Virus record (IMG/VR): IMGVR_UViG_3300037297_000099
Location: 1 to 36,171 of that record
DNA: 36,171 bases
Direction: 5' to 3' (one strand)
Source: a virus
Position 1 is the stretch's first letter, and the number at the start of each line of letters is the position of its first letter. This document shows positions 1-36,171 of the stretch, one piece after another. A program made the position numbers and the translations under genes. The notes beneath the pieces were generated by a model that saw nothing but the letters and a program-made list of their open reading frames with translations, was not told the origin of the DNA and did no database searches.

Positions 1-449
1 AAGGACAAAAACACGGGGTTGTGAAACAGTGGTATGAAAACGGACAACCTTGGTTGGAAATACCATTTTATCAAGGACAACTACACGGCGTTATGAAACG
101 GTGGCATGAGAACGGACAACTTGAATGTAAAGTACCATTTCACCAAGGGCAACAACACGGGGTTGTGAAACTGTGGCACGAGAACGGACAACTTGAAGTT
201 AAAATCCCATGGCACAAAGGACAAAAACACGGAATCGCGAAACAGTGGTATGAAAATGGAAAACTTGAAGAGGAAATACCATTTCACCAAGGGCAAAGAC
301 ACGGCATTGTAAAACAGTGGCACAAGAATGGACAACTTCAAATTGAAGCCCCATACCAACAAGGACAAATACACGGGGTTGTGAAACGGTGGTATGAAAA
401 TGGAAAGCTTTGGTTGGAAACCTATTGGGAACACGGGGTAGAACAATGA
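1..449 (+). CDS. MORN_2 repeat protein, 5'-partial (cassette A)
   Basis: The reading frame is open from the window edge (codons begin at base 3), so the N-terminus is missing. What remains is about five complete 24-residue repeats of the form xHGVVKxWxENGQLxxEIPxxQGQ, followed by the family C-terminal cap ending WEHGVEQ. The repeat matches the MORN_2 / YwqK-antitoxin-like pattern (known family); a cytoplasmic role is inferred because other members lack signal peptides. Its stop overlaps the ATG of the next, truncated cassette (ATGA). Bases 1-118 are identical to 2359-2476 in another cassette, and 282-377 are identical to 5532-5627 in a third, so this gene looks like a mosaic. Its function is unknown. 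Confidence 0.85.
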   Translation, partial: GQKHGVVKQWYENGQPWLEIPFYQGQLHGVMKRWHENGQLECKVPFHQGQQHGVVKLWHENGQLEVKIPWHKGQKHGIAKQWYENGKLEEEIPFHQGQRHGIVKQWHKNGQLQIEAPYQQGQIHGVVKRWYENGKLWLETYWEHGVEQ

Positions 450-529
450 ACCTACTACACGACGCTTACACAGCATGGATATCAGGATTGACTCGCAGGG
501 AATTAGAATACAATGAGATAGGAGTATAG
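446..529 (+). pseudogene. Truncated MORN_2 cassette, 27 codons (cassette B)
   Basis: This starts exactly like the other coupled cassettes (ATGA overlap with the preceding stop, MNLLHDAYTAWISGLT). After residue 16 it departs from the family into RRELEYNEIGV and stops at 527-529. The repeats and cap are missing, so it is probably the remnant of a deletion. Its last codons run into CAATGAGATAGGAGTATAGG, the same sequence that directly follows the complete cassette K at 36060. It may still be translated as a short peptide that carries ribosomes to the gene at 531. Confidence 0.7.
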
Positions 530-530
530 G

Positions 531-779
531 ATGAAAAAATATTACTGCATTACTACAATAGGCGAAAACAAGCACTTCTTTTATTCTAATAAATCATTGT
601 CGTTTGTAAAAAAAATTGCAAGCACGGTATATCACACTACAGGCGCCGACGAGATTACAGAACAGCAGTTCTTGGAATATTACAGAGCATTAGCAGAAAA
701 AGACGCAGATCTTATGCTTACGCAAGAAACATTAGATCTGCATAAAGAAATGAATAATTGGGAGAATGAAAATGACTAA
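531..779 (+). CDS. Hypothetical protein, 82 aa
   Basis: The start MKKYYCITTIGENKHFFYSN is preceded by the Shine-Dalgarno-like GATAGGAGTATAGG. I recognise no family. The protein has an aromatic beta-rich start and a helical, acidic C-terminal half, with no signal peptide or membrane segment. It sits immediately after cassette B, and its first 91 bases occur again at the right end of the window directly after cassette K. It is therefore the fixed gene on which two alternative cassette contexts converge. The next gene starts inside or just before its end, suggesting one operon. Confidence 0.75.
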   Translation: MKKYYCITTIGENKHFFYSNKSLSFVKKIASTVYHTTGADEITEQQFLEYYRALAEKDADLMLTQETLDLHKEMNNWENEND

Positions 780-1095
780 AAAAGAAGCACAACTAATAGG
801 CTATATTTTAGGCACTGCTGATGGTGGGTGTGATACATGTGCTAATGAATTAGCGAAAAAAATGGCAATCGTGTTTCCCAACTACGATTGGAAAGGTTAC
901 GTTGATGAATACTTTGAGATGTGTAAAAAAACAACTGACGTAATTTATTCTGAAAACTGGAATGGCGAGGACTGGCGATATGGTTCAATCGACATAAGAA
1001 AAAAAATAGATTTCTGCAATAGTGTAATAGATGAAAAGTATCCCAAAGATGAAGGATACGTTGATGTATATACCGGAGAATATGAAGAGGAATGA
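772..1095 (+). CDS. Hypothetical protein, 107 aa
   Basis: The ATG at 772 (MTKKEAQLIGYILGTADGG) is preferred over the in-frame ATG at 766. GGGAG at 760-764 sits 7 bases from 772 but only one base from 766. The protein is acidic, rich in aromatic residues, and ends in an acidic tail (YTGEYEEE). Two cysteines in GGCDTCANEL might bind metal, but no second pair is evident. The family is not recognised. It overlaps the end of the preceding gene, and its stop overlaps the ATG of the following hydrolase-like gene (ATGA), so the three are probably co-translated. Confidence 0.75.
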   Translation: MTKKEAQLIGYILGTADGGCDTCANELAKKMAIVFPNYDWKGYVDEYFEMCKKTTDVIYSENWNGEDWRYGSIDIRKKIDFCNSVIDEKYPKDEGYVDVYTGEYEEE

Positions 1096-1622
1096 GATAT
1101 ACACTATGTGTTATTGATGTGCAAAAAAGATTTCCAGCACATAAAAAAATCCTACGCCAAGTGATAAAACAAAGAAAATTGGCTATGAAAGATGAAGCTG
1201 GCATAATGATTGTAGAGTTTAATGGCTCTACATCACATAAAAAAATATACCGCGTGCTTAAAGAATATAATAAATATAAAATTGTTAAAAAGAACAAAGA
1301 CTGCGGAACAACTGAAATAATATCAACGATGAAAAATACTACATTCTTACAGTCAAATAATTTAAGAATATGTGGAATCAACGCTTGTGCCTGCGTTAGA
1401 TCAACTGCATACGGTTTAAAACAAAGTAATAATTTTCATAACATAAAAATTATACCAAAAGCAACTACCTGTAATTGTATCACGCCAAAAGAATGTCTTG
1501 CTACAACATGTGATATTATTAGTGATAAATTAAAACCAAATATTATACGACACAATAATAATAATTATAACTATAAAAATAGAATGCCAGTTGGTTTATT
1601 TCTAAAATCAAATATTACATAG
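1092..1622 (+). CDS. Isochorismatase-like cysteine hydrolase
   Basis: The N-terminus LCVIDVQKRF carries the catalytic Asp (D9) of the isochorismatase/nicotinamidase superfamily. Lysines near residues 66-67 (IVKKNKD) fit the catalytic Lys. GINACACVRSTAYG (about residues 95-108) fits the strand-turn with the nucleophilic Cys (C101, followed by V as is usual). The family hydrolyses amides or vinyl ethers such as nicotinamide or isochorismate; the substrate here cannot be told. At 176 residues it is near family size, but the last 50 are Asn/Lys-rich and atypical. It starts by ATGA overlap with the gene before it. A role in NAD or small-molecule metabolism during infection is only an inference. 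Confidence 0.72.
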   Translation: MRYTLCVIDVQKRFPAHKKILRQVIKQRKLAMKDEAGIMIVEFNGSTSHKKIYRVLKEYNKYKIVKKNKDCGTTEIISTMKNTTFLQSNNLRICGINACACVRSTAYGLKQSNNFHNIKIIPKATTCNCITPKECLATTCDIISDKLKPNIIRHNNNNYNYKNRMPVGLFLKSNIT

Positions 1623-1650
1623 GAAGCAGAGATAATAAGGATAAAAAATA

Positions 1651-2100
1651 ATGAAACTATGTCCAATATGTAATAAGCCTATTCGTCCATGGCAACGCAA
1701 AATCTACACTGAATCTAATACACTATTAATAAAATATTATCATCGTATGTGCTATTATGAATGTTATAAATTAAAAGACGCCAAGAAAGTCAGAACACTG
1801 GCAAATAGCGATAAAGCATTTGAAGAAATAATGTCTCATATTTATGATTCTGCAAGAAGTGGCTTGGTCAATTGCTCGTTAGGCGACGTCAACCAATTAT
1901 TTATTGATAGATTAATGGCATTAGGGTTTGGTGTTGTCAATAATAGTTCTTATCCGGGTGCCAATTATACTATTTCTTGGGACGTACCTCTAGATAAAAA
2001 GATTCTCGAGTTGGATGAGCGCATTAAGATGCTCCAGGATACCAGAGACGAATTGCGTTCAGAGCAATTGATTGAACGATTAGCAGGGGTGAAAAAATGA
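1651..2100 (+). CDS. Zinc-finger protein with C-terminal GYxV/ISW domain
   Basis: The N-terminus has CPIC (residues 4-7) and HRMC (about 31-34), a likely single zinc-binding finger. The middle (about 80-110) reads LMALGFGVVNNSS...YTISWDVP, a small alpha/beta module common in phage hypothetical proteins. The same module occurs in the gene at 33552 (LKKLGYRVESS...IYWSVP). The C-terminus is a charged, helical, probably coiled-coil segment. The function is unknown; a nucleic-acid or protein-binding role is inferred from the finger. The stop TGA overlaps the ATG of cassette C at 2097. Confidence 0.7.
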   Translation: MKLCPICNKPIRPWQRKIYTESNTLLIKYYHRMCYYECYKLKDAKKVRTLANSDKAFEEIMSHIYDSARSGLVNCSLGDVNQLFIDRLMALGFGVVNNSSYPGANYTISWDVPLDKKILELDERIKMLQDTRDELRSEQLIERLAGVKK

Positions 2101-2591
2101 CATTACTACACGACGCTTACACAGCCTGGTTATCAGGATTGACACATAAAGATGAAAAAGGAATTCATTGGCAGGATGAGAATGGCGATCCTATTACCAT
2201 AAGTGATATTGATGCGGAAACAAAAAGCTATGTTGTAAGATATTGGTATCAAAACGGACAACTTTTGAAGGAAGTACCATTTCACCAAGGGCAACAACAC
2301 GGCGTTGAGAAACGGTGGTACGAGAACGGACAACTTCAAATTGAAGCCCCATTTCACCAAGGACAAAAACACGGGGTTGTGAAACAGTGGTATGAAAACG
2401 GACAACCTTGGTTGGAAATACCATTTTATCAAGGACAACTACACGGCGTTATGAAACGGTGGCATGAGAACGGACAGCTTGAAGCAGAAATCCCATTTCA
2501 CCAATGGCAACAACACGGGGTTGTGAAACTGTGGCATGAGAATGGACAGCTTGAGTTAGAAACCCATTGGGAACACGGAATAAAACAATGA
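2097..2591 (+). CDS. MORN_2 repeat protein, n=3 (cassette C, 164 aa)
   Basis: This has the typical cassette structure. Residues 1-66 are the conserved N-module (MTLLHDAYTAW...GIHWQDENGDPITISD...) leading into the first partial repeat, followed by three complete 24-residue repeats and a 26-residue cap ending THWEHGIKQ (66+3x24+26=164). One repeat has QWQ in place of QGQ. AGGGGTG lies before the ATG, which also overlaps the upstream stop. It begins MTL, like the first gene of each cassette run, whereas downstream coupled copies begin MNL. There is no signal peptide, so it is presumably cytoplasmic. The repeat family is MORN_2/YwqK-like; the function is not shown. Confidence 0.88.
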   Translation: MTLLHDAYTAWLSGLTHKDEKGIHWQDENGDPITISDIDAETKSYVVRYWYQNGQLLKEVPFHQGQQHGVEKRWYENGQLQIEAPFHQGQKHGVVKQWYENGQPWLEIPFYQGQLHGVMKRWHENGQLEAEIPFHQWQQHGVVKLWHENGQLELETHWEHGIKQ

Positions 2592-3301
2592 ACTTACTAC
2601 ACGACGCCTACACAGCATGGTTATCAGGATTGACACATAAAGATGAAAAAGGAATTCATTGGCAGGATAAATATGACAATCCTATTACCATAAGCAATGT
2701 AAATGCGGAAACAGAAAGCTATGTTGTAAGACACTGGTATGATAACGGACAACTTGAAAATGAAGTCCCGTTTCACCAAGGGCAAAGACACGGCATTGTA
2801 AAACAGTGGCACAAGAATGGGCAACTTTGGTTGGAAATACCGTGCCGACAAGGACAAATACACGGCATTAAGAAACGGTGGAATGAAAACGGACAATTTG
2901 AAGTTGAAACCCCATGGCACAAAGGACAACAACACGGGGTTGAGAAATGGTGGTATGAGAATGGGAAACTTGAGTTTAGAGTCCCATGGTACAAAGGACA
3001 AGAACACGGAATCGTGAAACAGTGGTATGAGAGTGGAAAACTTAAGGCGGAAATCCCAGCTCACCAAGGACAACAACACGGGGTTGTGAAACGGTGGTAC
3101 GATAACGGACAACTTGAAGAGGAAATACCATTTCACCAAGGACAACAACACGGGGTTGTGAAACAGTGGCGCGAGAATGGAAAACTTTGGGCGGAAATAC
3201 CATTTTATCAAGGACAAAAACACGGGGTTGTGAAAGTGTGGAACGAGAACGGACAACTTGAAAGTGAAACGTATTGGGAACACGGATATAGACAGAGCTA
3301 A
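2588..3301 (+). CDS. MORN_2 repeat protein, n=6 (cassette D, 237 aa)
   Basis: The start at 2588 is by ATGA overlap with cassette C. An ATG at 2567 in the same frame lies inside C and would break homology with the other N-modules. Conserved N-module (MNLLHDAYTAWLSGLTHKDE...), then six full 24-residue repeats and a cap with one extra residue (YWEHGYRQS). Segments are shared at DNA level with other cassettes; for example, the stretch around 2769-2815 matches that around 5529-5575 in cassette F. It closes the C-D pair, since the next gene is the unrelated methyltransferase. Confidence 0.88.
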   Translation: MNLLHDAYTAWLSGLTHKDEKGIHWQDKYDNPITISNVNAETESYVVRHWYDNGQLENEVPFHQGQRHGIVKQWHKNGQLWLEIPCRQGQIHGIKKRWNENGQFEVETPWHKGQQHGVEKWWYENGKLEFRVPWYKGQEHGIVKQWYESGKLKAEIPAHQGQQHGVVKRWYDNGQLEEEIPFHQGQQHGVVKQWRENGKLWAEIPFYQGQKHGVVKVWNENGQLESETYWEHGYRQS

Positions 3302-3350
3302 TAAATAGTAGTATATATAACCCATAATAAAGCAAATAGGATTAGTCGAT

Positions 3351-3896
3351 ATGAATCTAACAACAAATAAACAATATTCCATAATCTACGCCGATCCGCC
3401 TTGGAAATACAATAGCAAAGCAAATCATAAAACACGATTTCGTGGTGGAGCTTGTGGCCACTATGATTTAATGTCTATGGCGGAGATTAAAGCGTTACCG
3501 GTTCCAAATATAGCTGAACCAAACTGTGCTCTATTTCTGTGGTGCACGTTTCCTTATTTAGACGAGCAAATTAAATTATTTAAGCACTGGGGCTTTGATT
3601 ATAAAACGGTCGCTTTCACTTGGATTAAAACCAACAAAAGAAATGGTAGGCCCTGTTTTGGTGTTGGCTACTACACTAAATCGAACGCTGAAGTCTGTTT
3701 GCTTGGCATTAAAGGAAGGCTTAAGCCAGTAAGTAATAAAGTCAGTTCAGTTATAATATCCAAGCGCAGGGAACACAGTAGGAAGCCAGATGAAGCACGG
3801 GATCGAATCGTAGAACTATATGGCAATATACCACGCATTGAGTTATTCGCAAGGCAAAGGGCACAAGGTTGGGACGCGTGGGGCTTGGAGGTGTAA
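3351..3896 (+). CDS. MT-A70 family adenine-N6 methyltransferase
   Basis: Residues 11-20 read IIYADPPWKY: DPPW is the catalytic motif of MT-A70-type and other N6-adenine methyltransferases, which bind SAM and the flipped adenine. GHYDLMSMAEIKALPV, FLWCTFPYLDEQI, FTWIKTN and the C-terminal LFARQRAQGWDAWGLEV are typical of the bacterial/phage MT-A70 family. The length (181 residues) is normal for the phage form. No target-recognition domain or partner nuclease is seen, so it is an orphan enzyme, probably protecting phage DNA from host restriction or marking it for regulation (inference). It is preceded by a 49-base AT-rich spacer and followed by a small gene at 3899. Confidence 0.9.
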   Translation: MNLTTNKQYSIIYADPPWKYNSKANHKTRFRGGACGHYDLMSMAEIKALPVPNIAEPNCALFLWCTFPYLDEQIKLFKHWGFDYKTVAFTWIKTNKRNGRPCFGVGYYTKSNAEVCLLGIKGRLKPVSNKVSSVIISKRREHSRKPDEARDRIVELYGNIPRIELFARQRAQGWDAWGLEV

Positions 3897-3898
3897 AT

Positions 3899-4039
3899 AT
3901 GATAAAGAAAACGAATAAAGGCTATATTATAGTAGACCATAAGGGTAAGAAGATCGCTGGGCCTTATAAAACAGAGAAACAGGTTGAGCGGAGATTAAGA
4001 CAAATAGAATATTGGAAAAACAAAAAAAGTAAGGAGTAA
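3899..4039 (+). CDS. Small basic hypothetical protein, 46 aa
   Basis: The ATG at 3899 follows the methyltransferase stop by two bases and has GGAGGTG upstream, a strong ribosome-binding site inside the end of the methyltransferase gene. The product begins MIKKTNKGYIIVDHKGKKIA and ends in a Lys/Arg-rich helix. The pattern (YIIVDHKGKKIAGPYKTEKQVERRL) resembles short phage proteins with a three-strand sheet and one helix, but no named family is certain. A second small gene follows four bases downstream. Confidence 0.65.
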   Translation: MIKKTNKGYIIVDHKGKKIAGPYKTEKQVERRLRQIEYWKNKKSKE

Positions 4040-4043
4040 TATT

Positions 4044-4190
4044 ATGGAACAAAGAAAAATGTTTTACATTAAGCAGAAAGACAAAGAGTTATTCAATTGG
4101 TTTGATACCCAAGCAAAACAACTGGACATATCAAAGTCTGAATTATTAGCGAGAATAATTAGAGAGTATAAAAAGAATATGAAGGAATAA
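4044..4190 (+). CDS. Ribbon-helix-helix-like small protein, 48 aa
   Basis: AAGGAG at 4031-4036 serves the ATG at 4044. The product has a short strand (MFYIKQKD) followed by two helices with ISKSELLARIIREYKK at the end. This is the layout of ribbon-helix-helix DNA-binding proteins (strand pairs in the major groove, S/T-x-S-E-x-hydrophobic at the start of helix B). It resembles the 54-residue protein at 33391 in organisation. It is probably a repressor or antitoxin-like regulator; no toxin partner is adjacent. The 307-base untranslated interval that follows may hold its operator. Confidence 0.65.
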   Translation: MEQRKMFYIKQKDKELFNWFDTQAKQLDISKSELLARIIREYKKNMKE

Positions 4191-4497
4191 GCTCTGACTT
4201 TTTTTCAAGCTACAACTACCTGATTTTGTTGAGGACTACATTCCCACACAGACCTGCATGTCATAGTGTCACACATCTTACCACAATGTGTGTTGCTTGA
4301 TTTCGTTGGGGTTTTCGTCGTTGGCATAAAAGTTGCACACTCTCTGACCAGCCAGTTCAGCGTATCGGTTCCGATACCATCACGCTCTAACCAATCAAGA
4401 ACTAGCAACAAACAACTAGGAACGGGTGGGTAGGGTCCTCCTTTTTATCAATCCTCCCCGACTCACCCGTTCCACCAATAGAGAAAGGAAAAACAGA
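4191..4497 (+). other. Intergenic region with three inverted repeats
   Basis: I find no convincing gene here. Three inverted repeats are visible: CACACAT/ATGTGTG (4270-4276 / 4286-4292); GTATCGG-TT-CCGATAC (4362-4377); and a long hairpin whose arms GGAACGGGTG (4419-4428) and CACCCGTTCC (4464-4473) continue inward with GT and GGG pairs for about 17 positions. The composition is GC-richer than the flanking genes. A minus-strand frame at 4205-4411 would need a TTG start and has no ribosome-binding site. The region is a candidate terminator/operator for the upstream RHH gene or a leader for cassette E. Confidence 0.5.
4419..4473 (+). terminator. Long GC-rich hairpin before cassette E
   Basis: The arms GGAACGGGTG...CACCCGTTCC pair perfectly over 10 bp. 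With one G-T wobble and one mismatch they extend to about 17 positions, leaving a loop that contains TCCTCCTTTTTATC. There is no T-tract directly after the 3' arm, so it may be an attenuator or leader structure and not a simple intrinsic terminator. It ends 24 bases before the ATG of cassette E. Confidence 0.5.
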
Positions 4498-4992
4498 ATG
4501 ACATTACTACACGACGCTTACACAGCATGGACATCAGGATTTACACACAAAGACGAAAAAGGAATTCATTGGCAGGATAAATATGACGATCCTATTACCA
4601 TAAGCAATGTGAATGTGGCAACGGAAAGTTATATTGTAAGATATTGGTATCCAAATGGACAACTTGAAAGTGAACTATCATTTTATCAGGGGCAAAGACA
4701 CGGCGTTATGAAACGTTGGGATGAGAATGGACAACTTTATGAGGAAATACCATGGCACAAAGGACAAAAACACGGGGTTGTGAAATGGTGGCACGATAAC
4801 GGACAACTTGAAGTTGAAATACCATACCAACAAGGACAAATACACGGCGTTATGAAACGGTGGTATGAGAATGGAAAACTTAGGGCGGAAATACCATTTT
4901 ATCAAGGACAAAAACACGGGGTTGTGAAAGTGTGGCATGACAATGGAAAGCTTTGGTTGGAAACCTATTGGGAACACGGAATAAAACAATGA
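4498..4992 (+). CDS. MORN_2 repeat protein, n=3 (cassette E, 164 aa)
   Basis: The start is at 4498, after AGAAAGGAAAAACAGA. The in-frame ATG at 4426 lies within the hairpin and would add 24 residues unlike any other member. Conserved N-module (MTLLHDAYTAWTSGFTHKDE...), three full 24-residue repeats, and the cap TYWEHGIKQ. It has the same length as cassette C but a different repeat content, e.g. GQLYEEIPWHKGQ and GKLRAEIPFYQGQ. It is the first gene of the E-F pair and begins MTL like C and H. It has no signal peptide. Confidence 0.88.
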   Translation: MTLLHDAYTAWTSGFTHKDEKGIHWQDKYDDPITISNVNVATESYIVRYWYPNGQLESELSFYQGQRHGVMKRWDENGQLYEEIPWHKGQKHGVVKWWHDNGQLEVEIPYQQGQIHGVMKRWYENGKLRAEIPFYQGQKHGVVKVWHDNGKLWLETYWEHGIKQ

Positions 4993-5987
4993 ACTTACTA
5001 CACGACGCTTACACAGCCTGGATATCAGGATTGACACATAAAGATGAAAAAGGAATTCATTGGCAGGATGAAGAAAACGATCCTATTACTATAAGTGATA
5101 TCAATGCGGAAACGAAAAGCTATGTTGTAAGATATTGGTATCCAAATGGACAACTTGAAAGTGAAGTCCCGTTCCACCAAGGGCAAAAACACGGCGTTGA
5201 GAAACGTTGGCACGAGAATGGCCAACTTCAAAGTGAAGCTCCATTCCACCAAGGGCAACCACACGGCATTGAGAAACGGTGGTATCAGAATGGACAACTT
5301 TGTGAGGAAATCCCATGGCACAAAGGGCAAGAACACGGGGTTATAAAATACTGGTATGAAGACGGACAACTTCAATCAGAAATCCCTTACCAACAAGGGC
5401 AAAAACACGGGGTTGAGAAACGTTGGCACGAGAATGGCCAACTTCAAGAGGAAACCCCATATCACCAAGGGCAACCACACGGCATTGAGAAACGTTGGGA
5501 TGAGAATGGAAAACTTATGTTTGAAGTCCCGTTTCACCAAGGGCAAAGACACGGCATTGTAAAACAGTGGCACAAGAATGGACAACTTCAAATTGAAGCC
5601 CCATACCAACAAGGACAAATACACGGGATTGATAAACAGTGGTATGAAGACGGAAAACTTAAGTATGAAGTCCCGTTTCACCAAGGGCAAGAACACGGCG
5701 TTATGAAACGGTGGCACGAAAATGGACAACTTCAAAAGGAAATACCATTTCACCAAGGGCAAGAACACGGGGTTGAGAAACGGTGGCGCGAGAATGGACA
5801 CCTTGAAGTTGAAATACCATTTCACCAAGGGCAACAACACGGGGTTGTGAAACGTTGGTATGAAGACGGAAAACTTAAGTATGAAGTCCCGTTCCACCAA
5901 GGACAAAAACACGGGGTAGAGAAACGGTGGTATTTAAATGGACAACTTGAAAGTGAAACGTATTGGGAACACGGAATAGCACTCTGA
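4989..5987 (+). CDS. MORN_2 repeat protein, n=10 (cassette F, 332 aa)
   Basis: This is the longest member: N-module (66 residues), ten full 24-residue repeats, then a 26-residue cap ending YWEHGIAL. The start at 4989 is an ATGA overlap with cassette E. Repeats 1, 4 and neighbouring units resemble each other (GQKHGVEKRWHENGQLQ twice), suggesting internal unit duplication. Bases 5532-5627 are identical to 282-377 in cassette A. Variation lies mostly at repeat positions 1, 7, 9-10, 15-16 and 20-21, while HG, K, W, NG, L, E, P and QGQ stay fixed. A surface-exposed, variable binding face is an inference from this pattern. Confidence 0.88.
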   Translation: MNLLHDAYTAWISGLTHKDEKGIHWQDEENDPITISDINAETKSYVVRYWYPNGQLESEVPFHQGQKHGVEKRWHENGQLQSEAPFHQGQPHGIEKRWYQNGQLCEEIPWHKGQEHGVIKYWYEDGQLQSEIPYQQGQKHGVEKRWHENGQLQEETPYHQGQPHGIEKRWDENGKLMFEVPFHQGQRHGIVKQWHKNGQLQIEAPYQQGQIHGIDKQWYEDGKLKYEVPFHQGQEHGVMKRWHENGQLQKEIPFHQGQEHGVEKRWRENGHLEVEIPFHQGQQHGVVKRWYEDGKLKYEVPFHQGQKHGVEKRWYLNGQLESETYWEHGIAL

Positions 5988-6027
5988 ATAGATCAGGGTT
6001 CTAACATAGAAAGGAAAGTAGAATAGA

Positions 6028-6327
6028 ATGTTAGACCAAACATTAAAAGACGAAATAATGAAAACGATCATTAGTTGTAGTAGACCACCGTATCCTGGCC
6101 CAACTCATACCTATTTAGATTGGCTTTGCCATGCAGTTGCATTTGGTCATGTAACTATAGAAACAAACAGTTATGGACAAATGACATTAACACCACAGGA
6201 GCTAAAGGAAGCCTGTCCTAATTTACACAATGATACAATGCATGACGTAATGGGTGGTGTCTATGAAGAACATTGGGGAGGTAAAATAACTGACCCTAGT
6301 ATAATTGAAAAGCTTCTAAAGCTGTAA
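6028..6327 (+). CDS. Hypothetical protein, 99 aa
   Basis: The ATG follows AGAAAGGAAAGTAGAATAGA, nearly the same leader as at 4481 and 6334. The product has PPYPGPTHTYLDWLCHAV near residue 20 and LTPQELKEACPNLHNDTMHDVMGG in the middle. It is soluble, with no signal peptide. I do not recognise the family. It lies between cassette F and the secreted-type cassette G and shares their type of leader, so it may be expressed with them. Confidence 0.65.
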   Translation: MLDQTLKDEIMKTIISCSRPPYPGPTHTYLDWLCHAVAFGHVTIETNSYGQMTLTPQELKEACPNLHNDTMHDVMGGVYEEHWGGKITDPSIIEKLLKL

Positions 6328-6350
6328 TTGACAGAGAAAGGAAAAGTAGA

Positions 6351-7070
6351 ATGAAAAGGGTATTAGTTGTGTTTGCTATGTTGTTTGCGATTTGTAATTG
6401 CGTCGAAGGTATCATATATGGTGCGGTTGAAAAGTGGCCTAACGGAAAACTTAAACAGGTGGTCACATACAACCAAGAGCAAGGATACGGGGTTGTAAGA
6501 TCCTGGCATGAGAATGGAAAACTTCAAAAGGAAATCCCTTACCACAAAGGGCAACCACACGGCGTTGAGAAATGGTGGTATGATGATGGACAACCTTGGT
6601 GGGAAATTCCATACCAACAAGGACAACTACACGGGGTTGTGAAATGGTGGCACGAGAATGGCCAACTTCAAAAGGAAATCCCTTACCACAAAGGGCAACA
6701 ACACGGCGTTGAGAAACGTTGGGATGAGAACGGAAAACTTGAAAGTGAAATTCCATACCGACAAGGACAAAAACACGGGGTTGTGAAATACTGGTATCCA
6801 AATGGACAACTTTGGTGGGAAATCCCATGGCACAAAGGACAAGAACACGGGGTTGTGAAATGTTGGGATGAGAATGGAAAACTTGAGTTTAAAGCCCCAT
6901 ACCACAAAGGACAAAAACACGGGATTGTAAGATATTGGCATGAGAATGGAAAACTTGAAAGGGAAATCCCTTACCACCAAGGGCAACAACACGGGATTGT
7001 GAAATACTGGTATCCAAACGGACAACTTGAGACGGAACAAGCATACATGTATGGGGAGCGGATAGACTAA
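6351..7070 (+). CDS. Exported MORN_2 repeat protein (cassette G, 239 aa)
   Basis: Unlike its paralogs, this one begins with a Sec-type signal peptide (MKRVLVVFAMLFAICNCVEG): basic start, hydrophobic core, then cysteines that do not fit a strict lipobox. It goes directly into repeats (YGAVEKWPNGKLKQVV...) without the family N-module. About nine repeats follow, ending with an atypical cap (QAYMYGERID). The DNA of the repeats is closely similar to that of the cytoplasmic members. The leader is GAGAAAGGAAAAGTAGA. It is probably periplasmic, exported or on the cell surface; the target is unknown. It is the last gene of the cassette cluster before the GC-rich block. Confidence 0.85.
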   Translation: MKRVLVVFAMLFAICNCVEGIIYGAVEKWPNGKLKQVVTYNQEQGYGVVRSWHENGKLQKEIPYHKGQPHGVEKWWYDDGQPWWEIPYQQGQLHGVVKWWHENGQLQKEIPYHKGQQHGVEKRWDENGKLESEIPYRQGQKHGVVKYWYPNGQLWWEIPWHKGQEHGVVKCWDENGKLEFKAPYHKGQKHGIVRYWHENGKLEREIPYHQGQQHGIVKYWYPNGQLETEQAYMYGERID

Positions 7071-7225
7071 GGGATAACTACACGCACACACAATGTAGGA
7101 CAACCACACTAATTTTTAAGTGTATAATATTACTACAAAAATTAGTGTAAGATTTGGTTGTAGATTGGCGAAAAGTAGCCGATCATATCAGTTGAACGAA
7201 AACCAACAAGAAAGGACAAAGGACG
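7071..7225 (+). promoter_or_regulatory. Large imperfect inverted repeat with TATAAT in its loop
   Basis: CACTAATTTTT (7107-7117) pairs perfectly with AAAAATTAGTG (7137-7147). Outside it, ACAACCA on the left pairs with TGGTTGT on the right after a 7-base bulge. The 19-base spacer contains TATAAT (7123-7128). It could be a palindromic operator around a promoter, a bidirectional terminator of the cassette cluster, or a recombination core. It lies exactly at the change from AT-rich to GC-richer DNA and upstream of the recombinase. The ribosome-binding purines for the 7226 gene lie at the right end. Confidence 0.5.
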
Positions 7226-7501
7226 ATGACAGGTAAAGCAGGAAAAACGATGAAGGTAAAAGCAATGAACTTTGCCACCAAGGGGGCAACCAAAAAGGCG
7301 AATCCGCTACAGCAAAGGTGGGACGCTCTCAAAGAAGGGGACGGCATCCCATACGAGGGTTGCGATTCTTCATTCGTTTCCCGCCTACGCAACTGGGCAA
7401 AAGACGCCAACAAGGACCGCAAGGATGGTACTCTCCTGCGCGTTCGCAAGCTCGACGATAAGACTTTCGCGGTGACCTGCGAGGCCAGAAAGGAGAAGTG
7501 A
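7226..7501 (+). CDS. Small basic hypothetical protein, 91 aa
   Basis: The ATG follows AAAGGACAAAGGACG; a second in-frame ATG (7250) is possible. The product is Lys/Arg-rich with NPLQQRWDALKEGDGIPYEG, then SRLRNWAKDAN, then a beta-like end (TLLRVRKLDDKTFAVTCEA). This layout suggests a small nucleic-acid-binding protein, but no family name is secure. The DNA is clearly GC-richer than the cassette genes, marking the start of a compositionally different block. A weak GGGCC/GGCCC hairpin follows the stop (7507-7521). Confidence 0.65.
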   Translation: MTGKAGKTMKVKAMNFATKGATKKANPLQQRWDALKEGDGIPYEGCDSSFVSRLRNWAKDANKDRKDGTLLRVRKLDDKTFAVTCEARKEK

Positions 7502-7738
7502 AACCGGGGCCCTTGTGGCCCTAGTAACTGTGCCGTTGCCGGTCCAAAGCCCGGATGAAAAAACAGGATGGCTATGGTAGACTTGGAGTAGGGGAGATGA
7601 TAAGCACGCTGACAGCAAAGGAAACCAGGCGGGGGCTCGCGAGGCGGTCTTCGTTTTCGATATACATACGCTGTAAAAATCACACTTTTCAAGGCGTAGC
7701 AATCGTCACACATCTACACAACAACTAAGGAGATACCT
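7502..7738 (+). other. Intergenic stretch with a possible 43-codon frame
   Basis: No established gene here. A frame at 7597-7728 (MISTLTAKETRRGLARR...) has a purine-rich GGAGTAGGGGAG before its ATG and ends just before the ribosome-binding site of the next gene. It has no recognisable features and might be a leader peptide or chance. A minus-strand frame over 7183-7713 crosses both the inverted repeat and the 7226 gene and is not credible. Confidence 0.3.
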
Positions 7739-8437
7739 ATGATTAACAAAGCGGCAAAACTAATCAACGGAGGAAACCTCAACGAAGCGCTCCAAGTCTA
7801 CGAGCAAGCCATAGCCAATAAGCCAGACAGCCCGACACTTCGTTTGCGTAGGGCAGATCTACTACGCAAGATGGGACGTCCCAACATGGCCAAGCACGAG
7901 TACCGCAAGGTCGCCGAGGAATACGAGCGCAAAGGGATATTCGCCAAGGCTAGCGCAGTCTTCAAACTGATTACTTCTTTTGTTATCTTGGTTGCCATCT
8001 CTATGGCCACAGTCGCTTGTGGAGACATCGATTGTACTGGCCTGGAAATGGTCAATGGCCGTTATCGGGTTGGTATCAGCAAGCAAGCCTATAACCCCTT
8101 TGGGTTGCGTGGCATCGACCTCTACATCCATTCTCCAGAGGGCTTGTTTAGCGCGTATATCGAAGCGGCTATGACCGACGGTCACTGTTGGATGACAACG
8201 TTGGACGAATACCCGGACGCTTGCGTGGCCGATAGTATCGAAACGTGCACCTACATCGACTCGGACGGCTATGAGGTGACGCTTGAGGCTATGTGCTCCT
8301 ACGAATATTGGCCAGTCGGAAACGGGCAACTCATTCCAAGTGCGGCAGAATGTAGGGTGTCTAGTTCTTGCTCGGCTACTTACAACCTAGCATTCACCAA
8401 GCTTGGGGCGACCCTGCCGAGGTTTATCGAAGACTAA
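7739..8437 (+). CDS. TPR-like domain fused to a lipoprotein-like Cys-rich domain
   Basis: A clear AAGGAG precedes the ATG. Residues 1-76 look like two tetratricopeptide-type helical hairpins (NEALQVYEQAIANKPDSPTL, GRPNMAKHEYRKVAEEYERK). At residue 77 begins KLITSFVILVAISMATVACGD, which reads like a complete lipoprotein signal peptide with lipobox TVAC but lacks its own start codon. The remainder (about 140 residues) has several Cys residues and aromatic beta-type sequence, consistent with a disulphide-bonded extracytoplasmic domain. I infer a single membrane-anchored protein with TPR inside and a Cys-rich domain outside, or an in-frame fusion of two genes. It ends two bases before the recombinase ATG. 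Confidence 0.65.
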   Translation: MINKAAKLINGGNLNEALQVYEQAIANKPDSPTLRLRRADLLRKMGRPNMAKHEYRKVAEEYERKGIFAKASAVFKLITSFVILVAISMATVACGDIDCTGLEMVNGRYRVGISKQAYNPFGLRGIDLYIHSPEGLFSAYIEAAMTDGHCWMTTLDEYPDACVADSIETCTYIDSDGYEVTLEAMCSYEYWPVGNGQLIPSAAECRVSSSCSATYNLAFTKLGATLPRFIED

Positions 8438-8438
8438 C

Positions 8439-9413
8439 ATGCCTATCTTCATCAAAACCCACCGATACGAAGACAACCCAATTAACACTTACCTCAGTGC
8501 TTTCAATGCTGGCTCGGCCCGCACTATGCGGTCAGCTCTTGAATCCGTGGCTTCGGTTCTTAGCGACGACCAAGTACTAGCCGATGAGTTGGCCTGGCAC
8601 GAACTAAAAGCACCGCACCTTGCGGCTCTACGGGCACACTTGGTCAGACGGTACGCACCCGCTACAGCAAACCGCTACCTTACCGCTGTGCGTGGCGTGC
8701 TAAAGACAGCCTGGCGCTTGGGGCTATTGACCCATGAGGCTATGGCAAGAACCATTGACGTGTCACCGATTCGTGGAAAACGCCAACCAAAGGGTAGGGT
8801 GGTAAAGGTAGACGAGATTGCCACATTGTTTGAGACCTGCGCCAAGGACAGCAATAGGGCCCTTGGTAATCGCGACATTGCTATCCTGGCCATGCTCTAC
8901 GGTGCAGGCCTACGACGAGCCGAAGTTGCCGAGTTACAGGTCGAGAATGTCAATATAGCCGAGGGGCGCTGCAAGGTCATCGGCAAGGGCAACAAAGAGC
9001 GGACCGTGTTCTTGCCACCTGGAACCGTAAACGCCGTGGTCGAATGGCTAGTGAACCGTGGCGTCAAGCCAGGCTACCTTTTCAACCGGGTTCGCAAGTC
9101 TGGATTTGTTGTAGTTGGCAGAGCGATCAATGCCCAGACTGTCTACGATATAGTGCGTCTGAGACACAAGAAAGCGGGTATTAAGCCATTCTCACCCCAT
9201 GACCTACGTAGGTCGTTTATCTCGGAGTTGCTCGACGCTGGTGTCGACCTGAGCACGATTGCCCGTCAAGTTGGGCACAGCAATGTTCAGATTACCGCCC
9301 GCTACGATCGCAGGGATGAAGCCACACAACAGCGTGGTGTTTTACAACTGAACGTCCCCTACGGGACAATGAAAGGAAACGACGGTGTCAAAACGGAAAC
9401 CGACGCAGAGTGA
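8439..9413 (+). CDS. Tyrosine recombinase / integrase (Xer-like)
   Basis: 324 residues, the usual Xer/integron-integrase size. The N-terminal SAM-like domain (to about 110) is followed by the catalytic domain. The catalytic set is complete: R159 in GAGLRRAEV, K183 in GKGNKER, H254 and R257 in HDLRRSF, H280 in VGHSN and nucleophile Y289 in ARYDRR. It cuts and rejoins DNA through a 3'-phosphotyrosine. ATG 8439 is chosen because it follows the preceding stop directly; a longer frame from 8403 would overlap that gene. Possible roles are phage integration, dimer resolution or cassette inversion. No attachment site is proven; the inverted repeat at 7101-7160 is a candidate. Confidence 0.92.
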   Translation: MPIFIKTHRYEDNPINTYLSAFNAGSARTMRSALESVASVLSDDQVLADELAWHELKAPHLAALRAHLVRRYAPATANRYLTAVRGVLKTAWRLGLLTHEAMARTIDVSPIRGKRQPKGRVVKVDEIATLFETCAKDSNRALGNRDIAILAMLYGAGLRRAEVAELQVENVNIAEGRCKVIGKGNKERTVFLPPGTVNAVVEWLVNRGVKPGYLFNRVRKSGFVVVGRAINAQTVYDIVRLRHKKAGIKPFSPHDLRRSFISELLDAGVDLSTIARQVGHSNVQITARYDRRDEATQQRGVLQLNVPYGTMKGNDGVKTETDAE

Positions 9414-9930
9414 GATTGATAACTTGAGGGAGCAATTCGGGGAAGCTTGGGTGCGTAAGGCCCAGGAGAAAGGCTGGATTAAATCACACAAGCGCAGGCC
9501 AGAGACCAAGGCAACAAGTGTCATTGTCACTATTCTGTTGGCCATCCTAACAATCGTATCGTGCGCTTCTACACGACACGCCAGCCATGTTTACGGGCAA
9601 ACCAAGGATACTTTCCTTGCTTGTGCTGACACACGCACAAATGCCCATATTAGAGCATTCCAATCGTTACCAACATACATAACACACGAGACTGTTGATA
9701 GAGTAACTGGTGCGCGGTCAGCTATAGGTAGGCTTGAACTATTGACATGTGGACAAGCCTACCAAGACTTTATTTCTACTCCTGATATAATAATAGCCCG
9801 TATGTGTTGCTCATACCGCTATCCTATTAGTAAGAAGCATCGAGTGTCTTGGCTTACTGGCATATATCATAAGAACAACAGAGTTGAGGTAATCGAGCAC
9901 TCGTTTTCAGAACAAGAATATCTACCTTAA
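9385..9930 (+). CDS. Membrane-anchored hypothetical protein with internal lipobox
   Basis: A GTG start with AAGGAAA 7 bases upstream, overlapping the recombinase end by 29 bases. Residues 1-48 are charged and helical (SEIDNLREQFGEAWVRKAQEKGW). Residues 50-67 are hydrophobic and end in IVSC, a lipobox-like site, followed by a Cys-containing extracytoplasmic region. This layout (cytoplasmic extension, hydrophobic segment ending in Cys, outer domain) is the same as in the 7739 gene, although the sequences are not obviously related. The base composition changes from GC-richer to AT-rich near 9620, inside the gene. The family is not recognised. It converges on the virion operon with an 8-base gap. 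Confidence 0.65.
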   Translation: MSKRKPTQSEIDNLREQFGEAWVRKAQEKGWIKSHKRRPETKATSVIVTILLAILTIVSCASTRHASHVYGQTKDTFLACADTRTNAHIRAFQSLPTYITHETVDRVTGARSAIGRLELLTCGQAYQDFISTPDIIIARMCCSYRYPISKKHRVSWLTGIYHKNNRVEVIEHSFSEQEYLP

Positions 9931-9938
9931 GTAATCCT

Positions 9939-10268
9939 CTACTTCTTCACTTCCATTGATGTTGTTGTCTTAGCCTGAACAGGCTGACTCTCACCCAACA
10001 ATACCTTTGCTCCCACACCAAGGCCACCTGCACCAACCAAGGCAAGCAAAACCTTAAAGGCCAGAGATCTCCACCAAGCACTCGACTTGTTGGCTGATTG
10101 TAACGTGTGGTCTATTAGTCTGTCTACCTTAGTATGTAATCCACCGACATTTTCTTTAATTTGTTGTATTTGCACACCTTGGGCTTTTAGTTCAATTCTG
10201 GCTTCTACAAGCTCATCACTTGTTTTATCAACCTTTGTTTTTAAGTCTTGCCAAAGATTATCAGACAT
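9939..10268 (-). CDS. Holin-like / coiled-coil membrane protein, 109 aa
   Basis: The N-terminal 65 residues form a charged heptad-like coiled coil (DELVEARIELKAQGVQIQQIKENVGGLHTKVDRLID). This is followed by a single membrane span (about 68-90, FKVLLALVGAGGLGVGAKVLL) and a short polar tail. This resembles XhlA/haemolysin-type phage membrane proteins and small class-III-like holins. The position as last gene of the virion operon also suits a lysis role. No endolysin is recognisable beside it, so the assignment is an inference. Confidence 0.5.
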   Translation of the reverse strand: MSDNLWQDLKTKVDKTSDELVEARIELKAQGVQIQQIKENVGGLHTKVDRLIDHTLQSANKSSAWWRSLAFKVLLALVGAGGLGVGAKVLLGESQPVQAKTTTSMEVKK

Positions 10269-10282
10269 CTATTTGCTCCAGC

Positions 10283-11623
10283 TTATCCGTTTGCACTTCT
10301 GCTTTTTTCAACCCACCCGGTACCGTCATGCACTAGTTGTAATACAGTGCCAGACGCAGAGGACAATGGGTTGTTTAATGCCATTTGGTTGGCTCCGAGC
10401 GAACCATAAGCAGTATCATTTAAAGTAACGTTGCTGTCTTGGAAGATTAGCGTTAGCCACATACCGCTATGCCCACCGTAGATAGCAGAGATCGTGTTGC
10501 CAGAGCCGTCGCCAGTAATTAGCATTACACTAGATTCTGCAGCGAAAGACGAGTCCCCTGGTCCAAGAGTTTTGGACGTAGCAGGAGTAGCGATAGGTGC
10601 AACAAACTGGGCATAGCCATCTACTTCTAACTCTGCACCACAGACCACATTGCCAGCTGAATCACTAATAACAGAAGGTGTTGCTGATGCACCAAGATTT
10701 AAGGCTCCGCTACTATCATGAATACGTTTATTAAATGAATCGTAATCTAAATAAGATGTTATTGTAGAATTAGAAATATAAAAATTACTACCACCGCCGC
10801 TTAATTTAAGTGTATTGGGACTAACTTCTTGAATGTAAGTATCGTCGCCACCATCTAAATAAAGTTTTTGTCCAGATTCTACGTATACATCTCCTTTAAA
10901 CGAAGCGTAACCATCAGCAACTTTCAGCTGAGTATTTTCTCCGGGACGAAAATCTAATTCTCCATAGCCGGTAGATATTACTCCACGTTGTTCTTCATGC
11001 CATAACCCAAGCCATCGTGTCGAATCTTCGGTTGGGTCTCTGTTTGCAAATAATTTTATAGTTGCTTGGTCAGCTAAAGTAATACCGTGGTTCTTACCGT
11101 AGTTTGCTTGGTCAGTGATTACCATGGTTCGATCTTGGTCTGAATGTAGACCGAAAACATATTGGTTACTAGGGGAAATATATGATGAACCGTGAATAAA
11201 AAGATTAGAAGCTATCAGACTGACCCCGCCATAGTCTGTAACAACCAGTCTTCCATCGACATATAGAAAAGGTCCATCGACTTCCAGGCTTCCACCAACC
11301 AGAACGTCACCAGTTCCAAGAGAATGACTTGTGGTAGCATTAGTTCCTAATACTACAGGACCGTCTGGGTTGTAAATACCTTGCCCTTTCACTTCTAATC
11401 TGTTTGTTTCACGGTTCCAATAAAGATCGTTGTCGCCTTCTAAATTAGTTGAATTGGTAAAAAAAGCAACATAACCATCAGCATTAGTGTTTGAGTCGGA
11501 AGTGAGATAACCGTCTAGGTCTTTTATAATTGTTTGCAGGGTATCCGATAATTGGTCATAATGTTCAGACTCAGTGACATCATAGGAATATTCCGGTATA
11601 GGTAATTTAATATATGTTCCCAT
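10283..11623 (-). CDS. Tail fibre / receptor-binding protein
   Basis: The ATG has a strong AAGGAGGCC upstream. The 446-residue product starts MGTYIKLPIPEYSYDVTESE and continues as low-complexity beta-type sequence with many short Gly/Asp turns (GSLEVDGPFLYVDGRLVV, LNLGASATPSVISDSAGNVVCGAELEVDGY). This is typical of trimeric fibre shafts. The last 80 residues (GDGSGNTISAIYGGHSGMWLTLIFQDSNV...GTGWVEKSR) resemble the C-terminal beta domain of fibre and collar proteins. There is no S74 chaperone domain here. It is probably a host-recognition fibre. Confidence 0.7.
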   Translation of the reverse strand: MGTYIKLPIPEYSYDVTESEHYDQLSDTLQTIIKDLDGYLTSDSNTNADGYVAFFTNSTNLEGDNDLYWNRETNRLEVKGQGIYNPDGPVVLGTNATTSHSLGTGDVLVGGSLEVDGPFLYVDGRLVVTDYGGVSLIASNLFIHGSSYISPSNQYVFGLHSDQDRTMVITDQANYGKNHGITLADQATIKLFANRDPTEDSTRWLGLWHEEQRGVISTGYGELDFRPGENTQLKVADGYASFKGDVYVESGQKLYLDGGDDTYIQEVSPNTLKLSGGGSNFYISNSTITSYLDYDSFNKRIHDSSGALNLGASATPSVISDSAGNVVCGAELEVDGYAQFVAPIATPATSKTLGPGDSSFAAESSVMLITGDGSGNTISAIYGGHSGMWLTLIFQDSNVTLNDTAYGSLGANQMALNNPLSSASGTVLQLVHDGTGWVEKSRSANG

Positions 11624-11634
11624 TGTTGGCCTCC

Positions 11635-12087
11635 TTATCGTTTGCCCATGGCATGGCCCGACAAGCGACCATATCCAGCGGTATTAACCCATACAACACG
11701 ACACAGCCTATATCCAATTTCCTGCAGGTTGTATAAAATTGTGTCTCTTGACCCCTGCGTTGTTGAAACTAATTCGGTGCTATCATCTAAATCAACCCAA
11801 AATTCATCGGGCATTGTACCAGTAAGGCTTTTATGTGGCCCTAAACTGCCATAATAACCGTCTGTTGCTACCTGTAAATAGAAATATCCTGCTAGGTCAT
11901 CACTACCGTTTGTGTCTGCCCACCAGTGTAAAGAAATAGAACCTGACGTGTGTGTGCCGAAATCAATCGGATTTGACACAATATCGTCTCCCAAATACCC
12001 ATCGGTATCAACAGAAAATTCCGTTTCCCCAGACCTCCATTCTGTTTCCGCTGACCATTTTAGCGGTGCAAAAAAACCATAAGACAT
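11635..12087 (-). CDS. Virion-associated hypothetical protein, 150 aa
   Basis: The start MSYGFFAPLKWSAETEWRSG follows AAGGAGGTT. The predicted fold is beta-rich, with IDFGTHTSGSISLHWWADTNGSDD and IGYRLCRVVWVNTAGYGRLSGHAMGKR. Lying between the fibre and the large internal protein, it is probably a fibre- or tail-associated component. The family is not recognised. It shares the DGY tripeptide seen repeatedly in the neighbouring virion proteins. Confidence 0.6.
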   Translation of the reverse strand: MSYGFFAPLKWSAETEWRSGETEFSVDTDGYLGDDIVSNPIDFGTHTSGSISLHWWADTNGSDDLAGYFYLQVATDGYYGSLGPHKSLTGTMPDEFWVDLDDSTELVSTTQGSRDTILYNLQEIGYRLCRVVWVNTAGYGRLSGHAMGKR

Positions 12088-12109
12088 TATAATAACCTCC
12101 TTATCGATT

Positions 12110-14569
12110 TTATGTCATTGCCAGTTGCTTATATAACATAGGCTCTGACTTTCTTATGTTTCCCGTTTGTGCTTGCGTTTCTTGTGTTGGTTCAAAACTA
12201 CCTTGTATGGTTGCCAATACGTTTGGTTCCATAAAGTGCTCAAACGGCGTATTAAATAAAATACTTAATAAAACTCGCTTATTATACGGGACTTCTCTAT
12301 CGGCCATACTATTAAGCATTTTTAGTTTTACTTCTTCATATAACTTTGGATAACCTACTCTTAAAACCTCAACCCCTTCGCGAGATATCCGTCCATGACT
12401 TAAGCCTTCTATAACCGAAAGCGGATCGTCTATCGCATCGAGGTATTTACTCCATTTAATTATCTCCGCATCAGACGGCCTACCAGAATAACCTGGCCTG
12501 TTTAGTTTCTTTGGCATCTTGTCGTATAATAACTGTAATAGATTAATCGCTTTAGTATTCATATTCTCTGTTATCTTGGGTGCTATGTTAGACATGCGCT
12601 TCGTTGTATTTATCAATCCGTCTGACGTAGCATTTATGTTCTCTACTAATCGTGTTATTTCCTTTGAATTGCGTTTATAAGAATCGATTAGATTTTCCTT
12701 TTTGGCTGGTCGACCCCATTTACTATCAAACAATATTTTTGTAGATAATGGTGCCGCAACCCGCACAGTTTCGGTGTCAAAAAAAGTCTTTACAGCCTTG
12801 TCTATTCTTTTGTCTATCACTGAGGTGCTCTTTTGAATGCTACTTAAACCCTTGACTATATCATCCGAGATACCGGCAAGAAACTGTGGCCCCCGTTCTC
12901 TCATCATCTTATTAGTAGCGGCACTAAAACCGCCCCACAATAGGCCAGTAGGAATAGAGCCACTGGTAACGGCTGAAGCAATCCCGAGACCAAGGCCAGA
13001 ACCATAATCAGAAGGCGAAATGAATCTGTTACGCTCTCTGCGCTGTAATTCAGATTTCACAAATTCTTGTGCAGACATAGTATTGCTGTAATCTTTCTTG
13101 GCTTTCAACCAATTATTATAGGTCTGTCCAGCATCTTTTATTTCCGATATAACTTTAGCTTTGCGATCTATTTCATCACTTAATATGCTACGTATTTCCT
13201 GCAAGACTTCGCCTTTACCCGTAAGACTACCATCGCGTGTAGAAATACGGTCCCAATTTATTTGCTTGTCTAAATCAATACGCATGTTGTTGGTATCTAA
13301 CAAAGTTATACCAGCTTGTTCGCGCGCTCGTAATTGTGCTGCAATAGTTTCCGCTTCTTTTACCAAGGAGTTTTTTGCTGTACCTAATACTTTTGCTCTT
13401 GGTATAATCACTTCATTTTCTATTCTATTCGCTATATCAATAGGATTAAATGCAGTTAGTTTACCTTCCGAAGTCATATAGATATTTCCTGCCTTATCAC
13501 CTATTTGAGAAATATCTGGCAATTCGTCTAGGTCTTTTAATGCGTCGCCTATACTACTACCAGCAACATCCTGGGCGGTATCAAGTTTGCTACTGATACT
13601 TTCCAAATCATCTAATTTGGTAATGATCGATTGTTCGCCTTTTTCGGTGGCTACTTTATAATTCAATAGCCATTCTCCCAATTCATTGATTCTTTCGGGA
13701 CGATTACCTTTTCGAGTTAATCGTTTATATGCTCCAGTGTCTCTACCTAATGCTTTAACTGCTCGTTTTTCTGAAAAATCCTTTAGCCAACCGGTTATTT
13801 TTTGCATCGGAGTGGAGCCTTTTAATTGTTTTAATACAGGAGTGCCTACAGTCTTTGCTATCTTTCCGGTAGCAGATAATACCCCTGCGCCGGCGGCACC
13901 AAACAAAGCTCCCTTTGCTACAGTAGACAACATTTTTTCAGCGTTGTATTCTTCATCTCCAAGGTCCCTTTCAGTGATGGCTTGACCTAAACCATAGATT
14001 CCGCCTTCGACGCCGGCTCCAGCCATTTTAGAACCAATGGACACCGCACCTTTAGCAATGCGACCCGCTTGTGTTCCTTCCCTTAATAAAAGGCCAGCGA
14101 GCGTTTTTTCAGTAGTGGCGCCTAATCTGGAAACTAATCTTGGCGCAGTGCCCACGCCTTTTGCTACTTTTGCAACTGTCCCAGCACGACTAGCTACGCC
14201 TGCCTGGCCACCTGGAATAAACATAGGAGCAATGGCACCGACTATTTCACCAGCTGTAGTTGCTCCAGGTTGGTACGCACGTAGTTTCTGGAGCGTTTCT
14301 TTTTTAACGCCAGTACCACGATAGAGAATTTTGTTTGATGCACCAAAGGTTAGCCCGGACAATAATCCCGCACCAAAAGCTTTAGTACCAGCCCCGAAGC
14401 CAGAATATTTTTCACCTTCTAATCGTTTTTTTACTTCATCTTGTGTTGCCGCCCTGAATCCTTGTTTCTGTGCCAGGTCAAGATTATTTTTTGGAATAGT
14501 GCCGACCTGACCACTTGGAGAAACCACGGCAACAAAACCGGGGTCATTTATCCGATCATTAAAATCCAT
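12110..14569 (-). CDS. Large internal virion / DNA-ejection protein, 819 aa
   Basis: The N-terminus (MDFNDRINDPGFVAVVSPSG) leads into a Gly/Ala-rich amphipathic region with GTKAFGAGLLSGLTFGAS and YQPGATTAGEIVGAIAP (residues about 50-115). This signature is common in large internal proteins of podoviruses. Long helical regions follow, with further Gly/Ala-rich membrane-active stretches (SDYGSGLGLGIASAVTSGSIP). By analogy with P22 and T7 internal proteins it is probably ejected with the DNA to form a conduit across the envelope. I see no lysozyme or transglycosylase motif. Its start overlaps the stop of the 608-residue gene by one base, implying translational coupling. Confidence 0.72.
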   Translation of the reverse strand: MDFNDRINDPGFVAVVSPSGQVGTIPKNNLDLAQKQGFRAATQDEVKKRLEGEKYSGFGAGTKAFGAGLLSGLTFGASNKILYRGTGVKKETLQKLRAYQPGATTAGEIVGAIAPMFIPGGQAGVASRAGTVAKVAKGVGTAPRLVSRLGATTEKTLAGLLLREGTQAGRIAKGAVSIGSKMAGAGVEGGIYGLGQAITERDLGDEEYNAEKMLSTVAKGALFGAAGAGVLSATGKIAKTVGTPVLKQLKGSTPMQKITGWLKDFSEKRAVKALGRDTGAYKRLTRKGNRPERINELGEWLLNYKVATEKGEQSIITKLDDLESISSKLDTAQDVAGSSIGDALKDLDELPDISQIGDKAGNIYMTSEGKLTAFNPIDIANRIENEVIIPRAKVLGTAKNSLVKEAETIAAQLRAREQAGITLLDTNNMRIDLDKQINWDRISTRDGSLTGKGEVLQEIRSILSDEIDRKAKVISEIKDAGQTYNNWLKAKKDYSNTMSAQEFVKSELQRRERNRFISPSDYGSGLGLGIASAVTSGSIPTGLLWGGFSAATNKMMRERGPQFLAGISDDIVKGLSSIQKSTSVIDKRIDKAVKTFFDTETVRVAAPLSTKILFDSKWGRPAKKENLIDSYKRNSKEITRLVENINATSDGLINTTKRMSNIAPKITENMNTKAINLLQLLYDKMPKKLNRPGYSGRPSDAEIIKWSKYLDAIDDPLSVIEGLSHGRISREGVEVLRVGYPKLYEEVKLKMLNSMADREVPYNKRVLLSILFNTPFEHFMEPNVLATIQGSFEPTQETQAQTGNIRKSEPMLYKQLAMT

Positions 14570-16395
14570 TATTGTTGAAATCCTACACTTTGTGTTGCGC
14601 CTATTTCTTTATCAGCAAAGCCACGTTGTCTTGCTGTTGTGCGCCAGCCAGTGATTATCTTGTTGCGCCATTCATTAATAGCACCCTGTACGACACCTTG
14701 TCTAAATTGATTGATATCTGATGGAAACACACTATCTAATAGCTCTTTGTCACTTTCAGATAGAATGCCTAGTTTATAGAATGATTCCCCTTTAAGTAAC
14801 ATTTGAAAATCATTGCCCATCATTTTACCTTGTCTAGCGGCGTCTGTTGGTAATATCTCAGTCCCATATTTCTTTATATGTGCTTCCATACGGTCAAGCA
14901 TTGTAAGTGCTTTAACTATTTCTGGCCTTGTTTTTGAAATTTCCTTAATGTCTTCTTTGTTAATTTGTTTTTCACCAGTTGCGGCCATTCCTGGTATTGC
15001 AACTTCACCCTGGCCACGCATTTTAGACTCTACACTTGCTCTGGTTTCGGCCATTGCGGCTCTATCAAGTATGTTTTGTCTATTCCAAGCATCTTGGTAT
15101 TGCAATGCCTGTTGTTCTTGTTCAATACGCTTATTTTGTAACTCCTGTTTTGCTGTGGCATAATTTCGTTTTACTTGTTCGTTTTGTGCCTTTGCTCCTA
15201 ATTTATCTAACTCCGTTTCTACAATGTTATATGCGAGTGCTCTTGCTGCAGCGTCTTGCGCACGATCGTCTGAGAATTGAGCACGTGTCATTGAGATAAG
15301 ATTCTGTTGTGCTGTTACACCAGCTCTCTTATTCTGAATAGCTGCTTTTTGTGCTTCGATATCTCTATTGATCATAGCATTAAGAATTTTTAAGCCGCCG
15401 CCAGGGCCACCGAAAGCAGCACCAGCCTCCATTAAGGCAGCACCAAGAACAAGTCTAACTTGGTCAAATGTACTCTTATTATCCCAAAACCTATCCGGGT
15501 CTACTTTTGCGTCACCAAGGTTATCTTGTAGTGTTTGTAATTTTGCAGTCTGTTTGGCCAACATGTCTTGCCTTTCTTTCTCTGCGTTTTGTTGGTCTTC
15601 TAATTCCTGTTGCCTACGTGCTTTCTCTGATTCATAAATAGCATCACGTTCTTTTGCGATTGATTCGCCACGTAATTGTGCTTCATCTAATATCAACGAT
15701 TGCTTGGCTAACGCTTCATTTTGCTTTTGTTCTATGCCTGCTAATTCAGTCTCGTGCTGTTTTTTTAATCGCCACAGTTGCCCTTGAAACTTACCAATAG
15801 TTGATGGTAATGAAGCCAAAGCTGATTTTTGTAGTAGCCGTTGTGGTATAGGCTCGCCTGATATTATTGGTTGCTGCTGTTGCTGTTGCCCAACTGATAC
15901 TGGCTCCGCTGGTTTGTTTAGTTGGGCTAACAATTCGCTCGGCTTCATATTATATTTGTTAGCCACGTTTATAATTCTTTCCTTTTGGAGTATGTCTTTT
16001 TGCGTATCGTCAAGATTTAATCCAGCTACATTATCAATCGCTTTCCTAGCTGCGTCTAATGCACTTGCTACATTTTTTTTCTCTTTTTCCTCAGATTCTA
16101 ATTGTGCTGCTTGCTCCCTTTGTGCACGTATTTTTGCTATTCCTTCGTCATAACGCTTGCTAAATTCTTTGTGCGATTGCTTAACCTGTTCTTGTAATAA
16201 TCTTGTTTTTTCTTGTGTTGTTAGTTGTTTGTTTTCCTCTATGATCTTCTTAAGGCGGTCATATTCCTTTTGCTCTTGTACATTAGCAACACCAAGATTA
16301 ATAGCTGGGTTTTCCCTTATGAACGGGGCGGCCTCTATGTCTAAATAAGATGCGTAATCTTTTGGAAGTTTTACATCATATGGATAAGTAGCCAT
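14569..16395 (-). CDS. Coiled-coil internal virion protein, 608 aa
   Basis: Most of the protein is Gln/Glu/Ala/Lys-rich heptad sequence (residues about 40-130 and 200-270), with a glutamine run near residue 170. A Gly-rich hydrophobic hinge (LGAALMEAGAAFGGPGGGLKIL, about 310-335) breaks the helices. Such proteins sit with the 819-residue partner in podovirus heads or tails and are ejected with the genome (inference from position and composition). There are no catalytic motifs. It lies five bases after the preceding gene. Confidence 0.65.
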   Translation of the reverse strand: MATYPYDVKLPKDYASYLDIEAAPFIRENPAINLGVANVQEQKEYDRLKKIIEENKQLTTQEKTRLLQEQVKQSHKEFSKRYDEGIAKIRAQREQAAQLESEEKEKKNVASALDAARKAIDNVAGLNLDDTQKDILQKERIINVANKYNMKPSELLAQLNKPAEPVSVGQQQQQQPIISGEPIPQRLLQKSALASLPSTIGKFQGQLWRLKKQHETELAGIEQKQNEALAKQSLILDEAQLRGESIAKERDAIYESEKARRQQELEDQQNAEKERQDMLAKQTAKLQTLQDNLGDAKVDPDRFWDNKSTFDQVRLVLGAALMEAGAAFGGPGGGLKILNAMINRDIEAQKAAIQNKRAGVTAQQNLISMTRAQFSDDRAQDAAARALAYNIVETELDKLGAKAQNEQVKRNYATAKQELQNKRIEQEQQALQYQDAWNRQNILDRAAMAETRASVESKMRGQGEVAIPGMAATGEKQINKEDIKEISKTRPEIVKALTMLDRMEAHIKKYGTEILPTDAARQGKMMGNDFQMLLKGESFYKLGILSESDKELLDSVFPSDINQFRQGVVQGAINEWRNKIITGWRTTARQRGFADKEIGATQSVGFQQ

Positions 16396-16399
16396 GTTT

Positions 16400-17593
16400 T
16401 TATTTCTCCATTTTGCGCTCTAATTCTTCTTGTCTGCGATGTATGGACGCAAGAGCCGCTAGGATTGGACCAGGATTCGCGTGAATAACTTTTCCCGCTG
16501 GTGTATTGCTTACCATTTGCCGGCCGGCTCGTGTTTTTTCAAGATCCTGCGCGATTACACCATAATGCTTATCACCGAACCGCTGTGATTTATAATGAAA
16601 GTCATAATTCTTCAAAGCGTTAAGAAACTCTTTAGCAGGTTTCTCATTGCGTTTTATGTTCTTTTTTAATTTGCGGTCAGATGCCATTAATGCGGCACCA
16701 CCCAATGTAGCTACTCCGCCAACTATAGCTGGAGCTAATTGCTGCATTGTGCTTTTTTGTGTTGCTAGGCCACTTGCCGCACCCATTGACGTGGCATAAT
16801 TCTGAGCTTTCAACTGTTCACTTGCTATGTTTATTTGAGCAACAGCCTGGTCTCGAGTAAAGCCTTGATTCATTAAATTAAGCATCAATTGGTCATTGGA
16901 CGCGCCTTGTTGTATTGCCGACTGTAAATTAGCAAGATTAGCTTGCTGTCTTAACTGTGCTTGCTGGATATTTTCTTGTGACGCTATTCTGGCCCCTTCA
17001 ATGTCTTGCTGTGCCTGTAACCCTGCTATGCTTACATCTTGTGCTCTTGCGCCTTGCAGTATATTGGATGTATTCATAAGATTCTGTATTTGGTTTTGTC
17101 TTTGTTGTTCTTCCAATAATCCACGTTGTGTTGCGGCCTCACCCTGAAGACTGGCGGTAGTATCTGCGGCTTGTAACAAAGCGGCGTCTCTATTGCGTGC
17201 GCTAACACTACCGGCAGCAGCACGGTTTTGTTTAGCTGCTCTGTTAAATGCTTGCATCATTTCCAAAGATGGCGCGTTCGACCCCTGACTTATCTTACTT
17301 TGCAGAGTGTTATACAATTGCTGTTGTTGCTGTCGAAACTCTTTCTCACTTTGGTCAATACCACTAGGTTGACTAGTACGTTGCACTTGTGTTTGTCCTA
17401 CTTGCGGTGCCTCACGTTCTTGTGCTTCCATTGCCATTGTGTCAAAGCGCTCTTGCTGCTCTTTTGGCATTTTGAATTTAGATACATCGACACCAAGATT
17501 AGCTGGTGCCTCAGCTTGTAAATATCCCTTAGCCCTTTTTGCCGCTGCTCCCATAGCTCTTTGGGCGGCTCTTTTTTGTTTTCTGCCTGCCAT
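16400..17593 (-). CDS. Gln/Ala-rich virion protein with C-terminal S74 chaperone domain
   Basis: The ATG at 17593 is preferred over an in-frame GTG at 17602, because GAGGGGTG lies about 8 bases upstream of it. Residues 1-285 are Gln/Ala-rich helices, like an internal virion or needle-type protein, followed by a short Gly/Ala hydrophobic stretch. From about residue 303 an intramolecular chaperone (peptidase S74) domain appears: ASDRKLKKNIK with the Ser-Lys dyad S305/K310, then YGVIAQDLEKT and a helical end. S74 domains assist trimerisation and then cleave themselves off. The gene overlaps nothing essential of the nozzle gene, whose stop is at 17595. Confidence 0.72.
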   Translation of the reverse strand: MAGRKQKRAAQRAMGAAAKRAKGYLQAEAPANLGVDVSKFKMPKEQQERFDTMAMEAQEREAPQVGQTQVQRTSQPSGIDQSEKEFRQQQQQLYNTLQSKISQGSNAPSLEMMQAFNRAAKQNRAAAGSVSARNRDAALLQAADTTASLQGEAATQRGLLEEQQRQNQIQNLMNTSNILQGARAQDVSIAGLQAQQDIEGARIASQENIQQAQLRQQANLANLQSAIQQGASNDQLMLNLMNQGFTRDQAVAQINIASEQLKAQNYATSMGAASGLATQKSTMQQLAPAIVGGVATLGGAALMASDRKLKKNIKRNEKPAKEFLNALKNYDFHYKSQRFGDKHYGVIAQDLEKTRAGRQMVSNTPAGKVIHANPGPILAALASIHRRQEELERKMEK

Positions 17594-17594
17594 A

Positions 17595-20504
17595 TTAAAC
17601 ACCCCTCATTCGTTTTCCGTGTGTCTTCCGTTTTATTCCGTATATCGGGCGCAATCCTAATAGCTCGAAACTTTCGCCAGTTCCGCTATGATTGCTATCC
17701 CATATTTCTATCTTCAGACTTCGCGTTGTATATTTTGCTGGCTTGATAATATACAAATACTCGCCTGGGTCCGACGTTATATCCTCTGTAATAGTCTCGT
17801 CTGTACCGTCGGGATAATAGATCTTCACATTCAATGTGTGTGGTGATTTATATTTTCCTAACAAGTATATTTTGTATAATATGCTAAACCTAATCAAACC
17901 ACCAAGGTTGATCCAGCCTGTTGCTACATTGCTTGTTATGTATGTATCATAGTCAACGAAAGAGCTATCCTGATAGTAAATAGCATTTTCTGCAACGTCC
18001 AAATATGCAAGATTGTTATTCCATATACTAATATCGTATGCGTTATGATCTTTCCATTCTGCCCATTGTTGCCGCCGAATATCATAAACCAAGATAGTGT
18101 GATAGTCATCCAATAACAGATAAATTAATTGGTCATTACCATCTACAACTGAATTAACTACGTCATATGATTTATAATCCTCGACTGGGCCACCAATATA
18201 TTCTGGGGGCCCGCCTGAGGTATAGAATAACCCTTGTTGTGATGGTAATAACAGACCATTGCCAAAGACAATTATACGTGACCCATCCTTTACACCAACA
18301 TCAGAAGGTATCGGTTCAGGATCATTATATTGTGAATTAAGCCCGTTTATAGTTGGACCAGTGCCATATACCTGAAATATTTTTTTCTCTTTTGCTATGA
18401 TTAGCCTACCAGCAAATGGTGCTATATCCGTTATTTTGCCACCGTCTGGATCGGTTAAAAGATATCCCTTAGAAAAGAATGATACACCTACTTGTTCACG
18501 ACTTTGTTGTGAAAAATAAATTACATTGTTTTCGGCTAGCACAAACAATCTGTTTTGCCAACTTACTAACGCTTTGCAATCTGGATATGCTGTGTTAGTG
18601 GCTTCTGAATCCGAATACAAAGGATAGCAATCATCCCAATCTAACATACCATCACTAGTATAAGTTGTACTGTGTACAGTTTTATCGTTATCTACTGAAC
18701 CAACATGATTGTAAACGCTACCATTTGCTGTGGTTCTGTATATTTGTATCAGAACATTTTCTTTTGATGTCATTCTTAAGGTTGGCACAGTAACCGTAAC
18801 GGAGTTATTTGGTGCGGCAACGCTTACGGTTTTAGCAGGTGACGTCCCACTACGATGGATATTTCCTCTAGCGTCTATCCACTCATATATTACTTTGTAT
18901 GAGTATGTTCCTTCACTAAGGGCGCCACCGGTAGTAGCAGATAACGAAACACGTTGTGGATACAAATGAAAGCCGCCTTCTGTTATCGTATGTCCGTCAT
19001 AGGAATATAGATAACCACCAGGAATCAACAATTGATTACCTAATTCTACTGCATTTGGCATATTTTTTGTGAAGTCTAAAGTTACTTTACACAACCCGTC
19101 TGCAGGTTGTTTACCAAGAATTGGTGTCCCAATAGCCTCACCTTTTTTTACATGCACAACTTCATAGATACCTGTATCTTTCTCAATTACATTTGATATA
19201 CTATATTGATATCCGGCCGAAGTAGTAACCTTGCCAGCCTTCTCTGACAAAGTGCGGACCAAAATATTACCGTCTTCGTCGCCAAGAAACAGAGTATTCT
19301 GAAACAAGAACGGCCCTATGGTTCCTAAATTAGTGCGGTGCTCATGCACAAGGAAAACATACGCTCTGTGATTATAAATAAACGCTCTTGACGCTAGGCC
19401 GACACTTAAAAATAGGTCGTGTGGAGCAGTTAAAACCGTTCCCTCTGTGTCGACTACACACAACCTGACATATTGTTTATCCGACGTACCGCCAACTGTT
19501 TGAAATTCGGTAAAGACTTTAACATTTCCATATCCGTCTGGAACGGCGCGAATACTACGCAAATTAGTCTTTGTTTCTATTGCTGTTGTTGCTACTAAAT
19601 TAAGCGTTGAATCTAATATAATTACAGTCTCTACATTGCCGCTCGAATAGCCAAAAATAAAAAAGTTATCACTATCATCTTTGGTTACACTGATCGAACC
19701 ATATTCTGTGCCATTATTATAATCGGTTGCCGTAGCACCAGCCGTGTTAAATATAAGAGCATTTGTGCCACTTGAGATTGTATATGCAAGAAAGGCGTCA
19801 CTATCGCTTATTTCACAGACATCAAAATCCCTATCACCAGCATCAGAAACACCGTCGGTTGCTAAGTTAATAATAAAGCCGTTTAGGTGTGGATTTCCCA
19901 TATCTATTACAAGTGCTCTAATGTATCCAGCAAGAGAATTGGAAGCGTATACAAGACAAACATTATCACCTATTTTTACCAAGCGAACGGGTTGTTCGTT
20001 TGTTATGTCTTCTAATTCAATATCCTTTTTAACAAAATTACCAGTAGACGCCTCTTGAATTGAATAATACCATCCTGATGCAACACCAAGGTCTGTGCTG
20101 GTATAATAGACATAAATATAATGGCCACTCACGTATTCAACATTGGAATAATACCTCTTCTGAACCGTACCACCTAGCACGTCGGTTATGTCTACGGATA
20201 TAGGAGCATATGACCCTTGGTCTATCCATCGTTGTAATGATTCATTGTAACTATACAAAGTGGTGTCAGTAGTCATAAGCAATTCATTTTTGTTGACGAT
20301 AATTTTGTTGCTATCAGTAATCTCCGTATAACCGTCTGTTGTTTCGTTAGATAGAACATTATAACCTTGACGCTTGGACAATTTGCCAGTCTTATTAAAA
20401 TACATGTTCTCCAACTTGGTAAGTTGTCCAGGAGGTAATACCTCCTCTGCTATCTCTTGGTGAACACCATTAATGAATGATATGTCTATTGATTGTTTTT
20501 GCAT
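17595..20504 (-). CDS. Tail nozzle / tail-tubular-B-like protein, 969 aa
   Basis: It starts MQKQSIDISFINGVHQEIAEEV, followed by LTKLENMYFNKTGKLSKRQGY, a beta-propeller entry motif typical of podovirus nozzle/stabilisation proteins (P22 gp10-like, T7 gp12-like). Repeated propeller-type strands follow, including SWQNRLFVLAENNVIYFSQQ, ITDIAPFAGRLIIAKEKKIFQVYG and IIVFGNGLLLPSQQGLFY. The C-terminal 100 residues form a separate beta domain. The protein would close the tail tube and retain DNA in the capsid. Its 5' end overlaps the 3' end of the fibre gene by 19 bases, indicating coupled expression. Confidence 0.75.
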   Translation of the reverse strand: MQKQSIDISFINGVHQEIAEEVLPPGQLTKLENMYFNKTGKLSKRQGYNVLSNETTDGYTEITDSNKIIVNKNELLMTTDTTLYSYNESLQRWIDQGSYAPISVDITDVLGGTVQKRYYSNVEYVSGHYIYVYYTSTDLGVASGWYYSIQEASTGNFVKKDIELEDITNEQPVRLVKIGDNVCLVYASNSLAGYIRALVIDMGNPHLNGFIINLATDGVSDAGDRDFDVCEISDSDAFLAYTISSGTNALIFNTAGATATDYNNGTEYGSISVTKDDSDNFFIFGYSSGNVETVIILDSTLNLVATTAIETKTNLRSIRAVPDGYGNVKVFTEFQTVGGTSDKQYVRLCVVDTEGTVLTAPHDLFLSVGLASRAFIYNHRAYVFLVHEHRTNLGTIGPFLFQNTLFLGDEDGNILVRTLSEKAGKVTTSAGYQYSISNVIEKDTGIYEVVHVKKGEAIGTPILGKQPADGLCKVTLDFTKNMPNAVELGNQLLIPGGYLYSYDGHTITEGGFHLYPQRVSLSATTGGALSEGTYSYKVIYEWIDARGNIHRSGTSPAKTVSVAAPNNSVTVTVPTLRMTSKENVLIQIYRTTANGSVYNHVGSVDNDKTVHSTTYTSDGMLDWDDCYPLYSDSEATNTAYPDCKALVSWQNRLFVLAENNVIYFSQQSREQVGVSFFSKGYLLTDPDGGKITDIAPFAGRLIIAKEKKIFQVYGTGPTINGLNSQYNDPEPIPSDVGVKDGSRIIVFGNGLLLPSQQGLFYTSGGPPEYIGGPVEDYKSYDVVNSVVDGNDQLIYLLLDDYHTILVYDIRRQQWAEWKDHNAYDISIWNNNLAYLDVAENAIYYQDSSFVDYDTYITSNVATGWINLGGLIRFSILYKIYLLGKYKSPHTLNVKIYYPDGTDETITEDITSDPGEYLYIIKPAKYTTRSLKIEIWDSNHSGTGESFELLGLRPIYGIKRKTHGKRMRGV

Positions 20505-22039
20505 ATATCAAGTTGTTCCTTTAGATCGTCAACTTCTCTTTTCAATTCTTGCCAACCTTTCACCAGCACACTAATCAATCTGGATTCTGATATAAACTTT
20601 CCACCACACGGGCCAATTGCTACCATCTCTGGAAATATTTTTTCTACTTCCTCAGCCACAAACCCGAACCTATGAGAATCACCAATCATATTATCTTTAA
20701 CTCTATTAAACTGTCTAATCTGTAATTTTGATAAAATATCAGAAGCAACGGTGTTAGAAAAAGTTATATTGGTTTTTCGTTTTTCACTCGACGCCTGGAT
20801 TAATTCAAAGGTGCCACTTGCAACGCGCAAATAACCTTCGGCCTGGCCGTCCCCATCATAAGCACCAAAATAATAATGTGCGCCAGTAGATTGGTCATCC
20901 GCGCCACATTGAACTTTAATACCGTTTCTTTCTGAACTATTACCATCGTTAAAAAAGTTAGCCACCCAGTCGGCCACGTTATCCGCAACATCTAATCTGT
21001 AACTAGGACTAACTCCTATACCTACATTTTGAGAACTATCAATAGTTGCGGCAAAAGTATTGTTTGTGTAAAAACCTATTGTACCAGCGTCTATTGCGTT
21101 TAAAGTTAAAGCTCCGGTGCCGCGATGTTCTATAGTAGACGTTGTATTCGCTCCAGTATTTAAGCGAGCAACTCTTAACCCATAATCAGTGTATGTTGTA
21201 TCACCAACCAAGTCTATCAAGGCATAACCATTGTCTGTTCTACCGCCACCTATTTCTACGGCAACCGCTTCTGTTGATTTAGAACTATCACCAACGCTTA
21301 AATAACCAGTCGGCAATGTGACAATCCCATTACTTCCATTAATCTTAATACTTTCACGAACGGAACTACCTATTTGCATAAGATTGTTACTTCTATCTGA
21401 TTCTATATGCCATTCTTGATTTCCAGCTGCTAAAAGAGTTAATTTAGCATTATCACTTCCATTTGCCGTTTGTGCTCTTATTTCTGCGTCTGTGCCCGAA
21501 GAAGTAGTCAAATGTAATGGGTAACTTGGAGTAGTTCCTATGCCTACATTACCAGCATTATCCATTACTATTCCATTATTCCAAGAAACTGTTTCACCTT
21601 GGGCAACATTTGAATCATACTTCCAGGCTAAAGTATCGTTGTTCTTAGCAAAAAGAAAGTTACTTCCTGCGTCCGAAGATTTCCATGCACCATTATAGAA
21701 AGCGTCGAAAGCAAAATTAATATTGTCGTGCGACCAATTTAATTGTTGAAGTGTAGGATAGTTATCTTTTGTGGTAGTAACTTGGAAATGTGGCCCGTCT
21801 ACGCTTGAGTCTGTACCGTGTAATACTACTATAGCTGAACCAATATTATCTACTGGAACCTCAGAAGTACCAACCCCTAGCTTGCTCTTTATTTGTAATA
21901 TGTCATCTACAACAGTAAACGCTAGACTGTTTGTAAGCTGGACCAAAGTTTCCTCAAGAGAATTTTGTAATTTACGTATATTCTTGTTTTCTGTAATATT
22001 CTCCTGAGCAAAAATAGGAAGACTATGAAACTGTTTCAT
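20486..22039 (-). CDS. Tail fibre with C-terminal S74 intramolecular chaperone
   Basis: 517 residues. The N-terminal 50 residues are helical, probably the attachment region. The central fibre shaft contains the repeated signature NVGIGTTPSYPLHL / NVGIGVSPSYRLDV (near 164 and 338), well known in phage fibres. From residue 415 comes the S74 domain, SSEKRKTNITFSN, with the Ser-Lys dyad S417/K422, then FGFVAEEVEKIFPEMV and a terminal coiled coil (WQELKREVDDLKEQL). It would trimerise, fold and self-cleave the C-terminus. It is directly adjacent to the adaptor gene (stop and start back to back). Confidence 0.82.
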   Translation of the reverse strand: MKQFHSLPIFAQENITENKNIRKLQNSLEETLVQLTNSLAFTVVDDILQIKSKLGVGTSEVPVDNIGSAIVVLHGTDSSVDGPHFQVTTTKDNYPTLQQLNWSHDNINFAFDAFYNGAWKSSDAGSNFLFAKNNDTLAWKYDSNVAQGETVSWNNGIVMDNAGNVGIGTTPSYPLHLTTSSGTDAEIRAQTANGSDNAKLTLLAAGNQEWHIESDRSNNLMQIGSSVRESIKINGSNGIVTLPTGYLSVGDSSKSTEAVAVEIGGGRTDNGYALIDLVGDTTYTDYGLRVARLNTGANTTSTIEHRGTGALTLNAIDAGTIGFYTNNTFAATIDSSQNVGIGVSPSYRLDVADNVADWVANFFNDGNSSERNGIKVQCGADDQSTGAHYYFGAYDGDGQAEGYLRVASGTFELIQASSEKRKTNITFSNTVASDILSKLQIRQFNRVKDNMIGDSHRFGFVAEEVEKIFPEMVAIGPCGGKFISESRLISVLVKGWQELKREVDDLKEQLDICKNNQ

Positions 22040-22699
22040 TTACCTCCACCAATATTCACTATCACGTGACCATACGTCATTGACTCGCTCCGGCCTATAA
22101 ACGTCCCTACGTGTCATAGACGATGTAATTCTATCGGTAATCCTAGATAGTTGGTTATACATAGTCGTGACCATTTCTATATCATTCATTTTTTCATGAC
22201 ATTTGATAACCGAACTAACAATAATAAACTCGTCCCACGAGTTATAGCAATTAATAGTATCGGTATCCTGTTCTAATATATCGGGTAGCTTTATATACCA
22301 TATCCTAAAAACGTCACCAGATGATGGTGTAGGAATAATTCCAATATTAGAACCATATACCCTATAACCGTATGGCACAGACGGTAAACTAATACTACGT
22401 ATATTTCTATTTTCCCAAGTATACTTATCCATACTATACCAATTACTGCCACTTTGGTACTCCACGCCACGCAAACTATAGAAATCATCGGGAAGTGAAT
22501 ACGCATCAGATCCATCAGAAGTCCAAGTCGCGCTGGTCATATACAAATCAGTGTCGGTCTTTTCAACCATATCAATCAAATCAGCAATTGAATGGTTGAT
22601 ATAAGTGTTCAATTCACTATCAGACACTACGTTTGTATCTTGTAAACCACTGCGTTCTCTGATACGCGTGCGTAGAGTACTCAAAGCAACATTTGCCAT
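22040..22699 (-). CDS. Head-to-tail adaptor (P22 gp4 / T7 gp11-like)
   Basis: 219 residues starting MANVALSTLRTRIRERSGLQ. The pattern of N-terminal helices (SDSELNTYINHSIADLIDMVE), a central beta region (SDAYSLPDDFYSLRGVEYQSGSNWYSM) and a helical end matches podovirus adaptor or tail-tubular-A-like proteins, which bind under the portal and connect it to the nozzle. The location between capsid/portal and nozzle supports this. The sequence alone does not tell which of the two families is closer. Confidence 0.75.
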   Translation of the reverse strand: MANVALSTLRTRIRERSGLQDTNVVSDSELNTYINHSIADLIDMVEKTDTDLYMTSATWTSDGSDAYSLPDDFYSLRGVEYQSGSNWYSMDKYTWENRNIRSISLPSVPYGYRVYGSNIGIIPTPSSGDVFRIWYIKLPDILEQDTDTINCYNSWDEFIIVSSVIKCHEKMNDIEMVTTMYNQLSRITDRITSSMTRRDVYRPERVNDVWSRDSEYWWR

Positions 22700-22704
22700 A
22701 TTTT

Positions 22705-22896
22705 TTATCCTCGGGCGGCCTCTATTACAGCCATTAGTATATCAGCAACAGATTCAACATCACCGTCTTGGACGGCTTGTACAAAATCTTTAGCAAAGGA
22801 TTTTACTTGGTCTTCTAAACCATCTTTGCTTTCTTTGCCTTCTTTTTTGTCATATTTGCCTTTAGGAGGCGACCCGGGAGAAAATATTAATTCCAT
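22705..22896 (-). CDS. Small virion-operon protein, 63 aa
   Basis: MELIFSPGSPPKGKYDKKEGKE is followed by an acidic amphipathic helix, FVQAVQDGDVESVADILMAVIEAARG. Short proteins with such a C-terminal helix pair are common between capsid and adaptor genes in tailed phages. An AAAGGAGG-type ribosome-binding site precedes the ATG. The function is unknown. Confidence 0.65.
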   Translation of the reverse strand: MELIFSPGSPPKGKYDKKEGKESKDGLEDQVKSFAKDFVQAVQDGDVESVADILMAVIEAARG

Positions 22897-22908
22897 GTTT
22901 CGCCTCCT

Positions 22909-23373
22909 TTACCAAATTGGACTATCAACCACAGCGTTATTTAGAACCACTTCACCTGTTACCCTTTCGTCGTGGCCAAGGTCAGTTCTAGCCGCAGAAG
23001 TATTAAGTATCTTGAGTATGACCCGAGTCTGTTGCGGTTCGGCATATCCATCAGCTTGCAAAGACTGACTCAACGGATATTCTGGAACAACAATTAATAC
23101 CTCGTCACTTGAAGGAACTACCTCACCACTAACCCGAACAATTCTCTCGAATTGGTCACGAAGGATTAAATGATAAGTCCCTTTACCCGTTCTGAATACT
23201 TCATATCTACTACCATAACCATCGGCATCATAGTCATTATCGTAAATGTTCTCGTAACCGTCGTCACCTGTCGGGAAAGTGTCATCCTCTGCGGCTCCTG
23301 ACGCAAAGTTAAACACGACACGGACTTCGTGTCTATTTGGGGTTTCGAGAGCATAAGGAAATTTATTAGCCAT
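22909..23373 (-). CDS. Hypothetical head protein, 154 aa
   Basis: MANKFPYALETPNRHEVRVVF begins a beta-rich protein with an acidic DGY-containing loop region (about 40-60) and a long stretch of alternating hydrophobic residues (YHLILRDQFERIVRVSGEVV, EVLIVVPEYPL). As the first gene transcribed after the major capsid protein, it may be a head decoration or cement protein (inference from position). I do not recognise the family. Confidence 0.6.
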   Translation of the reverse strand: MANKFPYALETPNRHEVRVVFNFASGAAEDDTFPTGDDGYENIYDNDYDADGYGSRYEVFRTGKGTYHLILRDQFERIVRVSGEVVPSSDEVLIVVPEYPLSQSLQADGYAEPQQTRVILKILNTSAARTDLGHDERVTGEVVLNNAVVDSPIW

Positions 23374-23411
23374 TATGTTTTACTCCTATTAGTTATTTTG
23401 TGCTCTTTACC

Positions 23412-24665
23412 TTATAGTAAGATTACCCCATTGGCTCCTGGATTCTTGCAACAAAGGTTCCCATAAGTTGCACAGTAATAATCCATTTGGTCATAACCAG
23501 AAACACGAGAAAGAACATTTCCGTCGTCGTCAACTAACTGTGCGATTGGGTCAGTTGAGTTCCATTCCCACGTTGACATGTCTAGAATAAAGATCTTACT
23601 GTCTGGACAACCACGGTCAGCGATAGCTTCAAGATCGCCGCCTTTTGTGCCAGAGAATTGAATAGTCTTGAAGCCAACTGTAGCACCATTACCTGATGCT
23701 TTTTTCATTCCTGGCTCATTATAAACTCTTGCGGCCTGTAATGACTTTTGCAGTTCAGCTCTATTCCTATGGGACATTACGATAAGATCGGCATTTGATT
23801 CTTCACGCCCAACTAACTGTGCTACAGATTCAATAATCATTTCATGCAAGGCTGGGCTTTGAGAAGTGAAATCAAAGCGGTGGCCAGCTAATCTTGTAGG
23901 ATGCTTATATCGGTCAGTTGAACCTTGCCAGGAATCACCATTACCTGGAGCAACAGAAGGAATCCAACCACCAATACCAGCAATAGCGTTATTATGACGA
24001 CCTTTGAGAAATACATAGTCGGATGCCGATGCACCACTAATAGAAGAAGTAATAGCGGTCGCAAAAGAAAGCTGACCACTATTGACGTTTACACCAGCGA
24101 TCTGGGCATAACTTGGTGAACCTCTTAAAGAGCCAGTGCCTGGATCACTTGATAAACCAATATAGTCATCAGCCTGGAAGTTACAGGCCATAGTCTTCTC
24201 TGTTAATGTAACGGTCTTGCCGTCTGAAGAAATTTCAGATATTCGGCCAGTATAGTTTCCGCCATCTCCAAACCAGACATCGGCAAGAGCCCGGCGGTGC
24301 ATTCTTTTAGTTGCATCGATGTACATCTTTACGTTGTCACGGAACGCGCCGACGTTACCCATTGATTGACGCATCCTTTTACGGCTCAAAATACCACGGT
24401 TGTATACATCAGCTGGTTCCACAGTAAACTTGGTAAATAGTGGTGTCTGAGAAGCGGTAAGAGCAGTTGAATCACTTGCTACAGCCTGATTACCGTCTGA
24501 ATACATAACGGGAAACTGAGTATTTAGACCTCGCCATTTTTCATTTTTTTTGGTAAGGGCCATAGTTGGATTGTTTTGATATAGTTCCTGGAAATCGACC
24601 TTAGGCGGATACCAGACTTTTAGCATATTATCGAAATATGCACTTAGAGTTGCAGTTGCTACCAT
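23412..24665 (-). CDS. Major capsid protein
   Basis: 417 residues beginning MVATATLSAYFDNMLKVWYPP. Features usual for podovirus capsid proteins (HK97-fold inferred) include FTVEPADVYNRGILSRKRMRQS, the loop IDATKRMHRRALADVWFGDGG, VMSHRNRAELQKSLQAARVY near residues 290-310, and the C-terminal ILDMSTWEWNS...YYCATYGNLCCKNPGANGVI. It lies downstream of the scaffold gene, as in most tailed phages, and has a strong AAGGAGTAA before the ATG, in keeping with high expression. Confidence 0.85.
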   Translation of the reverse strand: MVATATLSAYFDNMLKVWYPPKVDFQELYQNNPTMALTKKNEKWRGLNTQFPVMYSDGNQAVASDSTALTASQTPLFTKFTVEPADVYNRGILSRKRMRQSMGNVGAFRDNVKMYIDATKRMHRRALADVWFGDGGNYTGRISEISSDGKTVTLTEKTMACNFQADDYIGLSSDPGTGSLRGSPSYAQIAGVNVNSGQLSFATAITSSISGASASDYVFLKGRHNNAIAGIGGWIPSVAPGNGDSWQGSTDRYKHPTRLAGHRFDFTSQSPALHEMIIESVAQLVGREESNADLIVMSHRNRAELQKSLQAARVYNEPGMKKASGNGATVGFKTIQFSGTKGGDLEAIADRGCPDSKIFILDMSTWEWNSTDPIAQLVDDDGNVLSRVSGYDQMDYYCATYGNLCCKNPGANGVILL

Positions 24666-24685
24666 TGTAGTTACTCCTTATTATA

Positions 24686-25675
24686 TTAAGTATTTTCGCG
24701 AAGCCACTGTGCATGAAGCCGGGCTTCTTGTTTTGCTAGTTGTTCGTCTGATGCATCGGTTAAATTAAGTTGAGTACCTGAATCCGATGATAGACTATTA
24801 GATAATGTATTCGTCTGTGTTTTGTCTGTTTGCTTTGCTCTCTTTTTGCCTGGAGTAACTTCCTTTTGTGTATTTTCCTCTGGATATAATTTTGCGAAAA
24901 GTGTTTCTTTCGGTATGGACCTTAGACTTTCAAGGATTTCATTTTCTATGGCACTGGTGGCATCAGAATATTCAAGTATGGTCTGATCTTCTAACCAATG
25001 TTCGTTTACTCGGGATAATACCACAGCACCAGCGTTTAATGCTTTGCAGCACGGATAATCACCTTCGTCAATAACCACTTGAACGTCATTGTATAGTTTT
25101 TGGACTAAATCATTCTGCTCTTGTTCTAATCTTTGTTGTTCTGCCTGCGCTCGATTTTGCCTGTCTTGTTCTAATTCGGCCACTTTATTTTGTAATGCCT
25201 GCACTTCTTTGCTAGGCATATTGGCCATTTTATCTATGTTCCCATCAGCCTCTAACCAGTCTGATATGTCTTTGAGTGACAAATTAAAGGTAGATAATAT
25301 TTCTCCCGGATTTCGATTATCCTGAAGTGACATATATCTCTTTAATTCACCTTTAGCTTTCTCTAATTCAGATTGATTGGCTGTATGTGCTTTGCTTATC
25401 TCATCTCTCTCCCGCTGTGCTCTACGTGCGGCCACAAAAGCCTTTGCGTCTAGATTGCCGGGTTTTGCTACTTCTGATTTATCATCAGGCTCGGTTTCCT
25501 CTAACTCGTCGCTTTTATTTTCAGTAGATTCAACTTCTTCGTTTTCACTTTCGAGGTCTTCAGGTAAACCATTTAATTGTTGCAAAAATTCCTTGGCTAT
25601 TTGGGATTCTTGTGCTTCAAGGTCTAACTCTTGATCGTTACTATTAGTCTCTGTTTCATTATTATTGTCGGCCAT
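24686..25675 (-). CDS. Capsid scaffolding protein
   Basis: 329 residues, very acidic N-terminus (ETETNSNDQELDLEAQESQ, EVESTENKSDELEETEPDD), then a long coiled coil (VQALQNKVAELEQDRQNRAQ...) and a C-terminus with KKRAKQTDK and a terminal helix. This composition and the location between portal and capsid genes are characteristic of scaffolding proteins, which direct procapsid assembly and then leave. No protease domain is visible. Confidence 0.8.
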   Translation of the reverse strand: MADNNNETETNSNDQELDLEAQESQIAKEFLQQLNGLPEDLESENEEVESTENKSDELEETEPDDKSEVAKPGNLDAKAFVAARRAQRERDEISKAHTANQSELEKAKGELKRYMSLQDNRNPGEILSTFNLSLKDISDWLEADGNIDKMANMPSKEVQALQNKVAELEQDRQNRAQAEQQRLEQEQNDLVQKLYNDVQVVIDEGDYPCCKALNAGAVVLSRVNEHWLEDQTILEYSDATSAIENEILESLRSIPKETLFAKLYPEENTQKEVTPGKKRAKQTDKTQTNTLSNSLSSDSGTQLNLTDASDEQLAKQEARLHAQWLRENT

Positions 25676-25692
25676 TATTTTTCTCCATTATA

Positions 25693-27486
25693 TTATTGTG
25701 GCATTTGTTGCCCTGGTGTATTCAAAGCCTCAGGCGCTTGCGCTTCTTGGGCTTCTTGCACTGCTTGCGCTTCTTGGGCTTCTTGGGCTTCTCTTATCAT
25801 TTCTTGACAATCGTTAATCCATTCACGGATTGACTGTTTATTTAATTCTGGGTATTTCTCTACATTCATACGGCCATAAACCATAAGAGCATAAGACAAA
25901 CAATGATCCGCTGGAAACAAAGGATCCGGTGGCTCGTATTCGCCTGTCTTGGCTATACGGTCCACTATTTGCTTTACAGCGTCATTCAAGCCAGAATGCA
26001 TGTCATTATATTTGTTCAAGTCTGGCCAATCTAATAAGTCTCTAGCTATCTCAGGGTCTTTGATAAGTTGCATCTTTAGCATTTGTTCAATAAACGCTAA
26101 TTGTCCTTCTGGCCGGCTAGGCAAAGAAGAAGTAGGATAAGCTACCATTTGATACTTATCGCTACTCAAATCTACCTCTTCCCAAATGATCTTCGAGAAA
26201 ATATCACGCTTCACAGACGGCATTACGAAATCATAATTGCTGGCTATCTCCTTCGATAAAATAACTAGCCGTCTGCCAATTTCTACGTGGAAGTCTTGCC
26301 AATCCAAACCTACTTCTTTGAATCGCTCGGTTTCAATATCGGCGTATTCACGTAAGGAAACGCCAGACTCTAGACCCGCTGGTTTTTTAGCAGCAACAGA
26401 TAATTCACTAAGCCCAATTTCCTCGAAAGCTTCTTGTTTGCGTAAAGCCAACCATTGATAAAAATCAGACGGCATTTGTTGAAAAGTGAAAAGTTTAGGT
26501 GGTTGTCGAGACCGTATAATTCTACCAAATTCATTATTGATTGCTCCAACCGGTATCTCGGCATTAGTAGGAATCCACCAATATGGTTGAGAGTTAAGAT
26601 GTAGGTTGCGCTGAATAGAAAGCATCATTAAGTTAATATCGGTCTGTATGCCGTCTAACTGCTCGGCTATTCCCATGCCGTACCAACCGAGGCCACGCTG
26701 TTTCCACCTCCAAGTAACAAACGGAAAGAAATCATATTCCCACGGTTCGTCTATTAAAGAACCATCACTTACAGCGATTACATGTCGGCCATCTTTTGCG
26801 TCTGGTCCAGAACGTAGGTGCCAAGCCTCTACAACATCAATAAACTCGGCGTGAGACTCTATCCAAAAGTTATTAATGTTACAGGCAGAAGTCTCTATTT
26901 CGCCTTTCTTATTCTTAAATCGTGCCATCAATACTTCTTTGGGCACCGTTTTTACCTGATACATGGACCTAGGGTTTCCTGTCATTGCTTCAAATGCGTC
27001 AACCCACACCTCTAAAGGAAACACTGATTCCGTCTTAATCTCGTCGTTTTCGACCCATATTTTTAAATGTGCTTCTCCTTTCCAACCACTGTTTCTAAAA
27101 ATTTCTCGAGTCTGCTTATAGATACCAAGACTCTGAAACAATCCTGTGACATAATCGGTAAGCACTTCGCAATTGTTAGACACTTCAAAATCGTTGGAAT
27201 ATGGCTTAAAGAACGGTCTAGGCTTTTTCTGGGCGATCTTGGAGGTCAGAGTATCAATAGCGGAAAAGATAATATTGCGCTTGGCTCGTGCTTCTTTATT
27301 TACCGTTTTAGCTTCTAATATACTACCTGATAACACAGACGATATATCTATGTTGCCATACTGTTTTAAGTGTATGATGTCTTCCTTTATGCGATCATGT
27401 TGCTGGTCTTTAAGCGTTTGACAGATATTCCATATTGCTGTGTGCACTTCGGATTTTTCTGCCTTCCACCACAAGTTATAGAGCAT
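25693..27486 (-). CDS. Portal protein
   Basis: 597 residues with the usual podovirus-type portal pattern: an N-terminal helical wing (IDTLTSKIAQKKPRPFFKPY), GWKGEAHLKIWVENDEIKTESVFPLEVWVD, FFPFVTWRWKQRGLGWYGMGIAEQLDGIQTD (about 275-305), and the stem/crown region with KKPAGLESGVSLREYADIETERF. The C-terminal 35 residues are a low-complexity run of (Q/V)EAQ units ending TPGQQMPQ. The dodecameric ring serves as DNA entry and exit. Its ATG has CGGAG upstream and faces the 764-base non-coding region, so it probably heads a transcription unit. Confidence 0.87.
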   Translation of the reverse strand: MLYNLWWKAEKSEVHTAIWNICQTLKDQQHDRIKEDIIHLKQYGNIDISSVLSGSILEAKTVNKEARAKRNIIFSAIDTLTSKIAQKKPRPFFKPYSNDFEVSNNCEVLTDYVTGLFQSLGIYKQTREIFRNSGWKGEAHLKIWVENDEIKTESVFPLEVWVDAFEAMTGNPRSMYQVKTVPKEVLMARFKNKKGEIETSACNINNFWIESHAEFIDVVEAWHLRSGPDAKDGRHVIAVSDGSLIDEPWEYDFFPFVTWRWKQRGLGWYGMGIAEQLDGIQTDINLMMLSIQRNLHLNSQPYWWIPTNAEIPVGAINNEFGRIIRSRQPPKLFTFQQMPSDFYQWLALRKQEAFEEIGLSELSVAAKKPAGLESGVSLREYADIETERFKEVGLDWQDFHVEIGRRLVILSKEIASNYDFVMPSVKRDIFSKIIWEEVDLSSDKYQMVAYPTSSLPSRPEGQLAFIEQMLKMQLIKDPEIARDLLDWPDLNKYNDMHSGLNDAVKQIVDRIAKTGEYEPPDPLFPADHCLSYALMVYGRMNVEKYPELNKQSIREWINDCQEMIREAQEAQEAQAVQEAQEAQAPEALNTPGQQMPQ

Positions 27487-28250
27487 TAATAAATCTCCGT
27501 ATTATTTAGTTATATTAAAAGCCAATTTTCAAATCGATGTCAGAGCCGTTATATTGGGTATAATAGGGTAGGGGTGGGTCGGTGATCGCCTTGCTCCGTG
27601 TATTCATATATCCTACCTATCCCTACATTAACTTATATGTCCTTACATTAATCTTATCCTACCTATCCCTACATTAATTTATATGTCCTTACATTAATCT
27701 TATCTTACTTTTCCCTACATTAACTTATATGCTATTACACTGGTCTCTATGTTCCATACACGCTAGAACCGTGTCGAAATGGCCCACAATTGCCCTGTGA
27801 GCTCTTTGTGGGTCGAGATGACCTCTATGGTCCTATGGACTTCTACGGGCCATCTACGGGCTTTCTATGGCCATCTATGAAAAGGGTTATTTTCATAGGT
27901 TATTGCCACGTGATCTCTCTGGAATTGGATTGATTTTGGCTGGTCTGCCCTGGATGTGAGTTTATGTGATTAAATATGTGTCCGTGTAGTGTTTTGTGAG
28001 CGGGTGTGGTGCGACTTTTCTTACCACACAATCAACGCTGTTATATTTATTCGCCTGTTATTTTTAATGTTTTTTATACCTATATGCTTTTATTTTTATG
28101 TATATCTTGTAATATACTTTTATTTTTAATGTTTATGTATATCTGTATAATCTATATGCTTTGATTTTTAATGTTTTCTATACATATATGCTTTTAGTTT
28201 TATGTATATCTTGTATAACGTATATGCTTTATATTAGGCCTATTTATTTA
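27487..28250. repeat. 764-base non-coding region with several repeat families
   Basis: No plausible gene lies between portal and the 102-residue gene. Three kinds of structure are visible. (1) A 46-bp tandem repeat with copies starting at 27611, 27657 and 27703 (third incomplete), each built around CCTACCTATCCCTACATTAA. (2) Short CTATGG / CTACGGGCCATCTA echoes at about 27817-27880. (3) An AT-rich section with ATTTTTAATG at 28060, 28122 and 28164, each followed by variants of TATATGCTTTTA and TTTTATGTATATC. A G-rich stretch with TATAAT is at 27555-27585. It could be a replication origin, packaging signal or promoter region for the virion operon. Confidence 0.7.
27611..27731. repeat. 46-bp tandem direct repeat, about 2.6 copies
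   Basis: Copies begin at 27611, 27657 and 27703. The first two are almost identical and the third ends after CCCTACATTAACTTATATG. Within each unit the related halves CCCTACATTAACTTATATG and TCCTTACATTAATCTTATC suggest an older internal duplication. Such iterated AT-rich units resemble iterons or packaging/terminase sites; the role is inferred only. Confidence 0.8.
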
Positions 28251-28559
28251 TTACCAATCCCTTCCTGCCGCGGTTCTTATTTGATCGTCTGTTAGGCCAA
28301 ATGGGTTTCTTGATCTTTCTTCACCTTCCATATCATTTCGCATGGGAGGTTCTCCTACTATTTCTAATTCTATATTATCTACCTTTAATCTTACATGTGG
28401 TATTGAGTGTTCTTTAATAAAAGAAATTAGATCTTTTATATCCTCTACACTATAACTGTTATTTATTAATAGATCTTTTAATTGCTCATCTATCTTCTCT
28501 AATTTCTCTGTCTTTTCATCTATTAATTCTTTTATTCTATTTTCCGTCCGTTTTAACAT
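28251..28559 (-). CDS. Hypothetical protein downstream of TerL, 102 aa
   Basis: The N-terminal half is a Lys/Glu-rich coiled coil (ENRIKELIDEKTEKLEKIDEQL). The middle has VEDIKDLISFIKEHSIPHVRLKVDNIELEIVGEP, and the C-terminus NPFGLTDDQIRTAAGRDW. No family is assigned. The ATG lies one base after the terminase stop, so it belongs to the packaging operon. It is the last gene before the repeat-rich non-coding region. Confidence 0.65.
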   Translation of the reverse strand: MLKRTENRIKELIDEKTEKLEKIDEQLKDLLINNSYSVEDIKDLISFIKEHSIPHVRLKVDNIELEIVGEPPMRNDMEGEERSRNPFGLTDDQIRTAAGRDW

Positions 28560-28560
28560 T

Positions 28561-30114
28561 TTATTCAGCCTCCAATGAAAACGCCGAGTCGGTTTGGAAT
28601 AGGTCGGCTATGTATTTGTCCTCTGGCGTTCTGGGACCTTGTTGTCGCTTTTCCCAATACCGCTGAAAGAAACCCGGGACCTTGCGCTCTTGACGTTCTC
28701 TAATGCCCAGAGTTGAGACGTGGGCATAGCGCAGGGCATCAAAGAAGTGGTCCGGGCCTCCTGTTATTTTCTTTCGCTCTGCGGTTAGCCAGCGCAATCG
28801 TCTTATCTCGTCTATGTAATTGGCTAGGCTCTTGTGTATTTTTATTCGGCCGGCCTGAAATTCGGAAGATAACAACTCGATGTGCTCTGGCTTATCTCTC
28901 TTGTATGCCGCCTCAATAGGTAATCCATACTGGGCCTCGATGTCTTGGACGTACTGTGCTCCGCCGCCGCCTGGATCTGCTTGAATGGACTCGAAGGCAT
29001 AGATATTGTCTAGCTCCTTTACCTTGGCCATAACTTGCTGAAAAGCCATTCCTGCCTGTTGAAACACATCTATAACATAGAAGTTGGGGTCGTCGTTAGC
29101 GTAAGCACAAATAACCAGAGCAACTGGATCTTTGGTTCCGAAGTCTGCCCCTAGGACGTAGTTGTATTTGTTGTCAGGTAGCTTCTCGAATGTGTTTAGG
29201 TCATCATTGAAGATTATAATATGTGAATCCCTTGTTCTCGTCCATTCCGCCAGCCATTCTCTCTTGAAGCGAGAAGAGGTCATGGAAATACCGTAAGTGG
29301 TCATTTCACGTTCTAGCCATTCGGGGGCTAGGACTTCCCAATTTTCTCTTAGCCACTTTTGCTTGGCGGGTTTGGATTTTATATTGACTTGCTCGTCTTT
29401 CATTCTTTTTGTTATCCATTTTGGTATCATTCTGAGATCTGACCAGGCCGGAAACTTCGGATTTTGTAAAATAGTTGAATGCCATTTCTTAAAGTTATCT
29501 TTATTGTTCCAAATCTTGTGAAAATAACCAGTGCAAGAGTAGTTTGGCGTTCCCGAAAGATACAGTGTGCCCTCATAATCTGATAGAGTAGGCATTACAA
29601 TTTCTTCGATTATGTATTCTAAATTGCCTATACGCTCTGACTGTGCTTCATCGAATGCTACCATCTTTGGTTTTAATCCACGTAGAATTTCTATGTCTTG
29701 CTCTTTTGCTACACCACACAAATGGATTGCACTGTCGTTAGGAAAAGTAGCTGTCAAGTCTCGTTCATTAAAGTGTAATCCTAACGAGTAATTCTTATCG
29801 AATATTTTTAGCTCCTTCCAAATTAAATCCTTGGCGTGTCCCTTTGTGAGGCCAACGAAACAACAAATTACGCCTGGATTTTCCTCTGATATTCTTACTG
29901 CGTCAGCTTTCAAAATATATGTTTTGCCGGAACGTCTACCAAAGCATAAGCATTTGAGACGGGCTGGATCATAGATAATGTCTTTTTGGAATGGAAACAA
30001 CTCACTCATGAAACCAAGCCTTGGTTGTGCTGGCTTGTCTGTGGTGGGAAGCTGCTCTTGCGACATATTGCGTCGCAGATATGTATCTAGTGCTCTACGT
30101 ACCTCGGGTTTCAT
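28561..30114 (-). CDS. terL: Terminase large subunit
   Basis: 517 residues. The ATPase domain has Walker A GRRSGKT (59-65) and Walker B MVAFDEAQ (151-158, D155 E156), with the coupling motif LYLSGTP at about 185-190. The nuclease domain has LGADFGTKDP (D324), IQADPGGGG (D380) and DHFFDALRYA (D455/D459), the three acidic positions of the RNase H-like fold. The enzyme cuts concatemeric DNA and drives it through the portal. The start overlaps nothing; it is preceded directly by the 82-residue gene. Confidence 0.95.
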   Translation of the reverse strand: MKPEVRRALDTYLRRNMSQEQLPTTDKPAQPRLGFMSELFPFQKDIIYDPARLKCLCFGRRSGKTYILKADAVRISEENPGVICCFVGLTKGHAKDLIWKELKIFDKNYSLGLHFNERDLTATFPNDSAIHLCGVAKEQDIEILRGLKPKMVAFDEAQSERIGNLEYIIEEIVMPTLSDYEGTLYLSGTPNYSCTGYFHKIWNNKDNFKKWHSTILQNPKFPAWSDLRMIPKWITKRMKDEQVNIKSKPAKQKWLRENWEVLAPEWLEREMTTYGISMTSSRFKREWLAEWTRTRDSHIIIFNDDLNTFEKLPDNKYNYVLGADFGTKDPVALVICAYANDDPNFYVIDVFQQAGMAFQQVMAKVKELDNIYAFESIQADPGGGGAQYVQDIEAQYGLPIEAAYKRDKPEHIELLSSEFQAGRIKIHKSLANYIDEIRRLRWLTAERKKITGGPDHFFDALRYAHVSTLGIRERQERKVPGFFQRYWEKRQQGPRTPEDKYIADLFQTDSAFSLEAE

Positions 30115-30363
30115 TTATTCGTTGGTAATCTCCGGTTCAAGTATGAATGACTGTACCTGACATACAGGTATAAAAATAAATGGTTCTGCTACGCGTGGGC
30201 CGGACATCTCGACAGAAATGTAATCTCCTGTTAGAAGCATTTCTTTGACGCAATCGAGCCCAACAGTGAATCGGGTAAGCGTTTGTCGCGTGCCTATTAT
30301 TCTGGCTTGGAATCCTAAATCTACTGTCTTAAGCTTGTATGTTTTGTTTTTTAATATTTTCAT
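30115..30363 (-). CDS. Hypothetical protein, 82 aa
   Basis: MKILKNKTYKLKTVDLGFQA starts a beta-rich protein (ARIIGTRQTLTRFTVGLDCVKEML, ISVEMSGPRVAEPFIFIPV). It lies between the GNAT-like gene (4-base overlap) and TerL (no gap), so it is part of the packaging operon. The family and function are unknown. Confidence 0.65.
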   Translation of the reverse strand: MKILKNKTYKLKTVDLGFQARIIGTRQTLTRFTVGLDCVKEMLLTGDYISVEMSGPRVAEPFIFIPVCQVQSFILEPEITNE

Positions 30364-30875
30364 AAAATTATCCCACTGGTATCGTTTGTTGCTAGCTCCG
30401 GCAAAAAAATTACCATTACTTTGTTTTGCATGAATTGAATGAATGGCCCTGCATGGCTCGAATATAATCTTGGCACTTTGTTTGTGCGATTTTTTATTAA
30501 GGCATTAGTTTTCGCCAAAAGAAACTTGCCTGCACCTTTACCTCGATATCGTGCTGCTACGTAGATGTAGTGAATTATATCTACGTCAGTGGCACCAATT
30601 TTGATAGACTCGTAACACAACCAACCGATAATATTGTTGGGCTGGTCTGAGAAACAAGCAACTCTTATTTGCGATCGTTTCAATATATTGGAGATGATTT
30701 GGCGTTGCTGTGATTTGTAGTATTGCCAAGTGAGCCATCGATTGTGACCCATGTGTTTGTATGAACGTAACCAGTCTGACTTAATCCTGTTCCAGTCACT
30801 CTCTACTGGTTCCCGAATCCATATACTTACGTTGTCGCTTTCTGTTTGATTTTGGTTTAATGTTGTCTGTTTCAT
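30360..30875 (-). CDS. GNAT-type acetyltransferase-like protein
   Basis: IIGWLCYE (strand 4) followed by IHYIYVAARYRGKGAGKFLLAKTNALI contains the acetyl-CoA pyrophosphate-binding motif (R/Q-x-x-G-x-G/A as RGKGAG, residues about 111-116). The N-terminus IREPVESDWNRI is the usual first strand/helix. GNAT-like genes next to the terminase occur in several podoviruses; the substrate is unknown. The ATG at 30875 lies 80 bases inside the upstream gene; no later start is compatible with the fold. Confidence 0.75.
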   Translation of the reverse strand: MKQTTLNQNQTESDNVSIWIREPVESDWNRIKSDWLRSYKHMGHNRWLTWQYYKSQQRQIISNILKRSQIRVACFSDQPNNIIGWLCYESIKIGATDVDIIHYIYVAARYRGKGAGKFLLAKTNALIKNRTNKVPRLYSSHAGPFIQFMQNKVMVIFLPELATNDTSGIIL

Positions 30876-31239
30876 CAGTTAGTAATCTCTCTATTACTTT
30901 TTCTTTCAGATTTGGATTTTCAGCAATGTATGCTAATAGGTAATCTAACACTTCCTCATCACTCAAAGATGACCATTTATCATTGGCTCGTGCTTCCTTT
31001 CGATATGATGCGATATCTCGTAATGACTTTGTGAGTTTCGCTATTCCTTCTCTCTCGCCCGCGTTTAAACTTTCTGTTTTGGACTTTTCTTTGATCTTCA
31101 TCGCATCGAAGGAAATTGCACTTTGCAGGTTATCGGCAATTTGATCGAGGCCAGGCAATGACTCTTTGAATGCCCTGTCTGGGACCGGGCCGTTGCTGAG
31201 TGGCCCTTTTAGCGAACTATCAAATACAAACTTGGTCAT
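30796..31239 (-). CDS. Possible small terminase subunit or packaging-operon regulator, 147 aa
   Basis: First gene of the packaging operon. The start has GAAGGAAA 8 bases upstream. The protein is mostly helical (QIADNLQSAISFDAMKIKEKSK, EREGIAKLTKSLRDIASYRKEA, LSDEEVLDYLLAYIAENPNLKEK) with a basic C-terminus (SNRKRQRKYMDS). Size, helix content and position suit a small terminase subunit, but no HTH or TerS signature is certain. Alternatives are an unrelated regulator or a head-associated protein. Confidence 0.5.
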   Translation of the reverse strand: MTKFVFDSSLKGPLSNGPVPDRAFKESLPGLDQIADNLQSAISFDAMKIKEKSKTESLNAGEREGIAKLTKSLRDIASYRKEARANDKWSSLSDEEVLDYLLAYIAENPNLKEKVIERLLTDETDNIKPKSNRKRQRKYMDSGTSRE

Positions 31240-31387
31240 AGTTAATTTCCTTCAATAATAGTCGTAATTATTGATAGATCTGAATTAACAAAAATAAAAG
31301 CAATCTATCAATATATGAATGTATAGGTAGGATGCATTTTTATGATTTTCCGATTAATCAAGTCATAGCAACAGTGTAATAGTAAAT
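31240..31387. promoter_or_regulatory. Divergent control region with opposed promoter-like motifs
   Basis: The region lies between the leftward packaging operon and the rightward polymerase gene. ATCTATCAATA occurs on both strands: minus at 31269-31279, facing the packaging operon, and plus at 31303-31313 within AATCTATCAATATA, facing the polymerase. The plus copy with its flank (ATGTATA, GTAG) is repeated upstream of the gene at 32940. No standard -35/-10 pair is obvious, so this may be a phage-specific promoter or an operator. Confidence 0.6.
31302..31328 (+). promoter_or_regulatory. Promoter-like motif AATCTATCAATATA-n3-ATGTATA
   Basis: AATCTATCAATATA (31302-31315), then three variable bases, ATGTATA, one base, GTAG. 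The same arrangement recurs at 32900-32928, about 40 bases before the ATG of the 32940 gene. It lies upstream of the polymerase gene in the same orientation. Confidence 0.6.
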
Positions 31388-31455
31388 ATGCACGATTTAC
31401 TACCGTGCAATAAAATAGAGCAACCTAACTATCTCAGGTATTTTGGCTCGTTTTA

Positions 31456-31489
31456 TTGGCTTTTTCGAGTGCTCGATAATAAAAGCCAA
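31456..31489 (+). promoter_or_regulatory. Two-part hairpin in the polymerase leader
   Basis: TTGGCTTTT (31456-31464) pairs with AAAAGCCAA (31481-31489) over 9 bp. Inside it TCGAG (31465-31469) pairs with CTCGA (31472-31476). The structure ends 21 bases before the ATG at 31511, so it fits a regulatory leader better than coding sequence. It is one reason to prefer 31511 as the polymerase start. Confidence 0.55.
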
Positions 31490-31510
31490 ATCAAATTGAG
31501 AGATAGTAAC

Positions 31511-32725
31511 ATGATAACGATATTCCTACCACAACAAGCAGTAAATAAACTCCCTGATACAGCCTTTCAACGCTACAATAAACAGACGGCCATGTGGATA
31601 TTATGGCAAATCCAGCGCCGTGATTTGTTCATAGATTGGGACGCCGTTGATGCGAATAGATGGGCAGAGTTGAGCAAGAAATATTTAAGAAGCATTCACC
31701 AACAATATAAGCCGTATATTGACCTATTTGAGCAACTAAATATAATAGAAATTAATCACAAATATTGGCATTTTGAGACGCACGGACAAACAAAAAGATA
31801 TAGGATCGTCCGAGGCAATTTGAGATATTACCAACTTACAAAGAAGAGTATAATCAACTCATATAATCGCTTATTGATCAAATCAAAAAAGAATTATACA
31901 TTTGAGCAAAAACAAAGACTCGAATATCTCAAATCCATAAATATTAATCTTCCCGCCGTTAGATCTTGGCTTAAATCTAATCCTACAACCAAAGCAGGGC
32001 GGGCTCTCTCTAATTACGAAAAACAACTTATATTATTCAAGTGTATATTAATCAACAATAAAGAAGCCTATTTAATAGAAGATAGATATGGGAGAGAGCA
32101 CACACCTATGACTAATCTACCATCTATAATTAGAGACAATTTTACCTGCTTTATAAAAAATAGTTATATTAACTATAATAATTATAATATGTGTTCCTAT
32201 AACCCAGGAAAGAAAGGAGAGAAAGTTCTTTCATTATGTGGACTACTTTTTGAGTTTGACATTCCAACAAGTCAGCCAAGATGTCTAATAAAATGGTTAA
32301 ATAATAAGGACATTAATCAAGATGAATATAAAGAGTATATTAAAGCGATAGTTAATAAGGACTTTTATACAGAATTTTGTAATCGATACAATAAAAAATA
32401 TGGCACAAACAAAACTCGAAACGACATGAAAATACCGTTGCTGTCTACGATGTTTGGCAGGCCGCAATGGGAGAACAGATATATCGAGGTCTACAAAGAT
32501 TGGTTTCCAACGATATGGCAAGCAATAATCAAACACAAGCAAGAGCACGGCTACAAGGCCGTAGCACAAGAAATACAGCGTATTGAGGCTGATTATGTGT
32601 TTGGCTTTTGTAAATCGCTTACAGAGCCTTATTTCACCGTTCATGACGCTATTTATACTTGTGCCGACATTACAGAAGCGTTTAATGAAATGGTAGATAT
32701 GATGAGCAATAAGAAAATATATTAA
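31511..32725 (+). CDS. Diverged superfamily-A polymerase (TV-Pol / T7 RNAP-like palm)
   Basis: Counting from ATG 31511 (404 residues; an ATG at 31388 would give 445), an N-terminal winged-helix-like region (FEQLNIIEINHKYWHFETHG) is followed by a palm domain. Motif A DIPTSQPR (D250, R257) has the spacing of DxxxxxxR in family A. Motif B is R303-x3-K307-x7-FG. Motif C is FTVHDAIYT (H378, D379) with Ala where Pol I has Glu. GREHTPMTNLPSIIRD before motif A is another conserved block. There is no exonuclease or primase domain. It is probably a DNA or RNA polymerase of the phage; which one cannot be told. Start 31511 is preferred because of the leader hairpin and lack of a ribosome-binding site at 31388. 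Confidence 0.7.
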   Translation: MITIFLPQQAVNKLPDTAFQRYNKQTAMWILWQIQRRDLFIDWDAVDANRWAELSKKYLRSIHQQYKPYIDLFEQLNIIEINHKYWHFETHGQTKRYRIVRGNLRYYQLTKKSIINSYNRLLIKSKKNYTFEQKQRLEYLKSININLPAVRSWLKSNPTTKAGRALSNYEKQLILFKCILINNKEAYLIEDRYGREHTPMTNLPSIIRDNFTCFIKNSYINYNNYNMCSYNPGKKGEKVLSLCGLLFEFDIPTSQPRCLIKWLNNKDINQDEYKEYIKAIVNKDFYTEFCNRYNKKYGTNKTRNDMKIPLLSTMFGRPQWENRYIEVYKDWFPTIWQAIIKHKQEHGYKAVAQEIQRIEADYVFGFCKSLTEPYFTVHDAIYTCADITEAFNEMVDMMSNKKIY

Positions 32726-32759
32726 AGAACATGATATAAAACTTAAATAACAAATTATT

Positions 32760-32810
32760 GAACTTTTACCCCTATATATATTAAACGGGTAAAAGTTCCA
32801 CTTTTTATTT
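32760..32810 (+). terminator. Rho-independent terminator after the polymerase gene
   Basis: GAACTTTTACCC (32760-32771) pairs perfectly over 12 bp with GGGTAAAAGTTC (32787-32798), with a 15-base loop and a following T-rich stretch (CACTTTTTATTT). It begins 35 bases after the stop codon and is well placed to end the polymerase transcript. Confidence 0.82.
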
Positions 32811-32814
32811 AATC

Positions 32815-32870
32815 CCGGCTATAAATAACACCATTTAATTTGTTTATTAAATGGGTGGCGGAGCCAGCCG
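32815..32870 (+). other. Nested hairpin between terminator and small-gene operon
   Basis: CCATTTAAT (32831-32839) and ATTAAATGG (32846-32854) form a perfect 9-bp stem with a 6-base loop. Outside it CGGCT (32816-32820) can pair with AGCCG (32866-32870). The structure sits before the promoter-like motif at 32900. The role is unknown; regulatory RNA or a replication-related structure are possibilities. Confidence 0.45.
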
Positions 32871-32899
32871 TTACCTTGGTCCAGGTTTGAGCAATCAGA

Positions 32900-32928
32900 A
32901 ATCTATCAATATAGATATGTATATGTAG
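32900..32928 (+). promoter_or_regulatory. Second copy of the AATCTATCAATATA promoter-like motif
   Basis: AATCTATCAATATA (32900-32913), three variable bases, ATGTATA (32917-32923), one base, GTAG. It matches the element at 31302-31326 at all conserved positions. It lies 40 bases before the ATG of the next gene and just after the terminator and hairpin, as expected for a promoter starting the right-hand operon. Confidence 0.62.
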
Positions 32929-32939
32929 AGGGTTATTAA

Positions 32940-33140
32940 ATGACAAGATCAAAGAAGTATCGATATCCGAACGGTTATGACGTCGAGATCACTTTTGGCC
33001 AAGATAAGTATTGTGCTTTAGTCACGACAGGATTTGACCCAGATTTTATTCTCAACGCCACCGATTTAGACGATATGGGTTTGGCGCGTTTTTTAGAGCG
33101 TATTCGGTCGCTACCATTAGAAAAGGAGAATAGAAAATGA
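32940..33140 (+). CDS. Small protein with SKKYRYxNGY motif, 66 aa (copy 1)
   Basis: MTRSKKYRYPNGYDVEITFG starts a strand-rich N-terminus, followed by a helix ending LARFLERIRSLPLEKENRK. It is a paralog of the next gene (SKKYRYSNGYVAEV ... FLNYIKSLPSPGKE). The function is unknown. It is the first gene of the operon that leads into cassette H. A 17-codon frame (33137-33190) starts by ATGA at its stop and carries the ribosome-binding site of the next gene, possibly for coupling. Confidence 0.68.
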   Translation: MTRSKKYRYPNGYDVEITFGQDKYCALVTTGFDPDFILNATDLDDMGLARFLERIRSLPLEKENRK

Positions 33141-33179
33141 ACGGATATTTAGTGAATGTAAATTATTGGAGGAAACAGA

Positions 33180-33383
33180 ATGAAATCTAAATCAAAGAAG
33201 TATCGATATTCAAATGGTTATGTAGCAGAAGTAATGCTCACGCCTGATCAAGGATATAAGGCATCCGTTTGGCACTCACAGTGTTTGAATTGCGTGAGCA
33301 TCAATGTAAAGGATGCCGACAAAAATATAATGAAGAGTTTTTTGAACTATATCAAATCATTGCCCAGCCCAGGAAAGGAGTAG
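33180..33383 (+). CDS. Small protein with SKKYRYxNGY motif, 67 aa (copy 2)
   Basis: TTGGAGGAAACAGA precedes the ATG. The N-terminal KSKSKKYRYSNGYVAEVML and the C-terminal helix MKSFLNYIKSLP match the previous gene, while the middle (YKASVWHSQCLNCVSINVKDA) has diverged. This is a tandem duplication. It is followed 7 bases later by the ribbon-helix-helix gene. Confidence 0.68.
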   Translation: MKSKSKKYRYSNGYVAEVMLTPDQGYKASVWHSQCLNCVSINVKDADKNIMKSFLNYIKSLPSPGKE

Positions 33384-33390
33384 TAAGAAA

Positions 33391-33555
33391 ATGGATAGAG
33401 ATAAATATACTGCAGTGTCCATTAATTTCAAGCGAGGCGACATGCTTATTGAATGGCTCGATAAGTATTGTAAAGAGTTAGGGATGACCCGATCCAAACT
33501 AATAAGAAGGCTTATTAAAAAAGAACGCATAAGGGCCAATAGAGGTGAAAAATGA
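33391..33555 (+). CDS. Ribbon-helix-helix-like DNA-binding protein, 54 aa
   Basis: AAAGGAG (33373-33379) precedes ATG 33391. The product MDRDKYTAVSINFKRGDMLIE has a strand followed by helix 1 (IEWLDKYCKELG), the turn MTRSKLIRRLIKKE with the T/S-R-S-x-hydrophobic start of helix B, and a basic tail. This is the RHH layout found in Arc/MetJ-type repressors. It overlaps the next ATG (ATGA). It is probably an operon repressor; the targets may be the nearby inverted repeats. Confidence 0.7.
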   Translation: MDRDKYTAVSINFKRGDMLIEWLDKYCKELGMTRSKLIRRLIKKERIRANRGEK

Positions 33556-33866
33556 TCACAGCAAAAGAAGCTAGAGAATTAACGACAAGCTTTGAGTTTA
33601 AAAAATTAAGGAATGAAATGGTTCCACAGAAATTAAAACAGATAGAAAAAGACATAATGGCAATGAAGGATAGCGGACAATTTAAGATAGAATACGATTG
33701 GGAGTTCTTTGGTTCTTATGTCGTATGGTATGATGTAAAATATGAATTGAAAAAACTTGGTTATAGGGTAGAGTCAAGTGTATTTGGTCGTGGAAATATG
33801 AAAATATACTGGTCAGTACCGAATAATATATCCGATACGATTGGAATTTCTTTGATTCCGGTGTAG
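33552..33866 (+). CDS. Phage protein with AKEA...GYxV...IYW domain, 104 aa
   Basis: MITAKEARELTTSFEFKKLR begins a helical region. The second half (YDVKYELKKLGYRVESSVFGRGNMKIYWSVP) is the same small alpha/beta module as residues 80-110 of the zinc-finger protein at 1651. This AKEA/GYxV arrangement is frequent in phage hypothetical proteins; the role is unknown. The start is by ATGA overlap with the RHH gene. The gene sits directly before cassette H, just as the 1651 gene sits directly before cassette C. Confidence 0.7.
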   Translation: MITAKEARELTTSFEFKKLRNEMVPQKLKQIEKDIMAMKDSGQFKIEYDWEFFGSYVVWYDVKYELKKLGYRVESSVFGRGNMKIYWSVPNNISDTIGISLIPV

Positions 33867-33876
33867 GGAGAATAGA

Positions 33877-34443
33877 ATGACATTACTACACGACGCTTAC
33901 ACAGCCTGGTTATCAGGGCTAACTTACAAAGATGAAAAAGGAATTCATTGGCAGGATAAATATGACAACCATGTTACCATAAGCAATGTAAATGCGGAAA
34001 CAGAAAGCTATGTTATAAGATATTGGCACAAGAATGGACAGCTTGAAAGTGAAATCCTATTTCACCAAGGGCAAAAACACGGGGTAGAGAAACGGTGGTA
34101 TGAAAATGGGAAACTTAAGGCGGAAATCCCAGTTTGCCAAGGACAAATACACGGGATTGAGAAGTGGTGGAATGAAAACGGACAACTTGAAGAGGAAATA
34201 CCATATCAACAAGGACAAATACACGGCGTTATGAAACAGTGGTATGAAAGCGGAAAGCTCGAAAAGGAATTTCCATACCAACAAGGACAAATACACGGGA
34301 CCGCGAAATGGTGGCACGAGAACGGAAAACTTCAAGAGGAAACCCCATGGTACCAAGGGCAAAAACACGGGGTAGAGAAACGTTGGTATGAGAATGGGAA
34401 ACTTCAATTGGAAGCCCATTGGGAACACGGAATGAAACAATGA
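33877..34443 (+). CDS. MORN_2 repeat protein, n=4 (cassette H, 188 aa)
   Basis: First gene of the right-hand cassette run, starting MTLLHDAYTAWLSGLTYKDE after GGGAGAATAGA. N-module of 66 residues, four full 24-residue repeats and a 26-residue cap (AHWEHGMKQ). One repeat reads IHGTAKWWHENGKL. The DNA of its last repeat, cap and the junction to the next gene (34361-34520) is identical over 160 bases to the I-J junction, showing a recent duplication. Confidence 0.88.
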   Translation: MTLLHDAYTAWLSGLTYKDEKGIHWQDKYDNHVTISNVNAETESYVIRYWHKNGQLESEILFHQGQKHGVEKRWYENGKLKAEIPVCQGQIHGIEKWWNENGQLEEEIPYQQGQIHGVMKQWYESGKLEKEFPYQQGQIHGTAKWWHENGKLQEETPWYQGQKHGVEKRWYENGKLQLEAHWEHGMKQ

Positions 34444-34862
34444 ACTTACTACACGACGCTTACACAGCCTGGCTATCAGGGCTAACTTATAAAGATGAAA
34501 AAGGAATTCATTGGCAGGATAAATATGACAATCCTATTACTATAAGTGATATTGACATAGAAACAAAAAGCTATGTTGTAAGATATTGGTATCAAAATGG
34601 ACAACTTCAAAAGGAAGTCCCATATCAACAAGGACAAAGACACGGGGTTGAGAAATGGTGGTATGATGGTGGACAACCTTGGTGGGAAATTCCATATCAA
34701 CAAGGGCAAATACATGGCGTTGAGAAAGGATGGCATGATAACGGATGGCCTTATGTGGAAGTCCAATACCAACAATGGAAAAAACACGGGGTAGAGAAAC
34801 GTTGGTATGAGAATGGGAAACTTCAATTGGAAGCCCATTGGGAACACGGAATGAAACAATGA
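34440..34862 (+). CDS. MORN_2 repeat protein, n=2 (cassette I, 140 aa)
   Basis: The shortest complete member: N-module, two full repeats and the AHWEHGMKQ cap (66+48+26). It starts by ATGA overlap at 34440. Both its borders carry the same 160-base block (34361-34520 and 34780-34939), so unequal recombination could delete or multiply the whole gene. Some repeat positions are unusual (WYDGGQPWW, WHDNGWPYVEVQYQQWK). Confidence 0.87.
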   Translation: MNLLHDAYTAWLSGLTYKDEKGIHWQDKYDNPITISDIDIETKSYVVRYWYQNGQLQKEVPYQQGQRHGVEKWWYDGGQPWWEIPYQQGQIHGVEKGWHDNGWPYVEVQYQQWKKHGVEKRWYENGKLQLEAHWEHGMKQ

Positions 34863-35428
34863 ACTTACTACACGACGCTTACACAGCCTGGCTATCAGGG
34901 CTAACTTATAAAGATGAAAAAGGAATTCATTGGCAGGATGAAGAAAACGATCCTATTACTATAAGTGATATTGACATAGAAACAAAAAGCTATGTTGTAA
35001 GATATTGGTATCAAAATGGACAACTTTTGAAGGAAGTACCATTTCACCAAGGGCAACAACATGGGGTTGCGAAAGAGTGGCACGAAAATGGAAAACTTTG
35101 GTGGGAAATCCCTTACCATCAAGGACAAAAACACGGGGTAGAGAAACGGTGGTACGAAAACGGAAAACTTTGGTGGAAAATCCCGTTTCACCAAGGACAA
35201 AAACACGGAATCGCGAAATGGTGGCACGAGAACGGAAAGCTTGAAGAAGAAATACCATATTATCAAGGGCAAAGACACGGGGTTGTGAAAGAGTGGTGTG
35301 GCAATGAACAACTTTGGCGGGAAATCCCCTATGACCAAGGACAAGAATACATAGAAAAAATAATAAGGAAACACGTAATAGGACAAGAATACATAGAAAA
35401 AATGATAAGGAAACACGGAATAAAATAA
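34859..35428 (+). CDS. MORN_2 repeat protein with degenerate tail (cassette J, 189 aa)
   Basis: N-module and four full repeats (the last with the odd CGNEQL), then the pattern breaks. The usual cap is replaced by two 14-residue units, GQEYIEKIIRKHVI and GQEYIEKMIRKHGI, encoded by a 42-bp direct repeat (35339-35380, 35381-35422). The final bases GGAAACACGGAATAAAATAATG still resemble the canonical border, so the tail probably arose by deletion inside a repeat followed by duplication. The stop overlaps the next ATG (TAATG). Confidence 0.85.
   Translation: MNLLHDAYTAWLSGLTYKDEKGIHWQDEENDPITISDIDIETKSYVVRYWYQNGQLLKEVPFHQGQQHGVAKEWHENGKLWWEIPYHQGQKHGVEKRWYENGKLWWKIPFHQGQKHGIAKWWHENGKLEEEIPYYQGQRHGVVKEWCGNEQLWREIPYDQGQEYIEKIIRKHVIGQEYIEKMIRKHGIK
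35339..35422 (+). repeat. 42-bp direct repeat in the 3' end of cassette J
   Basis: Two nearly identical 42-base units beginning GGACAAGAATACATAGAAAA. It is the only place in the array where the unit length is not 72 bp; the length stays divisible by three, so the frame is kept. Confidence 0.85.
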
Positions 35429-36066
35429 TGAACCTACTACACGACGCTTACACAGCATGGACATCAGGATTGACACACAAAGATGAAAAAGGCATTCATT
35501 GGCAGGATGAAGAAAACGATCCTATTACCATAAGCAATATCAATATGGAAACAAAAAGCTATATTGTAAAATATTGGTATCCAAATGGACAACTTGAAAG
35601 TGAAGAACCATATCGCCAAGGACAAAAACACGGAATCGTGAAACAGTGGCACGAAAATGGACAACTTAAACTTGAGGTCCCATACCAACAAGGACAAAAA
35701 TACGGAACTGAAAAGGATTGGGATGCCGATGGACAACTTGAAGCGGAAATCCAATTTCACCAAGGGCAAAGACATGGGGTTGTGAAACAGTGGTATGCCG
35801 ACGGACAACTTATGTTTGAGGTCCCATACCAACAAGGACAACAGCACGGCGTTGTGAAACGGTGGTATGGCAACGTACAACTTATGTTTGAAGTCCCATA
35901 CCAACAAGGGCAACAGCACGGTGTTGTGAGACAGTGGTATGAAAACGGACAGCTTTGGATGGAAACCACATATCACCAAGGGCAAATACACGGTGTTGCT
36001 AAACAGTGGTACAAGAATGGAAAGCTTGAATGTGAAACCCATTGGGAACACGGAATAAAACAATGA
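35428..36066 (+). CDS. MORN_2 repeat protein, n=5 (cassette K, 212 aa)
   Basis: N-module (MNLLHDAYTAWTSGLTHKDE...), five full repeats and the cap THWEHGIKQ (66+120+26). The repeats are somewhat divergent (GTEKDWDADGQL, WYGNVQLMF), with two neighbouring units nearly identical (QLMFEVPYQQGQQHGVV). The stop lies in CAATGAGATAGGAGTATAGG. In the window's left part this sequence instead follows the truncated cassette B, so K and B are alternative neighbours of the gene at 531. Confidence 0.88.
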   Translation: MNLLHDAYTAWTSGLTHKDEKGIHWQDEENDPITISNINMETKSYIVKYWYPNGQLESEEPYRQGQKHGIVKQWHENGQLKLEVPYQQGQKYGTEKDWDADGQLEAEIQFHQGQRHGVVKQWYADGQLMFEVPYQQGQQHGVVKRWYGNVQLMFEVPYQQGQQHGVVRQWYENGQLWMETTYHQGQIHGVAKQWYKNGKLECETHWEHGIKQ

Positions 36067-36171
36067 GATAGGAGTATAGGATGAAAAAATATTACTGCAT
36101 TACTACAATAGGCGAAAACAAGCACTTCTTTTATTCTAATAAATCATTGTCGTTTGTAAAAAAAATTGCAA
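36060..36171 (+). repeat. 112-base exact copy of 510-621 at the window end
   Basis: 36060-36171 equals 510-621 base for base and contains the leader and first 27 codons of the gene at 531. Upstream of it the two contexts differ completely (36059 and before against 509 and before). This is consistent with a circular or circularly permuted molecule of 35,550 bp whose left end carries a variant of the cassette region, or with two genomic copies of this segment. Confidence 0.9.

Follow-up and report, generated by a model that had tools for sequence, protein, structure and literature searches.

How a phage genome comes to hold nine complete genes of one repeat family, and what the products of these genes might do, are the questions raised by this locus. 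The window, by which we mean the whole stretch of DNA analysed, is the 36,171-bp virus record IMGVR_UViG_3300037297_000099. Its ends share a 112-bp exact overlap (Table 1), and in a sister contig, IMGVR_UViG_3300042731_005198 (35,530 bp), g9 is followed immediately by the gene at 531; together these observations indicate a circular genome of about 35.55 kb. On this circle the array is a single region of about 8.7 kb, running from 33877 across the joined ends to 7070. An earlier note on this DNA had counted nine complete MORN_2 genes, one partial gene and one truncated copy around both window ends, and our gene calls and PF07661 unit matches confirmed this count (the partial gene is 5'-truncated and the truncated copy is a stub). 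In total the nine complete genes amount to 5,622 bp, or 5,605 bp once overlaps are removed, in agreement with the 5.6 kb estimated before, and make up 15.8% of the 35,550-bp circle with overlaps counted once, about a sixth. The span 33877-36066, to which the array had been assigned, contains four of the complete genes, and the other five lie outside it.

Table 1. Positions of the array genes and exact repeats in the window, with strand in brackets
Feature	Position	Length	Description
g0p	3..449 (+)		5'-truncated MORN_2 gene at the left window end, variant A
stub	446..529 (+)	27 codons	N-module codons 1-16, then divergent; read from sequence
g1	2097..2591 (+)	164 aa	MORN_2
g2	2588..3301 (+)	237 aa	MORN_2; ends YRQS
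g3	4498..4992 (+)	164 aa	MORN_2
g4	4989..5987 (+)	332 aa	MORN_2
g5	6351..7070 (+)	239 aa	MORN_2; without N-module; signal-peptide-like start (by eye); PF07661 6.1e-50
g6	33877..34443 (+)	188 aa	MORN_2; N-module, units and cap; PF07661 1.2e-35
g7	34440..34862 (+)	140 aa	MORN_2; start within g6 stop (ATGA overlap); PF07661 3.7e-18
g8	34859..35428 (+)	189 aa	MORN_2; twice-repeated 42-bp segment in place of the usual cap
g9	35428..36066 (+)	212 aa	MORN_2
160-bp exact repeat, copy 1	34361..34520 (+)	160 bp	Spans g6 end and g7 start
160-bp exact repeat, copy 2	34780..34939 (+)	160 bp	Offset of 419 bp
End overlap	36060..36171 (+) = 510..621 (+)	112 bp	Exact identity

Family membership was assessed with the PF07661 profile, a check that the earlier note had proposed. 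The profile gave 62 unit matches in the window and matched none of 14 control genomes, and all six array proteins scanned scored above the curated cut-off of 29.6 bits (63.9 to 218.6 bits); the genes starting at 2097, 2588 and 4498 were left out of the protein scan and are covered by the unit matches. A 69-residue N-module (MTLLHDAYTAW...) is common to eight of the nine complete genes, g5 being the exception. Five MORN gene starts sit on the end of the preceding MORN gene, with four-base ATGA overlaps at g1/g2, g3/g4, g6/g7 and g7/g8 and a one-base overlap at g8/g9. The proposed length rule of 92+24n residues fits seven of the nine complete genes (140, 164, 164, 188, 212, 237 and 332 aa), g2 obeying it with one extra residue, and fails for the 239-aa g5 and the 189-aa g8. 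Since the rule follows by construction from a shared N-module, a cap and 24-residue repeats, it is no proof of present-day change in unit number. The modular in-frame structure described before was nevertheless borne out, and exact tracts point to exchange of units between paralogs.

AlphaFold2 models, built from the eight paralogs that carry the N-module, were obtained for two members of differing unit number, g9 and g4, as had also been suggested, and both were MORN-like with high mean pLDDT (92.9 and 90.5, respectively). In both models each unit forms one two-stranded hairpin, whose strands span unit positions 24-5 and 11-18; positions 4, 12 and 13 lie within predicted strands and position 22 in the connecting stretch. 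The N-module opens with a short predicted helix. The MORN family is characterised by a single-layer sheet built of beta hairpins, and the PDB folds nearest to the g9 model were MORN1 of Toxoplasma, Plasmodium and Trypanosoma (TM about 0.5-0.56, query-normalised). Foldseek matches to MORN1 and junctophilins had E-values of 1.2e-6 to 4.2e-4, a probability of 1.00 and 14-18% identity. Engineered OspA (a single-layer sheet) and T6SS Rhs shells, like junctophilins, also matched the g9 model, and the matches included a junctophilin-2 PDB entry with a channel peptide, according to the entry title. A PDB sequence search had returned designed WRAP and WD-40-type propellers together with TPR-like designs (best E 5e-10). 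Given that the modelled fold resembles that of MORN proteins, we attribute these matches to repeat composition. On these confident models, the array proteins are predicted to be MORN sheets, a kind of repeat able to bind peptides.

To compare the units, we cut 67 and retained 56 canonical ones, omitting 11 (caps, degenerate units and stops). Mean unit DNA identity was about 73%, and adjacent units were no closer to each other (73.2%) than units of different genes (73.0%), which is expected if units have been shuffled and also if all divergence is old. Paralog pairs nevertheless shared long exact tracts: 101 bp between g0p and g1 (118 bp counting the window edge), 96 bp between g0p and g4, 83 bp between g6 and g7, and 60, 53 and 50 bp in three further pairs. 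Exact runs of at least 50 bp occurred in 6 of 540 register comparisons, against a simulated mean of 0.04 and maximum of 1 in 300 simulations, in which the longest run was 34 on average and 61 at most. The simulations preserved phase-specific match rates and the mean identity of each pair and covered the repeat regions, with N-modules excluded; the six long runs are partly non-independent, one segment being common to g0p, g2 and g4. These results demonstrate that the sharing of exact tracts between paralogs exceeds chance, and we infer that recombination left them.

A candidate substrate for such recombination is the 160-bp exact repeat. The offset between its copies equals g7 minus its four-base overlap, so that the repeat brackets the whole of g7, and the 83-bp run of g6 and g7 extends across the gene border into it. 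Beyond the repeat lie ten bases with five mismatches, followed by 77 more identical bases. Exchange between the two copies would remove g7 cleanly.

We then assessed selection within the unit by an uncorrected Nei-Gojobori-type count over 1,540 unit pairs, with intervals from a gene bootstrap (400 resamples); pairwise pN/pS on recombining repeats is a crude test. The whole unit was under purifying selection (pN/pS 0.47), and the 21 codons other than 4, 13 and 22 gave 0.35. Replacement change exceeded silent change at codon 4 (1.42, 1.03-2.58) and codon 13 (1.75, 1.27-2.31) and, less surely, at codon 22, where the interval includes 1 (2.13, 0.78-10.19). At codon 22, pi was 0.55 and 0.58 at the first two bases and 0.07 at the third. 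Codons 12 and 2 were variable in amino acid, yet had pN/pS of only 0.29 and 0.73. Codon bias is no simple explanation of the replacement excess, since the preferred third base depends on the site: at codon 14 Glu is written GAA in 49 of 51 cases, and at codon 2 it is GAG in 14 of 15. The codons of the unit were far from equal in silent variation (CTT accounts for 49 of 50 Leu-11 codons), so DNA-level constraint or recent homogenisation may distort pN/pS. Among the 29 unit pairs differing at no more than 10 of 72 bases, 127 codons carried amino-acid changes and 53 silent ones; with roughly 59 sites per unit open to replacement and 13 to silent change, this remains purifying overall. The variable positions may form a binding face.

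Two alternative array sequences were found at one junction. Two distinct upstream sequences, 1-509 and 35551-36059, precede a single downstream gene. The sister contig carries only the 35551-36059 version; the other (g0p and the stub, variant A) is absent from it, and the longest matches of 1-509 there are paralogs at 80-82% identity. The stub junction had no match in the other viral contigs searched, a set that may not include the record of the window itself. Variant A holds an open frame of 148 codons. One g0p unit is identical to a g1 unit and one to a g4 unit, the rest being without an identical copy, and some units of variant A have neither an identical copy in the window nor a close copy in the sister contig. 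Judged from the sequence, variant A may be either another form of the array present in the population or an extra copy inside a duplication. Elsewhere the sister contig had no mismatch to window positions 622-34849 and 34870-36171, and all nine complete genes read identically in it except for the 20 bases 34850-34869. These bases correspond to the gap between its two ends, which lie 20 bp apart within the second copy of the 160-bp repeat; its assembler was probably unable to cross this repeat.

Taken together, we propose that recombination and selection have diversified a set of accessory modular MORN_2 binding proteins, encoded by the array of a temperate-looking SU10-type podophage, an explanation to which we give about as much credence as doubt. 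The nine paralogs, most of them in tandem, would form elongated single-layer beta-sheet proteins, most likely modular binders, for example inhibitors or decoys against variable host proteins or those of rival elements. Unequal exchange would duplicate or delete whole genes, as for the 419-bp g7 flanked by the 160-bp repeats, and exchange or conversion that keeps the 72-bp register would swap or add units with the frame intact. Selection would then favour amino-acid change at positions 4 and 13, and probably 22, of each unit. For these steps it suffices that 72-bp units and entire genes recombine by homology, so no dedicated machinery is needed. The dedicated variation system suggested by the earlier note found no support: RVT_1 had no match in the window (the same profile matched 3 of 14 control genomes), and no recombinase besides the integrase was recognised by Pfam among 29 non-array proteins. 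That the array proteins may bind variable host proteins or toxins, as the same note had suggested, is a reasonable reading, and variation may be ongoing in the population. A more far-reaching version, in which recombination-reshuffled unit numbers and hypervariable residues give lineage-specific repertoires of binders against host or rival proteins, with no dedicated machinery, is tentative and in our view rather unlikely. If true, it would resemble the repeat-built receptors diversified in animals, within a virus of 35.5 kb.

The most serious alternative is a fixed, ordinary paralog family that arose by old duplications with occasional gene conversion, in which variant A is a tandem duplication and no repertoire exists. 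The length rule follows from shared modules in any case, and the mean unit identity of only 73% implies that most divergence is old. No base differs between the window and the sister contig in the 35,530 that they share, those of the array among them, and MORN_2 genes are multicopy in bacteria as well, as the Fusobacterium record described below illustrates. A fixed family accounts less well for exact tracts far above simulation, for the two alternative upstream sequences and for the replacement excess at codons 4 and 13. We regard it as a real possibility, though one that we lean against.

The minus strand encodes a terminase, an SU10-type adaptor above cut-off and two proteins with an endosialidase-chaperone domain, together with an SU10-type portal (28.9 of 30 bits, also backed by a PHROG match) and a capsid protein (19.9 of 24.1 bits), both under their cut-offs. 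The plus strand carries the integrase, an MT-A70 methyltransferase and the array, so that the array shares its strand with the small non-structural genes and the methyltransferase, opposite to the structural genes. The Pfam scans left out 17595-20504, 32940-33140 and 33180-33383, which were searched with PHROGs only, and shorter or doubtful open frames. Searches of IMG/VR with the terminase, major capsid protein and portal returned only the sister contig and one portal relative (25% identity, on a 4.2-kb contig), and the capsid search of phage records gave no match. The integrase relatives among the matches listed from the plasmid collection were ten cyanobacterial plasmids (41-46%). Among three array proteins submitted to PADLOC, a marginal Cmr1 match to g6 (E 0.0082) was attributed to chance.

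A further alternative is lysogenic conversion, in which the array supplies secreted or surface proteins that aid the bacterium with its animal or protist host, a role already suggested for MORN2 proteins of Fusobacterium. It is favoured by the integrase, by the signal-peptide-like start of g5, by weak matches to the LIC20035 adhesin (NF033566) and by a sub-threshold match of g4 to a factor-H-binding domain (23.7 bits against a cut-off of 28.1). In addition, MORN2-domain proteins are listed among Fusobacterium adhesins (PMC10995627). However, eight of the nine complete genes have no signal peptide by eye, the N-module opening with a predicted helix, and the LIC20035 matches reach 20.5-65.4 bits in all five array proteins scanned, against a 250-bit cut-off. 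We consider this alternative improbable.

An assembly artefact, in which the array or variant A is a short-read chimera, is still less probable, and a purely artefactual array was rejected. Both contigs do break at exact repeats inside the array, which speaks for such an origin. Against it, the nine genes recur in the sister contig with only 34850-34869 excepted, and the 148-codon frame of variant A includes units that lack an identical window copy; assemblers collapse repeat copies rather than invent divergent ones. A diversity-generating retroelement acting on the hypervariable codons was dismissed. Codon 13 does encode many amino acids with G or T as third base in 53 of 56 units, but the window has no reverse transcriptase match, no one template was seen for the variable codons, which occur across 56 units, and the varied bases are not adenines only.

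If the proposal of recombining, selected binding proteins is right, phages would possess adjustable repeat-based binders that need homologous recombination alone, and unit positions 4, 13 and 22 would offer a testable handle on the binding partners of MORN_2 ('YwqK antitoxin') proteins. In a long-read marine study, MORN repeats were 37 times commoner in long reads than in assemblies, a figure that pools MORN with MORN_2, and they also occurred in phage endolysins (PMC9238414). This excess, with the breaks of both our contigs in the array, may explain why such arrays are rarely reported; judged by titles and abstract openings, we found no such phage MORN array in the open-licence literature.

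Relatives of the array were few. At E<=0.01, g4 matched 3 of 50,697 phage records, a Helicobacter equorum prophage, a 1,554-bp Salmonella phage record and a 349-kb Vibrio phage, and at E<=1e-5 g6 matched the first two. The earlier description of the array as unusual for a phage is thus fair, within the limit set by the known MORN families of giant viruses and a three-gene array in the Helicobacter prophage. The N-module and unit profiles detected only the sister contig as a relative among viral contigs. Among genome contigs, the N-module profile had no confirmed relative and the unit profile three (35-41%). A Helicobacter-type unit profile had no confirmed viral relative in a scan without a positive control, and PHROGs gave no match for g6, the sole array protein submitted.

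Among known systems, MORN1 of Toxoplasma and Plasmodium and the junctophilins share the single-layer beta-hairpin sheet predicted here; they differ in being eukaryotic and in having no variable array. Bacterial MORN_2/YwqK proteins (PF07661) belong to the same family, above cut-off and with 24-residue units, and are multicopy in some bacteria, with 27 places in one Fusobacterium vincentii record. Ten among the best 20 of 22 plasmid-collection records are annotated 'YwqK family antitoxin'. In Bacillus, ywqJ-ywqK is described as a putative LXG toxin-antitoxin pair (PMC8321402), and ywqK occurs together with vgrG in some endosymbionts (PMC8163844). Here, by contrast, the genes form a tandem overlapping phage array with no partner toxin recognised: Pfam identified no toxin domain in ten non-structural proteins, most of which had no match at all, so that a toxin of unfamiliar type may be among them. 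Simple filing as a toxin-antitoxin system was rejected; the 'antitoxin' label of relatives is an annotation. The N-module also distinguishes the array: scans able to detect close relatives recovered it from this phage and the sister contig alone, with the caveat that a tblastn match to the Helicobacter prophage extends to query residue 9.

Orpheovirus, Marseillevirus and Hyperionvirus are large viruses of amoebae that, like this 35.5 kb phage, have a large family of MORN paralogs. Orpheovirus proteins accounted for 18 among the best 50 of 219 BFVD fold matches (E<=0.001), and the third match was a 'MORN variant' of an uncultured Caudovirales phage. In marseilleviruses, MORN proteins head the list of abundant paralog families (PMC8208085).

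The closest parallel is the Helicobacter equorum prophage BK070118.1, which carries three tandem MORN_2 genes with 33 unit matches, on the integrase side and about 2.4 kb away from the integrase. Its profile of variable positions is similar (Spearman of entropies 0.76, from the 27 units cut there). It differs in having three genes rather than nine, which open in a sequence other than the N-module and share 43.5-46.2% identity with our array, and in a replacement excess supported only at codon 22 (pN/pS 0.70 at codon 4, 1.09 at codon 13, and 1.12 for codons 4, 13 and 22 together, with an interval that includes 1). An apparent 98-bp tract shared by two of its genes was discounted, since both copies are a single stretch of DNA translated in two open frames that overlap. 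Under the repertoire version of our proposal, this prophage suggests by analogy a recurrent phage strategy that short-read assemblies may under-report.

We compared the terminase and capsid proteins of the phage with phage records. The terminase retrieved only distant relatives (20.7–24.4% identity among 20 listed of 555 matches), and the capsid search against the same records found no relatives. Because of these two results, the phage appears to belong to a lineage almost without sampled members. The features located in the window are listed below.

Features outside the array (coordinates are window positions)
Feature	Position	Strand	Remark
TPR-repeat gene	7739-8437		N-terminal TPR repeat, then unrelated part; adjoins integrase
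Structural module	10283-30114	minus	SU10-type adaptor, portal, weak capsid matches
Structural-strand proteins (two)	16400-17602, 20486-22039	minus	each with C-terminal endosialidase chaperone domain (PF13884)
Tandem repeats, 46-bp unit	27609-27731		between portal gene and gene 28251-28559
Tandem repeats, 42-bp unit	28088-28176		same gap
Adjacent small paralogs	32940-33140, 33180-33383		38% identity

The gap holding the 46-bp and 42-bp repeats contained no complete open frame of at least 60 codons. The TPR-repeat gene, whose part after the TPR N-terminus is possibly lipoprotein-like, lies within a stretch of higher G+C (0.48) and is perhaps the captured end of a host gene. Immediately upstream of the array, the two small genes shared 38% identity (E 2e-10) and form a further tandem duplication.

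Silent bases were highly site-specific inside the MORN units, for example those at 34084-34371: the Leu-11 codon was CTT in 49 of 50 cases, and the Gln-21 codon was CAA in all 55 Gln codons. This specificity suggests homogenisation or a DNA-level constraint. Long antisense open frames also overlay the array genes.

A Helicobacter equorum prophage (BK070118.1, L020:27255-29962) likewise carries tandem, overlapping MORN_2 genes (n=3), with a profile of variable unit positions resembling that of the array described here.
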